In this document: piece by piece, positions 1-64,000 of the stretch
Numbering within the stretch: the first letter of the stretch is position 1
Layout: each line of letters begins with the position of its first letter
Assembly (NCBI GenBank): GCA_030426085.1
Contig: JAUHYW010000058.1
Coordinates: 1 to 64,000, forward strand
DNA: 64,000 nt
From: a bacterium
GTDB lineage: Bacteria; Myxococcota_A; Bradymonadia; UBA7976; UBA1532
Reading direction: 5' to 3'
Notes under the pieces: model-generated
The model's database searches: none
Seen by the model: only the letters and a program-made list of their open reading frames with translations
What the model was told of the DNA's origin: nothing
Made by a program: the position numbers and the translations under genes

Positions 1-301
1 GAGACATGGACGTCGCATATATCGACTCGAGCCGCCCGCTTTCGAGACATCGACAGCGCACCTATCTCCGAGCCGGGCCCTCCTTTGAGACCTCGACGTC
101 GCATATATCGGCCCGACGCGCCCGTCTTCGAGACATCGACAGCGCACCCATCTCCAAACCGAGCCCTCCGGCGAGACATCGGCGTCGCATATATCGGTCT
201 GGATCGCCCATTCTTGAGACACAGACAGCGCATACACCTCCAAACCGTCCTCACCATTGGGACATCGACGTCGCATACATCACCGCAGGCGGCCCTCTGG
301 A
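1..301. repeat. 43-bp tandem repeat array, well-conserved part
   Basis: Seven units start at 1, 44, 87, 130, 173, 216 and 259, so the period is exactly 43 bp. Each opens with a GAGACATCGAC-like block. Odd units continue GTCGCATATATCG and even units AGCGCACCTATCTCC, which makes an 86-bp higher-order repeat. The period is not a multiple of three and no frame is conserved, so this is not a repetitive protein gene. The array starts at the window edge and may continue to the left. Four helical turns per unit suggest a DNA-bending or protein-binding array, but that is inference. Confidence 0.85.
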
Positions 302-760
302 GGGCCCTCGACCGCGTAGGGTCGCCAGAGATGTCGCGTCAGCGCGATCCGGAGGCCGTACCCCTCGCCGTCGAGGCCCGACGGCGGGCCTCGGGCAGCG
401 CAGGGTCGCCCGCGAGAGCCGGCGCGCGGAGGCCGCGCGGCGTAGGTCACGGGCGGCGGGTCCACCGGTGGAGGGCGGGCGGCGCAGGGTCGCCGACGAT
501 GGACGGCGCGCGGGATGCGGCCCGCGCCGGGTCGACCGCGATGTCCGGTGATCGGGATGTGGCCGGCGTCGCGCGATGAGCCGTTGGCCCATCGGCGGGA
601 TGTGGCCGGCGTCGGTCACTTGCGAGGTCCGATGATCGCGAGCGGTCCGGCAAAGGGTGACGGCCCGGCGCGCCGTGGGCGGCCTGCGGTCGGCGTTGTC
701 TCGTCGGCGGAGTCCGACGATCGCGATCGGCCCGGCGCGAGGCGGCCGCGGGTGGGGGTC
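302..760. repeat. Degenerate continuation of the 42-43 bp array; no gene
   Basis: The periodicity of the first 300 bases carries on with a different sequence. GCGyAGGGTCGCC-like blocks start at 314, 398, 440, 482 and 524, all on one 42-bp phase. GGGATGTGGCCGGCGTC occurs at 554 and 597, 43 bp apart, and TCCGAyGATCGCGA at 628 and 713, 85 bp apart. I see no credible gene in bases 1-784: the open frames lack ribosome sites and have the Arg/Pro/Ser-rich composition of non-coding high-GC DNA. Confidence 0.6.
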
Positions 761-784
761 GGGCTGCCCCGGGACCGAGCGGGA

Positions 785-1099
785 TCAGATCGCGCCCGAC
801 ACCATGAAGGTGAACCCGCAATCGGCCGGCTGGTTGTCGGTCGAGGTCCCCACGACCACCGCGTTCGGATCGTTCATGAGGACCGCGATCGACTTGTCGA
901 GCGTAGTCCATTCGTGCCCGGCGATGGTCGCGACGGGGATCGGCTGGTCGCGGAAGGGCCGGTCGAACTCGATCAGGTAGGTGCCGTTCTTCAGCTTGCT
1001 GGTCCTGAAGCCCGCGCCCTTGCTGACCGTCCCATCGGGGGCGACCATACCGGAGATGATCTGGAAGTCGCTGCCGTCCGCGTCCTTGAGGATCGCCAT
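785..1099 (-). CDS. Conserved-looking hypothetical protein, beta-rich
   Basis: A 104-residue protein without signal peptide or membrane segment. The ATG at 1099 is chosen because AGGAG lies about ten bases upstream and the longer frame is shadow sequence. The centre has the pattern GTYLIEFDRPF followed by QPIPVATI, which resembles the G-x-Y-x-I-x-F-x-x-P-F-x-x-x-P motif of small beta-sandwich modules in phage tail-fibre and lectin-like proteins. No catalytic signature is visible. It stands alone, divergent from the nuclease at 1301. The function is unknown and the fold comment is inference from the motif. Confidence 0.7.
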   Translation of the reverse strand: MAILKDADGSDFQIISGMVAPDGTVSKGAGFRTSKLKNGTYLIEFDRPFRDQPIPVATIAGHEWTTLDKSIAVLMNDPNAVVVGTSTDNQPADCGFTFMVSGAI

Positions 1100-1159
1100 G
1101 TCCCTGCTCCTGTCGTGCTGGTGGGGCCGCCCATCCGGCGCCCGTCGGTGAATCGAGCC

Positions 1160-1184
1160 GCGCGGCCGGATCAGGCGGCCGCGC
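1160..1184. other. GC hairpin in the 785/1301 divergent region
   Basis: A perfect 9-bp inverted repeat, GCGCGGCCG and CGGCCGCGC around a 7-base loop, lies between the divergent starts at 1099 and 1301. It has no T-tract on either strand, so it is not a canonical intrinsic terminator. It could be an operator. Apart from this hairpin I see nothing specific in the 200-bp gap. Confidence 0.4.
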
Positions 1185-1300
1185 GCGCTGGGCCATACAC
1201 TATCCGGCCACCCGCATACGGACAACGGCCGATCGCGATGCGGCGCGCTGGCCCCCACGCGGCGGCCGTGCCATCGTGGGGCCGTGCCCCGAGGCCCTCG

Positions 1301-2251
1301 ATGACCGACTGGACCGACGACCGCATCCGCGCCCGCTTCGCCCGGCTCTCGGTCTGGCAGAAGGCCGGCGTGCGCGCGCCGCACAAGCCGCTGCTGGCGC
1401 TCTACGCGCTGGGGCGGGTGGCCCGCGGCGCGCCGCGGCTGATGCGCTTCGGCGAGATCGAGGCCGAGGTCAACGGCCTGATCGACGAGTTCGGCCCCCA
1501 GCGCAGCCGGCCGAGCGCGCATTATCCCTTCTGGCACCTGCACAGCGACGGTATCTGGGCGCTGCCCGGGCGGGCGGCGATCGTCGAGTCGGGGCTGACC
1601 CGCAGCGGCGCGCCCCGGGTCGCGGTGCTGCGCGCGGCTCAGGGGGGTTTCCCGGCCGGGCTGCACGCCCGGCTGTCGGCCAACGGGGCGCTGCTCGTCG
1701 AGCTGGTCGAGCTGCTGATCGCGGGGCACTTCCCAGCCAGCTATCGGGCGGATATCCGGGCGCGCATCGGCCTGCTCGCCGATCGGTGGCACGCGGAGAT
1801 CGTCGGGGCACTCGGCGCGCAGGTGGGGCGGGCGTATCGCTTCGCGCTGGGGCGGCCGCGGGATCCGGGCTTTCGCCGGCAGCTCCTCGACGCGTGGGGC
1901 GGGGCGTGCGCGGTGTGCGGCTTCGACGGTGCGTTCCACGGGCGGCCGTTCGGGGTCGAGGCGGCCCACATCCAATGGCACGCGGCGCAGGGGCCGGACG
2001 CGATCGAGAACGGCCTGCTCTTGTGCGCGCTGCACCACCGGGCGCTGGATCGGGGGGTCATCGGGCTGGAGCCCGACGCGCGGATCAAGGTGTCGCCGGC
2101 GGTCGAAGGCAACGCGGTGGTCGAGGCCCGCATCGGGCGCTTCCACGGTGAGCGGCTGGCGGCGCCGGCCGGCGGCGAGCGGCCCGCGCCACAGTTCGTC
2201 GAGTGGCACGATCGCCAGGTCTTCCGCGCCCGGAAGCCCGCCGCCCGCTGA
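1301..2251 (+). CDS. Phosphorothioate-DNA-dependent HNH restriction endonuclease (SBD-HNH type)
   Basis: A 316-residue putative type IV restriction enzyme. Residues about 10-90 carry the pattern of the sulfur-binding domain of the ScoMcrA family (APHKPLLALYALGR, then a conserved EFGPQR block, then HYPFWHLHSDGIW). Residues about 200-260 form an HNH/Zn module: CAVC, VEAAHIQWHA, ENGLLLCALHHRALD. Family members bind phosphorothioate-modified DNA laid down by Dnd systems and cut nearby. No dnd or other modification gene lies nearby, so this would be a stand-alone defence against modified incoming DNA. ATG 1301 is chosen because the SBD starts right after it; the upstream frame is shadow. The substrate is inferred from family membership. 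Confidence 0.8.
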   Translation: MTDWTDDRIRARFARLSVWQKAGVRAPHKPLLALYALGRVARGAPRLMRFGEIEAEVNGLIDEFGPQRSRPSAHYPFWHLHSDGIWALPGRAAIVESGLTRSGAPRVAVLRAAQGGFPAGLHARLSANGALLVELVELLIAGHFPASYRADIRARIGLLADRWHAEIVGALGAQVGRAYRFALGRPRDPGFRRQLLDAWGGACAVCGFDGAFHGRPFGVEAAHIQWHAAQGPDAIENGLLLCALHHRALDRGVIGLEPDARIKVSPAVEGNAVVEARIGRFHGERLAAPAGGERPAPQFVEWHDRQVFRARKPAAR

Positions 2252-2272
2252 GCGACCCTCCTCGACCCGCGG

Positions 2273-3544
2273 TCAGCGGCAGCTCACGAACCGGGTGGTC
2301 CACCGGCGGGGTTCGCCGTCGGCGAGGCCGTCGAGCACGACCTCGACCGCGCGGCCGGCGACGAAGACCTCGCCCGGGGAGAACGCATACGTGGCGCCCC
2401 GGCCGCCGAAGCCCTCCTGGAGCCGGTTGGCGGCGACCGGCGCCGGCGGCGCGCCGTCGATCCCGACCGCGATGGTGAAGTCGGCGCCCGGGTTCACCCC
2501 GTAGAGCTGCACCGAGAAGTCGCCCCGGGGGATGTCGACCGGCACCGGGCCCGGCGGGGGCCAGGCCATGATCTCGACCGCGTGCCGCCGGCCGCCGGAG
2601 AAGCTGTACATGCACGAGAACTGGGCCTTCCAGCCGAAGGCGGTGGTCTGGGCGGCGGGGTTGATGACCCACCGGCGGTGGCCGAGGCTGCCGACGCCCT
2701 GATCGCCGATGTAGAGGTCGACCGACTCGGCGACGCCGAGGCGGCCCCCGCCGGCGAGGTTGCTGCTGCCCGCCCCCCGAGCGCCGGCGTCGGTGTAGCA
2801 CGGCGCGTTCGGGCCCGGCTGGTGGTTCAGCCGGCCGGCAGCGGCCTGGATCGCGGCGCACGCCTGCTGCTGCTCGAGCAGGCTGTCGTCGATGATCACC
2901 GGCTCGGCCCCGGCCAGCCAGCGGTAGAGGTTGGTCCGGCGCAGGGCGTTCTGGCGGGCGGCGGCGGCGATGTCGCCCGGGTCGCACTCTCCCCCGCCCT
3001 GCACCGCCCGCCAGGCTTCGGGCACGGTCACCCGATCGGCCTGCCAGCGGGCGCAGACCTCGGCCTCGGTGCGCAGCTCGAGCGGGCTTCGGGGCGGGGC
3101 GACGCAGGCCTCGCCGTCGAGCACGAAGCCGGGCAGGCAGACGCAGTCGCCGTCCGCGCAGGTGGCGTTGGCCACGCACATGATCTCGACGCACGGGTCG
3201 GCGGGGGGCTCGGGTTCGGGCGGCTCGGGGTCGGGCACGGGCTCGGGCGCGGGGGCCTCGGGTTCGGGTTCGGGCTCGGGCGGGTTCGGCGGCTCGGGCT
3301 CGGGCTCGGGGGGCGCGGGCGGCTCGGGCTCGGGCGGGGCGCCGTCGGGGGCTCCGCCGTCGGGGGTCTCGTCGGACATCCGGGCGTCGGGGGCCCGGGC
3401 GTCGGCCGGCAGGTCGATCACCAGCACGTCACCGTCGGCGTCGGGATCGTCGGATCCGTTGGACGAGACGCGCCCGGTGGGCACGCAGGCGGCGAGGCAC
3501 AGCGCCGGGCAGAGGGCGAGCAGGGGCCAGCGGGGGGTCTTCAT
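2273..3544 (-). CDS. Lipoprotein with CAP/SCP-like domain
   Basis: A 423-residue lipoprotein. An N-terminal signal ends in the lipobox LAAC near residue 19. A roughly 100-residue linker follows that is rich in Asp/Ala and then Pro-Glu (PEPEPPAPPEPEPEPP-like), and then a short EGF-like Cys cluster (CVEIMCVANATCADGDC). Residues about 200-350 resemble the CAP (cysteine-rich secretory/PR-1) fold: RRTNLYRWLAGAEPVIID, LNHQPGPNAPCY and GHRRWVINP. The C-terminus is beta-rich. CAP proteins are extracellular with varied roles, so the specific function is unknown. It diverges from 3663 across 118 bp and converges on the HNH gene. Confidence 0.75.
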   Translation of the reverse strand: MKTPRWPLLALCPALCLAACVPTGRVSSNGSDDPDADGDVLVIDLPADARAPDARMSDETPDGGAPDGAPPEPEPPAPPEPEPEPPNPPEPEPEPEAPAPEPVPDPEPPEPEPPADPCVEIMCVANATCADGDCVCLPGFVLDGEACVAPPRSPLELRTEAEVCARWQADRVTVPEAWRAVQGGGECDPGDIAAAARQNALRRTNLYRWLAGAEPVIIDDSLLEQQQACAAIQAAAGRLNHQPGPNAPCYTDAGARGAGSSNLAGGGRLGVAESVDLYIGDQGVGSLGHRRWVINPAAQTTAFGWKAQFSCMYSFSGGRRHAVEIMAWPPPGPVPVDIPRGDFSVQLYGVNPGADFTIAVGIDGAPPAPVAANRLQEGFGGRGATYAFSPGEVFVAGRAVEVVLDGLADGEPRRWTTRFVSCR

Positions 3545-3662
3545 GGGGCGGACGGTATCACGCCGACTCCGGGGGCTCTCGACCGGATGCGGCACTCGGC
3601 GGTCGATCGGGTGAGGCCTCTTTGCAGTAGACTGCGAGGCGACTTCTGGCGAGGGGGAGCCC

Positions 3663-5429
3663 ATGAGGCGCGCGGTGTGGGTGTTGAGTCTGGCGGTGTT
3701 CGGCTGTGATACGGCTTCGACCGGGGGCGCGGACGCGGGGGCCGACGCATCGCCGGACGGGGCCCCGCTCGAGGTGGGGGTGCCCGACGCGCGCCCCGAC
3801 GGGGCGCCGGGGGACGCGGCGGTGCTCGACATGGCAGCGGACGCGGCGTCGCTCGACATGGCATCGCTCGACATGGCCCCCGACATGGCATCGCTCGACA
3901 TGGATCCCGACATGGCATCGCCCGACATGGCGCCCGACATGACGCCGCCCGACGCCGGCCCGCCGGCCTGCGCGCCGGGGGTCACCGTCTCGCTCGGCGG
4001 GGCCGATCTACCGCCGGCCGCGGCCGGGCTGTACGTCGAGGCGTTCGATTGCGCCCGCGACGAGGGCGGGGCGTGGTTCGGCGGGGTGGACTACACCCGC
4101 TGCTTCCGCAAGGACGACGGCTCGTCGTGGCGCATCTGGAACACCGGCTGCGGCTGGGAGGTCGGCCAGCCCGACGCGGGCGGCTGGCAGCGCTACGCCC
4201 GGACGTACAGCGGGCAGTGCGCCGCGATGCCGCCTCAGCAGGCCGATGTGCGGGCGCTGACGACGGGGGTGCTCTACGACGGCTTCGGGGCGCTCATCGA
4301 GGGGGCGCGGCTCGATCGCTGCCCCGATCCGGCGCCGTGCGATCCGGGGGTCGCGGTCAGCGGGGTGGCCGGTGATCTGCCGCCCGAGATGGGCGGGCGC
4401 TACGCGGCGGCGTTCGACTGCGCCCGGGAAGAGGGCGGGGCGTGGTTCGGCGGGGTCGATCCCGAGGTGTGTTTCCGCAAGGACGACGGCTCGGCGTGGC
4501 GCATCTGGAACACCGGCTGCGGCTGGGAGATCGGCCGGGTGGCGCGCGGCGACTGGCAGCGCTACGCCCGGACCTACAGCGGGCAGTGCGCCGAGATGCC
4601 GGCGGCGCAGCGGGGCCCCGAGGCGCTGACGACCGGGGTGCTGTACGACGGCTTCGGGGCGTTGATCGAGGGCTTGCGGGTCGATCACTGCCCCGCCGAC
4701 CGCGGCTGCATGCCGGGGGCCGAGTTCGATCAGCCGATCAGGGATCGGGAGGGCGACGTCGGCGGGCATTACGCCGAGGCGTTCGACTGCACCCGGGGCG
4801 AGGGCGGGGCGTGGTTCGGCGGCGACTACACCCACTGCTTCCGCAAGGCCGACGGCACGGCGTGGCGCATCTGGAACACCGGCTGCGGCTGGGAGGTGGG
4901 CCGGGTCGAGCGCGGTGACTGGCAGCGCGTCGCCCGCACCTACACCGGGCAGTGCGCCGCGATGCCGCCGTGGCAGCTCGACGCGCGGGGGTTGTCGAGC
5001 CATCCGCTCTTCGACGGCTTCGGCCGGACGCTGGAGGGCTTCGATCTGGAGCCGTGCCTCGGGCCGCCGGTCTGCCCGCCGGAGGCGGTGGTCTCGCTGG
5101 AGGGCGACGGGGCGCCGGCCGACGTCGCCGGGGTCTACGCCGAGGCGTTCGACTGCGCCCGGGACGAGGGCGGGGCGTGGTTCGGGGGGGACTTCACCCG
5201 CTGCTTCCGCAAGGTCGACGGCTCGGGCTGGCTCATCTGGAACACCGGCTGCGGGTGGGAGATCGGGCGGGTCGAGCGGGATGGCTGGGCGCGCTACGGG
5301 CGGACCTACAGCGGGCAGTGCGCAGAGATGCCGCCGGCCCAGCTCGACGCCCGCGCGCTGACCACCGGCGTGCTCTACGACGGCTTCGGCGCGCGGGTCG
5401 AGGGGCTGCGGGTCGATCACTGCCGCTGA
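3663..5429 (+). CDS. Lipoprotein with four tandem ~115-residue Cys/Trp repeats
   Basis: A 588-residue protein. GGGGGAG precedes the ATG, and a signal peptide ends in the lipobox-like VFGC near residue 15. Residues about 20-100 are low complexity (DA-rich, then repeated SLDMA/PDMA from a short DNA repeat). The rest is four copies of one module, near residues 110-220, 230-340, 350-460 and 470-585. Each contains EAFDCAR, GGAWFGG, CFRK-DGS-WRIWNTGCGWE, RTYSGQC and VLYDGFGA. Even spacing of Cys suggests one or two disulfides per module. I do not recognise the domain. Location is probably the cell surface. Confidence 0.75.
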   Translation: MRRAVWVLSLAVFGCDTASTGGADAGADASPDGAPLEVGVPDARPDGAPGDAAVLDMAADAASLDMASLDMAPDMASLDMDPDMASPDMAPDMTPPDAGPPACAPGVTVSLGGADLPPAAAGLYVEAFDCARDEGGAWFGGVDYTRCFRKDDGSSWRIWNTGCGWEVGQPDAGGWQRYARTYSGQCAAMPPQQADVRALTTGVLYDGFGALIEGARLDRCPDPAPCDPGVAVSGVAGDLPPEMGGRYAAAFDCAREEGGAWFGGVDPEVCFRKDDGSAWRIWNTGCGWEIGRVARGDWQRYARTYSGQCAEMPAAQRGPEALTTGVLYDGFGALIEGLRVDHCPADRGCMPGAEFDQPIRDREGDVGGHYAEAFDCTRGEGGAWFGGDYTHCFRKADGTAWRIWNTGCGWEVGRVERGDWQRVARTYTGQCAAMPPWQLDARGLSSHPLFDGFGRTLEGFDLEPCLGPPVCPPEAVVSLEGDGAPADVAGVYAEAFDCARDEGGAWFGGDFTRCFRKVDGSGWLIWNTGCGWEIGRVERDGWARYGRTYSGQCAEMPPAQLDARALTTGVLYDGFGARVEGLRVDHCR

Positions 5430-5450
5430 CCCGGGTCAGGCGCCACCGAC

Positions 5451-8096
5451 TCAGGGCGCGAAGTCGTCGGGGCACAGCACCGTGCCGTCCTCGATGGGGA
5501 AGATCGGGGTCGACTCGTCGATCGACAGCAGGAAGGCCACCAGCGCGGCCCGGTCGTCGGCGGTGGGCAGGAAGTTGGGGTTGCCGGCGGTCGTGTGCTC
5601 GGGGTGGTCGGCCAGCAGCCCGTCGAGGGTCGGCGCGGCGCCGTTGTGCAGGTAGGGCGCGCCGACGGCGAGGCCGAGCAGCGACGGCGGGTTGAAGCCG
5701 TTGGGGCCCTGCGCCGGCTGGCCGTTGGCCCGCACCTCGTCGGCGCCGCCGTCGGCCCCGAAGGTGCCCACCGCCCGGATGTTGCACGCCTGCCGCTTCA
5801 GCGCCGGGGCGCCGCCGTCGGAGTCGTCCCCGGCGATGAGCGTGGCGTCGACGTTGACGTCCGCCGGCAGCCCGACCAGCGTCGAGGGGTCCATCGGGGC
5901 CGCGGCGGCGGCGTTGGTGGCGAACACCCGCTCGCCGAGCCCGCCGCCGTCGGTGGCGGTCACGTCGTAGAACGTGCGGCTGATGGTCCACTTGGGCCCG
6001 GCGTGGCACTTGGTGCAGCCGCCCTCCTCGAACAGCCCCCGCCCCCGCTCGGCGACCGCCGCGCTCGCCGGCTTGCCCCGCGGGCTGCGGATGCTCTGCA
6101 CGTAGGCGTCGATCAGATCCCAGTCGGGGCAGGTGTTGCCGTTGGCGCAGATCTCGGGGTCCCGGGTGACGGCGGTGAGCGATCCGTTGAGCGCCTGGTG
6201 GTTCTCGATGATGCCGGCGATGACCTCGAGCGCGGCGAACGGCGGGCCGGCGTCGCTGACGAGCGGGCCGTCGACCCCCTGGATGGCCCCCCGCCCGCCG
6301 GACACCCCGCGGGTGTTCAGCTCGAAGTCGTGCACCTCGTCGAAGATGGCGGTCCAGTTGAGCGCGCGCATGTCCGTGGGGTCGTCGGAGGCGTACTGCC
6401 CGTCCATCGAGATGCTCTGGCGGGGCCCGGCGGCGAAGGACCACGTCACGTTGTCGGTCAGCCCCATCGGGTGGCACGACTGGCAGCTCCCCCAGCCCTC
6501 GCGGGACCAGATGCCGGTGGAGGTGTTGAAGAACCGCTTGCCCTTCCACCGGGCGAAGTCGGCGCTGCCTTCGCTCGGGGTGGCGCTCGACTCGACGGCG
6601 CCGATCTGGCGCTGGTCGCGGAAGCTGATGGCCGAGAGGTCGCGGCTGATCAGGTTGGCGGTGAAGGCGTCGGCGGTGTCGGGCGCGCCGTGGCGGGTGA
6701 CGATGCCCAGCGGGTTCTGGCCGACCGGGATGTTGAACGCCGAGGCGGCCCCGAGCGCGGCGCCGCCCTCGGGGTCGTAGGCCACCCGGAAGACGGCGTC
6801 GCTGCCGGCCGAGGAGACGTAGCCGATGGCCAGGTCGTCCCGGTTCACGAAGGCGATGCCGTTGGGCACGTTGACGAAGCGCCGGCCGCGGGTCTCGTCC
6901 TCGTCGGGGTCCTCCTGGGCCTTCACCAGCGTGTTCAGGTTCACCGCCCGGCCGCGCAGCTCCTCTTCGGCGTCGACGTCGATCACCGAGACGAGGGCCT
7001 GCATGTTGTGGTTGAAGTTGACCGGCCCGGCGGGCCCGGCGGCGACCGAGGTGACGTAGGCCAGGGTGCGGTCGAACGCCCGGTGGATCGTGACGCCGTT
7101 GAGCTGGTTGGGGAAGCAGCCGCTCGTGATCAGGTCGTCGCCCACCGGCGCGGTGAAGCAGTCGGCGAGCGGGGCGAGCTCGATGGTCCGGGCCGGGCCG
7201 TCGCCGCCCACGTCGAGCACCTGCACGATGCCCGTCCGCCCGTCGTCGAGCGCCTCGCGGCCCTCGTGGCGCCCGAAGAACTGGGTCACGAAGACCTTCT
7301 CGTCGTCGTCCTCGGTGTCCCCGTCGTGGGTGATGGCGATGGCGAACGGGTTGCCCCCGACGACGTGGCGCCGGATCTCGGAGAGGTCGTCGGTGTCGAG
7401 CACGGTCACGGTGCCCGCGGTCCAGTCGGTGACCCAGAGCTGGGCCCCGGTGGGGGTCAGCGCGAGGCCCATCGGCTCGCCGCCGATGTCGACCTCGTCG
7501 GTCCGCTCGGCGCCGGCGGTGTCGATGCCCTCGATCACCGCGACGGTGCCCGCGGCGCGGTTGGCGACGAACACCCGCTCGCCGTCGGGGTGGATGACCA
7601 CCGCCACCGGCTCGCCGTCGGCTTCGGCGCTGCTCTGCACCCGGGCGACCCGGCTCTCCTCGCCGGCGGCGGCCACCGAGAAGAGGGACACCTGCCCGCT
7701 GTCGGTGTCGGCCATCGCGACGATGCGGTCCTCGGCGTCGACGTCGACCGCGGTCGAGCGGCTGGGCCGGCGCAGCAGGTCGTCGGGCGGGGGCGGCGGG
7801 GCCGCCTCGCAGGCGCAGGACGCGTTGCACACCTCGTCGTCGGCGCACCCCGGCTCGCACACCGGGGCGTCGGGCTGGCAGCCCCGGGGCTCGCAGGCGC
7901 AGGCCGTGTTGCAGATCTCGTCGTCGGCGCAGCCGGGGTCGCACACCGGGTCGGCCGAGTCGCAGGCCGGGCCCGCGTCGGGGGTCGCGGCGTCGGGGGC
8001 CGCGGCGTCGACGTCGGCCGGCGGCTCGTCCTCGCAGCCGAGGCCGAAGGCGGCGGCGCACAGCGCCCACACGAGGGGCGTTCGATTCCATCTCAT
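5451..8096 (-). CDS. Lipoprotein: YncE-like beta-propeller fused to di-haem cytochrome c peroxidase-like domain
   Basis: An 881-residue lipoprotein (lipobox FGLGC near residue 21). Two Cys-rich repeats follow (CDPGCADDEICNTACAC and CEPGCADDEVCNASCAC). Residues about 105-500 are a beta-propeller of the YncE/YVTN type (HPDGERVFVANRAAGTVAVIE, LTPTGAQLWVTDWTAGTVTVLD). The C-terminal third has two haem c sites, CQSCH near residue 540 and CTKCH near 695, and late motifs typical of MauG/CcpA-like peroxidases (NPPSLLGLAVGAPYLHNGAAPTLDGLL, split by the length limit here as NPPSLLGL and PYLHNGAAPTL). It is likely a surface or periplasmic oxidoreductase; the substrate is unknown. It diverges from the LysR gene at 8195. 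Confidence 0.85.
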   Translation of the reverse strand: MRWNRTPLVWALCAAAFGLGCEDEPPADVDAAAPDAATPDAGPACDSADPVCDPGCADDEICNTACACEPRGCQPDAPVCEPGCADDEVCNASCACEAAPPPPPDDLLRRPSRSTAVDVDAEDRIVAMADTDSGQVSLFSVAAAGEESRVARVQSSAEADGEPVAVVIHPDGERVFVANRAAGTVAVIEGIDTAGAERTDEVDIGGEPMGLALTPTGAQLWVTDWTAGTVTVLDTDDLSEIRRHVVGGNPFAIAITHDGDTEDDDEKVFVTQFFGRHEGREALDDGRTGIVQVLDVGGDGPARTIELAPLADCFTAPVGDDLITSGCFPNQLNGVTIHRAFDRTLAYVTSVAAGPAGPVNFNHNMQALVSVIDVDAEEELRGRAVNLNTLVKAQEDPDEDETRGRRFVNVPNGIAFVNRDDLAIGYVSSAGSDAVFRVAYDPEGGAALGAASAFNIPVGQNPLGIVTRHGAPDTADAFTANLISRDLSAISFRDQRQIGAVESSATPSEGSADFARWKGKRFFNTSTGIWSREGWGSCQSCHPMGLTDNVTWSFAAGPRQSISMDGQYASDDPTDMRALNWTAIFDEVHDFELNTRGVSGGRGAIQGVDGPLVSDAGPPFAALEVIAGIIENHQALNGSLTAVTRDPEICANGNTCPDWDLIDAYVQSIRSPRGKPASAAVAERGRGLFEEGGCTKCHAGPKWTISRTFYDVTATDGGGLGERVFATNAAAAAPMDPSTLVGLPADVNVDATLIAGDDSDGGAPALKRQACNIRAVGTFGADGGADEVRANGQPAQGPNGFNPPSLLGLAVGAPYLHNGAAPTLDGLLADHPEHTTAGNPNFLPTADDRAALVAFLLSIDESTPIFPIEDGTVLCPDDFAP

Positions 8097-8194
8097 CGTC
8101 GTTCTCCTTGGGTCTGTGGGGCGGGGCCCCGAGTCCTTTCGACGGTAGCGAGAACGGCGAAAACAGGGGGTGATAGGTGATATAGAGGGGGGCG

Positions 8195-9088
8195 ATGGAC
8201 CTCGTGAGCCTCGATCGTTTCCGCCTGATCGCCGAGACCGGCAGCCTCACCGGGGCCGCCCGGGCGCTGGGCTGCACCCAGCCGACGCTGTCGGCGATGG
8301 TGCAGCGGCTCGAGGAGCATTACGGCACCACGCTGCTGCTGCGCACGAGCCGGGGGGTCGAGCCGACCGCGACCGGGCTGGTGCTGTTGCAGGAGTCGGC
8401 GGCGGTGCTCGATCGCTTCGCCGCCATCGAGCAGATCATCTCCGGCCTCGAAGACGGCGAGGTGGGGCACTTCGTGGTCGGCTGCCTCGACTCGCTGGGG
8501 GCCTACTTCCTGCCGTCCTTCCTGCCCGGCTTCGTGGCCGACGCGCCCCGCATCGCCATCAGCCTGTGGAACGGGCCCTCGGCCGATGTGCGGCGGCGGG
8601 TCATCGAGCGGGACGTGCACTTCGGGCTGGCGGTCAACCCCGAGCCGCACCCCGATCTGGTGATGGTCGACCTGTTCCGCGACGCGGTCGATCTCATGAC
8701 GCCCTCACCGGCCGGCTCGCCGGACGAGGCTCGGGCCCGCTTGACCCGGGGGCCCATCGTCTACGCCGAGCGGCTGCCGCAGGCCCAGGCGTACATGGAC
8801 TACTTCGCCGCCGAAGACATCCGCCCGTCCCGCTGGCTGAGCTGCGGCGAGCTGGAGCTGGTCAAGAGCCTCGTCGCCGGGGGGCACGGGGTCGGCATCC
8901 TGCCCCGCCGGGTGGCGCAATACGGCGAGCGGGGGCTGAAGCGGCTGCACCGCTCGCTGCCTTCGATGCCCGATCGCATCGTGCTGCTGTATCGGGGGGA
9001 CATCCACCGCACCCGGGCGGCGATGCGGCTCAAGGACGCGCTCGTCGAGCACGGGCGGGCGATGGACGCCGATTACGACGACAGCTGA
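8195..9088 (+). CDS. LysR-family transcriptional regulator
   Basis: A 297-residue LysR-type regulator. The N-terminal winged helix-turn-helix (residues 1-60) reads FRLIAETGSLTGAARALG then TQPTLSAMVQRLEEHYG. A C-terminal effector-binding domain (about 90-290) follows, with no unusual feature. A purine run (GAGGGGGGCG) precedes the ATG. It lies 98 bp from and divergent to the cytochrome lipoprotein gene, the classical arrangement for a LysR regulator and its target, so it may control 5451-8096. The effector is unknown. Confidence 0.88.
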   Translation: MDLVSLDRFRLIAETGSLTGAARALGCTQPTLSAMVQRLEEHYGTTLLLRTSRGVEPTATGLVLLQESAAVLDRFAAIEQIISGLEDGEVGHFVVGCLDSLGAYFLPSFLPGFVADAPRIAISLWNGPSADVRRRVIERDVHFGLAVNPEPHPDLVMVDLFRDAVDLMTPSPAGSPDEARARLTRGPIVYAERLPQAQAYMDYFAAEDIRPSRWLSCGELELVKSLVAGGHGVGILPRRVAQYGERGLKRLHRSLPSMPDRIVLLYRGDIHRTRAAMRLKDALVEHGRAMDADYDDS

Positions 9089-9103
9089 CGAGGCGCCTCC
9101 GGC

Positions 9104-11191
9104 TCAGCCGCCCCATGGCATGCGCTGGGGGTTGAAGCCCGGGTGGCTCGCCGTGATGGCGTCCGCGGCCGCGGTCGGCAGGCGGGCCCGACCCGCGGCG
9201 TCGGTGATGGCTTCGATGCCATCGGGGCAGCCTTCGCAGCGCACGGTGGCGCCCTCGACCGGGCGGCCGTCATCGTGGGCGGTGACGGTGACGTCGATGG
9301 CATCGGCGGCCGGGGTGGCTTCGGCGGTGAGGGCCAGCGTCGCCAGCCAGATGCCGCCCCCGCTCGCCACGTAGCGGGTGCGCACCCCGGTCTCGCGGAT
9401 GGTGGCCCTCAGCCCGCCCCGCCGGCTGGGGTCGACGAGCTCCATGCCATGGTCGCTCGTCAGCACGAAGAGCGTGTCGTCCAGCGCGCCCCGCATGGCA
9501 TACGCCTCGCGGATGACGGCCATCCGGGTGTCGATGCGGGCCAGCGTCTCCCGCAGCAACGCGCTGTGCGGGCCGGCCCGCTCGCCGGCGACGTCGGTGC
9601 TCAGGAAGCTGATCTGGGCCAGCGCGGGCACCGGGTAGCGGGCGCGGTCGCCGAGCACGCCCTTCAGCATCAGCTCGCCGAGGTTGTCGGCGGCATCGGT
9701 CTCGCCGAGGGTGGCCTTGGGCACGACGCCGAAGAAGTGCAGCGGGTCGTAGTCGGCCCCCCCGATGGTGATCTCGTTGAACACAGCGGTGAAGGCGTCG
9801 GGGCCCAGCGCCCGGTGCACCGCCTCGGAGACGGTCTCGACGTCGCCGCTGACGATGCGGGCGTACAGGGCGTAGAACCGCTCGGGCTCGGCGAAGTAGC
9901 TCGGCAGATCCTGCAAGACCGAGAACGGGTTGATCACCTCGCCCTCGAGCCGGCCGTAGAAGGCGTTGTCCACCACCCCGTGGTGCCCGGGCCAGGCGCC
10001 GGTGCCGGCGGTGGTGTGCCCCGGGGCCGAGTAGCTGGGGTAGCCGACGACCGCTCCGTGGCGGAAGACGGCGCCTTCGCGGGCCATCAGCCGGAAGGTC
10101 GGCAGCTCGATCGGCGGGTCGTCGGCCAGCATCAGGTGGTTCAGCTCGGCGGCGAGCAGGCCGTCGAAGAGCACCATCACGACGTGCTTCGGGCGCACGC
10201 AGGGGTCGGGGTCGAGGGCCTCCCAACGCACGACGCCGTCCTGCCGGGTGAGGTAGAGGCCGTCGGCGTAGGTGCCGTCGGGGCCGACGCCGCCGGTGGT
10301 GGGGATGCCCAGCGCGGCCAGCGCGGTGGGGGCCACGTCGACGAGCCGGGCGGGGGTGTCGAGCACGACGCCCCGCCGGGCGCCCTTGCCCGAGAGGACG
10401 AAGCTGGCCTGCGATTGCAAGAGCCCCAGCCCCCCGTGGCGCCCGGTGCCGCCGTGGGCCCAGGGCCACAGGTCGACGATCGCGTCGGGGGCGTCGGCGG
10501 CGTCGAAGGCGGTGGTCAGCCGCAGCAGCGGGTCGGGCCAGCTCTGGGCGTCGAGGGGCAGCCAGCCGACGCGGGGGTCGTCGGGCGCGTAGCCCCGGTC
10601 GGGGATCTCGACGCCGGCGGGGTTCTCCATGGCGTCGAGCAGGGCGGCGTAGTCGCCGTGGCGGGTGGGATCGGTGTCGGGGAAGACCGCGGCGACGTCG
10701 CCCTCGACGACCTCGAGGGCGGTGTGATCCGGGTGGTCGACCCGGCGCACGACGAGCCGGGCTCGGGCCTCGGGCGGGCCGCCTTCGATGATGTAGGCCG
10801 CGTCAGCGTGCGCGTAGGTGGCGACGAAGTGCACCGTCGGGTCGTCGAGCAGGCCGGCGCGCAAGGTGGCCCACGCTTCGGCTTCGAGGGGATCGATCCC
10901 GGCGGCCGCCGGCACGACGTCGGGCAGCGGGCCGTCGGGGCGCAGGGGCGTGGGCGGGGGCGCGCTGCAGCGGGCGGGCGCGGGGCCGGCGTCGGGGGCC
11001 GCGTCGGGCGGCGCGGGCGCCATGTCGGGCGTGGCGTCCGGCGCGGCGTCGGGGGTGGGATCGGCGAGCGCGTCGGGCGTGGCGTCCGGCGCCGGGGCGG
11101 GCATGGCATCGGGGGCTGGCTCGGCGGGCTCGGGGTCGTCACAGGCCGGCGCGAGCAGGCCGAGCAGCAGGGCGGGGATGAGGCGGCGCAT
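9104..11191 (-). CDS. Lipoprotein phosphodiesterase/alkaline-phosphatase-superfamily protein
   Basis: A 695-residue lipoprotein (LAPAC lipobox near residue 17) with a DA/PDATPD-rich linker to about residue 75. The catalytic domain belongs to the type I phosphodiesterase/nucleotide pyrophosphatase branch. It shows VVMVLFDGL (metal site), GYPSYSAPGHTTAGTG (nucleophile Thr region), WPGHHGVVDN and LTSDHGMELVDP (late metal-binding Asp-His). The last 90 residues look like a carboxypeptidase-regulatory or Ig-like module (GRPVEGATVRCEGCPDG, AAGRARLPT). It probably hydrolyses phosphate esters at the cell surface; the substrate is unknown. It converges on the LysR gene with a 15-bp gap. Confidence 0.82.
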   Translation of the reverse strand: MRRLIPALLLGLLAPACDDPEPAEPAPDAMPAPAPDATPDALADPTPDAAPDATPDMAPAPPDAAPDAGPAPARCSAPPPTPLRPDGPLPDVVPAAAGIDPLEAEAWATLRAGLLDDPTVHFVATYAHADAAYIIEGGPPEARARLVVRRVDHPDHTALEVVEGDVAAVFPDTDPTRHGDYAALLDAMENPAGVEIPDRGYAPDDPRVGWLPLDAQSWPDPLLRLTTAFDAADAPDAIVDLWPWAHGGTGRHGGLGLLQSQASFVLSGKGARRGVVLDTPARLVDVAPTALAALGIPTTGGVGPDGTYADGLYLTRQDGVVRWEALDPDPCVRPKHVVMVLFDGLLAAELNHLMLADDPPIELPTFRLMAREGAVFRHGAVVGYPSYSAPGHTTAGTGAWPGHHGVVDNAFYGRLEGEVINPFSVLQDLPSYFAEPERFYALYARIVSGDVETVSEAVHRALGPDAFTAVFNEITIGGADYDPLHFFGVVPKATLGETDAADNLGELMLKGVLGDRARYPVPALAQISFLSTDVAGERAGPHSALLRETLARIDTRMAVIREAYAMRGALDDTLFVLTSDHGMELVDPSRRGGLRATIRETGVRTRYVASGGGIWLATLALTAEATPAADAIDVTVTAHDDGRPVEGATVRCEGCPDGIEAITDAAGRARLPTAAADAITASHPGFNPQRMPWGG

Positions 11192-11265
11192 GGTCTCTCC
11201 GGCGTTCGGACCCCGTTCGTCGGGGCGCCATCATGCCCGATCGCCGCCCGCCGGCGCAGCCCGGG

Positions 11266-11766
11266 TCAGCCGATGCGCGCCGCGCCGTGGTCTCCGGCCT
11301 CGTCGGGGTCGATCGCCTCCCCCTTCACCGCGGCCTTGGTGGCCTCCCAGGCGAAGCGCAGCCCGGCCAGACCCGAGGCGTCCCAGTAGCGGCCGGTGGT
11401 GGCGTCCACCCGCAGCAGCACGGCGGCGTCGCCGTCGGGGCCGTCGGGGAACCACAGGTCGAGGGCCTCGCTCCACTTCGCCTTCAGCGTGGCGTCGTCG
11501 TCGACCACCTCGGCGGTGCCGACCAGCTCGACCTGTTTCGTCTTGCTCTGCATCGTCACCAGCACCCGGGCGTCGGCCGCGATCTGGTCGACCTTGCCGC
11601 TGCGCACGTCGGTGACGAACCACATCACGCCGTCGTCGGTCAGCTCGACGACGCTCATCGGGCGGGCTTTGAGGCCGCCGACGTGGTCATGGGTCACCAG
11701 CATCGCGGTGCCGAAGTCATCGGCGATGTCGAGCAGCGTCTTCCGGTTCTCTTCGGGGGTGCTCAT
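11266..11766 (-). CDS. Pyridoxamine 5'-phosphate oxidase-like (general stress protein 26 type) protein
   Basis: A 166-residue split-barrel flavin-binding family protein. The start at 11766 gives MSTPEENRKTLLDIADDF. Family features include AMLVTHDHVGGLKARPMSV, MWFVTDVRSGKVDQI and ARVLVTMQSKTKQVELVGTAEV, followed by a WSEALDLWFPDG block typical of the stress-protein-26 subgroup. Members bind FMN, FAD or F420 and their reactions are often unknown. It lies 86 bp downstream of the aldehyde dehydrogenase on the same strand and may be cotranscribed with it. Confidence 0.82.
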   Translation of the reverse strand: MSTPEENRKTLLDIADDFGTAMLVTHDHVGGLKARPMSVVELTDDGVMWFVTDVRSGKVDQIAADARVLVTMQSKTKQVELVGTAEVVDDDATLKAKWSEALDLWFPDGPDGDAAVLLRVDATTGRYWDASGLAGLRFAWEATKAAVKGEAIDPDEAGDHGAARIG

Positions 11767-11852
11767 GGGGGGCGTCTCCTCTCGGGTCGTGATTGCCGAC
11801 CATGGGAGTCGCCGTGGGTGGGGGCCGTTACCGGCCGGAGCCGGGCCGTCGC

Positions 11853-13340
11853 TCAGCTCAGGTTGATGATGATCGTCTTGCGGTGGGTGAAGTGCTCGAG
11901 CATCGCGTGCAGGTCGGCCTCCTTGCCCAGCCCGCTCGTCTTGAAGCCGCCGTAGGGCAGCGTCGGCTGCACGACGACGTTCTGGTTGACCTGCACGAAG
12001 CCCGCTTCGAGGGTGTGCACCGCGTTGAGCGCGAGCTTCAGGTCGTTGGTCCACACCGTGGCGGCGAGGCCGTAGTCGGTGTCGTTGGCCAGCGCCAGCC
12101 CCTCGTCGGGGTCGTCGAACGGGATGATGCAGGTCACCGGGCCGAAGATCTCCTCCCGGGCGACCTCGTGGTCGTTGGGGATGCCGGTGATGACGCACGG
12201 CTGCACGAACAGCCCGCCCTTCAGCGCCGGGTCGTCGGGCACCTTCGAGCAGCGGTGCAGCGTGGCGTCGGGGTGCTCCTCGGCCAGCTTCAGGAACCGC
12301 TGCACCCGCTCGAACTGCTGGGGGCTGACGATGGTGCCGATGTCGGTCGCCTCGTCGAGCGGGTCGCCCATCACCATCTCGTCCACCCGGGCGACGAGCC
12401 TCTCGACGAAGGCGTCGTGCAGGTCGCGGTGCACGAACATGCGGCTGGCGGCGGTGCAGCTCTGGCCCTGGCGGGTGAAGCGCATGCCGGTGATCGCGCC
12501 GTCCACCGCCCGGTCGAGGTCGGCGTCGGCCATGATGACCATCGGGCTCTTGCCGCCCAGCTCGAGGGTCACCGGCACCAGCTTCTCGGCAGCGGCCCGG
12601 TAGACGATGCGCCCGGTCTCGACCGATCCGGTGAAGGTGACCTTGGCCACGTCGGGGTGCGAGGCGAGCGGGCCGCCGCACTCGGGGCCGAAGCCGCTGA
12701 GGATGTTGAAGGTGCCCGGGGGCAGGATCTCGCCCATGATCTGGGCCACCCGCAGGCAGCAGAAGGGGGCCTCTTCGGCCGACTTGACGACGACCGTATT
12801 GCCGGCGACCAGCGCCGGCGCGATCTTGAGCGCCATCAGGAACATCGGCACGTTCCACGGGATGATCGCGCCGACCACGCCCACCGGCTCGCGCACGGTC
12901 ATCGTCAGGCACTCGGGCTTGTAGGGGATGGTCTCGCCCTTCAGCTCGCTGGCCAGCCCGCCGAAGTACACGAAGGTGTCGGCGAGCACGTTGCCCTCGG
13001 GGCGGCTCTCGGTGCGCAGCGCCTTGCCGGTCTCGAGCGCGACGAGGCGGCCCAGCTCTTCGGCGTGCTCGGCGAGCACCCGCCCGCACTCGGCGACGAG
13101 CTTGCCCCGCTCCCGGGCGGGCATGGCGGCCCACGCCTTCTGGGCCTTCTTCGCCGAGGCGACGGCGGCGTCGACGTCGGCCGCCTCGCCCAGCGCCGCC
13201 TCGCCGATGCTCGCCCCGGTGGCCGGGTTGATCACCGGGAAGGTCTTCCCGCTCGCGGCGGGCACCAGCGCGCCGTCGATGAAGTGATGGCCGGCGAGCG
13301 CGCCGGCGAGGGACTCGGGGTCGGTGTCGAAGCGGATCAT
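11853..13340 (-). CDS. NAD(P)-dependent aldehyde dehydrogenase
   Basis: A 495-residue full-length ALDH-superfamily enzyme oxidising an aldehyde to the acid. Visible motifs are VGVVGAIIPWNVPMFLM (cofactor site), SAEEAPFCCLRVAQI, FTGSVETG, the catalytic glutamate region LELGGKSP and the nucleophilic cysteine in GQSCTAASR, and the C-terminal PYGGFKTSGLGKEADLHAM. Substrate specificity cannot be read from the sequence. It is preceded 51 bp upstream by the Ser/Thr kinase on the same strand and followed by the PPOX-like gene. Confidence 0.92.
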   Translation of the reverse strand: MIRFDTDPESLAGALAGHHFIDGALVPAASGKTFPVINPATGASIGEAALGEAADVDAAVASAKKAQKAWAAMPARERGKLVAECGRVLAEHAEELGRLVALETGKALRTESRPEGNVLADTFVYFGGLASELKGETIPYKPECLTMTVREPVGVVGAIIPWNVPMFLMALKIAPALVAGNTVVVKSAEEAPFCCLRVAQIMGEILPPGTFNILSGFGPECGGPLASHPDVAKVTFTGSVETGRIVYRAAAEKLVPVTLELGGKSPMVIMADADLDRAVDGAITGMRFTRQGQSCTAASRMFVHRDLHDAFVERLVARVDEMVMGDPLDEATDIGTIVSPQQFERVQRFLKLAEEHPDATLHRCSKVPDDPALKGGLFVQPCVITGIPNDHEVAREEIFGPVTCIIPFDDPDEGLALANDTDYGLAATVWTNDLKLALNAVHTLEAGFVQVNQNVVVQPTLPYGGFKTSGLGKEADLHAMLEHFTHRKTIIINLS

Positions 13341-13391
13341 GGGCTCTCCTCGCGCTGAGCGGGGGGCACTACAGCAGAAGAGGGGCGATTT

Positions 13392-14759
<1,368 letters not shown>

Positions 14760-14859
14760 GGGGCGCGCGCCGTTCGATCGTGGTCGCTGACGGCAGCCTA
14801 TCAGAAGAATGGCAGGAGGCCATCTCTTCGCAGTGTTCGGCGTGCGCTGCGAGACCGCG

Positions 14860-16416
14860 TCAGGGTCCGTCGGCCCGCGGCAGCCACAGCGTGACCCGGG
14901 CCCCGCCCGAGGCGGCCCGGTCGATGTGCAGCTCGCCGCCGTGGCCCTGCACGATGCCGAGGGTGACCGAGAGGCCGAGCCCGGTGCCGGTGCCCTCGGG
15001 CTTGGTCGAGAAGAACGGGTCGCAGACCCGGTCGATGTCGGCCTCGGGGATGCCGGGGCCCTCGTCCTCGACGCGGATAGCGGCCCGGTCGCCCTCGACG
15101 GGGTGGCCGACGTGCACGACCGCGCCCTCGGGGCTGGCGTGCACCGCGTTGAGCAGCACGTTCATCGCCGCCTGCATGAGCTGCTGGCGGTCGCCGACGA
15201 CGTACTCCGGCGGCTCGGGGCGGGCGTGCACCACCCGCACCCGGCCCTTGTGCATCGCCGGTCGGATCAGGAGCAGGCAGCCGTCGATGATCTCGGTGAC
15301 GTCGACCCGATCGCGGTCGCTGGCGGTGGGGCGGGCGTAGCTGAGCAGCGCCGAGACGATGCGCTCGATGCGCTCGAGCCCGTCGAGCACGGTGGCGAAG
15401 TAGGTCTCCCGGCGGCGCTCGGGCACCTTGCCGTCGCGCAGCTGCTTGACGCAGGCCATGGTGCCGGCGAGCGGGTTGTTGATCTCGTGGGCCACCCCGG
15501 CGGCGAGCAGGCCCACCGACGAGAGCTTCTCGGCCTGAAGCAGCCGCGACTGCTCTTCGAGGATGTGCTGGTTGGCCGCCTCGAGCTCGTCGACCGCCCG
15601 GGCGAGCGCCGCTTCGGCCCGCTTGCGGGCGGTGATGTCGTTGCGGATGGCCAGGTAGCGATAGGGCCGCCCCTTGCGGTCGAGGAAAGGCACGATGGTG
15701 GTCGCGACCCAGTACTCGCTGCCGTTGCGGGCCCGGTTGCACACGTCGCCCCGCCAGACCTGCCCCCGGCCGATCGTGGCCCACATCTTCTTGAAGAAGC
15801 TGCGCGGGTGATAGCCGCTGTTGACGATGCGGTGGGTCCGGCCGAGCAGCTCGTCGCGGCTGTAGCCCGAGATCGCGCAGAAGGTGTCGTTGGCGTAGGT
15901 GATGACGCCCTTGCGGTCGGTGGCGGCGACGATGCTCGCCTCGTCGATGGCGTAGCGCAGGTCGAGGAGCTGCTCGAGCGCGGCGGCCATCGAGCGGCCG
16001 TCTTCGCTGTCGGCGAGCAGGGCCCCGGTCAACCGCACCACGGCCGGGCCGTCGGCGTCCCGGATGATCACCGCGTGCCAGTGGATGTCGTGCACCGCGC
16101 CGTCGGCCGCCCGGCAGCGGCCTTCGAAGGTGATCGGCCGGTCGTTGTCGGCCTCGATCAGCCGCCCGATCTCGCGCCGGTGCACCGCCCGGTGCTCGGG
16201 GTCGGCGCAGTGCTCGAACCAGTCGATGCCCGGCCCGACCGGCTCCCCGTTGCCCAGCAGGCTGCGGGCGGCGCGGTCGGCCCACACCACCTGACCCTCG
16301 AGGGTCAGCTCGACGGTCAGCGCCACCACGTCGGTCTTGGGCCCCGTCATCTTGTCGGGCTGCAGCACGGCGCCGTGAACACGACCCCGGCCATCGTCAC
16401 CGAAGACGACTGACAT
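14860..16416 (-). CDS. PAS-domain sensor histidine kinase
   Basis: A 518-residue soluble kinase with no TM segment. The PAS-like region spans about 25-275, with a clear second PAS/PAC (IVAATDRKGVITYANDTFC, YLAIRNDIT), then a coiled linker. The H-box is LLAAGVAHEINNPLAG with the phospho-His near residue 309. The N-box is AAMNVLLNAVHAS and the G-boxes are DEGPGIPE and GTGLGLSVTLG. GGAGG precedes ATG 16416. It starts 27 bp after hemN on the same strand, so they are probably cotranscribed. Its likely partner is the divergent NtrC-type regulator at 18069. A redox or haem-related signal is a guess from context. Confidence 0.9.
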   Translation of the reverse strand: MSVVFGDDGRGRVHGAVLQPDKMTGPKTDVVALTVELTLEGQVVWADRAARSLLGNGEPVGPGIDWFEHCADPEHRAVHRREIGRLIEADNDRPITFEGRCRAADGAVHDIHWHAVIIRDADGPAVVRLTGALLADSEDGRSMAAALEQLLDLRYAIDEASIVAATDRKGVITYANDTFCAISGYSRDELLGRTHRIVNSGYHPRSFFKKMWATIGRGQVWRGDVCNRARNGSEYWVATTIVPFLDRKGRPYRYLAIRNDITARKRAEAALARAVDELEAANQHILEEQSRLLQAEKLSSVGLLAAGVAHEINNPLAGTMACVKQLRDGKVPERRRETYFATVLDGLERIERIVSALLSYARPTASDRDRVDVTEIIDGCLLLIRPAMHKGRVRVVHARPEPPEYVVGDRQQLMQAAMNVLLNAVHASPEGAVVHVGHPVEGDRAAIRVEDEGPGIPEADIDRVCDPFFSTKPEGTGTGLGLSVTLGIVQGHGGELHIDRAASGGARVTLWLPRADGP

Positions 16417-16443
16417 GACAGGCCTCCAGCGGGTCGCGCACGG

Positions 16444-17838
16444 TCAGACGGTGCGCGAGAAGCGTGGGCGGTCATCGGACGGACGCGCCCGCAGGCGAGC
16501 ATCGAATGGCATGGCGATGTTGCGCAAGAAAAGCCGGCCCAGCGGGGTGACCCGCAGGCGCACCGACCCGTCGGGCGCGCTCCGGATCTCGAGCAGGCCG
16601 TCGCGGGCCAGCGGGGTCAGGCTGAAGATCTCGGTGGCGTAGGTCTCGGACGACCCCGGCGGCAGGTCGAGCGCGAGGTTGCACATGAGGTCGGTGATGA
16701 GCTGCCGCCGGGTCCGGTCCTCTTCGGTGAGGCGCAGGCCCCGGGCGATGGGCAGCTCCCCGTCTTCGAGCATCTGGCGCCAATGGGACAGGCGGCGGGG
16801 GTTCTGGGCGTAGACCCCGCCGATGTCGCTGATGGCGCTGAGCCCGAAGGCGACGGTCTCGGGGGCCCGCTGCACGGTGTAGCCCTGGAAGTTGCGCCCC
16901 AGGGTGCCCTCGGCCGCGGCCCGGGCGAGCGGGTCGTGGGGCGCGGCGAAGTGATCCATGCCCACCGAGACATAGCCCGCGTTGGCCAGGGCCTTCCACG
17001 CCTGGCGGAAGAGATCCAGCCGGTCGCTGCCGTGGGGCAGCGCGTCGGCCGGCAGCTTGCGCTGGTGGGGCTTGAGGTGGGGCACGTAGGCGAAGCCGTA
17101 GATCGCCAGCCGGTCGGGGGCGAGCTCGAGCACCCGATCCAGCGTGCGGGCCCAGGTGCGCGGGGTCTGGTGGGGCAGCCCGTAGATCAGATCGAAGTTC
17201 ACGCTGCGGTAGCCCAGGCCCCGGGCGAGGTCGAGCATGGCCCGGGTCTCTTCGAAGCTCTGCACCCGGCCGATGCTCTCCTGCACCCGGGGGTCGAAGT
17301 CCTGCACCCCGAACGAGAGGCGGTTGATGCCGAGCCGGCGCAGGGTCTCGACCTGAGCCCGGCTGGTGACCGCGGGGTTGATCTCGACGGTGGCCTCGGC
17401 GGTGTCGAGCACGTCGAAGCGGGGCCGGATCATGCCGAAGAGCCGCTCGAGCTGGGCGCAGTCGAGGAAGGTCGGGGTGCCGCCGCCGATGTGGAGCTGG
17501 GCCACCTGCCGCCGCCCGCCGAGGCGCTCGGCGACCCGGTCGATCTCGATCTCGAGCAGGTCGAGGTACTCGTCGCCCCGGCTCTGGTTGCGGGTCACGA
17601 TCACATTGCACCCGCAGTAGGCGCACATCCGGCGGCAGAAGGGCACATGCACGTACAGCGACAGCGGCGCCGGGTCGCGCCGGGCCCGGTCGAGGGCCTC
17701 GGCGTAGTCCGCGGGGCCGAAGTCGTCGCGCCACTCGGGGGCGGTGGGGTAGCTGGTGTAGCGGGGGCCGGGCACGTCGTAGGTGTCGATGTGGGCCGGC
17801 GGCACGTTGGGGATGACCGGCAGGCTGTCGGGCTGCAT
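16444..17838 (-). CDS. hemN: Oxygen-independent coproporphyrinogen III oxidase
   Basis: A 464-residue radical-SAM enzyme converting coproporphyrinogen III to protoporphyrinogen IX without oxygen. The N-terminus has the HemN signature GPRYTSYPTAPEW and the cluster motif FCRRMCAYCGCN (C-x3-C-x2-C). HIGGGTPTFLD, NFDLIYGLPHQTP and the C-terminal RGLRLTEEDRTRRQLITDLMC (here split: RGLRLTEEDR and QLITDLMC) match HemN rather than the shorter HemW. It is full length. It lies upstream of the PAS kinase, divergent from the NtrC regulator. Confidence 0.93.
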   Translation of the reverse strand: MQPDSLPVIPNVPPAHIDTYDVPGPRYTSYPTAPEWRDDFGPADYAEALDRARRDPAPLSLYVHVPFCRRMCAYCGCNVIVTRNQSRGDEYLDLLEIEIDRVAERLGGRRQVAQLHIGGGTPTFLDCAQLERLFGMIRPRFDVLDTAEATVEINPAVTSRAQVETLRRLGINRLSFGVQDFDPRVQESIGRVQSFEETRAMLDLARGLGYRSVNFDLIYGLPHQTPRTWARTLDRVLELAPDRLAIYGFAYVPHLKPHQRKLPADALPHGSDRLDLFRQAWKALANAGYVSVGMDHFAAPHDPLARAAAEGTLGRNFQGYTVQRAPETVAFGLSAISDIGGVYAQNPRRLSHWRQMLEDGELPIARGLRLTEEDRTRRQLITDLMCNLALDLPPGSSETYATEIFSLTPLARDGLLEIRSAPDGSVRLRVTPLGRLFLRNIAMPFDARLRARPSDDRPRFSRTV

Positions 17839-17968
17839 CGCTTCGCTCCGCGCTGGTGCCGCGGCGGTGATCCAAAGACCGTGCCGGGCCGGGGACGCCG
17901 TCCGGCGGTCGCCCGACGCCCGTCGGTGTTACCATCGGGTGTCACCCCCCGCCGCGAATAGTGGGCGC

Positions 17969-17984
17969 GTCACCATGGGGTGAC
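17969..17984. promoter_or_regulatory. Palindrome in the hemN/NtrC divergent region
   Basis: GTCACC-ATGG-GGTGAC is a perfect 6-4-6 inverted repeat lying between the divergent starts at 17838 and 18069. It could be an operator for one or both genes. A 6-bp arm can occur by chance in such GC-rich DNA, so confidence is limited. Confidence 0.35.
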
Positions 17985-18068
17985 GGCATCCCCCGGCGCG
18001 GCGCCCATGCGCGGTGGCACGGCGCATGCCTCGGGGGGCGTCCTGCGCGTGATGCCCGGAGTCTGCCG

Positions 18069-19433
18069 ATGCTCGACATCCTGCTCGTCGACGACGAACC
18101 GACCATCCGCCTCTCGGTGGGCGACGCCCTCGAGGACGCCGGCCATGAGGTGACCCTGGCCGCCGACGGCGACGCGGCCCTGAGAGCGCTGGCCGCCCAC
18201 CGCTTCGACGTGGTCGTCACCGACATCCGCATGCCGGGGGTCGACGGGCTGACGCTCTTCCGCCGGGTCAAGGCCGCCTCGCCCGAGACCGACGTCATCC
18301 TCATCACCGCCTACGGGGCGGTGGAGGACGCGGTCGGGGCGCTCAAGGAGGGCGCCTCGGACTACCTCACCAAGCCGTTCGACACCGGGGAGCTGCTGGT
18401 CCGCATCGAGCGCCTGGCCGAGCGGCATGTGCTCGAGCAGGCCCTGGCCGACGCCCGGGAGGCCCTCGCCGATCGGGCCCGCCCGATCATCGGCCGCTCC
18501 CCGGCGATGGTGCGGCTGCTCGAGCGGGTGTCGACCTTCGCCGAGACCGACGCCCCGGTGCTGGTGCTCGGGGAGAGCGGCACCGGTAAGGAGCTGGTCG
18601 CCCGCCAGCTCCACGCGCTGGGTGATCGCCGCGACCGGGCCTTCGTCGCGGTGCATTGCGCCGCCTTCCCCGAGACCTTGATCGAGGCCGAGCTGTTCGG
18701 CCACGAGCGGGGCGCGTTCACCGGCGCGGTCCGCCGGCGCGAGGGGCGGTTCAAGGCGGCCGACGGGGGCACGCTCTTCCTCGACGAGGTGGCCGAGATC
18801 CCGCTGCCGGCGCAGGCCAAGCTCTTGCGGGTGCTTCAGGAGGGCACCTTCGAGCCGCTGGGCACCAACACCCCGGTGCAGGTCGACGTGCGCATCGTCT
18901 CGGCGACGCACCGTGACTTGAAGCGCTGCGTCGCCGAGGGCACCTTCCGCGAAGACCTGTACTACCGGCTCAACGTGCTCGACGTGCGGGTGCCGCCGCT
19001 GCGCGACCGGCGGGGCGACCTGCCGCTGCTCGTCGAGCACTTCCTGCTGCGCTTCGCCGGCGAGTCGCCGCCCTCGCTGAGCGCCTCGGCCTGGGAGACC
19101 CTCAACGCCTACGCCTTCCCGGGCAACGTGCGCGAGCTGGAGCACGCCATCCAGCACGCGGTGGTGCTCGCCCGGGGCGGGGCCATCGAGCGGCAGCACC
19201 TGCCCTACGACATCGCGCCCCCACCGGAGGGCGGCTTCGCGGCCGAGGAGGCGCCGTTCCGCTCGCTCTCCGACGCGGTGGGCGCCTTCGAGCGGGCGTA
19301 TCTGATCCGGGCGTTGAAGGAGACCGGCGGCATGAAGGCCAAGGCCGCCGAGCTGCTGGGCATCTCGCGCAAGAACCTGTGGGAGAAGCTCAAGGGGCAC
19401 GGGGTGACCGACGACGAGTTCGCCGACGGTTGA
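18069..19433 (+). CDS. NtrC-family sigma-54-dependent response regulator
   Basis: A 454-residue regulator. The receiver domain is at residues 1-120 (LLVDDEPTIRLSV, phospho-Asp in VVVTDIRMPGVDG, TAYG, KPFD). The AAA+ domain at about 140-375 has Walker A GESGTGKE, the sigma-54 contact loop GAFTGA, and Walker B GGTLFLDEV. The C-terminal Fis-type HTH is KAAELLGISRKNLWEKL. CGGAG precedes ATG 18069. Phosphorylation would be by a histidine kinase, most simply the one at 14860-16416, to activate sigma-54 promoters. Targets are not identifiable. Confidence 0.92.
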   Translation: MLDILLVDDEPTIRLSVGDALEDAGHEVTLAADGDAALRALAAHRFDVVVTDIRMPGVDGLTLFRRVKAASPETDVILITAYGAVEDAVGALKEGASDYLTKPFDTGELLVRIERLAERHVLEQALADAREALADRARPIIGRSPAMVRLLERVSTFAETDAPVLVLGESGTGKELVARQLHALGDRRDRAFVAVHCAAFPETLIEAELFGHERGAFTGAVRRREGRFKAADGGTLFLDEVAEIPLPAQAKLLRVLQEGTFEPLGTNTPVQVDVRIVSATHRDLKRCVAEGTFREDLYYRLNVLDVRVPPLRDRRGDLPLLVEHFLLRFAGESPPSLSASAWETLNAYAFPGNVRELEHAIQHAVVLARGGAIERQHLPYDIAPPPEGGFAAEEAPFRSLSDAVGAFERAYLIRALKETGGMKAKAAELLGISRKNLWEKLKGHGVTDDEFADG

Positions 19434-19451
19434 GGGGCCCCGGCGAGGGCG

Positions 19452-21089
19452 TCAGTAGACGTCCTTGAGGTAGCGCTTGGACTTGCTGAGCTGGCGCACG
19501 TAGCCCTCGGCGCCGGCGCTGTCGTAGCCCCCGCACTCGCGCACGATGGTGCACAGCATGTCGTTGACGTCCTTGGCCATGCGGCTGGCATCCCCGCAGA
19601 TGTAGATGTAGGCCCCCGCCTCGAGCCAGGCCCAGATGGCGGTCCGGGCCTCGTACATCCGATTCTGCACGTAGACCTTGTGCTCCTGATCGCGGCTGAA
19701 CGCGGTGTCGAGCCGGGCGAGCCGCCCGCTCTTCACGAAGCCCTCGAGCTGGTCGCGATACAGGAAGTCGGTCGCCTCGTGCTGCGCCCCGAAGAACAGC
19801 CACGACTGGCCCGGCGACTTGCGGGTCTCGCGCTCTTCGAGGAAGGCCCGCATCGGCGCGATGCCGGTGCCCGGCCCGATCAGGATGACCGGGATGTGAT
19901 CGTCGCAGAGGATGAAGTCCTTGGTCTCGTGCAGGTAGACCGCGATCTCGACCCCCGGGCCGGCCCGCTCGCCGAGGAAGGTCGACGAGACCCCCTTGCG
20001 CATCGAGCCGAACAGCTCGTAGCGCAGCACATCGACGCACAGGTGCACCTCGCCGGGGTGGGCGTTGGGGCTCGAGGCGATGGAGTACAGCCGGGGCGCG
20101 AGCGGGCGCAGGGCGTCGACGAACGCCTGGGGCTCGGGCTGCAGATCGGCCGCCTGCACGAAGTCGATGAGCTGGTGATCGGCGATGTACTTCGTCTGGA
20201 GCTTCTTGTCGGCCAGGATCGGCGCGAAGCGGTTGGCGTTGCGGGCGACCTCGGCCATCGCCAGCATCTTGCGGTCGATCTGCATCACGTCCCGCTTGTA
20301 GATGCAGACGTCGCGGATGGTGAACCACTCGCCGTCGTGCTGCACCGGGGTGTCGCGGGGGATGCCCACCGCGGAGAGCACCCGCCGCACCAGATCGGGA
20401 CAGTTGCGGGGGAAGATGCCCAGCGAGTCGCCGGCCTTGTACTCGATGCCCGAGCCCTCGAGCGACAGCGCGACGTGGCGGGTCTCCTTCTTCGAGGTGG
20501 GGTGGTTGAGGTTGTAGTTCTCGATCACGGTGGCGAAGAAGGGGTTCTTCTTGGTGCCGATCTTCTTGGGCTTCGGCTTGGGTGTGGGGGCCGGCTGCGG
20601 CACCGGGGGGGGGGGCGCCGGGGGGGGGGGCGCCGCCGACAGGTCGACGCTGGCCAGCGCGGCGAGCGCCTGCTGGAGCCACTGATCCCACGGCTCTTCG
20701 AAGTCGGTGTCGCAGTCCTGGCGGGGCACGATGCGGGTGGCGCCCAGCTCCTCGAGGCGGCGGTCGAACTCCTTGCCGCACTCGCAGAAGTCCTCGTAGG
20801 CGGTGTCGCCGAGCCCGCAGACCCCGAACTTGAGGTCGGGCAGCGGCGGCGCGCCGCCGTCCATCAGGTACTCGTGCAGCTCCTCGGCGTTCGACGGCGG
20901 CTCGCCGGCCCCGAAGGTGCTCGTGATGATGAGCAGGACCGACAGCGAAGGCAGCAGCCCGTGGTCGAAGTCCTCCATGTCGAGCACGACCGCCGGGATG
21001 CCTCTGGCCTGGATCGCCTCGCCGGTGCGCTCGGCGAGATCCTGCGAGTTGTAGGTCTCTGTGCCGTAGAGAATGTGGACCGGCTGCAT
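19452..21089 (-). CDS. CysJ-like diflavin reductase (flavodoxin + FAD/NADPH domains)
   Basis: A 545-residue diflavin oxidoreductase of the sulfite reductase alpha/P450 reductase group. The flavodoxin domain is at about 1-145 (LYGTETYNSQDLAERTG, STFGAGEPPSNAEE). A Pro/Lys-rich linker is at about 150-185. The FAD domain has RLYSIASSP, and the NADPH domain has GPGTGIAPMRAFLEER and YICGDASRMAKDV. GGAGAAGG precedes ATG 21089. It transfers electrons from NADPH via FAD and FMN to a partner. No sulfite reductase haemoprotein lies in the window, so the acceptor is open. The linker is encoded by two G11 homopolymers. Confidence 0.85.
   Translation of the reverse strand: MQPVHILYGTETYNSQDLAERTGEAIQARGIPAVVLDMEDFDHGLLPSLSVLLIITSTFGAGEPPSNAEELHEYLMDGGAPPLPDLKFGVCGLGDTAYEDFCECGKEFDRRLEELGATRIVPRQDCDTDFEEPWDQWLQQALAALASVDLSAAPPPPAPPPPVPQPAPTPKPKPKKIGTKKNPFFATVIENYNLNHPTSKKETRHVALSLEGSGIEYKAGDSLGIFPRNCPDLVRRVLSAVGIPRDTPVQHDGEWFTIRDVCIYKRDVMQIDRKMLAMAEVARNANRFAPILADKKLQTKYIADHQLIDFVQAADLQPEPQAFVDALRPLAPRLYSIASSPNAHPGEVHLCVDVLRYELFGSMRKGVSSTFLGERAGPGVEIAVYLHETKDFILCDDHIPVILIGPGTGIAPMRAFLEERETRKSPGQSWLFFGAQHEATDFLYRDQLEGFVKSGRLARLDTAFSRDQEHKVYVQNRMYEARTAIWAWLEAGAYIYICGDASRMAKDVNDMLCTIVRECGGYDSAGAEGYVRQLSKSKRYLKDVY
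20605..20630. repeat. Two G11 homopolymer tracts inside the diflavin reductase gene
   Basis: Runs of eleven G at 20605-20615 and 20620-20630, separated by CGCC, encode Pro-rich linker (APPPPAPPPP) on the minus strand. Slippage by one base in either run would frameshift the gene between the flavodoxin and the FAD domain. Confidence 0.9.
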
Positions 21090-21270
21090 CACCTTCTCCG
21101 GATTGCCGGGTCGACCCGGGGATGCAGCATAACGCCCGAAACCGCTGCGGGCCAGACCGTACCCCGGGACGGGCGGCGCGCCTCGGGTGGCGGCCGTTGC
21201 GCTATGCGGAATGCGGCCTCCGGTGTCCCGATTCGTTGACATGCACCGGGTGCGTTGCGAGCATCGCCCG

Positions 21271-22113
21271 GTGAAGTCCTGCCTCTCGTGCCGCGCCGAC
21301 GTCCCGCCTCCGGTGGCGGTGTGCCCGTTCTGCGGGGCCCGCTTCGCCGACGCGCCGCCCCGGCCCTCGAACCCGGCCGATCCGGCCGCAGCACCGGCCG
21401 ATCCCGAGGCCAGCGAGCTGCCGCCGCCGCGCCAGGACAGCCACCTGCTTCAGCTCCCGCCGGCCCCGATGGTGATCATGGGCGGCGCCCGCGCCCGCCG
21501 GGCCCGGCAGCGGCGGGGCCTGTGGCTGGCGGTGCCGGTGGCGCTCGTGCTGGTGGGGCTGGTGGCCTACGGGGTGCGGGCCCGGGGGGTCGCGCTGCCG
21601 ATCGAGGGGCTGGATCCGATCCTGGCCGACGAGCCGGTGGTCTGCGGGGACGCGCCCGACTGCGTGATCGTCTACCTCGCGCCGTGGGACGCGGCGAGCC
21701 GGGAGACCGCCGAGCTGCTGCCGGCGCTGCGGGCGGCCTGGGCCGAGGACGGGCCGGCGCTCGAGGTCGTCGTCGGCGCCGGGGCCCGGGACGAAGCGGC
21801 GCGCATGGCCCGGGCGGTCCGCGGTTCGAGCTGGGTCGATCCCCGCGACGCGCTGCCCGCCGCGCTCGAGCTGACCACGGTGCCCACCTGGCTGCGGGTG
21901 ACGTCGGGCCGGGTCGTGCGCCGGGTGGACGGGACCTTCCTGCCCCTCGACCGGCAGCTCGAGGCGCTGGATCTGCCGCTGCTCGGCGACGAGGAAGAGG
22001 GGGCGCTCGACGAGCGGCGGGTGCTGACCGGCGAGGCCGCCCCGGCCGACCGGGCCGGCGCGCTCGACGGCGCGGACGCCCGCGACGAGGCCGAAGCGGC
22101 CCCGGACGAGTAG
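21271..22113 (+). CDS. Zinc-ribbon membrane protein with thioredoxin-like C-terminal domain
   Basis: About 280 residues. A zinc ribbon opens the protein (KSCLSCRADVPPPVAVCPFC), then a disordered Pro/Ala stretch, one TM helix near residues 85-107 (LWLAVPVALVLVGLVAYGV), and a domain with thioredoxin-like flavour (DCVIVYLAPWDAASRETAELL, AALELTTVPTWLRVTSGRVV) that lacks a CxxC pair at the expected site. The GTG at 21271 puts the ribbon at the very N-terminus, the usual layout. In-frame ATGs at 21241 and 21187 are alternatives, and no start has a clear ribosome site. The role is unknown, perhaps an assembly or redox accessory factor. Confidence 0.65.
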   Translation: MKSCLSCRADVPPPVAVCPFCGARFADAPPRPSNPADPAAAPADPEASELPPPRQDSHLLQLPPAPMVIMGGARARRARQRRGLWLAVPVALVLVGLVAYGVRARGVALPIEGLDPILADEPVVCGDAPDCVIVYLAPWDAASRETAELLPALRAAWAEDGPALEVVVGAGARDEAARMARAVRGSSWVDPRDALPAALELTTVPTWLRVTSGRVVRRVDGTFLPLDRQLEALDLPLLGDEEEGALDERRVLTGEAAPADRAGALDGADARDEAEAAPDE

Positions 22114-22120
22114 CCCCGGC

Positions 22121-22795
22121 TCAGCCCAGCAGGCTGAGGGCGGCGATCGTACCCACCCCCAGCGCCCCGCCCAGCGCCAGCCAGCGCGCCCCCTGCGACG
22201 GGGCGTGCAGGCCGTGCCCCAGGACGTGCAGCAGCGCGCCCGAGACCAGGGCGAGGAAGAGCGCCGAGCCGAACGGCGGCAGGTCGTGCAGCAGCGGGTC
22301 GCCGGCGACGAAGCCCACCACGGTCGCCGCGACCATCACCCCCAGGATCGCGATCACCGCCCGCCGCCCGGCCACCTCGGCCAGCGCCCACCACACGAGC
22401 AGGCCCACCGGCAGGCGGTGCACGATCACCGCGACCGCCAGCGAGGCGTGGGTGTGATCGTGGGTGTGCTCGGGCATGGTCAGGGCCGCCCCGTCGATCA
22501 GCGCGTGCAGGGTGAGGCCGCCGACCGCGAACAGCGTCGCGCCCGCCCGCCCGGACTCGTCGGCCAGCCGCCGCTCGACGAGCCAGGGCAGGGCCGCGCC
22601 CACCGCCAGCGCCGCCGCGGCCCAGACCCCGGCGTCGGCGAAGGCCGCCGGGGCCAGGTGCAGGGCGACGAGGCCGCCGATGGTCACCATCACGTAACCG
22701 TCGAGCACGCGCCGGAGCCGGGCGTCGGGCTGCGCCAGCCCGATCAGGATCGGACCGGCCAGCAGCGCGGCGATGCTGAGCAGGAGCAGGGGCAT
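22121..22795 (-). CDS. ZIP-family-like metal transporter
   Basis: A 224-residue membrane protein with about seven to eight hydrophobic helices. The middle has a His-rich loop (PEHTHDHTH) between helices carrying LTLHALIDGAAL and VIVHRLPVGLLVWW, which correspond to the metal-site helices 4 and 5 of ZIP transporters (H-N/x-x-x-D/E-G and H-E/x-x-P-x-x). Several canonical ligands differ (Arg instead of Glu after His), so transport specificity and activity are uncertain. It converges on the zinc-ribbon gene with a 7-bp gap. Confidence 0.65.
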   Translation of the reverse strand: MPLLLLSIAALLAGPILIGLAQPDARLRRVLDGYVMVTIGGLVALHLAPAAFADAGVWAAAALAVGAALPWLVERRLADESGRAGATLFAVGGLTLHALIDGAALTMPEHTHDHTHASLAVAVIVHRLPVGLLVWWALAEVAGRRAVIAILGVMVAATVVGFVAGDPLLHDLPPFGSALFLALVSGALLHVLGHGLHAPSQGARWLALGGALGVGTIAALSLLG

Positions 22796-22861
22796 CGGGC
22801 TCGGGGGGTCGAGGATATCCGGCGGAGACTAGGAGGGCCCCGGGGGGAAGTCAACGCGGGT

Positions 22862-22869
22862 CACCCCGC
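22862..22869. repeat. Target-site duplication, left copy
   Basis: CACCCCGC directly abuts the left inverted repeat and is repeated at 25746-25753 abutting the right one. It sits within a GC-rich imperfect palindrome of the target DNA. Confidence 0.8.
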
Positions 22870-22887
22870 GGTAGTGGCCTACTTTGA
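22870..22887 (+). repeat. Left terminal inverted repeat
   Basis: GGTAGTGGCCTACTTTGA, identical over 18 bases to the complement of 25728-25745. It is the outer end nearest the transposase stop codon. Confidence 0.88.
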
Positions 22888-22909
22888 CCGCGACCCGCGC
22901 CGTGCCGCG

Positions 22910-23773
22910 CTATGCCGCGGAAACCGTCAGATTCTCGTCGGGTAGCGGCCACCCCAACAGATCCTCGACCGCCCACGTCTTCGTGACCAACCCCGACGCC
23001 ATGGCAGGGGTGAGTCCGTCGAGCGACATGTGCGGCCGGACGAAGTTGTAGAAGGCGAAGTGCAGCGCGATGGCCGCCTTGTGGTTCGCGAGCTTCTTGC
23101 TGAATGCGTTCGTCAGCCGGGTGAAGCGCCGCATCATCATCCGCATCGTGAGGTTCTGCCGCTCGACGAACGAGGTCGAGATCAGCGACTCGTCCGGGTG
23201 GCCGACCAGCGGGGTCTTCGTCGTCCACTGCACCTTCTGCGGGCTGTACTTGCCCAGGCCGGGGTGACCGGCGCCGAAGTGCTTCACGAGCTGGGCATAC
23301 GTGCACTCGGGCCCGAACACCTGCTCGATGGCGTCGACGTAGGACGACAGGCCGTCGCTGGTGAGCTGCGGCGTACAGGCCAGCCGCGGGGCAAGGTCGG
23401 AGATGAACGCCAGCGCCGAGCCCGCATCGCGCCCGCCGACGTGATGGTTGATGACCAGCTTGGACTTCGCGCACAGCGAGACCCAGACCCAGGCGTCGCC
23501 GACCTTCCGGCCCTTCGCCTTGTCCTCTTCGGTGATGTTCTTCTTCTTCTTGCCCACGTAGGACCAGATCTCATCGAGCTCGATGACGGGCGCGTGGACT
23601 TCGTAGACCATTTCGTCGAGCAGATCGGCGCAGCGCGCGCCGACGTCGACCAGCAGCCGGAGGACGGTGCCGCGGTTGACGCCGGTGATCCGGGCCGTGC
23701 TGCGGATGCTGTTGCCCTCGACCAGCGCCCGCACGACGGCCGCCTTACGCTCTACAGGGAGGTGATTGGCCAT
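22910..23773 (-). CDS. IS1-type DDE transposase
   Basis: A 287-residue transposase in one frame. The N-terminus is an HTH (NSIRSTARITGVNRGTVLRLL), then the DDE core. The first acidic site is in VIELDEIWSYVGKKKKN, the second in LTSDGLSSYVDAI, and the C-terminal signature is STSFVERQNLTMRM, with ANHKAAIALHFAFYNFVRPH. This is the single-frame IS1-like group common in soil bacteria. It looks intact: the catalytic block and both element ends are present, so the element may be mobile. The start is at 23773. A rightward terminator hairpin lies 85 bp upstream of the start. Confidence 0.9.
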   Translation of the reverse strand: MANHLPVERKAAVVRALVEGNSIRSTARITGVNRGTVLRLLVDVGARCADLLDEMVYEVHAPVIELDEIWSYVGKKKKNITEEDKAKGRKVGDAWVWVSLCAKSKLVINHHVGGRDAGSALAFISDLAPRLACTPQLTSDGLSSYVDAIEQVFGPECTYAQLVKHFGAGHPGLGKYSPQKVQWTTKTPLVGHPDESLISTSFVERQNLTMRMMMRRFTRLTNAFSKKLANHKAAIALHFAFYNFVRPHMSLDGLTPAMASGLVTKTWAVEDLLGWPLPDENLTVSAA

Positions 23774-23857
23774 GGGGTTCCCCTTGACTCGGCAGGGGGA
23801 ACGGCGCGACCCTCAGAGGTACCACGCTCGGTGACGGTGTACGCCGTTCCGGGTTGG

Positions 23858-23893
23858 AGCCCGTCCGAAGCGCCAACTTCGGGCGGGCTTTTC
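23858..23893 (+). terminator. Strong intrinsic terminator reading rightward
   Basis: Arms AGCCCGTCCGAAG (23858-23870) and CTTCGGGCGGGCT (23877-23889) pair over 13 bp with one G-T, loop CGCCAA, followed by TTTTCTAT. It ends + strand transcripts only, yet no + strand gene precedes it within the element. The upstream arm can also pair partly with CGCTCGG near 23825, so an attenuator-like alternative fold is possible. Confidence 0.75.
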
Positions 23894-24273
23894 TATATGT
23901 TGTGTGCCTCGCTTCTGACAACGTCAGTATAACACAGGAGCCGCATAGCCGCGCGGTTTTGAGGCACATTAGCCCACCATTTGTTCAGTATCGCGTGCGG
24001 TCCTCCGATGCCACCGCAAGGTCACGCTCTGCGGTCGCATGCGGCGGGCTGTGAGTGGTCGCCCGGGTCCGGCCCACGGGCCGACGGGACAAGGTGGGCT
24101 GAACGGCGAGCAGGGCCGCGCAAGTGCGCGCACCGGTAGCGTTTCGGGGTCTGCGCATCGCAGAGACCTCCCATTCGACGCACGTCTGGCGTCGAGAAAG
24201 AGTTGATCTTGTGGTGCGAGTGCCCTAGCGTGCGGGTGTTCTTTCGCTGCTTGGGCGCTCGCTCGACAGCTAG

Positions 24274-24301
24274 AAACCCCTCGGTGGCAGCCGGGGGGTT
24301 T
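24274..24301 (-). terminator. Probable terminator of the XRE passenger gene
   Basis: Read on the minus strand, AAACCCC and GGGGTTT arms flank a GC-rich loop and are followed by TTTCTAG. It lies about 210 bp downstream of the XRE stop at 24508. It is a shorter T-tail than the terminator at 23858. Confidence 0.5.
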
Positions 24302-24464
24302 CGCGTTTCAGGGCTACTTCACGGGCAAGCCTCCAGTGTCTTCGAATCCGTCTAGCGAATGAAAATTCGACACGACGAATGACGATCCGACACGAGGCTA
24401 TGGGTATGACATACGGCGGGTCAAGGGACTTCGTTGCGAAGTCCGCGCGGCGCATAAGGCTAAC

Positions 24465-24499
24465 TTGATCAGTCACCTTGATCAAGCTGGATTTGATCA
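24465..24499. repeat. Three TTGATCA repeats (operator-like)
   Basis: TTGATCA occurs at 24465, 24478 and 24493, with spacings of 13 and 15 bp, just downstream of the XRE stop codon. The middle copy extends to the palindrome TTGATCAA. Three 7-mers this close in GC-rich DNA are unlikely by chance. A further TTGATC lies near 24204. Confidence 0.5.
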
Positions 24500-24507
24500 C
24501 GCTGGAC

Positions 24508-24786
24508 TTATTCGCCTGACGAATCCTCGTCGGGCAGCGGGTCGAGCAGATCCCGCACGTCGATGAGCAGGACCCACGCCAGGGCGGCGAGGGTGTTCAT
24601 GCGGGCGTCGTTCTTCTCGTCCTGTAGCAGCCGATAGATCGTGGACTTCGCCACGCCGCTCCGCTCCGAGAGCCGGGTGATGGTGATCCCCGTCCGGTCG
24701 ATCCGGTCCGCAAGCCGCTGACGGATGCGTCTGGCGGCCCTCACGCGGGCGGCCTGGATCTCGGGGTCGTCGGCGGGTTTGGCCAT
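24508..24786 (-). CDS. XRE/HTH regulator (IS passenger)
   Basis: A 92-residue DNA-binding protein with a Cro/CI-type HTH at about residues 28-75 (IDRTGITITRLSERSGVAKS then TIYRLLQDEKN). The C-terminus ends in an acidic tail (LLDPLPDEDSSGE). The start at 24786 gives MAKPADDPEIQAAR; a longer reading to 24876 has a poorer N-terminus. It diverges from the sigma-like gene at 24953 across 166 bp and could repress it. Related XRE genes occur next to the homologous sigma-like gene in the 46-64 kb element. Target sites may be the TTGATCA repeats (inference). Confidence 0.78.
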   Translation of the reverse strand: MAKPADDPEIQAARVRAARRIRQRLADRIDRTGITITRLSERSGVAKSTIYRLLQDEKNDARMNTLAALAWVLLIDVRDLLDPLPDEDSSGE

Positions 24787-24870
24787 GCGGCGAGGATACC
24801 GCCGCCCAACCCGGCCGGCACACCGCAGCGAGAACACGGCGCATACGACCTGAGTTTCGGTCATTAGCCG

Positions 24871-24898
24871 TTGCAAATATTGGACTCGGGCCGATAGT
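24871..24898 (+). promoter_or_regulatory. Candidate sigma-70-type promoter for the sigma-like gene
   Basis: TTGCAA at 24871 and GATAGT at 24893 with a 16-bp spacer form a plausible -35/-10 pair in the only AT-rich patch of the divergent region. They are 55 bp upstream of the ATG at 24953. This is pattern evidence only. Confidence 0.4.
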
Positions 24899-24952
24899 GT
24901 CAGGCTGACAGCCCGGCGATGGACGCTCGCCGGTGTCGGAGAGGAGCCCCCG

Positions 24953-25618
24953 ATGACGACTGGCCCGAAGTCGACGCCACCCGTGCGTCAACGCGACCCG
25001 ACCGCCCGGCGGATGCTGGCCGACGTGCTCGCCTTGGAGGGGTCGCGCTGGCCCGAGACGCGCCCGGCCTATGCCGCGGCCCTGCTACGCCTCGCAACGC
25101 GCTGTGAGCGGATCGAGGCGCGCGCGGAGATGTACCAGTGGGCGACGGTCGAGTTCGGCGGGCTGCTGAACCAGCGCAGCGAACGGGTGAGCGAGTGCAG
25201 GGCCGACGCCCTCGCCGACGTGGTGGCCGAGATCGCGGGGACGCTGCTGCGCTTTCGGTCGGGGCTCGACGATGCGCGCTGGCCCAACCTCACGTCGATG
25301 CTGCGGGCGGCGATGCTCTGGACGTCGACGGATATCTACCGCATCCGCTACGAGCGGCACACCAGCCGCACAGCGCCCGAGCTGCGCGACGGCGACCGCC
25401 CGGCGGTGGGCCGTCCCGACGCCCGCACGCTGGCCAACGAAGTCCTCGCCCTGCTCGCGGACGACGCTCGGACTTCGAAGGCGCTGCGGCTGGTCGGGCT
25501 GGGCTACAGCGTGGCCGAAGCCGCTCGCCGAACCGGCGCGAGCCGACAGCAGATCTACCGGGCGCGGGATGAACTGCTGTCGAGGATCGAGGGGGAGGAC
25601 GATGCGGGCGATGAATGA
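24953..25618 (+). CDS. Sigma-region-4-like HTH protein (IS passenger)
   Basis: A 221-residue protein preceded by GGAG (cggagaggagcccccG region) and starting MTTGPKSTPP. It shows a helical N-terminal half (SRWPETRPAYAAALLRLATR, ARWPNLTSMLRAAMLW) and a C-terminal HTH resembling sigma region 4 or a resolvase-type HTH (LRLVGLGYSVAEAARRTG then ASRQQIYRARDELL). It shares the same order of motifs with the protein at 48913-49671 (DRWPAEREAYRRALLELA; GRPNLASMLAKRL; GLAEGHSLADIGRAIGRN). It is probably a transcription factor, sigma-like or activator. No canonical sigma region 2 is apparent, so true sigma activity is doubtful. Confidence 0.75.
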   Translation: MTTGPKSTPPVRQRDPTARRMLADVLALEGSRWPETRPAYAAALLRLATRCERIEARAEMYQWATVEFGGLLNQRSERVSECRADALADVVAEIAGTLLRFRSGLDDARWPNLTSMLRAAMLWTSTDIYRIRYERHTSRTAPELRDGDRPAVGRPDARTLANEVLALLADDARTSKALRLVGLGYSVAEAARRTGASRQQIYRARDELLSRIEGEDDAGDE

Positions 25619-25727
25619 CCCGGCGGTGAGATGTCAGGATGCCCGAGACTGTTGCGGCGTGCGGCGTTGAGGCTTTGACGGTCGAGTCCGGCGGAGTCGA
25701 GGCGGGAAGGTCAAGGGCGGGATCCGC

Positions 25728-25745
25728 TCAAAGTAGGCCACTACC
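25728..25745 (-). repeat. Right terminal inverted repeat
   Basis: The exact complement of the left repeat over 18 bases. It is followed directly by the second CACCCCGC target duplication (25746-25753). Confidence 0.88.
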
Positions 25746-25760
25746 CACCCCGCGGGATCG

Positions 25761-27542
25761 TCAGCCGTCGGCCGGCGGATCCCACGGCACCCGGGGATCG
25801 TCCTCGGGATCGGTGACCCCCGGGGCCGGCGGATCGGCGGGGTCGGTGCTCGCCGGGATGCCTTGCAGCCAGGTGCAGCGGGTCAGCCCCAGCAGCTCGC
25901 CGAGGTGGAGCTGGACCTCGCCCTCTTCGCGGCGGGGGTGCACGACCGCCGCCGCCAGCTCGATGCGCCCGCCGCCGAGCCAGACGATGTGCCGCCGGGA
26001 CAGGGCGGTGTCGGTGAGGGTGGTGTCGTCGTACAGCCGGTGCTCGGCCCGCCGGCTGCCGCTCGCCCGGCCGAGCGCCTCGCCGGGCAGCAGCGCCACC
26101 CGCCGCCCGTCCTCGGGGCCGCTGAGGACCTCGAGGGCCTCGGCCAGACCGTCCGGCTCGCGCCAGGTGTCGTCGGCCTCGGTCAGCTCGGGGTCGGCCA
26201 TCGCCGTCGGGGTCCGCATCGGCCGCCGGGGGTCGTCGAGCAGCACCTGCACCGTGGCCCGGGCGTCGGCCAGCAGGTGAAGCCACAGATCCTCGGGGCT
26301 GAAACCCACCGACAGCTTCGGCCCCAGCCGCCGCAGGCGGGGCGTCGGGCGGATGAGCAGCGGCTCGGTCTGGCGGGGGGCCCAGCCGCCCAGCCGGCTC
26401 TCGAGCATGCGCCGCCGGGCCCCGAAGCGATAGCGCAGCCGCACCAGCCCCGAGCGGGGCGGGGCCTCGACGAGCGCCAGGGCGAGGTGCTCGATGCCCA
26501 CGAAGCCCGACCCGGCCTCCTCGGCGCGCACGTAGGCCGCCTCGATCATCCGGGCCGCCTCGGGGCCGGGCATCGGCCAGCCGTCGGGCCAGCGCTCGCC
26601 CCGCAGGACGGGTGAGGCCAGGCCCGGCACGCTCGCCGCGGTCAGGATGCCCCCGTGCACCACCCGGTGGACCTCGGGCAGCGTGCGGCGGGCGGTGGCG
26701 ATGGCGTCGGCCAGCGCGCGACCGCCGGCCAGGGCCCCGTAGAGCCCGTCGAGGAACGGGCCCACGCTGCCGGCCGGCATCGGGTGGTGGGGTATGAGGC
26801 AGGCCCGGGCGCCCAGATCCATCAGCCGGGCGGTGATGCGCGGCCGGCCCACCGGGCGGGCCGCGCCGGGGAACCACGGCACGACCAGATCGGCCCGGGC
26901 GATGTGATCGGCGACGTGCACCGCGTCGGCCCCGCCGAGCACGTCGAGCAGCGCGGCCAGCTGCCCCTGGGGCACGATCAAGTGCAGGACGAGGCCATGA
27001 TCGGGCGGCACGCCCACCGCCAGGGAGGTCGACGGGGGCAGCCCCTGGCGCACGCAGCTCCCGTCGATGAGGCGCCGGAGCTGCTCGGCGACCGGGTCGT
27101 CCCCCAGGAGCCGCACCCGGGTGCTCAACCCGGCGCCGACGCGCGGCCGGTCGCGCTCACGGGGGGCGAGGCGGGCGACGATCAACCCGTCGAGGGCCGC
27201 CTCGCCGGTGGGGCCGGGGCGCCCGAGCCCCTCCCAGGGCAGGTTGCGGACGCCGGGCACCACGCTCTCGATGACCAGCAGCATCGACGCCCGGTGGGTG
27301 CGGGCCGCGCCCCGGGCGGCCCCGAACACCCCGGCGAGGGCCGGGCTGGCGTCGAACAGGGTGGACAGCGCCGGCCGGGGGTCGGCGTGCCCCGCCGCGA
27401 GGGCGTCGAGCTCGGCCCGCAGCCGGCGCACCCGAGTGGCCTCGAGGCGGGCCCGGGCCGGGGTCTCGTGAGGCGCGCGGCAGGAGACCCGCCAGCTCCC
27501 GCCGGCGGTGCTCTCGATGCCGAGGTGGATCTCGATGACCAT
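25761..27542 (-). CDS. Multidomain protein: CHAT-like, Clp-N-like and FHA-like domains
   Basis: A 593-residue protein. CCGGAG precedes ATG 27542. Residues about 60-310 look like a caspase-related CHAT domain, best seen in its second half: AVHVADHIARADLVV, then LGARACLIPHHPMPAGSVGP and FLDGLYGALAGGRALADAI. The usual Cys of the second catalytic motif is not evident, so it may be inactive. Residues about 340-385 resemble a Clp N-repeat (MIEAAYVRAEEAGSG then FVGIEHLALALVEAP). Residues about 480-540 resemble an FHA phospho-Thr module (ALGRASGSR, LTDTALSRRHIVWLGGG). It is probably a signalling or conflict protein that reads kinase activity. All domain calls are motif-based. Confidence 0.6.
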   Translation of the reverse strand: MVIEIHLGIESTAGGSWRVSCRAPHETPARARLEATRVRRLRAELDALAAGHADPRPALSTLFDASPALAGVFGAARGAARTHRASMLLVIESVVPGVRNLPWEGLGRPGPTGEAALDGLIVARLAPRERDRPRVGAGLSTRVRLLGDDPVAEQLRRLIDGSCVRQGLPPSTSLAVGVPPDHGLVLHLIVPQGQLAALLDVLGGADAVHVADHIARADLVVPWFPGAARPVGRPRITARLMDLGARACLIPHHPMPAGSVGPFLDGLYGALAGGRALADAIATARRTLPEVHRVVHGGILTAASVPGLASPVLRGERWPDGWPMPGPEAARMIEAAYVRAEEAGSGFVGIEHLALALVEAPPRSGLVRLRYRFGARRRMLESRLGGWAPRQTEPLLIRPTPRLRRLGPKLSVGFSPEDLWLHLLADARATVQVLLDDPRRPMRTPTAMADPELTEADDTWREPDGLAEALEVLSGPEDGRRVALLPGEALGRASGSRRAEHRLYDDTTLTDTALSRRHIVWLGGGRIELAAAVVHPRREEGEVQLHLGELLGLTRCTWLQGIPASTDPADPPAPGVTDPEDDPRVPWDPPADG

Positions 27543-28236
27543 GCCGCTCCGGTCGATCGAACAGGCTCCCCTTCTCAATAGCATGCCCGCCGGTCCACGG
27601 CACGGCCGGGGTGCCGAACCGCGGCCTGAGCGGGCGCCCTGCCCGGGGGGCTTGCACCGAACCGCCGCCCCGGGTCAATCTCGATCTCAGGAGGCGCACA
27701 CAGCCTCCGAGTCCCGCTGAGGGGGCGAACCCGGGGGCCGACGCGGCGGTCGGCGCACCGGGGGGCGGGGACGGGACCCCGCCGCCATCGACCATGCGCC
27801 GAACGAGGAGGTGATCCATTGCAGAATCGCAACACTACGGCTCGTGAGGTGGCGCTGCTCTGACCGCAGCGTCGGGGCATACCCGACGCCACCGCATCCG
27901 GGGGCGCGGACGCCGTAGCCGCGACCGGCTCCACCCCGCCGACCGGCGGCGGATCTGCCCCCGGATTCTCTTCCCCCCTCCCCTTCCATCGCAGTTGAAG
28001 CGCCCGGACGGCCACCACCGCCGACCGCGCTCCGACGCCCTGCCGACACCCCACAGACACCCGCTCGACGACCGGAAACGGTCACCGGGGCACCCCCGAC
28101 ACGATCAGTGACGGGCTCGGTCCACGATCGCGCACCCGTCGGCGAAAAAGCAGGCAAAGGCCGCCGTTTGCCATTAAGATACCGCCCCGGTTCATCGAGC
28201 GGTCGGTGAGCACGTACGGCCCACGAGGAGATTCCG
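27543..28236. other. 694-bp intergenic region without a supported gene
   Basis: This lies between the divergent CHAT-like and DksA-like genes. Open frames here are Arg/Pro/Ser-rich with no ribosome sites or family motifs. AGGAGGTGATCC at 27806-27817 matches a perfect Shine-Dalgarno but is followed by ATT and a nine-codon frame, so no convincing gene results. An AT-richer patch near 28160-28185 (TTGCCATTAAGATACC) may hold the dksA promoter. Confidence 0.5.
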
Positions 28237-28665
28237 ATGGCCACTGAGCCTCAAATCGGCGACCTGCGGGAAGACCCGGACTTCGAAGGGGTGCCCGACG
28301 AGGTCCGCGAGATCCGCACCAAGGAGTTCCGGCAGATCCTCTTCAACGAGCGCAAGCGCATCATGAGCAACGCGCGGCGCACGCTGACCGAGGAGATGAC
28401 CGTCGATCAGGACGACCTGCCCGACGAGATGGACCTCGCCAGCGCCGACTACAACCAGTCGCTCTCGTTCCGGCTGCGGGGCCGGGAGTCCCACCTGCTC
28501 GGCAAGATCGAAGAAGCCCTCGAGCGCCTCGACGACGGCGACTACTGGCGCTGCGAAGAGTGCGACGCCTGGATCGGCTTCCGTCGGCTGCGGGCCCGCC
28601 CGGTCACCAAGCTGTGCATCGTCTGCAAAGAGAAGCAGGAGCACCGCGAGCGGGCCTACGCCTGA
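28237..28665 (+). CDS. dksA: DksA/TraR-family transcription factor
   Basis: A 142-residue RNA polymerase secondary-channel protein. It has a coiled-coil region at about 25-85 (KEFRQILFNERKRIMSNARR, DEMDLASADYNQSLSFRLRG) with acidic tip residues in DLPDEMD, and a C4 zinc finger at about 105-130 (CEECDAWIGFRRL...CIVC). Length and layout match DksA. It modulates rRNA and other promoters with ppGpp. GAGGAGAT lies just upstream of ATG 28237. It stands alone. Whether it is the main DksA or a paralogue cannot be decided here. Confidence 0.88.
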   Translation: MATEPQIGDLREDPDFEGVPDEVREIRTKEFRQILFNERKRIMSNARRTLTEEMTVDQDDLPDEMDLASADYNQSLSFRLRGRESHLLGKIEEALERLDDGDYWRCEECDAWIGFRRLRARPVTKLCIVCKEKQEHRERAYA

Positions 28666-28673
28666 ACCCCGGC

Positions 28674-29630
28674 TCAGCCTCCCGCGCCGGGTGACGCGCG
28701 CCGGGCCTCCAGAGTCCGCTCCTCCAGCCAGCCGACGATCGACGGCCAGACCCGCCGCCGGGCGTCGGGGTGCACGACCAGATCGAGGTGGTTGAACTCG
28801 CGCTCGTCCCCGTTGACCCGGCTCGGCGCGCGCAGCGTCAGCCCCGGCCAGCGGTGGCCGAACGCCCGCGGATCACACTGCCACGGCGGCGCCAGCCCAT
28901 CCCCCGGGGCGGCCACCACCAGCGTCGGCCCCCAGCCGGCCCCCGGCGCCGGCAGCGCCCAGCCCGACCCCCCCGACAGCAGCGACGGCACCGGTGAGGC
29001 CGCCCCCGGCCCGTACCACGCCCGGCGCAGCGTCAGCGGCATCGGGGCCAGCGCCTGACGCACCAGCGGGCGGTGGATCCGGGCCGGCAGCCCGTCGGTC
29101 AGCACCAGCCGCACCACCGAGCGCCCGCCCACCGTCCGCCGGCCCAGATCACGCCACGTCGGCGCGCCGGGCGCGGTCAGCACCCCCCGCATCGCCGCCG
29201 AGAAGCCCCCGCTCGCGAGGGGCGCCCCGACGCCGACCCGCCCCGCGAAACTGGCCCGGGCCCCGAACAGCGCGGTGCCTCCCAGATCGAGCCCCACGCC
29301 CAGCGGCGGCCGCTCCAGGCCGGCGCAGATCGCCTCGATCGCCGCCCGCCACCCGCCGGGATCGGGCCGCCCGCTCAGATCGGGCGCGATGACCAGAAAG
29401 CCCGCCCGGGCCAACACCGGACCCAGCCCGCCGCAGCCCGGCAGATCCCAGATCGCCGGCCGGGTCCCCAGCCCGTGCACCAGCAGCACCGTGCCCCGGG
29501 GCGCGCCCGCCGGCCGCCAGACCCACCGCGCGCCCGCCCGATCGCGCCGGGCGTGCACCGCGCCACCACACCCGGCCAGCCCCAGCGCGCCCAGGCCCCC
29601 GAGCACCGCCCGCCGGCTCGGCTCAATCAC
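28674..29630 (-). CDS. Alpha/beta-hydrolase, Tat-type lipoprotein, Asp at the nucleophile site
   Basis: A 318-residue protein. The signal combines a twin-arginine-like SRRAVLGGLGALGLAGC with a lipobox Cys near residue 21. Alpha/beta-hydrolase features are the oxyanion region LLVHGLGTRPAIWD, nucleophile elbow GLDLGG with Asp instead of Ser, and the C-terminal His in FNHLDLVVHPDA. An Asp nucleophile is known in dehalogenase and epoxide-hydrolase branches, so the change need not mean loss of activity. Its GTG start overlaps the stop of the upstream hydrolase by 8 bp. The two proteins share the HLDL motif and appear to be tandem paralogues. Confidence 0.75.
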   Translation of the reverse strand: MIEPSRRAVLGGLGALGLAGCGGAVHARRDRAGARWVWRPAGAPRGTVLLVHGLGTRPAIWDLPGCGGLGPVLARAGFLVIAPDLSGRPDPGGWRAAIEAICAGLERPPLGVGLDLGGTALFGARASFAGRVGVGAPLASGGFSAAMRGVLTAPGAPTWRDLGRRTVGGRSVVRLVLTDGLPARIHRPLVRQALAPMPLTLRRAWYGPGAASPVPSLLSGGSGWALPAPGAGWGPTLVVAAPGDGLAPPWQCDPRAFGHRWPGLTLRAPSRVNGDEREFNHLDLVVHPDARRRVWPSIVGWLEERTLEARRASPGAGG

Positions 29631-30690
29631 GGGCCACCAGCCAGTCGTGGATCACCGGGAAGACATCCACCGCCGCCGACTCACCGATCGTGAGATCCAG
29701 GTGCCCGTAATCCGCCGCCGCGCCGTTGGCCCGGCCGATCACGACCATCCGCTTGACCGGCGACCGGATCATCCGAAACGCGCCCATCATCGACGCCGGG
29801 GTGCCCAGATGATCCAGCGACCCGGCCACGAAGAGCGTCGGCACCTCGATCGCCCGCATCGCCCCGGTGTAATCCCGCGCGCCGTCCCGCGAGACCAGCC
29901 GCCCGGCGACCAGCGAGTCGAAGAACTGCCGCAGCACCGCGATGGGCAGATCGGCCGTGCCGTGCGCCGCCAGCTTGCGGGCCGCGCCCCGGGGCAGGTT
30001 GTCCAGGTTCCACAAGATGTGCAGCGGGGCCACCGCCGGCTGATCGGCCCACGGCGCGCTCAGGGGCCCCAGCGCGCCGGTGGGCACCTTCGACAGCAGC
30101 CACTCGCCCAGAGGCAGCAGCGCCCCGCTCGCCTCGAGCCACGGCATGTGATGGGGCACCACCGCCGGCGAGCCCACCGCGGTCAGCGAGCGCACCCGGC
30201 CCTGCTCGCCCAGCGGCAGCCAGCCGTACATCACGATGCCGCCCATGCTGTGCCCGACCCAGTGCACCGGCCGCCCGCCGTGGCGGGCCGAGACCGCCGC
30301 GATCGCCGCCGGCACGTCGTAGCGGATGTAGTCGTCCACCGACCAGGTCCACGCCTTCTCGCCGAACAGCCCCGGCTTCTCCGAGGCCCCGCCGCCGCGC
30401 AGATCGAGCGCGTAGACCTCGAACCCCCGCCGCTGCAACCACACCGCGAAGCTGCTGCGGTCATCCAGATCCCAGGTGTAGGTGTTGCTCATGATCCCGT
30501 GGCACAGGATCACCGGATGCCGCCGCCGGGGCGCGCCGGCCCGCGCCGGATAATGCCGCAGCGCCAGGGTCCAGCCATCGGCCGTGCGGGCCTCGATCGA
30601 GCCCGCCTCGCGCACGCCGACCGGATACATCGCGCCCGCGCATCCGCAGAGCGCCCCGGCGAGCAGGCCCGCAGCGAGCGCCCGCCTCAC
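29623..30690 (-). CDS. Alpha/beta-hydrolase lipoprotein
   Basis: A 355-residue hydrolase. The signal ends in the lipobox GALCGC near residue 16. HPVILCHGIMSNTYTWD (oxyanion hole), a normal serine elbow GHSMGG, acid site AGSLDHLG and His site GHLDLTIG make it catalytically complete. The GTG start at 30690 overlaps the PopT-like stop (GTGA), so translation is coupled. It is anchored in the envelope; substrates might be lipids or esters. Its operon with a polyprenyl-phosphate transporter suggests an envelope-lipid role (inference). Confidence 0.82.
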   Translation of the reverse strand: MRRALAAGLLAGALCGCAGAMYPVGVREAGSIEARTADGWTLALRHYPARAGAPRRRHPVILCHGIMSNTYTWDLDDRSSFAVWLQRRGFEVYALDLRGGGASEKPGLFGEKAWTWSVDDYIRYDVPAAIAAVSARHGGRPVHWVGHSMGGIVMYGWLPLGEQGRVRSLTAVGSPAVVPHHMPWLEASGALLPLGEWLLSKVPTGALGPLSAPWADQPAVAPLHILWNLDNLPRGAARKLAAHGTADLPIAVLRQFFDSLVAGRLVSRDGARDYTGAMRAIEVPTLFVAGSLDHLGTPASMMGAFRMIRSPVKRMVVIGRANGAAADYGHLDLTIGESAAVDVFPVIHDWLVARD

Positions 30691-31934
30691 GACCCCGCGG
30701 CCCGATTCCGCCGCCGATCGACCCGGTCGAGCACCAGCACCGCCGCCCCCGCCGCGAGCACGATGCCCACCACCAGCCCCCACGACGTGCGCCCGGTGCC
30801 CGCCTGCTCGAGCACGATCTCCCCCGGCAGCCGCAGCGCGCCCAGCATCAGCCCGGTCAGGGCCATCATCGTCATGTCGTGGGCCCGATCGAACAGCCAC
30901 GCCACCACCCGGGCGAAGCCCAGCATGCCCAGCCCCACCCCGGCGAGGAAGACCCCCACGAACAGCACGTCCGCGCTCCACGCATGCGCCGTCAGCCCGC
31001 TCAGCGGATCCATCGGCCGCCCCAGCCAGCCGAGCACATGCCCCACCGTCTGGTGCAGCGCGGTGAACACCGCGTGGTACTGCCCCAGGAACAACAGCAG
31101 GAACGAGCCCGACAGCCCCGGCAGCACCATCGCCGAGATGGCGATCACCCCGCACAGGAAGATCCACCACAGCGGCGCCCGCTGCTCCTCGAGCACCACC
31201 AGCGCCGGGGTCTGCTCGACCCACGCGACCAGCGCGGCCTTGTCGGTGAAGATGCGGGCGTTCGGCAGCCGCTCGACCCCCGCCTTGGCCAGCACGCCCT
31301 TCTCGTCGAACAGCACCGCCGGGGCCCCGGGCGCCACCGCGTCCCGCTGAGCGATGACCGTATTCGCGTCGGAGTGATGGCGCAGCTTGCCCGGATAGAG
31401 CACCGCCGCCGGCGCGGCGTCCTGCCGGGCCACGCTCAGGGCGATGCCATCCGGCTGGAGCCCCACCACCAGCCAGGCCCCGGCCGCCGCCGTCGCCAGG
31501 ACCAGCGCCCCCGCCAGATTGCGGCTGTGCACCCGGGTCAGCGGGATCCAGGCCGAGGCCAGGATGAGCCCGAAGAACAGCGCGTAGGTCGGCCCCGGGT
31601 GATCGATCATCAGCCCGGTGATCACCTTGCTCAGCCCGACGATGGCCACCGCGATGCCGGCCAGCACCGGGACCAGGACCGCCCAGTGCATCGCCTTGAA
31701 CTCGGCCCACGCCTCGCCCACGCGCCCCTTGAACAGCGGCGCCAGGAAGGCCGGCGAGATCGAGCGGATGGCGTTGATGAACGCCTCGTAGATGCCGGTG
31801 ATGAAGGCGATCGTGCCGCCGCTGACCCCCGGCACCACATCGGCGGCGCCCATCAGGAAGCCCCGGGCGAAGAGCCCGGCGGCGGAGCGGGGGGTGAAGA
31901 CCGGGCGCGGGGGGCGCTGACTCGGATCGGCCAC
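30687..31934 (-). CDS. DUF368/PopT-type polyprenyl-phosphate transporter
   Basis: A 415-residue polytopic membrane protein. The N-terminal DUF368 hallmark is FLMGAADVVPGVSGGTIAFI; the second half repeats it as VIAISAMVLPGLSGSFLLLF. About eight to ten TM helices are visible, with an unusual soluble insert near 180-265 between the two halves (VARQDAAPAAVLYPGKL to LVVLEEQRAP). Family members recycle undecaprenyl phosphate across the inner membrane for cell-wall and glycan synthesis. The GTG start at 31934 is preceded by AAAGGA. It is the first gene of a three-gene overlapping operon with two hydrolases. Confidence 0.85.
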   Translation of the reverse strand: MADPSQRPPRPVFTPRSAAGLFARGFLMGAADVVPGVSGGTIAFITGIYEAFINAIRSISPAFLAPLFKGRVGEAWAEFKAMHWAVLVPVLAGIAVAIVGLSKVITGLMIDHPGPTYALFFGLILASAWIPLTRVHSRNLAGALVLATAAAGAWLVVGLQPDGIALSVARQDAAPAAVLYPGKLRHHSDANTVIAQRDAVAPGAPAVLFDEKGVLAKAGVERLPNARIFTDKAALVAWVEQTPALVVLEEQRAPLWWIFLCGVIAISAMVLPGLSGSFLLLFLGQYHAVFTALHQTVGHVLGWLGRPMDPLSGLTAHAWSADVLFVGVFLAGVGLGMLGFARVVAWLFDRAHDMTMMALTGLMLGALRLPGEIVLEQAGTGRTSWGLVVGIVLAAGAAVLVLDRVDRRRNRAAGS

Positions 31935-32016
31935 GGCGCGTCCTTTCGCAGAGGTGCGGGACGCGCAGGATAGTCCGCCGGGCCGGCGAATCAAGCCGCC
32001 TGTGGAGGGCGCGGCG

Positions 32017-32610
32017 TCAGGCGGGGCGGGGCGCCGGCTGGAACGGAGCCAGGGCCGCGCGCAGGCGACCGTAGGCCCGGTGGGCCCGGATGCGGGCGGC
32101 GCCCTCCTTGATGCCCAGCGAGCGGGCCACCTCGCGGAACGGGCGCTCCTCGAGCTTGTGCATCGCCACCACCGTGCGCTGCGAATCGGGCAGCCCGTCC
32201 ACCGCCGCCCGCACCGCCTCGATGACCTCGAAGCGCTCGGCCAGCGGCGGCCCGCCGCCCGGCGCCGGCTCGGGCAGGGCGCCCTCCCGGGTCAGATCCT
32301 CCCGGGCCCGGCCCCGGCGGCGCATGTCGTCGATGGCGACGTGGCGGGCGATGGACAGCACCCACGGCCCCACCGGCGCGCCCCGGCGGTAGCGGTCGCG
32401 GGCCCGGTGCACCTTGAGGAAGGTGCGCTGCAACAGATCCTCGGCCCGCTGAGGGCCGACCCACCGGCGCAGGTGGTGCAGGACGAGCGGGGCCAGCTCG
32501 GCGTAGACCGCCTCGAAGGCGGCCGAGTCGCCGTCGGCGTAGCGCCCCATCGCGTCGGTGAGGGCCTGCCAGCGGGCGTCGCTCGAGCGGGGGGTGGGGG
32601 CGGTGGTCAT
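32017..32610 (-). CDS. ECF-type RNA polymerase sigma factor
   Basis: A 197-residue sigma-70-family ECF factor. Region 2 spans about 25-95 (AFEAVYAELAPLVLHHLRRW, GPWVLSIARHVAIDDMRRRG). Region 4 spans about 130-185 (DGLPDSQRTVVAMHKLEERP, FREVARSLGIKEGAARIRAH). No C-terminal extension is present. Its ATG overlaps the stop of the upstream AhpD-like gene by four bases (ATGA). No anti-sigma factor is adjacent; pairing with a CMD/AhpD-type gene is seen in several ECF groups. The controlling signal could be oxidative, but that is inference. Confidence 0.88.
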   Translation of the reverse strand: MTTAPTPRSSDARWQALTDAMGRYADGDSAAFEAVYAELAPLVLHHLRRWVGPQRAEDLLQRTFLKVHRARDRYRRGAPVGPWVLSIARHVAIDDMRRRGRAREDLTREGALPEPAPGGGPPLAERFEVIEAVRAAVDGLPDSQRTVVAMHKLEERPFREVARSLGIKEGAARIRAHRAYGRLRAALAPFQPAPRPA

Positions 32611-33206
32611 GGGGCGTCTCCGTTGGATTCGGTTTTGTGCGCGGTGCAGGGCCCGTCGGGGCAGACCCGGGGGAAGTCGATCGGGGTCCGGGCCGACTCA
32701 GCGAGCAGGTTGAGGAAGACATGCATCGAGACGAAGGCGATCAGCTCGACGAGCGCGGCGTCCGAGAACCCCGCCTCGCGCAGCGCCTCGACGTCGCCGT
32801 CGGCCACCACGCCCCGCTTCACCACCAGCTCCCGGGTGAAGCGCAGGACGGCCTCCCGCCGGGGGTCGGGATCGACCGCCCACCGGCTGTCGTCGATGCG
32901 ATCGGGGCACAGCCCCGACCTCTGGCCCAGAGCGGCGTGGGCCGACAGGCAGTAGGTGCAGCCGTTGGCCTGAGCCACGGCCAGGGCCACCTGCTCCATG
33001 AGCGCCGGATCGAGGGCGCTGCTCGTCAGGCAGCCGAACATGCCCAGCAGGTGGTGCAGCACGCCCGGGGCGTGGGCCAGCGTGCGGACCACGTTGGGCC
33101 GCAGGCCGGTGGCCGCGGCGTACTGCTCGACGAGCTTGCGACCCTCGGGGCACAGCTCGGTCGATTCGAGCGGCGGGATCCGGGGCGGGGGGGTGTCGGT
33201 GCGCAT
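32607..33206 (-). CDS. AhpD-like / carboxymuconolactone decarboxylase-family protein
   Basis: A 199-residue protein with the CMD/AhpD redox motif CTYCLSAH (C-x2-C-x3-H) near residue 82 and surrounding helices (MEQVALAVAQANGCTYC, AVLRFTRELVVKRG). AhpD-like proteins reduce peroxides or act as thiol-disulfide partners. It overlaps the ECF sigma gene downstream, suggesting a shared stress response. The start at 33206 gives MRTDTPPPRIPP. It diverges from the regulator at 33393. Confidence 0.85.
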   Translation of the reverse strand: MRTDTPPPRIPPLESTELCPEGRKLVEQYAAATGLRPNVVRTLAHAPGVLHHLLGMFGCLTSSALDPALMEQVALAVAQANGCTYCLSAHAALGQRSGLCPDRIDDSRWAVDPDPRREAVLRFTRELVVKRGVVADGDVEALREAGFSDAALVELIAFVSMHVFLNLLAESARTPIDFPRVCPDGPCTAHKTESNGDAP

Positions 33207-33332
33207 GCCCTCCCCTTACGCAGCGACCGTGCCACGCGCGCCGCGCTCCCGCCGCCGACGCCCCGAACCCGCGCCCCGCCGGGCCCCCGGCCAGCGCCGC
33301 CCCGCCGGCCGGGCGCGACCCCCACCCCGAAG

Positions 33333-33380
33333 TCTCGTGGTCATCACGGGATCTCGTGGCGCCGGCCACGAGATCCCGTG
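33333..33380. promoter_or_regulatory. 16-bp-arm palindrome plus third half-site upstream of the GAF/sigma-54 activator
   Basis: CACGGGATCTCGTGGC (33345-33360) and its complement (33365-33380) flank a 4-base centre, a perfect 36-bp inverted repeat ending 12 bp before ATG 33393. A further TCTCGTGG half-site lies at 33333-33340. It would fold as a strong hairpin in the mRNA leader. It has no T-tract. Likely an operator for autoregulation or for repression of the AhpD/ECF pair at 33206. Confidence 0.7.
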
Positions 33381-33392
33381 TAGCGTCGGCCG

Positions 33393-34895
<1,503 letters not shown>

Positions 34896-34968
34896 GTGGG
34901 CGGCGGGCGGCGGGCGCGTCACGCCCGCGCGCCTCACGGACGTGATCTGCATTCGGTGCCTCGCGCCC

Positions 34969-35534
34969 GCCACCGCGTACGGACCGATGGGCGCCGTCGG
35001 CGCCGCGCCCGTCACCGCGTACGGACCCGATGGGCCCGGCGCACATCGCGCCCACGCCGCTTACGGCGCCGACTCCGCGGGCGCCCATCGCGCCCGCCAC
35101 CGCGTACAGACCCGATGGGCCCGGCGCACATCGCGCCCACGCCGCTTACGGCGCCGACTCCGCATGCGCCCATCGCACCCGCCACCGCGTACGGCGCCGA
35201 CTCCGCGCGTGCACATCGCGCCCGCCACCGCGTACGACGCCGACTCCGTGCGTGCACACCGCGCCCGCACCGCGTACGGCGCCGACTTCGCGCGTGCACA
35301 TCGCGCCCGCCACCGCGTACGGCGCCGACTCCGCGCGTGCACATCGCGCCCTCAACGCGTACATCCCCGATTCGCCGAGTGCACATCGCGTCTGTCACCG
35401 CGTACATCCCCGATTCGCCGAGTGCACATCGCGTCTGTCACCGCGTACATCCCCGATTCGCCGAGTGCACATCGCGTCTGTCACCGCGTACATCCCCGAT
35501 TTGCCGAGCGCACATCGCGTCTGTCACCGCGTCC
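34969..35534. repeat. 42-43 bp tandem repeat array (14 units)
   Basis: The block gCGCGTAC (or CGCTTAC) recurs at 34975, 35017, 35059, 35102, 35144, 35187, 35230, 35272, 35315, 35357, 35400, 35443, 35486 and, degenerate, 35529. Steps alternate 42 and 43 bp, then are exactly 43 for the last four copies, which are nearly identical (GCACATCGCGTCTGTCACCG shared). Left units vary more (GGCGCCGACTCCGCGCGTGC type). No frame is kept, so it is non-coding. The period equals the array at 1-301. It fills the 34896-35556 gap, which holds no gene. Confidence 0.88.
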
Positions 35535-35556
35535 ACGAGGCGCGTCGGCGGGCGGA

Positions 35557-36555
35557 TCAGGCGGCGTCCCAGGTGAGCACGAGCTTGCCGACGAGCGCAT
35601 TGCCGGTCATCTGGCGGTGGGCCGCCTCGGCGTCCTCGAAACGAAAGACCGTGTCGAGCACCGGGCGCAGCCGCGGCGCGGGCCCGGCGAAGAGCGGCAG
35701 GGCGTGGGCGGCGAAGTGGCGGGCGACGGCGATCTTCTCTTCGAGTGGGCGGGGCCGCAGCACGGTGCCCTGGATGCGGATGCGCCGCTTCAGCACGACC
35801 GCCAGCGGCATCGCGCAGTCGAGGCCGGCGAGCAGACCCACCAGGATGAGGCGCCCGCGATCCCCCAGGCAGCGGACGCTCTCGGCGGTGTAGGCCCCGC
35901 CGACGAGCTCGAGCACCCGATCGACCGGGCCGTCGGCGGTGACCGCGTCGGCGAAGGTGGCCGGCGCCGAGGGCACGACGCCCCGGGTGAGGCCGAGGGT
36001 CTTCGCCCGCTCGAGCTTCTCCGGCGTGCGCGAGGTCCCGATGGCGGTCGCGCCCCAGGCGGCGGCGAGCTGGACGGCGGCGGTGCCGACGCCCGATCCG
36101 ACGGCGTGGATCAGGACCCGGTGGCCGGGGGCCATGCCGCCCTGCACGACGAGGGCGTCGTAGGCGGTGAGGAAGGCTTCGGGGATGGCGGCGGCGGCGG
36201 CGAAGTCGAGGCCGTCGGGGATCGGCAGGACCTCGCGGTGGTGGGCGGTGAGCTGCTCGCTGTAGCCCCCGCCGGCCACGAGGCCCATGACCCGGTCGCC
36301 GACCTCGACGCCCCGCACCCGGTCGCCGCGCTCGATGACCTCGCCGGCGTATTCGAGGCCGGGCACGTCGGGCACGATACCCGGCGGCGCGGGGTAGAAG
36401 CCCCGCCGCTGGAGCACATCGCCCCGGTTGATCCCGGCGGCCCGCACCCGGATCCGGACCTCTTCGGGCCCGGGGCGCGGCGCCGGCCGCTCGGCGAGCG
36501 CGAGGCCGCCGCCGTCTTCGATCCGCATCACCCGCATGGTCTTCGTGTCGCTCAT
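35557..36555 (-). CDS. NAD(P)H:quinone oxidoreductase-like MDR protein
   Basis: A 332-residue zinc-free medium-chain dehydrogenase/reductase. It shows AAGINRGDVLQRRGFYP, PGLEYAGEV, the cofactor-binding VLIHAVGSGVGTAAVQLA and RPRPLEEKIAVARHFA, like PIG3/quinone oxidoreductases. The start at 36555 gives MSDTKTMRVMRIEDGG. It reduces quinones or enones with NADPH; the true substrate is unknown. It is transcribed away from the lipoprotein at 36674 across 118 bp, and its 3' end abuts the repeat array. Confidence 0.88.
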   Translation of the reverse strand: MSDTKTMRVMRIEDGGGLALAERPAPRPGPEEVRIRVRAAGINRGDVLQRRGFYPAPPGIVPDVPGLEYAGEVIERGDRVRGVEVGDRVMGLVAGGGYSEQLTAHHREVLPIPDGLDFAAAAAIPEAFLTAYDALVVQGGMAPGHRVLIHAVGSGVGTAAVQLAAAWGATAIGTSRTPEKLERAKTLGLTRGVVPSAPATFADAVTADGPVDRVLELVGGAYTAESVRCLGDRGRLILVGLLAGLDCAMPLAVVLKRRIRIQGTVLRPRPLEEKIAVARHFAAHALPLFAGPAPRLRPVLDTVFRFEDAEAAHRQMTGNALVGKLVLTWDAA

Positions 36556-36673
36556 GGCGCGCCTCCTGTCGCGTGCTGCCAGCGCAGTGGATGAAGCACG
36601 GCGGGGCCCGTCGCGCAAGGCGGGCCGCGGGTGTACAGTGCGCTCAGGCCCCGCGCGCCCCGGAGGTGTTCCC

Positions 36674-37651
36674 ATGCGCACGCCCCTGCTCCTGACATCG
36701 TTCGCGCTCGTCGCCTGCGGCGGGACGCCCCCGCCGCCCTCGGCCCCGCCGCCGAAGCCGGCGTACTCGACGCTGGCGCAGACCCCGACGCCGATCGACG
36801 ACCCGGCCCCGGTCAAGCGGTACGTGATCCTGTACGCGGGCGAGCTGCCCGGCGAGTCGACGGTCGAGAAGAACCTGTCGCTCGGCAGCTACGTGGCCGA
36901 GGTGGGCAGCTCGCCGAACGGCATGGAGGTCGCCCTGCCCGGCGTGCTGTGCACCATCGCGCCCACCGACCGCCCGGCGGACGTGCCGAAGCACTTCCTG
37001 CCGGCCGATCTGAAAGAGCACGGGCTCGACGAGGACGAGGCCCGGGCGCTGGGCGAGGCGGGGCGCGCGGCCGGCGTGGAGTGCGTGATCGAGGACGACG
37101 AGCTGCCGATCCGGGCGATGCCGCCCTACGCCGAGGCGGCGGCCGAGGCGCTGGCCGAGAGCACGCAGGGCTGGATCCACGATCCGCAGACGGGGCGCTA
37201 CTGGCCCAAGGCGGCGTGGAAGGCGAGCCGGGCCGAGAACAAGACGTTCGCGGTCGGGCGCCATGTGCGGGTGCTGAAGGACAAGGATCCCGACTCGGGG
37301 CTGTACTGGCTGGGCACCCGGGGGCTGGTGGCGTTCGGGCGGCCCGATCTGGAGGCGTTCCCGGTGACCGAGGCCCGGGTCGACGCGGTGGCGCTCCAGA
37401 TGCAGGCGATCGGCGACGTGCTGATCAGCGAGCCGGCGCTGGCCGACGGCATGACGCTGTCCCTGGGGCCGGTGGACGCGATGTTGCTGGGGCGCGATCG
37501 CTACGCGGCGACGCTGCCGGCGGGCACGACCGGGGCGGCGATGACGGTCGACGGCGAGAGCACGGCCCGGCTGGCGCTGGTCGATCCGGCGGCGGCGCAG
37601 GGTGATCTGGCGGCCCACGCGGCTTTCTTGCGGCGGCTCACCGTGCGCTGA
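36674..37651 (+). CDS. Hypothetical lipoprotein
   Basis: A 325-residue protein with signal and lipobox FALVACGG (Cys near residue 14), a short Pro-rich linker and a mixed alpha/beta body. GGAGGT seven bases before ATG 36674 sets the start. No known domain is recognised. Motifs such as VKRYVILYAGELPGESTVEK and GRHVRVLKDKDPDSGLYWLG are noted for searching. It is probably an outer-membrane or periplasmic lipoprotein. Its last 14 bases overlap the end of the convergent LysR gene. Confidence 0.75.
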   Translation: MRTPLLLTSFALVACGGTPPPPSAPPPKPAYSTLAQTPTPIDDPAPVKRYVILYAGELPGESTVEKNLSLGSYVAEVGSSPNGMEVALPGVLCTIAPTDRPADVPKHFLPADLKEHGLDEDEARALGEAGRAAGVECVIEDDELPIRAMPPYAEAAAEALAESTQGWIHDPQTGRYWPKAAWKASRAENKTFAVGRHVRVLKDKDPDSGLYWLGTRGLVAFGRPDLEAFPVTEARVDAVALQMQAIGDVLISEPALADGMTLSLGPVDAMLLGRDRYAATLPAGTTGAAMTVDGESTARLALVDPAAAQGDLAAHAAFLRRLTVR

Positions 37652-38519
37652 TCCCATCGCCGGGCGCGACCGCGGCCGCGGCGAAGACCTCCACCAGCCA
37701 GTCCATCACCGCCCGGACCGGCGGCAGCGCCCGCCGGGCGCGGTGCACCACCAACCACAGATCGCGGGCGGGCACGGCGGGCAGATCCAGGCCCAGGGCG
37801 GCGGGGTCGCGCTCGGTCAGGTCGAGGCCGGCGGCGAAGGCCCGGGGCAGGATCGCGATCCCCAGCCCGGCGGCGACGGCCCGGCCGAGGGCCTCGACGT
37901 CTTCCAGCAGCAGCCGCGGGGGGCGGTCGGCGAACATCCGCTCGGCGAGGCGCTGCTCGGGGATGTCGGCGAGCGATCCGGTGAGCCCGAGCCAGGGGGC
38001 GCCGGGGTCGGGCGGCGCCTCGGGGGCGGCGAAGAGGCCGTATTCGATGGTGGCCAGCCGCCGGGCGAACAGCTCGCCGGCGGTGGGGCGGGCGAAGCGC
38101 AGCGCGATGTCGGCTTCGCCGGCGGCGAGGCTGGCGACGTGGTTGTCGGCCAGCAGCCGCAGCCGCAGGTCGGGCCAGCGGGCGCAGAGCCGGGGCAGGC
38201 CGTCGACGAGCACCCACCGCACCAGCTCGCCGACGGCGGTGACGGTGACCGATCCCCGGACGGCGGGCGGCGCGTCGAGCGCGGCCCGGGCGGCGAGGGC
38301 CCCGTCGAGCATCGGGCGCACGGCGGCGAGCACGGCGGCGCCCCGGGGGGTGAGGTCGACCGGGGTGTCCCGCACGAGCAGCGGCGCGCCGGCCTCGGCT
38401 TCGAGGCGGGCGAGGTGGCGGCTGACGGTCGACTGGCTGACCCCGAGCGCCTCGGCGGCGGCGGTCAGGCTGCCGTGGCGGGCGACGGCTTCGAAGGTGC
38501 GCAGCAGGTCCCAGCGCAT
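37638..38519 (-). CDS. LysR-family transcriptional regulator
   Basis: A 293-residue LysR-type regulator. HTH: LRTFEAVARHGSLTAAAEAL then GVSQSTVSRHLARLE. The substrate-binding domain spans about 90-290 (GSVTVTAVGELVRWVLVDGL, LLEDVEALGRAVAAGLGIAI). Start at 38519. It diverges from the MBL-fold hydrolase at 38634 with 114 bp between starts, suggesting control of that gene. It overlaps the tail of the lipoprotein gene at 37651. Confidence 0.88.
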   Translation of the reverse strand: MRWDLLRTFEAVARHGSLTAAAEALGVSQSTVSRHLARLEAEAGAPLLVRDTPVDLTPRGAAVLAAVRPMLDGALAARAALDAPPAVRGSVTVTAVGELVRWVLVDGLPRLCARWPDLRLRLLADNHVASLAAGEADIALRFARPTAGELFARRLATIEYGLFAAPEAPPDPGAPWLGLTGSLADIPEQRLAERMFADRPPRLLLEDVEALGRAVAAGLGIAILPRAFAAGLDLTERDPAALGLDLPAVPARDLWLVVHRARRALPPVRAVMDWLVEVFAAAAVAPGDGISAR

Positions 38520-38633
38520 GGGGCTCCCCTTCAGGGCGCGGCGTTTTCGGATGGCGGCCATCCGCCGGTGGCGGTTCCCCCGGGCGGGGCGGCGGTCGAT
38601 GATGGCGCCGCGATCATCACGGCGAGGTCTCCC

Positions 38634-39473
38634 ATGCGCATCCATCACCTGCGGAACGCGACCGCGATCATCGAGCTCGGCGGGCACCGCCTGCTGCTCG
38701 ACCCGATGCTGGCCGAGGTCGGGGCGATGCCCGGCTTCAAGGTGTTCGGTGGCGGGCGGCGGCGCAACCCGCTCGTGCCGCTGCCGCCGGGCGCCGAGGC
38801 GGCCCTGGCGTCGGTGACCGGGGTCGTCATCACCCACGAGCACCCCGACCACTTCGACCGGGCGGCCCTGGCGTGGATCCGCGACCGGGGGCTGCCGGTG
38901 TGGGCTCATCCCATCGACGCGCCGAGCCTGCGGCGCAAGGGGCTGGCGGTCGAGCCGCTGGTCGACGGCGCGCTGGGGCTGCGGGTGGAGCGGGTGCCCG
39001 GGCGCCACGGGCGGGGTGTGCTGGGCTGGCTGATGGGGCCGGTGAGCGGGGTCTACCTGGCGCCGCCGGACGGGCCGAGCCTGCTGGTGACGAGCGACAC
39101 GGTGCTGACCGAGGCGGTGCGCGCGGCGGTGGTCCGCCTGCGGCCGGATGTGCTGCTGGCGCCGGCGGGGGCGGCCAACATGGGGCTGGGGGGCGACATC
39201 CTGTTCGGGGTCGACGAGCTGGTCGAGCTGGCCCGGCTGGCCCCGGGGGCGGTGGTGTTCAATCACCTCGAGGCGCTGGATCACTGCCCGACGACGCGCT
39301 CGGGGCTGGCGGCGCGCATGGCGGCGGAGGGGCTGGGCGAGCGGGTCCACATCCCGGCGGACGGGGCGGTGCTGTCGTTCACCGCGCAGGGCGCTCCGGC
39401 CGCGCCGGGCCCGAGCGCGGCGCGCCGGCCGGGGGTGCAGAAGTGGCTGACGGCGAAGTTCGCCGGGACCTGA
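38634..39473 (+). CDS. MBL-fold metallo-hydrolase
   Basis: A 279-residue metallo-beta-lactamase-fold protein. It carries the zinc motif HEHPDHFD (HxHxDH) near residue 66, an early IELGGHRLLLDPMLA, and LLVTSDTVL and VVFNHLEALDHC for the remaining ligands. GAGGT lies ten bases before ATG 38634. It resembles the UlaG/RomA-like hydrolases acting on phospho- or lactone esters; the substrate is unknown. Its stop TGA abuts the stop of the convergent thioredoxin-like lipoprotein (TGATCA shared junction). Confidence 0.85.
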   Translation: MRIHHLRNATAIIELGGHRLLLDPMLAEVGAMPGFKVFGGGRRRNPLVPLPPGAEAALASVTGVVITHEHPDHFDRAALAWIRDRGLPVWAHPIDAPSLRRKGLAVEPLVDGALGLRVERVPGRHGRGVLGWLMGPVSGVYLAPPDGPSLLVTSDTVLTEAVRAAVVRLRPDVLLAPAGAANMGLGGDILFGVDELVELARLAPGAVVFNHLEALDHCPTTRSGLAARMAAEGLGERVHIPADGAVLSFTAQGAPAAPGPSAARRPGVQKWLTAKFAGT

Positions 39474-40346
39474 TCACTCGGGCAGCGCGCCCTCGATGGC
39501 GGCCCGGATGTCGTCGAGCGCGCCGTACTGGTCGCGGAAGACGATCTCCCCGGCGGGGTCGAGCACGACGTGGCCGTCGTTGACCGGCAGGTCGTAGGCC
39601 GCGCGCAGGGCGCCCTCGGGGTCGTAGAGCACGGGCAGGGTCAGGCCGTAGGTGCGGCGGATGCGGTCGCAGGTCTCGGCGTCGGGCGGGCCGAAGTCGT
39701 CGTCGGCGCCGATGACGAACCACGCGGCGACGGCCTCGGGGTCGAAGGCGGCGTAGAAGTCCTCGGTCTGCGCGGCGAGCGCCCGGCACGGGGGGCACCA
39801 GGCGGCGAATTCGAAGATCCAGGTGGCCCGGCCGCAGGTGTCGTGCAGGCGGTGGGGGTTGCCCTCGCAGTCGGTGAGCACGACGTCGGGGCCGATGTCG
39901 CCGATGGAGGTGCCGAAGGGGCCGGCGGGCGGGCACAGCGCGGCTTCGCCCTCGCCCTCGCCCTCGCCTTCACCTTCGCCCTCGCCTTCACCTTCGCCCT
40001 CGCCTTCACCTTCGCCCTCACCTTCACCCTCGCCCTCGCCCTCGCCCTCGCCCTCGCCCTCGCCTTCACCCTCGCCTTCGCCTTCGCCTTCGCCCTCGCC
40101 TTCACCTTCGCCCTCGCCTTCGCCTTCACCCTCGCCCTCGCCCTCGCCCTCGCCCTCGCCCTCGCCCTCGCCCTCGCCCTCACCCTCGCCTTCGCCCTCA
40201 CCCTCGCCCTCGCCCTCCCCGCCCACGGCGCCGTCGATCGACGGCCCGGCGTCGGGGTCGTCATCGCTGCCCCCGCCGACGGGCGTGCAGGCGGACGTGA
40301 AGAGGATCGTCGAGGCGGCGAGAGCGATCAGGCGCAGCGGAAGCAC
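39474..40346 (-). CDS. TlpA-like thioredoxin lipoprotein with long Gly-Glu repeat linker
   Basis: A 290-residue lipoprotein. The lipobox is FTSAC near residue 19, followed by [11 protein letters not shown] and then about 46 Gly-Glu dipeptides (residues about 42-134). The rest is a thioredoxin fold with WCPPC in [32 protein letters not shown] and a cis-Pro-type [18 protein letters not shown]. It is likely an extracytoplasmic thiol reductase or thiol-related protein on a long acidic tether. It is a single frame; loss or gain of repeat units keeps the frame because the DNA unit is 6 bp. Confidence 0.88.
39943..40220. repeat. Hexanucleotide repeat (GGCGAG/GGCGAA), ~46 units
   Basis: On the minus strand GGCGAG or GGCGAA repeats without interruption for about 278 bp and encodes (Gly-Glu)n. 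Mixture of GAG and GAA codons shows the array is old enough to have synonymous changes. Length is likely to vary between strains. Confidence 0.92.
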
Positions 40347-40444
40347 GGTGCATCTCCAGGGTCGGGGCGCAGAGCGCGGGTCGGGTACCGGCGCCTACGG
40401 GCGCGGGCGCGGCAGGTTACCCGATCGGCGGGCAGGGGCGCCGG

Positions 40445-42721
40445 TCAGCGCAGGACCTCGAGGTCGTCGCCGGTCATGCGCACCCGGACCCGGGCGGCGT
40501 TGTTGGTGGTGTCCAGCTCTTCGATGACCCCGTCGGGGTTGGTGGTGACGACGACCTCGTAGATCCCGTCGGGCACGCCGGTCACGTCGATCCACTGGCA
40601 TTGCAGCCCCCGGCCGTAGGTGTCCTGGCAGCCGGCGGTGATGCCCTGGTTGCGCCCGCCGTAGCCCCGGCAGCCGTCCACCGCGATCGCCGGGTCGTAG
40701 ACCCCGATGTCGATCACCGCGAACCCGCTCTTGGCCCCGACCGGCAGCTCGCGCTCGGTCTCGGGGTCGTAGAGCGCGTACTCGGCGTAGGCTTCGAAGT
40801 GGAAGTGCCCGTGACACTGGTCGAACGCCCACAGCGGGTTGTCGTCGCTGGGTGCCCCGAGCTGGAGGTCGGCGTTGCCGATGTTGGCGATGCGGGTGCC
40901 GAACCGCAGGATCTTGCGCAGCCCGGGGCCGCCGACGCAGCGCTCGTTGATGAGGCACGGGTCGTTGGCGTTGATCTGGTCGATGGTCACGGTGCTGCGC
41001 AGGTAGTCGGGGTCGACGATGAGGTCGGGCGCCTGTCCGCAGGTGCCGGCCGGGGCCGGGTCGACGCCGGTCTCGCCGCCGGCGCACTGGCCGCAGGTGT
41101 CGATGAACGCTTCGCCGAAGCAGGCCCCGGCGCAGTCGACGTGGCCCAGCGGGTCGATGACCGAGGTGCCGCCCACGCAGACGCCGCACGCGTCTTCGGT
41201 CGCGACGCCGCCGTACTGGCCGGCGCAGTCCAGCGCGCACTCGGGGCCCTGCTGCATGACGTGCACCGCGCCCCCGGTCGCCGGGTCGAGGTCGTCCCAG
41301 AACGGCGCGAGGAAGGCCCCCAGCGTGGGGTCGCCGGTCGGCCCGTTCTGCGCGCCGGGCGCGGCGCCGTCGAGCACGATCACCCCGTTGGCCCCGACCC
41401 GCACCCGGTCGTAGGTCTGCCCGGCGTAGGGGAACTCGAAGTCGAGGGGCAGCTCGATGAAGCCGTCGTCGTCGACGAATTCGAAGGCCTCGCCCCCGTA
41501 GCGCACGTCGAGCCAGTCGCTGCGGGCGGTGTAGTCCAGCTCGACCCGGCCGTCCTCCCGGGCCCGGAAGTAGGTGATCGGCTCCTCCCGGGGGTAGTCG
41601 CTGTCGACGCCGAGCGAGGCGCTGGGCGCGCCGCCCATGCCCTGGTGCCCGACGGTGGGGGTGGCGTCGTAGGGCTCGACGTCGGCGTAGTGGAAGGCGA
41701 AGTCGCCGCTCTCGTAGAGCACGGCCTGGAAGGTGTACGGCCCGCTGGCCCCCTCGGCCCCGAACGCGGGCACGTCGGTCCACTGGATGATCGCCCGGGC
41801 GCCGGGCACGGCCGGGCACTGGTCGCAGGCGTCGGGCACGCCGTTGTCGTCGTCGTCGGCCTCGAACGGCACCCGCCCGGTGGTCCCGCCGGCGCAGCGC
41901 CCGCAGCCGTCGACCCGGGCCGCGCCGAAGCAGACCCCGACGCAGTCCTTGTCGGCGTTGGCCCCGGCGCAGACGCCGCACTCGTCGGTGTCGTCGGTGG
42001 CGCAGCGCGGCTGGGGGTCGCCGGCCTCTTCGACGAACTGCGCCGGGCGCAGGCAGGCGTCGACGAAGACCTCGGGGTCGCCGGCGCCGTCGCCGTCCTG
42101 GTCGGCGTAGAACCGCCGGGTGCCGGGGCCGGCGCAGATCCCGCAGGCGTCGGTGTCATTGGTCGCGCAGTGGGGCTCGGCGTCGCGGTCGTTGTCCACG
42201 AAGCCGGGCACCGGGCCGCACAGCTCCATGGCCACGTCGGGGTCGCCGAGGCCGTCGCCGTCCTGGTCGGCGTAGCCCATCTCCCCGCCGGGGCCGGCGC
42301 AGTCGCCGCAGGCGTCGGTGTCGTTGGTGGCGCACTCGGGCTGCTCGTCGTCGTCGTTGTCGACATAGCCCGCGGGGCGCTCGCAGCCGACCTGCGCGTC
42401 GTAGAGGTCGCCGAGGCCGTCGCCGTCCCGGTCGGCGTACCACACCGGGGGGCCCGATCCGCCGCAGACGCCGCAGTCGTCGGTCCGGCCGTCGGCGCAG
42501 GTGGGGTCGGGGTCGTCGGGGTTCTGGACGTAGCCCGGCGGGGGTTCGCAGCCGCGGAAGGGCTCGGCCGGGTCGCCCTGGCCGTCGCCGTCCTCGTCGG
42601 CGTACCAGACGCTGGGGCCGCCGCAGCCGGCGTCGGCGCCGTCGTCGAGGTCCTGGGGGTCGCAGCCGAGGGTGAGCCCGGCGGCGAGCAGGGCGAGCAG
42701 GGCGAGGGGCGTGCGGGTCAT
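40445..42721 (-). CDS. Lipoprotein with thrombospondin-type-3-like repeats and lysyl-oxidase-like domain
   Basis: A 758-residue lipoprotein (lipobox TLGC near residue 20). Residues about 30-330 carry at least five modules YADxDGDGxGDP...C...P.GYV.N..D..P.CA...DxCGxC, calcium-loop and Cys-rich. A beta-rich domain follows at about 340-500 ([20 protein letters not shown]). The C-terminus, about 590-755, resembles lysyl oxidase: a copper-site-like [19 protein letters not shown] (as CHxHFH) and an Ig-like ending [20 protein letters not shown]. It is probably a surface copper amine oxidase or a structural relative. AGGAG precedes ATG 42721. It lies 38 bp downstream of the next repeat lipoprotein. 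Confidence 0.75.
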
Positions 42722-42759
42722 AGGGTGCTCCTGGGCGGGGGTGTGCCGGGCGGGGCGGC

Positions 42760-45700
42760 TCATCGCAGGTCGAACCGGACCCGGGCCCGGCCGCTGTTGT
42801 CGCGGAAGCCGTCGACGAAGACGAACCAGGTGCCGGCGGCGAGCCGCTCGGTGATGCGCGAGCGCAGGTCGCCGGCGCCGTCGTCGTCGCAGAAGGCCAC
42901 GCCGCCGTCGACGCAGTCCTGGCGCACGAACAGCGCGGTGTCGTAGTCGGCGTCGATGATGGTGATGTCGACCTCGGTGTCTTCGGGCAGGATCAGCGCG
43001 AACACCTGCTCGCCGCCCCGGGCGTTGTTCGCGCAGTTCGCTTCGAAGAGGTTGGCCCGCCCGGTGGTGTCGGTGTCGAAGGCGCCGCCCTCGGGCGGCA
43101 CCACGACCAGATCGTCGATCGGGGGGCAGGCGACCGCCTCGCTGGTGGTGCCGGCGGCGAAGCACTCGGGGTCGTCGGGCCAGTCGGTGGCCCCGTCGTC
43201 GTCGTTGTCGAGCCCGTCGGCGCAGGCCGGCGGTTCGGGCGGGTCGGCCTCGTCGTCGTCCAGCCCCCGCCCGCAGCCGGGGTCGGCGAGGTCGATCAGC
43301 CCATCGCCGTCGTCATCGATCTCGTTGTTGCACGCCCGGATCAGGCTCTCGACGTCGACCTCGACGGCGCTGTTGGCGAACTGGGCCGCGGCCAGGATCC
43401 AGGTGGTCCCGGGATCGACGTCGAGGATGAGGCCCTGTCGGGCCTCGTCGCAGGCGATGGCGGTCGCCGGCTCAATGCACTCGGTCCGCGCTTCGAGCGA
43501 GAGGGGCACGCCGCCCTGGCTCGAGACGCGGAGCCGGGAGCGCTCCTCGACGGTCACCGCCACCGCCACCTCGCGGAATCGGTTCTCGTCGCCGCAGATC
43601 GTCTCGATCGAGTCGCCCTCGGCCGGCACCTCGATCCGCCCGCCGTCGGGGCCGAGTTCGAACACCTCGAGGCCCGGGTCGCAGACCAGATCCTCTTCGG
43701 GGTCGCCCGCCGCCCGGCACTGGGGGTCGGCGGGCCAGTCGGTGGCGCCGTCGCCGTCGTTGTCGAGGCCGTCGCTGCACGCGGGGATCGCGTCGGGGTC
43801 GTCCTCGCTGCGGTCGAGCGGCTCGGTGCACCCGGGGTCGGCGACGTCGAGCAGGCCGTCGCCGTCGTTGTCGACCCCGTCGTTGCACGCGCGGATGAGG
43901 GAGTCGACGTCGAGCTGCACGTCCACCGCCCGCTCGCCGGGCTCGACGAGCACGAAGTAGCGCCCGGCGTCGAGCCGGTCGAGCTCGAGCTCGCCGTCGT
44001 CGCTGCACGCCCGCTCGGTGATGGCCTCGTCGCAGGCGTCGCGCACGAAGACCCGGGCGTCGCCGGCAGAGACCCGCACGTCGGCGGCGGTGGGCAGGTC
44101 GAGCACGAACACCGCCTCGGCCCCCCGGTCGCCGCCGCAGCGGGCGATGGCGAAGCCGGGGTCGAACGGGCGGGGGTCGACGGTGAAGCGGCCCCCGGCG
44201 AGGCCGACCGGGATCAGCGGCCGATCCCCGGGGCAGCCGGCGCCCTCGGCGGCTGATCCGGCGTAGCGACAGGTGCGGTCGGCGGGGTGGTCGACGTCGC
44301 CGTCGCCGTCGTTGTCGACCCCGTCGGCGCAGGCGGCGGCCTGATCGGGGTCGGCCTCGTCCCGGTCGATGGCCGCGAAGCAGCCCGGGTCGTCGGCGTC
44401 GATGAGGCCGTCGCCGTCGTCGTCCTCCCCGTTCTCGCAGGCCCGCAGCGGCAGGGCCTCGAGCACGATGTCGACCGCGATCAGGTCCACCCGGTCGGCG
44501 AAGCCCACGTCGTGGTCGAGGAAGAGCGCGTAGGTGCCCGGGCCCAGCCGGGGCACCTCGATGATCCGGTCGGCCTCGCGGGCGTCGCACAGCGTCTCGG
44601 TGCGGGGGTCTTCGCAGTTCGTGCGCAGGTAGCTGGCGAAGACGCCCGCGGCGGGGCCGGTGATCCGGGCGGTGAGCGCGGCCGGGCGGTCGACCCGCAT
44701 CAACACCATCGCCTCGGCGCCGTTGCCCCCGCACTGCCCTTCGCTGAGGCCGGGGTCGGCCGAGTCCAGCTCGAAGCCCAGCGCGTGCACGCCGAGGCCG
44801 ACCTCGACCACGTCCCCGGTGGCGCAGACCAGCCCCGGGGGCAGGCCCTCGCTCAGCCCGCCGGCCGCGGGGCACTCGGGGTCGTCGGGCCAGTCGATGG
44901 CGCCGTCCCCGTCGTCGTCCTCGCCGTTGCCGCAGGCGGGCAGCGGGTCGGGATCGGCCTCGTCGGGGTCGTCGGGGCCGGCGCAGCCGGGGTCGGCCTG
45001 GTCGATCCGCCCGTCGCCGTCATCGTCGAGGCCGTTGCGGCAATGGTCGGCCCGGGGCTCGATGCGCGCGGTCAGCTCGACCGGGCGGGGCAGGATGCCG
45101 TCGGTCGGCTGAGCGAAGACGAACAGCTCTTCGCCGGCCTCGACCGCGACCCGCAGCGGCCCCTGGATGCCGTCCGGGCGGCAGGCCCGCTCGGCGTTGC
45201 GGTCGCGGCAGGTGCCGCGGGCGAACAGGCGCAGGTCGCCGTCGGGGCGGGCCTCGACGAGCAGGATGCCGTCCTCGGGCGCGGTGATCCGGGCGATGGC
45301 CTCCCGCCCCCCGGCCTCGGCGCCGCAGGACGCGTCGGCCACGGGCGCCCCGCGGCTCAGCACGACCTCGACCGGGGCGTCGACCTCGAGCGCGGTCACG
45401 GTCCGTTCCGGGCCGCAGACCGCGCCCTCGCTGCCCCAGCCCGCCGAGCGGCAGTCGGGGTCGGCCGGGTAGTCGATCAGGCCGTCGTCGTCTTCGTCGA
45501 GCCCGTTGCCGCAGGCGGGCAGCGGGTCGGGGTCGGCCTCGTCGGCGCCCTCGCCGTCGACGCAGCCGGGATCGGCGAGGTCGATCAGGCCGTCGCCGTC
45601 GTCGTCCTCGCCGTTGGCGCAGGCCGGCCGCGGCGGGACGTCGGGCCGCGCGTCGGGCGGGGGGGCGGCGGCGTCGGCGGCGTCGGTCGCCCCGTCGGGC

Positions 45701-45855
45701 AGGCCATCCGGCGGGTCGACCCGCGCGTCACGGGGCTCGACGCCACCGTCGGCCGGGGGGTCGGGATCGGCGGGGCCGTCCTCGGTGATGCACCCGGTGA
45801 GCGCGAGGCCCACCACGAGGGCGAGCAGGGCGGACGAACAAAAACGCGCGGGCAT
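42760..45855 (-). CDS. Large lipoprotein with ten DxDGDG calcium-loop repeats and five beta modules
   Basis: A 1031-residue lipoprotein (lipobox LTGC near residue 21, DA/PD-rich linker to about 80). Ten copies of NGxDDDGDGLIDxxDPGC alternate between an LADPGC type and a WPxDPEC type, forming five pairs. Between pairs lie five modules of about 110-130 residues resembling bacterial PPC-type beta domains (for example EVAVAVTVEERSRLRVSSQG; TEVDITIIDADYDTALFVRQ). No catalytic domain is visible; binding or structural surface protein is likely. It is the first gene of a probable two-gene operon with 40445-42721. Confidence 0.8.
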   Translation of the reverse strand: MPARFCSSALLALVVGLALTGCITEDGPADPDPPADGGVEPRDARVDPPDGLPDGATDAADAAAPPPDARPDVPPRPACANGEDDDGDGLIDLADPGCVDGEGADEADPDPLPACGNGLDEDDDGLIDYPADPDCRSAGWGSEGAVCGPERTVTALEVDAPVEVVLSRGAPVADASCGAEAGGREAIARITAPEDGILLVEARPDGDLRLFARGTCRDRNAERACRPDGIQGPLRVAVEAGEELFVFAQPTDGILPRPVELTARIEPRADHCRNGLDDDGDGRIDQADPGCAGPDDPDEADPDPLPACGNGEDDDGDGAIDWPDDPECPAAGGLSEGLPPGLVCATGDVVEVGLGVHALGFELDSADPGLSEGQCGGNGAEAMVLMRVDRPAALTARITGPAAGVFASYLRTNCEDPRTETLCDAREADRIIEVPRLGPGTYALFLDHDVGFADRVDLIAVDIVLEALPLRACENGEDDDGDGLIDADDPGCFAAIDRDEADPDQAAACADGVDNDGDGDVDHPADRTCRYAGSAAEGAGCPGDRPLIPVGLAGGRFTVDPRPFDPGFAIARCGGDRGAEAVFVLDLPTAADVRVSAGDARVFVRDACDEAITERACSDDGELELDRLDAGRYFVLVEPGERAVDVQLDVDSLIRACNDGVDNDGDGLLDVADPGCTEPLDRSEDDPDAIPACSDGLDNDGDGATDWPADPQCRAAGDPEEDLVCDPGLEVFELGPDGGRIEVPAEGDSIETICGDENRFREVAVAVTVEERSRLRVSSQGGVPLSLEARTECIEPATAIACDEARQGLILDVDPGTTWILAAAQFANSAVEVDVESLIRACNNEIDDDGDGLIDLADPGCGRGLDDDEADPPEPPACADGLDNDDDGATDWPDDPECFAAGTTSEAVACPPIDDLVVVPPEGGAFDTDTTGRANLFEANCANNARGGEQVFALILPEDTEVDITIIDADYDTALFVRQDCVDGGVAFCDDDGAGDLRSRITERLAAGTWFVFVDGFRDNSGRARVRFDLR

Positions 45856-45947
45856 GGCAACTCCTCACTTTCTACAAGTGGCGGATACGCCCGCGTGATC
45901 AAAGTGCAGACCTTTGCACCGGTCGTTTGGAATCTCAGGGGGTTGCA
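45856..45947. other. Left junction of the integrative element (attachment-site region)
   Basis: The 92 bp between the lipoprotein start (45855) and the integrase stop (45948) should contain the left attachment site, since integrase genes normally sit next to att. No tRNA-like sequence is visible. The exact core cannot be defined without the right end, which is outside the window. Confidence 0.4.
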
Positions 45948-47447
45948 TCACGCTGTTCCTGAATCTGTTCCTGGATCGGTGCCGTGCAGCGGGGTGACGT
46001 TGACGTCGATGTAGCTGGCGACGTCGATCGAGCGCGCCCGCTTCGTCACCTCGTCGCCCCGCGCCTCCCAATAGTGCCGGGCGGCCACCTCGTAGCTGTG
46101 CCCCATCAACGCCTCGTAGTCGGCCGGCGCCATGCCCGCACGGATCGCCTCGTTGCTGAAGAGGGCTCGGAGGTCGTTCGGGCGCCATCGCTCGCCGCCG
46201 ATCTCGTTCCATGGCACCCGGTTGAAGAGCTGGGTGATCCGACGGCTCAGCGTCCTCGACTTGCGCCCGGCCAGCCGGGTGCCGATCAGCTTGTCGTCCG
46301 GGCTGCCCGGGTTCAGCTCGAGCAGTTCATCGATCAGCGCCACGGCCGCGGCCCCGGCCGGGATCCGTCGCTCACCCGTCTTCCCCCGGACATCGACGAA
46401 CACCCCGTCCGGTAGCCGGACCACATCCCGCCGGCGGATGCTCCAGACCTCACCGATCCGGGCGCCGAGGAGCAGTTGCAACCGCAGGGCGCGCCCGATG
46501 TCTGGCTGGTTCTGTGCGAGCCACCTGAAGGTCTGCCGCAGCACCGCCCGATCGGGTGCTCGACTCCGCTTGGTGGGCTCGTAGCTCAGCGATACGAACT
46601 CGGGCGGGGCCGTCAGCGGGACCCGCCCGGCTTTGACTGCCCGCCGTATGGCCGGCCTGAGCACGCTGAAGAGGTTGCGCAGGGCCTGCGGGCCCACTCG
46701 CTTGCCATGGCTGCCCTGCATTCGACGCAGCGCATAGCGCTCGATGTACGCGGCGGTCAGCTCGACGACTCGCAGCTCGCCGAGGTCACGATCGATGACC
46801 CGCTGAGTGCTGCGGTACTGCTCCAGCGTGCGGGGCCGGAGCGTGCCGGTGACCTCTCGCCAGTCCAGGTACTCGGCGACGGCCTCCCGCACCGTCAACG
46901 ACGCGTCAGCGACCTCCTGGAAGCGGCCGAGGTCGTCGGGCTGGGGCGGGGTCTGACGCTGGGTGGCAGCCAGCGCTGCGGCGATCGACGTCACGCACTC
47001 AGCGCGCGTGGCCCATCCCGAGCCCGACGGCGTGTGCGCCGTGATGCTGAACCCGACCTGGCCGGGGTACCGGCGCACCTTCCAATATGTGCGTTCTCCC
47101 CTCCATCCCCTGCCCCGGACCACCTGGGCCCTGACCTCGGTGCCGTCCGCCGCATCGATCCGGATGGACCGTGGCCACCGACTCGCCATCTCCTCGTGCT
47201 CATCATCCCCGCCGAGTATCCGGCCCGCCGCGACCGACCGGCAGATAGCCGGTGCGGCTGGCGACGCCGGACGTGCCGCGAACGCGGCGATGACCTGCCC
47301 CCACACGACCCGCGGGCGGCCGCACACGAAGGTGACGAGCCCACGCGCGTACAGCTCACGACGGGCCTCGGCTTCGCGGATACCCAGGTGCCGAGCAGCT
47401 CGACTGACGCTGACGATCTCGTGGGGTTGGGGGGGCGACGCCGTCAT
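45948..47447 (-). CDS. Tyrosine recombinase / integrase
   Basis: A 499-residue phage-type integrase. An N-terminal region with an excisionase-like HTH (VSRAARHLGIREAEARRELY) precedes an arm-binding part, a SAM-like core-binding domain (LTVREAVAEYLDWREVTGTL), and the catalytic domain. That domain has Arg in LLLGARIGEVWSIRR, RPNDLRALFSNEA (Asn where HxxR usually has His), LMGHSYEVAARHYWEA with His and the nucleophilic Tyr. ATG 47447 is used; GTG 47492 is a possible longer start, and neither has a good ribosome site. It directs site-specific integration and excision of the element to its right. Confidence 0.85.
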   Translation of the reverse strand: MTASPPQPHEIVSVSRAARHLGIREAEARRELYARGLVTFVCGRPRVVWGQVIAAFAARPASPAAPAICRSVAAGRILGGDDEHEEMASRWPRSIRIDAADGTEVRAQVVRGRGWRGERTYWKVRRYPGQVGFSITAHTPSGSGWATRAECVTSIAAALAATQRQTPPQPDDLGRFQEVADASLTVREAVAEYLDWREVTGTLRPRTLEQYRSTQRVIDRDLGELRVVELTAAYIERYALRRMQGSHGKRVGPQALRNLFSVLRPAIRRAVKAGRVPLTAPPEFVSLSYEPTKRSRAPDRAVLRQTFRWLAQNQPDIGRALRLQLLLGARIGEVWSIRRRDVVRLPDGVFVDVRGKTGERRIPAGAAAVALIDELLELNPGSPDDKLIGTRLAGRKSRTLSRRITQLFNRVPWNEIGGERWRPNDLRALFSNEAIRAGMAPADYEALMGHSYEVAARHYWEARGDEVTKRARSIDVASYIDVNVTPLHGTDPGTDSGTA

Positions 47448-47618
47448 GACTAGGGGAGAACCGCCCCGATCTGTCCGGCGGTTTTCGAACACCTGTTGCT
47501 GGGACCCACCGCTCGACCTCCCGCCGGGCCATGGCTCGAACCGTCATGGGCATCACGGTCCGACTGCGCGTCGACGCGCAGTCCAGGAGAATCGCCCAGA
47601 AAAATGGGCGACGGCCCC

Positions 47619-47779
47619 GACGGGTCGACGGCCCACCACGGCCCGACTACGGCCCCCACGACGGGTCGATGACGGCCCCCACGACGGGTCGATGACGGCC
47701 CCCACGACGGGTCGATGACGGCCCCCCGACGGGTCGATGACGGCTCCACGACGGGTCGACGACGGCCACACGACGGGTC
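47619..47779. repeat. Seven GACGGGTC iterons, mostly 22-23 bp apart
   Basis: GACGGGTC starts at 47619, 47660, 47683, 47706, 47728, 47750 and 47772. The longest shared unit is CGACGGGTCGATGACGGCCC. It occupies the 47448-47796 gap between the integrase start and the ASCH-like gene; I see no gene there. Two-turn spacing on one DNA face fits binding of integrase, excisionase or a replication initiator. The specific role is unknown. Confidence 0.8.
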
Positions 47780-47796
47780 GACGGCGCCCGACCCCG

Positions 47797-48582
47797 TCAT
47801 CGGCTTCCGGCGTCCCCGTCACAGGCCCGGACCGCAGCGACGTCGGTGCGCATCGCCGCGACCAGCGCCTCCGCGGTGGTGAAGCCCGATCCTCGCCGCC
47901 ACCGCGCGCCGGCGCAGACGTCGTAGGTCATCCCCGATGGGCACACCCGAAGCCGCACACCCCGCTCGTCCCGGCCGAGGACGACCGCGCCGCCCGGCTC
48001 GCGCCGGGGTTCGCCCAGATCCCAGGCCAGTTCATCGAGCGCCGCTGCGATCCGACCCCGCCGCGCCGACGCGATGGCGTCCAGGGCCTCGTGGTGCAGC
48101 GCATCGCCGACCGACCAGAACCCGAGCTGCCCGATCGCTGGCCCGACCGGCGGGCACCGCTCGGCGTCGTCGAGCAGCCAGAGGTGGACCTCCGGCCGCT
48201 GGAAGCGCCGCGGGAGCAGCTCGGTGAGCCAGCGCGGCTCGACGGCCGGCCAGCCGGCGCCCGCCATCAGCCCGCCGGCGACGACGCGCTGCCCGGCTGT
48301 ACCCTGCATGCGGACCCAGCCCACGAGACGGGCCCGGCCGACGATGCAGCCGGGGAGGTCGTCGGCGACGGGCAGGCCCCGCCCCTCGAGCAGCGCCGTG
48401 TCGCCGAGCTGAGGCCGCCCGAAGGCCCGGCCGACGTGGACCCAGAAACGCCGCCCGACCTGCGCCGCCGGCGGTGGGCGCTTGCGGACGTCGACCCGCC
48501 GGCCATGGTCGAGGATGGCCGACGGCCATGGACGCCGAACGGTCAGCGCCCGGCCGGTGTCGACGGAGCGGCCGGCGCTCAT
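47797..48582 (-). CDS. ASCH/PUA-superfamily-like protein
   Basis: A 261-residue protein. The N-terminal 100 residues follow the ASCH pattern: ALTVRRPWPSAILDHGRRVD (PWA-x-x-I-x-x-G), VGRRFWVHVGRAF (GxxxxIHAG), then CIVGRARLVGWVRM. The C-terminal half is unrecognised (GFWSVGDALHHEALDAIASA). ASCH/PUA folds bind RNA or nucleotides and occur in phage and conflict proteins. ATG overlaps the preceding TGA by one base (TGATG), so it is translated from the leftward operon and is its last gene. Confidence 0.65.
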   Translation of the reverse strand: MSAGRSVDTGRALTVRRPWPSAILDHGRRVDVRKRPPPAAQVGRRFWVHVGRAFGRPQLGDTALLEGRGLPVADDLPGCIVGRARLVGWVRMQGTAGQRVVAGGLMAGAGWPAVEPRWLTELLPRRFQRPEVHLWLLDDAERCPPVGPAIGQLGFWSVGDALHHEALDAIASARRGRIAAALDELAWDLGEPRREPGGAVVLGRDERGVRLRVCPSGMTYDVCAGARWRRGSGFTTAEALVAAMRTDVAAVRACDGDAGSR

Positions 48583-48704
48583 CAGCGCTCACCGTCGCGG
48601 GTGATCTGATCGTGATGCACCGCCGGATCGGTCACGACGACGTGCTCGTCGGCGAGCTCGGCCGTCGGCGTCGCGTGCCGCGGCGGAGGGCCTCGACCAG
48701 CCAT
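48582..48704 (-). CDS. Small 40-residue ORF in overlapping operon
   Basis: MAGRGPPPRHATPTAEL at the start and DPAVHHDQITRDGER at the end; no domain recognised. Support is positional: its stop shares a TGATG with the start of the ASCH-like gene, the coupling used throughout this operon. It overlaps the end of 48632-49072 by 73 bases, which weakens the case. Confidence 0.4.
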   Translation of the reverse strand: MAGRGPPPRHATPTAELADEHVVVTDPAVHHDQITRDGER

Positions 48705-49072
48705 CCGCCGGCCGCCACGGCGTTGGCCTCCATGAGCGGCCCCAGCGAGCCAGCCGCCTGAGTCGCCCTCCAGACCCTCACCCTGCCCCGCTCGATGAGC
48801 ACGACTACGAGTTGTTCGGCATCCAGATTCGGGCCTTGGGTGCACCGTGCCGTGGCGATGACCGCCGCCTTGCGCGCCCGGGCGTCCTGCAGGATGCTCA
48901 CGACCTTGTCGGTCACCTCGCCCCTCGGCACGTGAAGTGCGGCCCATGTGAGGCCAGTCGGGGACCGGTAGATGAGCTGCGGCACCTCGACCCCCGCGAG
49001 CCGCTCTGCGATCGACAGCACCTGGTTGACGAACGTCGTGCCGCTCGTGCCACCGCCCCCCGGTCCGCCCAC
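48632..49072 (-). CDS. Hypothetical protein overlapping the sigma-like gene
   Basis: A 146-residue protein from GTG 49072 with GGAGAGG eight bases upstream. High third-position GC supports this frame (TTFVNQVLSIAERLAGVEVP, IYRSPTGLTWAALHVPRGEV, VVSILQDARARKAAVIATAR). No family is recognised. It shares 160 bases in another frame with the tail of the preceding gene, whose tail in turn has shadow-like codon use. Either a genuine long overlap or a -1/+1 frameshift at the G6 run near 49059 joins the two. Confidence 0.6.
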   Translation of the reverse strand: MGGPGGGGTSGTTFVNQVLSIAERLAGVEVPQLIYRSPTGLTWAALHVPRGEVTDKVVSILQDARARKAAVIATARCTQGPNLDAEQLVVVLIERGRVRVWRATQAAGSLGPLMEANAVAAGGWLVEALRRGTRRRRPSSPTSTSS

Positions 49073-50004
49073 GCCCGCATCCTCTCCAGCACGCGGTACA
49101 CCCGCTGCCGGTTCCTCCCGATCGCTCGCCCGATGTCGGCCAGCGAGTGGCCCTCGGCGAGCCCCCGCAACACCGCGCGGCTCTCGTCGTCGACGAAGCG
49201 CCGCTCGAGCGCCTCGATGGTCAGGCGCGCCTCGACCCGCCGCCGCGCGTCGACAGAGGCGCAGAGTTCCTCGGGCGATGCGGGCGATGGCACCCCGTGG
49301 CGCAGCTCGCTGGCTCGAAAGTCGCCCGCTCGCCACCGCAATCGCTTGGCGAGCATGCTGGCGAGGTTCGGCCGACCGTCGAGCCTCGACGCGATGGTGC
49401 GCAGCCATTCGGCCATCGCTGCCGCGTCCGACAGCATCTCACTCCACGCAGCCCATCTCGCCTCGGCCTCGACGGGTGACGTCCCGCCGGCCGCGAAGTG
49501 CGAGCTGGTTTGCTCGAGCAGAGCGGCGAGCGTCCCGGGCCCGGTGGGCATCGTCTCGCTGCGGTCGAGGTCGGCAGCCAGTTCGAGGAGCGCGCGGCGG
49601 TATGCCTCGCGCTCCGCGGGCCACCGGTCCGCCGCTGCCTCGATCGCCAGGATCCGCTTGATGGGGGTCATCAGGGCCCTCCCGTCGCAATCGAGCGCGC
49701 ACCCCTTCGCGTTCGCGAAGCAGGCACGCTGGTTCTGGAAGTACATCCGCTGGGCGTCGGGGTAGCCGATCAGCGGAATGGCCCGCCGGAACTCGAGCCA
49801 TGCCCAGGTCCTGCACGCCCAATAGACCGCGTCGCAGTCATCCTGGCATGTGGATGCGCCAGCCACCGGCGCTATGCACAGCATGGCTGCGACGGTGGCC
49901 AGGACCCAGCCCCCCCGGGCACGATCGCCAAATCCGCCCGGGGGGGCCTCGTCGACCTCATCGTCGGCCGACCGGCCGCAAGAGGGCGCGCGGGTAGTAG
50001 TCAT
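48913..50004 (-). CDS. Sigma-like HTH protein with secreted Cys-rich N-terminal part
   Basis: A 363-residue open frame from ATG 50004, overlapping the previous stop (ATGA). Residues about 31-50 form a signal or TM segment (GWVLATVAAMLCIAPVAGAS). A Cys-rich part follows (CQDDCDAVYWACRTW, RACFANAKGCALDC), then from residue 112 a domain homologous to the IS passenger at 24953 (DRWPAEREAYRRALLELA, RPNLASMLAKRLRW, and HTH GLAEGHSLADIGRAIGRN). An internal ATG at 49671 with GGGAGG upstream may start a separate HTH protein. The last about 50 residues look like non-coding frame. An exported DNA-binding protein makes little sense, so the internal start is likely used. Confidence 0.6.
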   Translation of the reverse strand: MTTTRAPSCGRSADDEVDEAPPGGFGDRARGGWVLATVAAMLCIAPVAGASTCQDDCDAVYWACRTWAWLEFRRAIPLIGYPDAQRMYFQNQRACFANAKGCALDCDGRALMTPIKRILAIEAAADRWPAEREAYRRALLELAADLDRSETMPTGPGTLAALLEQTSSHFAAGGTSPVEAEARWAAWSEMLSDAAAMAEWLRTIASRLDGRPNLASMLAKRLRWRAGDFRASELRHGVPSPASPEELCASVDARRRVEARLTIEALERRFVDDESRAVLRGLAEGHSLADIGRAIGRNRQRVYRVLERMRAWADRGAVARAARRSSTRCCRSQSGSRGSRCRSSSTGPRLASHGPHFTCRGAR

Positions 50005-50660
50005 GACGCCTCGTCTGTGGTGCGCGGCAGCGGGCGGCGGTAGAAGCGAGCGAGCTCGCCCTCCTCGGGCAGCCCCCACCCCTTGTCGGGCTCGCCCACG
50101 AGTTGGTTGAGGGGGCCCCGCTCCCAACAACCAGTCCGTCGGGCGCCATCCGTCAGCGCGGAGATGATGTGGCTCAGGAGCGCAGGCACGCTCCGGAGGC
50201 CGCACTCATTCTCGGCCGCGATGGTCTCGAGCCACTCGACCCGCTCGGGGGCGACCGCCGCGGCGACCGCGAGACGCTCGACCGGCCGGGCCGTGACGTC
50301 CTCGGGCCCGAGCCGGACGAAGTCGCGGCAGAACACCTCCTTGGCTTCGAGGGCGGTGTCGGCCTGGACGTTGTCGCCGCGCACGTTGCGGCGTTGGGCC
50401 ACCTCGTGGTCCGTCACGTAGACCCGCCAGATCGGCACGGTCTCCACATCGACCGTCCAGTGCGTGTGACCGTCGCGGTCCTCGCCGGCGATCGACGTCC
50501 GAAACGTGCGCTCGTCGCCGGCGAGCGGCGAGCGCAGGTCCCAGGTACACCGTCGCCGACCGGTGAAGGCATCGATGATCTCGGTGAGATGGATCAGCGC
50601 CTCCTCGACCCCGAGGCGGTAAGCCTCGATGATCGGGTCGGCGCCCGGAGCGCCGCTCAC
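50001..50660 (-). CDS. Hypothetical protein (element-specific)
   Basis: A 219-residue soluble protein beginning MSGAPGADPIIEAYRLGVEE, helical at the N-terminus, then beta-rich (RRRCTWDLRSPLAGDERTF, HTHWTVDVETVPIWRVYVTD). No domain recognised. Overlaps both neighbours by four bases, so it belongs to the leftward operon. The region with W-D-L/T-H-W patterns has some likeness to the paralogous family at 51259-53388, but too weak to assert. Confidence 0.65.
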   Translation of the reverse strand: MSGAPGADPIIEAYRLGVEEALIHLTEIIDAFTGRRRCTWDLRSPLAGDERTFRTSIAGEDRDGHTHWTVDVETVPIWRVYVTDHEVAQRRNVRGDNVQADTALEAKEVFCRDFVRLGPEDVTARPVERLAVAAAVAPERVEWLETIAAENECGLRSVPALLSHIISALTDGARRTGCWERGPLNQLVGEPDKGWGLPEEGELARFYRRPLPRTTDEAS

Positions 50661-50908
50661 GACCCCACCCGGGCGCCGACGGGGACGAGCTCGACGCCCA
50701 GGCTCCCCGCGATCAGACCCGCCGATGGCGAGCAGACCGGGCAGAGGCTCGCCCCCACGGCGATCGCGTCGATGTCGGTCCGGTGTTCGCTGAGCCGGGC
50801 ACGCCCGCGCTCGACCTCGCCGCAGCGGGCGCGGGGCTGCTGGCCCTCGAAGACATGGAGTTCACCGCCGGCCTCGGCCAACATGACATCCGTTTCGATA
50901 TCGGTCAT
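50657..50908 (-). CDS. Hypothetical small protein
   Basis: An 83-residue protein, MTDIETDVMLAEAGGELHVF, with CPVC near residue 57 and one more Cys (RARCGEV), perhaps a partial metal site. Starts inside the XRE stop (ATGA) and ends inside the next start (ATGA), which supports it as a translated operon member. Function unknown. Confidence 0.6.
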   Translation of the reverse strand: MTDIETDVMLAEAGGELHVFEGQQPRARCGEVERGRARLSEHRTDIDAIAVGASLCPVCSPSAGLIAGSLGVELVPVGARVGS

Positions 50909-51177
50909 GCCGCTTGCCTCCACGCCGGAGGCTCTTCGAGCAGCTCGACGATCGGCACCTCGAGCGTTCGAGCGAGCGCCGCGACGGTGCTCAGCCGGGG
51001 GTCCGTCGGGCCCTTCTTGTTGACGTCGAGCAGGCGCCACATCGTCGTGCGCCCGATCCCTGCACGGTCGGCCAGGTGAGCCAACGTCAGTCCTCGTGCC
51101 TCGGCGAGCCGGCGCACGTTCGCCGCCACCTGCCAGACCAGCGCCCGATCGAGCGGGTCGGTCTCTCGCTTCCCCAT
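50905..51177 (-). CDS. XRE-family HTH regulator
   Basis: A 90-residue regulator with a Cro/CI HTH at about 20-75 (VRRLAEARGLTLAHLADRAG, IGRTTMWRLLDVNKKGP) and a short C-terminus (ALARTLEVPIVELLEEPPAW). GGAG before ATG 51177 defines the start. It sits four genes upstream of, and in the same operon as, the sigma-like gene at 48913, the same pairing as in the IS element. It likely regulates element genes; the operator is unknown. Confidence 0.8.
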   Translation of the reverse strand: MGKRETDPLDRALVWQVAANVRRLAEARGLTLAHLADRAGIGRTTMWRLLDVNKKGPTDPRLSTVAALARTLEVPIVELLEEPPAWRQAA

Positions 51178-51258
51178 GTCTCCACTCCTTCGAAGGTGGC
51201 TGCCGGGCGAGCGGCACATGGAGGACACGGGGAGAGACCCGCCCGCCCGGACAGCCGT

Positions 51259-52398
51259 TCAGTCGCCGACGCTCGGCCGGCCCCCCCCGGGGCGCTGCCC
51301 CGTCCTCTCTTCGTCGATCTGCTCGAGCGCATGCTGCTCGAGCTCATCGCAGCGCTGCTGCAGGTCGACGAGGTGCTCGATGGCCCAGGCCACGGCCTCG
51401 CAGCTCACCGGCGGCATCCGCCCGTCGGCGGCCCGGCTGCACGCCTCGGCCAGCTCGGCGAGGTGCCGCCTGCCCTCGCGTTCGCCGACCCAAGGCGTGC
51501 TGAACGCGGCCTCATCGAGCGGCGCTGGCCGGCTCGGCGGCGACGAGATCCTGGCACGCAGTCGGTCGCGCTCGCCGACCAGCTGGCACACCGCGGTCTC
51601 GATGTCCGGGTTCGCCGCCGGGTCCAGCCCAAGCCGAACCGCCACGTCGTTCAGCACGCCTTGGAGGTGTTCCTGACCGCGCGCGGCGTGTCGCCGCGCC
51701 TCGTCGAGGGCACCCAGGGCCCAGCGCAGCGCCCCGGCGCTGAGAGCCGGCGCCCAGCCGTTCCGCGCCCCGGCGATGGACGCCAGGATCGCCGCGCGAT
51801 GGTGGGCCTCGCCCTTCTCCTCGCCCAGCGCCGCAGCGAGAGCCGCGTGCGGGTCGGAGGCGTAGTCGATCGTCGGGATGCCGGTGTGATCGCCGTCAGC
51901 CGCCGACGCGCGCTTCTCCATGGGCGTGCACCGGCCGACGTCGACGTGCACCTCGAGCCGCCGGACCTGACCGAGCAAGCCACGGAGCGCGGCCTCGACA
52001 TCGGCGCCGCTGCCCGACAACTCGACGCCGTCCGCGTAGCACGTCAGAAGCACACCAGGCTCCCGATCGTCGACGCAGGCGTGCCACCGGGCAGTCGAGC
52101 TGCGCCCCGCCCAGGCCCGGCCGCCCTCGGCTTCGTCTTCGTCCTCGCCCCAGGCGACGCCGGGCAGCCAGGCCCGAAGCTGGCCCTCGACGCCGTGCGC
52201 CCGCGGGGCAGCCTCGGGCATGAGGCTGAGCGAGGTCGACCACTGACCATTTACCAGGGCAGGGCGCACGAGGAACGTGCGCCCATCGCCGAAGTCCAAC
52301 GGCCATGGCGCCAGATTCTCGACCCCGGCGGCGGTGAGCGCCGCGTCGACGCCCATCGCATACGACCCGAGCGTCACCATGTCCGCGAAAAGGCTCAT
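51259..52398 (-). CDS. Hypothetical protein with N-terminal element-specific domain
   Basis: A 379-residue protein from ATG 52398 (MSLFADMVTLGSYAMGVDAA). Residues about 75-170 (QLRAWLPGVAWGEDEDEAEG, RWHACVDDREPGVLLTCYAD, GADVEAALRGLLGQVRRLEV) appear homologous to the two small proteins encoded upstream at 52625-53388. The C-terminal half is helical with heptad-like stretches (ALDEARRHAARGQEHLQGVL, EHLVDLQQRCDELEQHALEQ). Function unknown. Starts overlapping the stop at 52395. Confidence 0.65.
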   Translation of the reverse strand: MSLFADMVTLGSYAMGVDAALTAAGVENLAPWPLDFGDGRTFLVRPALVNGQWSTSLSLMPEAAPRAHGVEGQLRAWLPGVAWGEDEDEAEGGRAWAGRSSTARWHACVDDREPGVLLTCYADGVELSGSGADVEAALRGLLGQVRRLEVHVDVGRCTPMEKRASAADGDHTGIPTIDYASDPHAALAAALGEEKGEAHHRAAILASIAGARNGWAPALSAGALRWALGALDEARRHAARGQEHLQGVLNDVAVRLGLDPAANPDIETAVCQLVGERDRLRARISSPPSRPAPLDEAAFSTPWVGEREGRRHLAELAEACSRAADGRMPPVSCEAVAWAIEHLVDLQQRCDELEQHALEQIDEERTGQRPGGGRPSVGD

Positions 52399-52628
52399 CT
52401 CTCGCCGCCGCGGAACGACGGGTGGCGGTGTACCGGCCCCCATGTCTGCGCCCGAAGACGCAGCGGCCCCGGCGCTGGCGGCGTCTCGTCGATGGTCTCG
52501 TCGACATCGAAGATGTCGTCGTCGAACGGTTCATCGATGGTCTCGTCGAGCGGCTCGTCGATGGTGTCATCAGCGGGGGCCAGCTCGGGGAGGATGCCGT
52601 CGGCGATCAGGCGGTCGACGAGCTTCAC
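52395..52628 (-). CDS. Small acidic-repeat protein
   Basis: A 77-residue protein from GTG 52628. The middle is a short acidic repeat (DDTIDEPLDETIDEPFDDD, then FDVDETIDETPP) from an imperfect 12-15 bp DNA repeat near 52500-52570. Overlaps both neighbours (GTGA and ATGA). Function unknown; could be a DNA mimic or partner of the adjacent proteins, but nothing proves this. Confidence 0.5.
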   Translation of the reverse strand: MKLVDRLIADGILPELAPADDTIDEPLDETIDEPFDDDIFDVDETIDETPPAPGPLRLRAQTWGPVHRHPSFRGGER

Positions 52629-52999
52629 GACGACCCCCGGGCGCCGCCGTCCATGTCGAGCCTGCAGGCGGCCAAGGCCCAGCGCAGCACGGGGATCCAC
52701 GCCGCGGCCTCGGCCTGCATCTCGGCCAACGCCGCGGCCAAGGTGGCATGCGTGCCCGTGAACTCGGCGTCCTCCACGTTGAGCACGACGGCGTACCCAT
52801 CGGGCACCGGGCCGGCACCCGGCGAGACGTGCCAGATGATGGTCAGCCGGATCTCCGTCGCGCCGATGAACTCCTCGGCCTCCATGATCCAGAGCACCGC
52901 GCCGTTGTCGTCCTCGGTGGTGCTGGCGGGCGTCCACGGCCACGCCGGCACCAGGCGCCGGACCAACTGTTCGAAGGCGTCCCTCGTGTCGATCTTCAC
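52625..52999 (-). CDS. Hypothetical protein, paralogue A of an element-specific family
   Basis: A 124-residue protein from GTG 52999. Pattern: FEQLVRRLVPAWPWTPASTT, EDDNGAVLWIMEA, IRLTIIWHVSPG, ATLAAALAEMQAEAAAWIP. It aligns end to end with the upstream 130-residue protein (W-x-W, DD-x-GA-x-x-W, hydrophobic beta strands, C-terminal helix, final GGARG-S). Function unknown. Coupled to both neighbours by 4-bp overlaps. Confidence 0.65.
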   Translation of the reverse strand: MKIDTRDAFEQLVRRLVPAWPWTPASTTEDDNGAVLWIMEAEEFIGATEIRLTIIWHVSPGAGPVPDGYAVVLNVEDAEFTGTHATLAAALAEMQAEAAAWIPVLRWALAACRLDMDGGARGSS

Positions 53000-53388
53000 G
53001 AGACCCCCCGGGCGCCGCCGTCGGGCGCGGCGCCGAACGTGGGCGTCGACACCAACAGCTCGTCGAGCAGCGCGATGCGGTCGCTGACGGCGCCGCGGGC
53101 GGCGGCCACAGCCAGGCCCACCGAAGAGCCGAACCCCGAGGCCTCGAACCCCCGGCCGCTGAAGATGGCGCAGGCCTCGTCGGCCCCCCCCGAGCCCTGC
53201 CGGTGGTTGTGGACGAGGGCCAACTGAGCCGTTCCTCGAACCCCGACGAGGGTCCAGTTGATGGCCCCGTCGTCGTCCCGAGAGGAGGTGGAACGACCCC
53301 AGGACCACTCCGGAAAGCAGTCCAGGGCCCAGGCCTCGAAGGCCTCCAGCGTGGGCGGGCGTTCGACAGATTCCATCGGGGCGGTCAT
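52996..53388 (-). CDS. Hypothetical protein, paralogue B of an element-specific family
   Basis: A 130-residue protein from ATG 53388. FEAWALDCFPEWSWGRSTSS, RDDDGAINWTLVG, AQLALVHNHRQGSGGADE and GSSVGLAVAAARGAVSDR match the order of elements in the next protein downstream. Ends with the same GGARGxS tail. Tandem duplication within the operon is the simplest explanation. Function unknown. Confidence 0.65.
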   Translation of the reverse strand: MTAPMESVERPPTLEAFEAWALDCFPEWSWGRSTSSRDDDGAINWTLVGVRGTAQLALVHNHRQGSGGADEACAIFSGRGFEASGFGSSVGLAVAAARGAVSDRIALLDELLVSTPTFGAAPDGGARGVS

Positions 53389-53864
53389 CGGTCGCCCTCC
53401 GCCTGCGGCGTGACGCTGACGTGCAGCCCGCCGCTCGCCGGCACCACCTCGAAGCGGAACCAGACCCGCCCGAACCGGCGCTCGAAGCTGTTGCGCTGGG
53501 CGGCAGATTCGCGCCCGTGCCTGATGCCGTCGGCGAAGGCGCGGGCCTGCCGCTCGGCCTCCAGCAGCTCGTCTTCGACGGGGCTGGTTGGCGCCGCCAC
53601 GGCGAGGTCTTCGCGGGTGAACCCCGGGAGGTGGAGGGCCTGCTCGCCCCGCGACAGCGGGCGGCCCAGACCTCGCAGCCCGCTCGCGAGCTGCTCGAGC
53701 GACGTCGAGAAGCCGTTGAGGAGGCGCCACCCCGGGCCGCGCCGGGGTTGACCGTCCGGGTCGATCGCCGCGGCGCGCAGCCGGGCGGCTTCGAGCATGA
53801 GCCGGCCGGCCGTGTCGCCGAGATGACGCCCGAGCTGGAGCAACGGGCCTGCGCGTTCCGCCAT
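53385..53864 (-). CDS. Hypothetical protein, first gene of the leftward operon
   Basis: A 159-residue soluble protein with strong ribosome site (GAGGAGG six bases before ATG 53864). N-terminal half helical (LLQLGRHLGDTAGRLMLEAA, FSTSLEQLASGLRGLGRPLS), C-terminal RRFGRVWFRFEVVPASGGLH. No family recognised. It is the promoter-proximal gene, so its control region is 53865-54055, where two 84-bp repeats lie. Confidence 0.65.
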   Translation of the reverse strand: MAERAGPLLQLGRHLGDTAGRLMLEAARLRAAAIDPDGQPRRGPGWRLLNGFSTSLEQLASGLRGLGRPLSRGEQALHLPGFTREDLAVAAPTSPVEDELLEAERQARAFADGIRHGRESAAQRNSFERRFGRVWFRFEVVPASGGLHVSVTPQAEGDR

Positions 53865-53895
53865 GGTGTCCTCCTCTGCGCGCACCGGTGGCGTC

Positions 53896-54055
53896 CGGCG
53901 CACGTCGCCGTGCAGCCCGCGGACGGGCTGTCACAAACGGCTGTGTTCTGCGGCCCGGCGCAAATGCGCCGGTTGCGCTCGGCGCACGGCGCCGCTCAGC
54001 CCGTCCCCGGGCTGCCGCAATCGGCTGTGTTCTGCGGCCCCGTCAAGGGCTATCT
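53896..54055. repeat. Two 84-bp direct repeats with hairpins, between leftward operon and XRE
   Basis: CGGCGCACGkCGCCG starts at 53896 and again at 53980, followed in each copy by an AGCCCG...CGGGCT hairpin and the shared CGGCTGTGTTCTGCGGCCC. The first copy also holds the palindrome CCGGCGCAAATGCGCCGG at 53955-53972. The pair fills the gap between the start at 53864 and the XRE stop at 54056. It may combine terminator and operator functions; this is inference. Confidence 0.6.
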
Positions 54056-54322
54056 TCAGGCCGCGTCCGGAGGAGCGACCGTGCGCGATACACGCCGTGC
54101 GAGCGCACGGCGCAGGAGGTCTTCGAGTCCGACGCCAAGGGCCGTCGCGATCAGTTCGGCGCGGTCGAGCTCGGTTGCGGTTTTGCCAGACTCGATCTTG
54201 CTGATGGTCGATTTGTCCACATCGCAGACATGCGCTACCTCGGCCTGGGTTAGGCCAACTTCTCTCCGGCGGGCCCTCACAGCCCAGCCGAAGTCGACGC
54301 GAATGCCCACGAATCCGTCCAT
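54056..54322 (-). CDS. XRE-family repressor-like regulator
   Basis: An 88-residue protein from ATG 54322. HTH at about 15-65 (VRARRREVGLTQAEVAHVCD, VDKSTISKIESGKTATELDR). No ligand or cleavage domain. It faces the other XRE gene with only 12 bp between start codons, the geometry of a phage-like genetic switch. Probably represses the rightward operon through the operators at 54348 and 54666. Confidence 0.8.
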   Translation of the reverse strand: MDGFVGIRVDFGWAVRARRREVGLTQAEVAHVCDVDKSTISKIESGKTATELDRAELIATALGVGLEDLLRRALARRVSRTVAPPDAA

Positions 54323-54334
54323 GAGCAGGACAAT

Positions 54335-54658
54335 ATGACAGACGAGAATATGCGTCAAGCGCACATTGGAGAAAATCTCCGACGCCTCCGAAAACTCCGC
54401 AGCCTGCGCCAGAAGGATGTTGCGGACGCGATCGGCCTGAGTGTGTCGCAGTACACTCGAATCGAATTGGGCCAGAAACGGCTGTACGTCGACACCCTGC
54501 TCGCGATCGCAGAGTTTCTAAGCGCTGATCCTGGCGAGATTCTAGGCGACACCCCGTCCGACCGGGAGCGCCGCGCCGTGGACGCCGTCCGGCATGGCGG
54601 GGTGCAGGGCGGCATCGCCCTGCTTGACGTGGCGAGAGAGATGCTGGCGGACGCTTGA
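54335..54658 (+). CDS. XRE-family Cro-like regulator
   Basis: A 107-residue protein. HTH at about 12-65 (IGENLRRLRKLRSLRQKDVA, IGLSVSQYTRIELGQKRLYV), then a helical tail (GGVQGGIALLDVAREMLADA). ATG 54335 and an in-frame ATG at 54350 are both possible; operator O1 overlaps the second. First gene of the rightward unit. It opposes the 54322 XRE gene. Confidence 0.8.
   Translation: MTDENMRQAHIGENLRRLRKLRSLRQKDVADAIGLSVSQYTRIELGQKRLYVDTLLAIAEFLSADPGEILGDTPSDRERRAVDAVRHGGVQGGIALLDVAREMLADA
54348..54366. promoter_or_regulatory. Operator O1 of the XRE switch
   Basis: ATATGCG-TCAAG-CGCACAT, a 7-5-7 imperfect inverted repeat. It matches O2 (54666-54684) in sequence and spacing, with half-site consensus ATRTGCG. 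It lies just inside the rightward XRE gene, near both divergent starts. Confidence 0.7.
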
Positions 54659-54665
54659 CGCCCAA

Positions 54666-54684
54666 ATGTGCGTCATGCGCATAT
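54666..54684. promoter_or_regulatory. Operator O2 upstream of the 54716 gene
   Basis: ATGTGCG-TCATG-CGCATAT, a second 7-5-7 copy of the same operator, centred about 40 bp before ATG 54716. It is positioned to control the main rightward operon. Confidence 0.7.
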
Positions 54685-54715
54685 GTACCTCACCGCGACT
54701 CGCCGGTGAGGACTC

Positions 54716-56248
54716 ATGCCCTTCCCCTACTCGACCACCCCCCAGCCCTTCACCCGCCGGGTCATCGGCGCGCTGACGAAGGGCCGCATCCCCGCCAGCG
54801 TCACCGACGATCGCGGCGCCTACTGGCTCATCACCCTGGCCGAGCGGTGCGACAACACGCCCGCGGCCGAGCACGAGCGGCACTGCCGAGCGGCCGGCGT
54901 CGACCCGGCGCTGGTCGGCACGGTGCGGGTCAGCGACGGCCGGGGGTGGGTCCGGGGGCTCGCCCGGCTGCTGGACCTGGGCGCGACGACCCGGGCGCTG
55001 GGGCATCGGCTGCGCGGGTGGCTCGAACACCGGCTGGTCGCCGTCCGCGACGGCGTGCTCTTCTTCTTCTGGCCTCACATCGTGGCCCTCGACGGCCACG
55101 CCAATCGAGACGAGCGTCGGCGGCGGGTGCCATGGCGGTGGCCGCTCGACGACACCGGCTGGTGGTCCGATCCGGGCGTGGATCCGGAGGCCGGCCCGGG
55201 CCAGATCGAGTTGCCGATCGATCCGGATCAGATCGCCCCCAGCGATCCGCAGCGGATCGGGAGACAGCTATATGGGTCCCATGTAGCCGAGGCGTGTGAG
55301 CCCGCGCGAGCGCCCGCGGATCGCGACTTCGAGGCCTTCGTCGAGGCGCTCCTGCGCCTCACCGTCCGCAACTACGAGCTGACCCCGGGCGGCCGCGAGA
55401 AGCTGCGCGCGCTCGTCGACGAGCACGGCCTCGGCGCCTGCCGTCGGGCGCTCGGCGACGGCGAGTCGATCCGGCATCCGGTGGGCTGGCTCAGGGCAGT
55501 GCTCACCGCCGACGACGGCCTGCCGCCGGAGACCGCGATCGAGGCCCGGGTCCGGGGCTGCATCCCCGTGCGCGACGGCCGGCCGCCGATCAGGCGCCTC
55601 GACGCCGAGTCCCGGGCGCAGCTCGCCCGGCTCGTCGAGGCCCACGGCGAGCAGCTGGTCGAGAGCCTCGCCGCCGAGGCGGCGGGGTGCGACCTGCCGG
55701 TGCAGCGCATCCACCAGCTCCTCGCGGACCGAGAGCGCTCGCCGAGGCCCGAGCCGCCGTGGAAGGGCGAGTGGCGGAAGAAGCAGGCCGAGGCCCTGGC
55801 CGACCGGGCCCGGATCCGCGCCCGGGCCCGAGCGCGCACGGAGTTCGGGGCCGGCGCGGCTGGCGTCGAGCCATACCGCCCCGCGCCCGAGGCCGAGCCC
55901 GAGCCGGTCGAGGACGCGGCCGCAGCCGAGGAGTGGGGCCGTCGAGCCCCGATGATCGAGGCCAATTTCCCGAGCCTCTGGCTTGTGCTCGCGCGGTTGG
56001 TGGCCGTTGGGATCGAGGACGGTCAGGTCGTCCTCGACGGGCCGAGCTGCGAGAAGGCGTGGCTGACCGGGAGCGTCGACCAGCTCGAGGCGTGCGGGGT
56101 GGTCGTGCGGGGCGTCGAGCCGCTGCCGCGTCCGGCGGCGCCGCCCCCGCAGCCGATCCCCCCGCCGCCGGATCCCGAGGCCGAGCAGCGTCGGCGGGAG
56201 CGGATGGCCGAGCTGGTCGCCGTCGCCCGGGCGGGGGTGGCCGCGTGA
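54716..56248 (+). CDS. Hypothetical protein, first long gene of the rightward operon
   Basis: A 510-residue protein (MPFPYSTTPQPFTRRVIGAL). N-terminal domain to about 200 (WLITLAERCDNTPAAEHERH, HIVALDGHANRDERRRRVPW). A helical middle (LTPGGREKLRALVDEHGLGA, HPVGWLRAVL) resembles segments found in replication-initiator-type proteins only in a general way. A basic/acidic low-complexity region (RARIRARARARTEF) and a C-terminal domain at about 410-465 (FPSLWLVLARLVAVGIEDGQ) follow. Not recognised. Position behind O2 suggests an early function such as replication. Confidence 0.7.
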   Translation: MPFPYSTTPQPFTRRVIGALTKGRIPASVTDDRGAYWLITLAERCDNTPAAEHERHCRAAGVDPALVGTVRVSDGRGWVRGLARLLDLGATTRALGHRLRGWLEHRLVAVRDGVLFFFWPHIVALDGHANRDERRRRVPWRWPLDDTGWWSDPGVDPEAGPGQIELPIDPDQIAPSDPQRIGRQLYGSHVAEACEPARAPADRDFEAFVEALLRLTVRNYELTPGGREKLRALVDEHGLGACRRALGDGESIRHPVGWLRAVLTADDGLPPETAIEARVRGCIPVRDGRPPIRRLDAESRAQLARLVEAHGEQLVESLAAEAAGCDLPVQRIHQLLADRERSPRPEPPWKGEWRKKQAEALADRARIRARARARTEFGAGAAGVEPYRPAPEAEPEPVEDAAAAEEWGRRAPMIEANFPSLWLVLARLVAVGIEDGQVVLDGPSCEKAWLTGSVDQLEACGVVVRGVEPLPRPAAPPPQPIPPPPDPEAEQRRRERMAELVAVARAGVAA

Positions 56249-56454
56249 GGGCGCCCCAGATTCGCCCGACCTGCGCCGAGTCCGCGGGTTTCGATGCGCT
56301 GCTCGAGGTCGCTGACCGAGACGCCCTGGTGGAACTCATCCGCGCGCTGACCAGCAGGCCCTACGAGCGCCGGTTCGCTGAGCATCGGCTGCGTCACGGT
56401 GACGTTGGCCAGCGCTCGGGCGGCACGGTCCGGCGTGATCGGAGGGCCACGTGA
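56245..56454 (+). CDS. Small hypothetical protein
   Basis: A 69-residue protein from GTG 56245, inside the previous stop (GTGA). Contains FDALLEVADRDALVELIRAL and SRPYERRFAEHRLRHGDV. Ends overlapping the next GTG. Basic C-terminus. No family recognised. Confidence 0.55.
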   Translation: MRAPQIRPTCAESAGFDALLEVADRDALVELIRALTSRPYERRFAEHRLRHGDVGQRSGGTVRRDRRAT

Positions 56455-57197
56455 GCGGCCAGCGCCTCGACCGACTGGCGAAGCTCGTCGCGCTCGCCGC
56501 GGACCAGGCTGGGACCCCCGAAGGCGAACTGGCTCGGACCCGGGCCGAGCAACTCGCCGCCGAGATGGGGGTGGCGGTCGATGGCGACCCGATCGTCACC
56601 GAGTACCTGAGCGTGAAGGCGGCGGACTGGTGCCACCTCCTGATGACCGCCGCGGCCATCCTGGCGGGCGGGCACTGGGCGTCTCGGCGGTGCCGGGGCG
56701 TCTTCGTCGGGCGCCGCTCGAGCTGGCTGCTTTTCAACCATCTCGTCGAGTACTTCCAGGGGCGGCACGCGAGCGCACGGGCGCAGCACATGAAGGCGCT
56801 GCGGGCCGCCTGGGACATCGGGGACGACCTGTTCAAGTGGGACATCGGGAGCCCCGCGCTCGCTGCCAGCCTGCGGCGGGCGCTCGGCGCCTGCGCGGGC
56901 GATGACGCGAGCCGGCCCAAGAGGCGGGCCAAGGCGCTGCGGCGCGCAGGGGCCCTCTGGAGCCGCGGCTTCGCCATGGGGCTCTACGCGCAGGCGCTGG
57001 ACATGCTCGAGCGGGGCTGGCGAGCCGTGCAGGTCCACGAGGCGAGGGGGGCGCTCCGCGAGCAGTTCGCCGTCTCGGAGAAGAGGGTCGGCGCTCGGGC
57101 CAGCCGTGCCGGATTCGCCGCCGGGCGCCAGGTCCCGATCCATCGACCCGCCGGCTGCGACCCCGACGCCGACCGTCTGGCGCTGGATGGGCCATGA
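56451..57197 (+). CDS. DUF2786-like protein
   Basis: A 248-residue protein from GTG 56451. The first 45 residues follow DUF2786 (RLAKLVALAADQAGTPEGEL, RTRAEQLAAEMGVAVDG), and the middle (WCHLLMTAAAILAGGHWASR, SWLLFNHLVEYFQGRHASAR, GDDLFKWDIGSPALAASLRR) fits the helical second domain seen in such phage and plasmid proteins. C-terminus basic. Family function is unknown. Coupled to both neighbours. Confidence 0.65.
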   Translation: MSGQRLDRLAKLVALAADQAGTPEGELARTRAEQLAAEMGVAVDGDPIVTEYLSVKAADWCHLLMTAAAILAGGHWASRRCRGVFVGRRSSWLLFNHLVEYFQGRHASARAQHMKALRAAWDIGDDLFKWDIGSPALAASLRRALGACAGDDASRPKRRAKALRRAGALWSRGFAMGLYAQALDMLERGWRAVQVHEARGALREQFAVSEKRVGARASRAGFAAGRQVPIHRPAGCDPDADRLALDGP

Positions 57198-57829
57198 GGT
57201 GGTGCCGTCCGACCGAGGCGCCAACCGTCGCAGGCCTCCGGCTCCGGTCCCGGGCGCTCTGCGACCTGGCGCGGCGAGTGGGTGAGCCGGCCCCCTTCGG
57301 CCTGCTGCTCGAAGCGGCGGCGTTCGCCGCGGCAGTGCCCGCGCTTCGGGCCGGCCGGCGGCCTGGCCACCGACCACCCGGCGGCTGCGACCGGCCGTCG
57401 CTGTGGCCCGGCGAACTGCACTTGAGCGCCAGCCTGTGCCAGGCCTGCCACGGTGTGGGTCCCTCGGGGGGGCATCCCGAGCACGACCGCCGGTGCTGGC
57501 GTCAGGTCCCGGGCGGCGATGATCCGGCGCTCGTCGGGCGCTGCGTGTGCGGCACGACCGTCACCGCTCCCCGATGGGGCACGATGGCGGCGATCGGCTG
57601 CCCGGTCTGCGAGGGGCCGGTCGACTTCGGCTTCGCCGGGCCCGCCGACCGGTGGGCGGAAGCCGTGCGCCTCGCCGGGCTGCCTTCGGCTGCCGAGGTG
57701 CCGCCGCTGGAGCGCTGCATCACGGGGATCGCGCAGCTCCGCCGTCCCGCTCTCGGGCTGACGTCGGCCCACGCCGCAGCGCTGGTCCGAGCGCGGATGC
57801 GCCAGCTGCGCGTCGCGAGGTCGGCATGA
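57194..57829 (+). CDS. Cys/His-rich hypothetical protein
   Basis: A 211-residue protein. Two candidate zinc sites: SLCQACHGVGPSGGHPEHDR (C-x2-C-H) with CW following, and GRCVCGTTV with IGCPVCEGPV (CxC and C-x2-C). A helical tail ends the protein (HAAALVRARMRQLRVARSA). No family recognised. Overlaps neighbours by 4 bp on each side. Confidence 0.6.
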   Translation: MRWCRPTEAPTVAGLRLRSRALCDLARRVGEPAPFGLLLEAAAFAAAVPALRAGRRPGHRPPGGCDRPSLWPGELHLSASLCQACHGVGPSGGHPEHDRRCWRQVPGGDDPALVGRCVCGTTVTAPRWGTMAAIGCPVCEGPVDFGFAGPADRWAEAVRLAGLPSAAEVPPLERCITGIAQLRRPALGLTSAHAAALVRARMRQLRVARSA

Positions 57830-58740
57830 TCCCGCCGGGCTGGTCGCGCGATGTCGCCGCCGCGATGATGCGGGCGGGCAGCCCGATCGCCGACGTCTTC
57901 GCCGCGGTGCTCGAGTTGAGCGCCTCGTCGCGTGATGACACCGAGACGCTCCAGCGGGCGCTGGCGTTCTTCCGCGAGTGCGGGATGCCCACCGCCGGCG
58001 TGGACATCGCCGAGGACTGTCTGCGCCGGCTGATGTGTCTGCCGGACCCGGCGCCCGGTCCCCCGGCTCCCGCCGGGCAGGTCGACGACATCCAGCAGGC
58101 GGATCACGCGGCCGTCGACGCGGTGGTCGACGAGCTGCTCGTCGTCGCGCACGACCGCCTGGGCCACGAGTCGGCCTGCCGCCGGTGCGCGGCGCCGGCG
58201 TGCTGCTCGAGCCCGGTGTGGGCGACGCCCGCCGAAGCGCTGCTCATCGCGAGGCACGTGGAGACCAGCCCGCAGCGGGCCGAGCTGCTCGCTGCGATGC
58301 GCGCGTGGCTCGACGATGGCATGGCGGACGCGCACCGCGAGGTCCTGGCACGCCTGCGCGCGTCGGCGGCGACCGGCGAACCGGACGCCCAGGCCGCGGA
58401 GTGGCCGTATCTCGCCCGGGAGGTGCCGTGCCCTCTACTGGTCCAGGGCCGGTGCGCCGTCTACGAGGTCCGCCCGCGGGTGTGTCGCGCCCTCGTGCGA
58501 CTCGACGACCCGACCGGATGCGGGGCCTACGCGCGCGGCGAGCGTCCGCGTCCGCCGGCGGCGCTGCATGACGGGGCGGTCCGGGCGCTGCTGCGGCGCC
58601 GAGCACCAGGCGCCGAGCGGCGGTACATCGAGGCCCCGCTGGGGGTCATGGTGGAGCTCGTCGTGCTCGCGCTCGATTCCCTCGGGACACTGGTCGCCGC
58701 GCAGGCAGCGGCCGAGCGACCGGAGCGGGCCGGCTCATGA
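57826..58740 (+). CDS. YkgJ-type cysteine-cluster protein
   Basis: A 304-residue protein from ATG 57826. From about residue 110 it has the Cys-cluster layout of YkgJ proteins: HESACRRCAAPACCSSPVWA (C-x2-C-x4-CC), then CPLLVQGRCAVYEVRPRVCR with Cys in CPLL-x4-C-x-Y-x2-RP-x2-C. These bind zinc or an Fe-S cluster; the family's reactions are poorly known. The N-terminal 100 residues are helical and unassigned. Overlaps the previous stop (ATGA). Confidence 0.75.
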   Translation: MIPPGWSRDVAAAMMRAGSPIADVFAAVLELSASSRDDTETLQRALAFFRECGMPTAGVDIAEDCLRRLMCLPDPAPGPPAPAGQVDDIQQADHAAVDAVVDELLVVAHDRLGHESACRRCAAPACCSSPVWATPAEALLIARHVETSPQRAELLAAMRAWLDDGMADAHREVLARLRASAATGEPDAQAAEWPYLAREVPCPLLVQGRCAVYEVRPRVCRALVRLDDPTGCGAYARGERPRPPAALHDGAVRALLRRRAPGAERRYIEAPLGVMVELVVLALDSLGTLVAAQAAAERPERAGS

Positions 58741-60185
58741 GGGTCATCGGCATCACGGTCGACCCGGTCGTCGCCGCAGCGGTCGCCCAGGGGCTGACCC
58801 GGGTCGTCGAGTGGCCGCCTGCCTGGACCAGCGCGCTGCACCGCCAGGGGATGGGCCTCGCCCGTGAGAACAGCCCCCCCATCCTCGGCGCCCCCGTCTT
58901 CATCCACGGCGCGCTCGGCTGGTCGGCCGACGCGGCTCGTCGGGCCCGCGCGATGGGGGTCGACGAGCGCGCTCGAGGCCGCGTCGTCGCCCGGGCGGTC
59001 ATCGATCGGATCGTCGACGGCGCGGCGCACCTCGCCGAGGTCGAGGCCATCGCGCCCGTCGTCGCCGCCGGCAATGCCCTGGCCCCGTGGTCGCCCAGCT
59101 GGGCGCTGCGGGCCGGACCGGGGGCGCCCGTGGAGGGATCTGCTCGTCGCGTCGGCGCGGCGCCCGGGCCAGAGCGCATCTACTGCAACCGCTGCTGGCG
59201 CCTCGTCGGCGTCGAGCTCGGGCCGCGCTCGGTGTCGGTGCGCGGCACCCGGGTCGCGCTCCCCGAGCGCACGGGCCGCGGCGCGACGCCGGAGGTCACC
59301 TGCGGCGAGTGCCTGGACGGCCCGAGCGAGGCCATGTGGGGGGACGTGGTGGCGTGGGGGCCGGGCCCGACCGAGCTGCTCAGCCGGGCGCGGCTCGACG
59401 AGGCCGTCGGTGGTCCCATCGCCCAGATGCTGGCGGGGTGGACGACGCCACCGGTCGAAGTGCCCGTCATCGACGCCCATGGAGGGTGGGTGCCGGCCGA
59501 CCACCTGCCGAGCGACGACTGGCTCGGCCAGATGCTGCCGATGCGACGCCGAGGGAACATCCACGCCGTGGCGCGGCTCTCGGGGTGGGTCGATGGAGAG
59601 CGCGTGGTCGGACAGCAGCCGGACTGGCTGGGGCGGCGCCCGACGTCGGCGCCGCGCGCGTGGCTGCTCGACGAGGTGGTGTCCATCCCCCCCATCGCGT
59701 GGTCCGGCCCGCGGGTGGCCGGTGACATGCTCCGACTGATCGTCGAGCGGCTGCGGGCGGCGGGCGCCTCGATCAGCCCCTGGTTGCGCTGGCCGGGTGT
59801 TCGCCTGCACCAGCTGCTCGTCGGCATCACCCGGTCGGAGCGGGTCGCCGCGGCCGCGGCTGTCGCCGCCCGCCTCGCGCAGACCGACGCGACCTGGAGC
59901 CGATGGATCTGCGTGGACGGGCAGCTGGTTGGTGATGGTGTTCGAGTGCAGGCGCCGACCCCAGCGGAGGCCTGGGCGTCGCTGGTCCGAGATGTCGCGG
60001 GGCGCGAGGACATGCACCCGGCCCCTCACCCCACCGGCTTGGCCCCGGCCGGCCGGTACTGGATCATCGGGCCCGACGGGCCCGCTGTCATCGATCACGA
60101 CGGCACGCGGCGGGAGGGGCTGGTCTGGCTCGCCCGCATTCGTGAGCCGCGGGTTGCGGGCGAGGCCCGCGAGGAGGGTGCATGA
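58737..60185 (+). CDS. ASCH-like domain protein with zinc ribbon
   Basis: A 482-residue protein. Residues 1-65 resemble an ASCH/PUA-type domain (IGITVDPVVAAAVAQGLTRV, VEWPPAW, GAPVFIHGALGW), related in pattern to the 47797-48582 protein. A zinc ribbon follows at about 140-200 (IYCNRCWRLV, VTCGECLDG). The remainder has a second ITRS/ASCH-like part or unknown folds (GWVPADHLPSDDWLGQMLPM, PTGLAPAGRYWIIGPDGPAV). Probably RNA- or nucleotide-binding; inference from the fold family only. Confidence 0.6.
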   Translation: MRVIGITVDPVVAAAVAQGLTRVVEWPPAWTSALHRQGMGLARENSPPILGAPVFIHGALGWSADAARRARAMGVDERARGRVVARAVIDRIVDGAAHLAEVEAIAPVVAAGNALAPWSPSWALRAGPGAPVEGSARRVGAAPGPERIYCNRCWRLVGVELGPRSVSVRGTRVALPERTGRGATPEVTCGECLDGPSEAMWGDVVAWGPGPTELLSRARLDEAVGGPIAQMLAGWTTPPVEVPVIDAHGGWVPADHLPSDDWLGQMLPMRRRGNIHAVARLSGWVDGERVVGQQPDWLGRRPTSAPRAWLLDEVVSIPPIAWSGPRVAGDMLRLIVERLRAAGASISPWLRWPGVRLHQLLVGITRSERVAAAAAVAARLAQTDATWSRWICVDGQLVGDGVRVQAPTPAEAWASLVRDVAGREDMHPAPHPTGLAPAGRYWIIGPDGPAVIDHDGTRREGLVWLARIREPRVAGEAREEGA

Positions 60186-61321
60186 CACGGTCGAAAGACA
60201 TCAGCCTGCCGGGGCACATTGCCCAGGTCCTGGCGCAGAAGGACCTGGACATCATCAGGGTCCAGGGGGTCGAAGAAGACGCAACGACCGGGGGGTGCCG
60301 TGTCGACTTGCTGATTCTGGTGCGCCTCTCGATGCGCGAGGATGGCGCTGCCCCGCGCCCGGTGCCAGCGTCGGTCACCCTCATCATCGATCCGGCGCTC
60401 GAAATGGTCGCGGTCGAGTATCTGGCCATCCGCGCCGCGGGCGAGGCCTACGAGCCATTCTTGACGGCGTTCGGCGTTCCCGACGCCGACTGGGCTGCCG
60501 GCAACCCGCCGTCGGCGCCGGGGCCGATATCCGGGCGGCTGTATGAGATGCACAGCGACCCGGAGCCGCACTGGATGCGGGTCGACGCGGGGGTGGAGTC
60601 CGACGCCAGCCCGAGCCGCCCGGTCGACCATGCCTGGCCCGAGGGCACGCTCCTGCGCCCGCCCGTCGAGGCGCCCCTGCGCGGTCCCCGGCTCTTCGTC
60701 GCGATGAGCGTGCCCGCCGAGGGCGTCGAGGGCTCGGTGGTGCCTACCGTGCTCGGCGGGCTGTTGGGCGCCGGGGTCGCGCTCGTCATCGGCGGGCACC
60801 CGACGGTGACCCCGCTGCTCGACATGCTCGTCAGCGCCTGGGTCGGCAACGCGGAGCTGGTCGAGGTGCACCAGCTCCGCCGGTTCCCCCGGTCCGAACA
60901 TCTGACGACCCTCGGCCCGTTCATCTGGCACGGGGTCGCTCCCGAGGGCGACCTCGAGCCCACCCTGCCGCCGCTCGACGTCGAGCTCGCCGAGATGCGC
61001 CAAGCGATGGTGGCCGACGTCGACGCCGCGCTGTTCCTCGGGGGCGCGATGCCGAGCGAGTCGCTCAGTGACCCGCCCGGGCTGCGGCATGAGTTCGACC
61101 TCTTCCGCGAAGCGCAGCCCGATGCCCCGGCGCTGCTGTCCGCCATGCTCGGCGGCTACGTGCAGCATGTGCTGATCCCTGCGGCCGACAACGGGGAGGT
61201 CGAGACCGCCGACGGGCTCGACGCCGATGGTCGGCGGCGACTGTGGGCCGAGACCGAGCCGCGCGAGCTGGTCTACATGGTGCTCGAGCGCCTGGTGGCC
61301 GGACGAAGGGGGCGGGGCTGA
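60182..61321 (+). CDS. SLOG-domain-like protein
   Basis: A 379-residue protein. From about residue 175 it follows the SLOG cluster-3 pattern: PRLFVAMSVPAEGVEGSVVP (FxS-like start), VALVIGGHPTVTPLL (GGHPxxxPL), ELVEVHQLRRFP, then a VDAALFLGGAMPSESLSDP (VFIGGxxG-like), RHEFDLFREAQPDAP and LSAMLGGYV. SLOG domains are Rossmannoid, bind or make nucleotide signals, and are frequent in conflict systems. The first 110 residues are unassigned. ATG overlaps the previous stop. Confidence 0.65.
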   Translation: MTRSKDISLPGHIAQVLAQKDLDIIRVQGVEEDATTGGCRVDLLILVRLSMREDGAAPRPVPASVTLIIDPALEMVAVEYLAIRAAGEAYEPFLTAFGVPDADWAAGNPPSAPGPISGRLYEMHSDPEPHWMRVDAGVESDASPSRPVDHAWPEGTLLRPPVEAPLRGPRLFVAMSVPAEGVEGSVVPTVLGGLLGAGVALVIGGHPTVTPLLDMLVSAWVGNAELVEVHQLRRFPRSEHLTTLGPFIWHGVAPEGDLEPTLPPLDVELAEMRQAMVADVDAALFLGGAMPSESLSDPPGLRHEFDLFREAQPDAPALLSAMLGGYVQHVLIPAADNGEVETADGLDADGRRRLWAETEPRELVYMVLERLVAGRRGRG

Positions 61322-61392
61322 TGTCGGCGCGATCATACGCCGTCGCCGCCGCGATGGCGCTCGCCGAGTTCCTCGGGGCCGCCGAGGGGTGA
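61321..61392 (+). CDS. Mini-ORF of 23 residues between SLOG-like and methylase genes
   Basis: MSARSYAVAAAMALAEFLGA and three more residues. It starts in TGATG with the SLOG-like stop and ends in GGTGA overlapping the next GTG. It may simply couple translation between its neighbours rather than give a functional peptide. Confidence 0.4.
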   Translation: MSARSYAVAAAMALAEFLGAAEG

Positions 61393-64000
61393 CCGCCGCC
61401 GTCGCCCGCATCGGCGTGTGGCACGAGTGCCTCGACGTCGACACGCTCCGCCGCCTCGTGGAGTTGCTCGGCGCGCGGCGTGCCGACGAGCGCGCGCTCG
61501 GCGTCCAGCTCGAGGAACTCATCGCGCTCGGCGCGCTTCGCCGGCTGGCGCGCCGACGAGTGGCGGTGGTGCACCCATCCGGGCACCAGGCCGAGCCCGT
61601 GGCGTTCGACAGCGCCGCCGCCCGGGCCGCGGCGCTGGCCTCACTCGCTGTCGACGTCGCGCACCGCGCCGACCAGCGCGCGCTCCTGCGCGCGCTGGGG
61701 TCGGGAGGGGTCGGGCTGGCGGCTGGCGCCGAGGTGCAGCAGATCGAGGTGGCGGTCCGGCTCAACACCAGGGCCATGCTCCGCCTCGGCCGACCGGTGG
61801 TGGGGCTCACACTCGACGGGCGCCTCGTCGTCGATGACGGTCCATGGCCCGACCCGGCGTGGACAGCGCGGGTCGGCTTCGAGGCGGCTCTGCGCGACGC
61901 CGCGCAGACCGGACGGGGCGCGGCGGTCTGGGTCTCGCCCTGCGGCCGCAGCGGGCTGGCCCTGCCGCCGGCCGGCGCACGCTGGGTGCAGCTCGTCGGC
62001 TCGGGGCCGCGGCCCCGGGTCCGCCTCGTCGACGAGCGCATGCGGGGCGGCCCCATGCCCTGGGCCGCCGGCCTCGATGCCCTGGTTCGGGCGGTTTCGA
62101 ACACAACGCCGATGCCGGACCGTGTGTTGGCTGCGATCGTCGCCGCCGCTCGGGCGACCGCGGCACCGCTCGCCTGGTGGGTCCAGGCCCCCGAGGGGGC
62201 CGTCCTCGACCTGCCCCCGTGGGACGACCGCGATCCGGACGGCTGGGAGGTCGGCGATCCGCTGGTCGACCTGCAAACCCCGGCGACGCCGGCGACGGTC
62301 GCCGATCGCTCGTCGCTCGCCCCGCCGGTCGGCGCTGTGCTCTGGGCGATCGACGACGAGACCGAGACCCGGGCGTGGGCGGTGCTCACGGCGGGCGGCT
62401 GGGCTCCCCTGCCCCGCGATGGCGCGTGGCTCGATCTCGTCGCACGCGACGAGGCGATCAGCCGATGGTGGCCGGGCGTGCCAGCCGACGTCGCCGGCGC
62501 GCACCTCGTCGTCGTGCCGGGCGATGTCGGCCTCGACGCGCTCGCCGTCATCGCCGATGCGGTCGAGCGCCCGGCGGGCCTCGACAGGCTCGCGCTCGTC
62601 TCCGGGCCCGCGGTGATCGTCGACGACTGCCCGGACCCGCGCCGGCGGGCTGCGCGCTGGGAAGCCCGGGCCCGCACGCAGGCCGTCGGCGAGCTGCTCA
62701 CCGACGGCCTGCCGACGGTCGACTGGGGGCGGCTCGACGAGCGCCGGGTGTATGCCGACGAGCCCGCTGAGGAGCTGCTCGCCGCGGCGCCCGAGCATCG
62801 CGCGCAGCTCGGCAAGCGACTGCGGCGCGGCCCCGACTCGAGCCCGCCGCTGCCGGGCCCCTGGCGATTCATCGATGGGGCCGCCACGCTGCGGGGCAGC
62901 GGCGGGCTTGCGAGCACGCGAGACCGGCGCGTGCGTCGACGCAAGGGCCCGGGCGGGCGCCCGAAGCGGCTCTCGGTGGAGCAATACCTTGGCGTCCGGA
63001 TGCGCCTGGCCCGGGAGGGCCAGGCCACCACCGACGTCGACATCTGCCGCGAGCTCGCCGTGGGCGGTGTCGAGGTCAGCCGGACCGTGGTGCGGCAGCG
63101 CCGTCTCGAGGCCGAGGCGGCCGGTCTGCTCGAGCTCGGCGCCGAGGTCATCACCGCCGGCCTCGAGACCCCGGCCGCGGTGCCCGCGTCGGCATCGGCG
63201 CCCCCGGAGGCAGCGCCGTTCATCTCGATCGCCGGCAGCAAGGCGAGGCTGCTGCCGCACCTGCTCGAGGCAACGCCGGAGGGCCGACTGCCCCTGGTGG
63301 TCGAGCCGTGCCTCGGCGGCGGCAGTTGGCTCCTGGCGCTCGCGGCGGCCGGCCGCTTCGACCGCGCGATCGCGTCGGACCAGGACCCCGACATCATCGC
63401 GATGTGGCGTGGGGTCCAGCAGGACCCCGACCAGGTGTTCGAAATCGCCTCGGGGATCCCGTGGACCCGCGAGGCCTTCTACGCCACCCGAGTTCGCCTC
63501 TCGACGATGACAGGGATCGAGCGTGCCGGCGCCGCGCTGTACATCAACCGGCGGGCGTACAACGGCGTGTTCCCCCGGCGAGGGCAGGGGCAACACCTGA
63601 ACGTGAGCTGCGGCGACAAGAAACGCCTGGTGGTTTCGCAGGCCGATTTGCGCCGCATCTCGCGGCTGGTGCGGAACGTCGAGTTCCGTTGCGCAGACGC
63701 CGAGCGGGTCATCCGGGGGCTGGGGCCCGACCGGCGCGGCGTGGTCGTCTACGCCGACGTGCCCTACTGGCCCGTCGCGAAGAGCAGCTCGTTCGTCTAC
63801 GGCGCCTTCTACGCTGGCGACCACGTCAGGATGGTCGCCGCCCTCCGCGAGCATGGGCAGCTCGGCGGGCTCGGCCTGCTGTCCAACCACAGCAACGCGC
63901 CGGTCCAGCGGTTGATCGAGGCCGCCGACGGCCGCATGAGGTGGGTCACGGCTTGGCGCTCGGTCAGCAGCGACCCTGAGACGCGGGGTGGCACGCCGGA
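61389..64000 (+). CDS. Large protein with C-terminal D12-class (Dam-like) adenine methyltransferase, truncated by window end
   Basis: Open from GTG 61389 to the window end without a stop, at least 870 codons. Residues 1 to about 590 are unassigned. A basic linker (TRDRRVRRRKGPGGRPKRLS) and an HTH-like stretch (ATTDVDICRELAVGGVEVSR) precede the methylase at about 610-870. There ISIAGSKARLLPHLLE and VVEPCLGGGSW form the AdoMet site, LYINRRAYNGVFPRRGQG matches the D12 NRxxYNG block, VVYADVPYW is the catalytic motif (DVPY for DPPY), and LLSNHSN and RSVSSDPETRGG follow. It should methylate adenine N6. Fusion or readthrough of two genes is unresolved. Confidence 0.72.
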   Translation, partial: MTAAVARIGVWHECLDVDTLRRLVELLGARRADERALGVQLEELIALGALRRLARRRVAVVHPSGHQAEPVAFDSAAARAAALASLAVDVAHRADQRALLRALGSGGVGLAAGAEVQQIEVAVRLNTRAMLRLGRPVVGLTLDGRLVVDDGPWPDPAWTARVGFEAALRDAAQTGRGAAVWVSPCGRSGLALPPAGARWVQLVGSGPRPRVRLVDERMRGGPMPWAAGLDALVRAVSNTTPMPDRVLAAIVAAARATAAPLAWWVQAPEGAVLDLPPWDDRDPDGWEVGDPLVDLQTPATPATVADRSSLAPPVGAVLWAIDDETETRAWAVLTAGGWAPLPRDGAWLDLVARDEAISRWWPGVPADVAGAHLVVVPGDVGLDALAVIADAVERPAGLDRLALVSGPAVIVDDCPDPRRRAARWEARARTQAVGELLTDGLPTVDWGRLDERRVYADEPAEELLAAAPEHRAQLGKRLRRGPDSSPPLPGPWRFIDGAATLRGSGGLASTRDRRVRRRKGPGGRPKRLSVEQYLGVRMRLAREGQATTDVDICRELAVGGVEVSRTVVRQRRLEAEAAGLLELGAEVITAGLETPAAVPASASAPPEAAPFISIAGSKARLLPHLLEATPEGRLPLVVEPCLGGGSWLLALAAAGRFDRAIASDQDPDIIAMWRGVQQDPDQVFEIASGIPWTREAFYATRVRLSTMTGIERAGAALYINRRAYNGVFPRRGQGQHLNVSCGDKKRLVVSQADLRRISRLVRNVEFRCADAERVIRGLGPDRRGVVVYADVPYWPVAKSSSFVYGAFYAGDHVRMVAALREHGQLGGLGLLSNHSNAPVQRLIEAADGRMRWVTAWRSVSSDPETRGGTP

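Follow-up and report, generated by a model that had tools for sequence, protein, structure and literature searches.

Sigma-like proteins in the window

The 64,000-nucleotide stretch of bacterial DNA analysed here (the window) carries, as passenger of an insertion element, a protein (P1) that we read as a divergent ECF-type (group IV) sigma factor which, together with a divergently transcribed XRE repressor, would steer RNA polymerase to promoters of the element or of its neighbours. We put the probability of this reading at about two in three. P1 belongs to a family of switch proteins, unnamed until now and restricted to one lineage, whose most likely role is to redirect RNA polymerase, and the window holds a second member, P2, in a prophage.

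24953-25618, + strand: P1, 221-residue divergent ECF-type sigma-like protein (ORF, homology, predicted fold)
48913-49671, - strand: P2, second family member, in prophage; homologous part about 49039-49671

Both ORFs were found where the original prediction had located them, and they do share three motif blocks in the same order, as it had proposed: RWPETRPAYAAALLRLA in P1 and RWPAEREAYRRALLELA in P2, then PNLTSML and PNLASML, and finally GYSVAEAARRTGASRQQIYR and GHSLADIGRAIGRNRQRVYR. For the second block, predicted as RxNLxSML, the shared core is PNLxSML; the arginine before PNL did not hold, as P1 has W there. By BLASTP in a single comparison, the two proteins showed 31% identity over 194 aligned residues (E 2e-10). 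The similarity takes in the helical N-terminal region and the PNLxSML block as well as the C-terminal HTH, and so runs along the whole protein, whereas similarity confined to a generic HTH had been named beforehand as the outcome that would speak against kinship. When P1 was used as query against its own 10.1-Mb genome, eight further members were retrieved, with P2 the weakest of them (E 1.9e-6), and the set retrieved with P2 overlapped largely with that of P1. Judged by their sequences, P1 and P2 are true relatives in one sigma-like family, a proposal supported by the whole-length homology and by the predicted fold.

Fold and profile evidence

AlphaFold2 was run on six sequences. The P1 model (pLDDT 78) comprises helices at residues 16-134, a low-confidence linker at about 135-155 and four helices at 156-217, from which two domains were assigned.

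24998-25354, + strand: predicted sigma2-like helical domain of P1, residues 16-134 (AlphaFold2 and structural matches to sigma2 domains)
25418-25603, + strand: predicted sigma4 HTH of P1, residues 156-217 (model, structural and profile matches)

In a Foldseek search of the PDB with this model, the top 14 matches were all sigma factors (CnrH, SigH, sigmaA and RpoE among them), with weak E-values of at least 0.24, and sigma factors made up the majority of the top 50. The best VIA matches were mainly sigma2 and sigma4 domains, and in VIA-align the former fell on P1 residues about 16-140 and the latter on about 160-219, at Z scores of at most 6.4, a level that can arise by chance for helical bundles, which match promiscuously. 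The viral structure library (BFVD) likewise yielded sigma-type matches. Since the structural scores are weak, the argument rests on the consistency of the sigma matches and not on the score.

Profile comparisons were made on 19 family sequences, nine from the window's genome and 10 from relatives. Pfam PF07638 (Sigma70_ECF) matched 10 of the 19, four of them above its cut-off (L014, L015, L080 and L081); L014 scored 28.4 bits against a cut-off of 21.1 over residues 118-227. TIGR02937 matched L079 at residues 75-205, below cut-off. The family profile aligned with a profile of 25 ECFs from the same genome at 95% over 107 columns (hhalign). In the control, the sigma2 part taken alone gave about 1% probability, against 97% for sigma4; the family HTH was likewise matched by an XRE profile, at 94%. 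The sequence signal shared with known ECF sigmas is thus carried mostly by the sigma4 HTH. A TetR_C match of P1 (E 0.0018) was set aside: it fell short of the cut-off, and a TetR protein would need its HTH at the opposite end.

Neither P1 nor P2 reached the cut-off of any curated sigma model, the best Pfam matches of P1 were generic HTH models, and its N-terminal domain was unmatched by sequence. These points favour an explanation that we nevertheless consider unlikely, in which P1 is a two-domain DNA-binding regulator that has kept or mimicked a sigma4 HTH and works with the XRE protein as an ordinary repressor or activator, its N-terminal helical domain serving oligomerisation or partner binding. 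Against this, the fold search was dominated by sigma factors across both domains, and the PF07638 alignments reach upstream of the HTH in L014, L079 and L081. In the proposed comparison with sigma regions 2 and 4, a sigma2-linker-sigma4 fold is predicted, its matches are weak, and the sigma2 assignment comes from structure prediction, the sequence by itself giving no match. A divergent ECF-type sigma factor is our best reading of P1, with sigma activity suggested by the modelled fold.

ECF sigmas are by definition limited to sigma2 and sigma4, with fewer than 50 residues of linker between them (PMC8103513). The family resembles group IV sigmas of the TIGR02937/PF07638 type in its predicted sigma2-linker-sigma4 layout with a short, non-conserved linker, and differs from them in an extra N-terminal helix and in a sigma2 region too divergent for curated models. 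The claim that no named family has this architecture needs qualifying: the proteins map to the ECF sigma superfamily (PF07638, TIGR02937), within which no curated group covers them. A new ECF-like group with a mobile branch is likely.

Distribution and the chromosomal branch

Nine members were found in the window's genome and about as many in a congener (G209, MAG JAUHXC01). Eight positions are invariant across the 19 sequences, mostly in the HTH (G-x10-G-x2-RQ-x2-YR), together with A86 and N112 in P1 numbering. With a family-wide profile run on 284 genomes of the phylum, full-length members were confined to one taxonomic family (the window's genome, the congener and four more genomes), and only partial matches, mostly to the HTH, were obtained outside it. 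The congener was the sole source of relatives in a sequence search of genome contigs, and none of P1 or P2 was found in viral contigs, phage records or plasmids. The ECF-like sigmas of Cronobacter phage vB_CsaP_GAP52 and Agrobacterium phage Atu_ph04 (BFVD) are likewise phage-carried and have the sigma2/sigma4 fold; their structural similarity, however, is weak, and is unaccompanied by any sequence relative in those viral and phage collections. In the tree, the P1 clade received support of 100/99 and P2 branched outside it.

At six of eight chromosomal-branch loci (L015, L016, L074, L079, L080 and L081), the sigma gene is followed by a gene that overlaps its end, start to stop, and encodes a membrane protein that has a single hydrophobic helix and carries HxxxCxxC close to its N-terminus. 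The background rate of HxxxCxxC was 4 in 426 proteins. An HxxxCxxC motif near the N-terminus with a single hydrophobic helix is the hallmark of zinc anti-sigma factors, and the pairing offers independent support for the ECF reading; it also argues against the ordinary DNA-binding regulator, since ECF sigmas are paired in this way. A recognised anti-sigma gene was not found at P1-type loci or beside P2, which for the P1 clade counts in favour of that regulator, although a cognate anti-sigma factor is usual, not universal, for ECF sigmas.

The family thus resembles ECF sigmas in the zinc anti-sigma-like partner of its chromosomal branch and departs from them in the P1 clade, which has a divergent XRE gene and a helical companion instead. 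The chromosomal member on C31 and its congener counterpart are syntenic, adjoining kdsB- and kdsA-like genes (gene names assigned by eye), so the chromosomal branch looks vertically inherited. The family offers a paired comparison within one genome, of chromosomal sigma/anti-sigma orthologues with mobile sigma/XRE paralogues.

The XRE-sigma cassette of the P1 clade

P1 is preceded by a divergent regulatory gene.

24508-24786, - strand: XRE-type HTH protein of a subfamily specific to P1-clade sigmas
24787-24952: divergent XRE/P1 intergenic region, presumed operator/promoter; neither a promoter nor a palindrome reached significance

A divergent XRE gene lies directly upstream of the sigma operon in 10 of the 10 readable members of the P1 branch, that is, in P1 and nine others (C89, C145, C104 and C73 in the window's genome; C84, C89 twice, C65 and C29 in the congener, the C29 copy being frameshift-broken and left out of the tree), and does not do so in P2. 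Seven of these XRE proteins form a tight subfamily, all seven beside a P1-clade sigma and found nowhere else: among all genes of seven genomes, subfamily members scored 1e-37 or better and the next gene 1e-8. Seven to eight cassettes hold, between the XRE and sigma genes, a helical companion of about 145 residues that the P1 cassette does not have. Against Pfam the companion gave no match at E 0.1, hence no sign of a peptidase, kinase, WYL or STAS domain; its model is helical and of low confidence (pLDDT 68), and a fold search gave no meaningful match. Pairs of XRE and companion genes that stand free of a sigma gene were also noted in the congener (L155, L156, L157, and L153 at 8629-15488).

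Between copies, XRE and sigma identities were uncorrelated (r = 0.08), and this want of co-divergence argues against tight contact of the two proteins. In C145 and the congener copy G89b, the XRE proteins are 86% identical, the sigmas 59% and the companions 30%, and the best-shared stretch is 347 bp consisting of the XRE gene and part of the intergenic region. These sequences suggest that the copies trade repressor together with operator, much as phage immunity regions do. Some ECF groups are transcriptionally regulated or repressor-linked, for example ECF265 with PadR (PMC8999054). The P1-clade sigmas, standing beside a presumed repressor gene and with no recognised anti-sigma gene, are like such transcriptionally controlled groups. 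They differ from those of the ECF265/PadR type in that the repressor is an XRE protein, apparently swapped from copy to copy, and in belonging to a mobile unit.

An IS1-family element carries P1

The cassette in the window consists of the XRE gene and P1 only, and lies inside an insertion element.

22870-25745: IS1-family insertion element, 2876 bp, with passenger genes (ends, duplication, empty site)
22870-22887 and 25728-25745: terminal inverted repeats GGTAGTGGCCTACTTTGA, 18/18 bp perfect
22862-22869: target duplication CACCCCGC, 8 bp, left copy
25746-25753: target duplication CACCCCGC, 8 bp, right copy
22910-23773, - strand: transposase, IS1 family (PF03400, 35.4 bits, cut-off 24.1)

The ends and the 8-bp duplication were confirmed, as was the place of P1 as an IS passenger, proposed originally. 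In addition, contig C18 of the congener is collinear with this neighbourhood at 74-86% identity, with a gap of 140 bp corresponding to about 3 kb in the window; this is the empty site of the element. The features that define IS1 (a DDE_Tnp_IS1 domain, terminal inverted repeats and a duplication of 8-9 bp) were all found, and plasmid-borne relatives of the transposase are annotated as IS1 family transposase. The DDE transposase (PF03400), terminal repeats starting with GG and 8-bp duplication are typical of the family; unlike it, the element is 2.9 kb long with two divergent regulatory passenger genes. Related long IS1-group elements of other genera, L199 (3.84 kb) and L204 (2.73 kb), have different passengers, with ends GGTAGTG... 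and 8-bp duplications.

The position of the XRE-P1 pair inside the IS, adjoining the transposase, would suit a role in regulating the IS itself (transposase expression or transposition) and not defence or prophage genes. We regard such a role as very improbable: no transposase of this kind lies near the remaining P1-clade cassettes, the window's genome holds one copy of the element and one match to its transposase, and L199 and L204, of similar length, carry other passengers.

Within the IS, three TGATCA sites (24466, 24479 and 24494) lie just downstream of the XRE gene at spacings of 13 and 15 bp. The gene directly outside it (25761-27542) appears by eye to encode a CHAT-type peptidase-like protein with an FHA segment, Pfam giving only a weak Clp_N match. 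An Rfam scan of 22000-27000 gave no match. An ARAGORN tRNA-Ala call at 21352-21442, placed within a predicted protein gene, is probably spurious.

P2 and its prophage

The P2 prophage contains an integrase, a terminase and a DNA methyltransferase.

45948-47492, - strand: tyrosine integrase at the edge of the P2 prophage
50905-51177, - strand: XRE near P2, generic, outside the P1-partner subfamily
49672-50004, - strand: 111-residue segment in frame upstream of P2, with one hydrophobic helix (GWVLATVAAMLCIAPVAGA) and a Cys-rich stretch

An XRE gene had been noted close to both P1 and P2. This is true, but the two are not equivalent: that of P1 is partner-specific, while that of P2 is generic, lies on the same strand two genes away and scores E 1.4e-7, compared with 1e-37 to 1e-43 within the subfamily. 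The further claim that two mobile elements carry the same module was not borne out, P1 and P2 falling in different branches and their XRE proteins not sharing a subfamily. A mobile regulatory cassette describes the P1 clade, where the XRE-(companion)-sigma unit recurs, and does not extend to P2, a prophage gene of another branch of the same family with no P1-type cassette.

The P2 frame overruns the HTH by about 40 codons, into the next gene, and base composition by codon position switches to that gene's frame after about 49040. Upstream, the frame is open to an ATG at 50004, which has an ATGA overlap with the previous gene, and a Shine-Dalgarno-like GGGAGG precedes the internal ATG. The frame may encode a fusion anchored in the membrane, or may comprise two genes, the stop between them having been lost. 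At 48632-49072, it has no stop before the frame of the next gene (fusion, recoding or assembly error). Elsewhere in the window, positions 39474-40346 encode a protein with a GEGE repeat run of about 100 residues after a lipoprotein-like signal.

Genomic settings and proposed mechanism

As a repressor-plus-sigma cassette, the P1 branch recurs in the transposon, in prophages and in anti-phage defence islands. Genes close to the cassettes encode PglW and an OLD-like nuclease at L012, a TIR-kinase-FGE protein at L013, a NACHT-FGE protein at L011, a caspase-like protein at L010 and a TIR-kinase-nucleotide-cyclase protein at L076. At L071 and L072, the neighbours are prophage-like operons shared with L014, which itself has a family member.

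Our model builds on the observed homology, conserved gene order, partner-specific XRE subfamily and IS mobility, while sigma activity, repression, targets and trigger are what it proposes. The dedicated XRE protein would repress the divergent promoter until DNA damage, invasion or superinfection inactivated it. The sigma factor, in which a short linker would join a sigma2-like domain to a sigma4 HTH, would then be made and would direct RNA polymerase to promoters within or beside the element, activating prophage or defence/effector genes. The window's XRE-P1 unit has no companion and is a passenger of the IS1-family element. Promoter searches in eight XRE/sigma intergenic regions gave none better than dinucleotide shuffles at p < 0.05, and a palindrome scan of the same regions gave a single standout, an 11-bp palindrome in congener C89, so the XRE/sigma mechanism is a model from architecture.

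A narrower form of the model, a mobile ECF-type switch with a swappable repressor whose sigma activates adjacent prophage or abortive-infection genes and so serves as a sigma-based immunity controller, is put forward tentatively, and we would sooner doubt it than rely on it. It is possible, with somewhat better prospects, that cassettes and defence or prophage genes merely share integration hot spots and that the sigma targets lie elsewhere in the chromosome. Integrases occur near several cassettes (L010, L012, L072), the congener has a different integrase at the L010 hot spot, and the orientation of the cassette toward the defence gene is variable, as shared hot spots would predict; they would not predict that the TIR-kinase gene at L013 follows the sigma gene by 119 bp on the same strand, nor that sigma-less XRE-companion pairs also adjoin TIR-like proteins (L153).

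CapW, CapH with CapP, and CapK with CapS are controllers of immune operons, CapH being a helix-turn-helix protein with a partner (PMC13373217). Like these, several P1-clade copies are small regulator genes located at diverse immune genes, over which control is predicted; unlike them, the second component of the cassette is a sigma-like protein. The controllers known from immune operons comprise repressors, kinases and peptidases. Sigma-based control of immunity is possible; if it exists, transposons, prophages and defence islands would have another way to seize host RNA polymerase, through a mobile sigma factor whose repressor can be swapped.

Several of these loci have features of their own. 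At L076, positions 9879-13889 encode a single 1336-residue protein combining TIR, kinase and CBASS-type nucleotide cyclase, and the adjacent sigma gene is split into two frames. In the C73 sigma gene (L013, 10242-10994), a TGA stands in frame in place of the conserved WP-motif Trp, which probably reflects either decay of this copy or an error in the sequence. L013 11113-14721 and L011 73-7338 encode conflict-type proteins with a terminal FGE-sulfatase domain, those of L011 in tandem and 82% alike in DNA over part of their length. A diversity-generating retroelement was considered near L013 and L011 and rejected, an RVT_1-like ORF by L013 being below cut-off and no template/variable repeat pair being found there. 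The prophages of L161 and of congener C89 (L072/L162), which also hold family sigmas, have giant ORFs of 4909 residues (L161, 1030-15759) and 4269 residues, the former polyvalent-protein-like with methylase and SNF2 helicase domains. At L153, two TIR-like proteins follow the XRE-companion pair.
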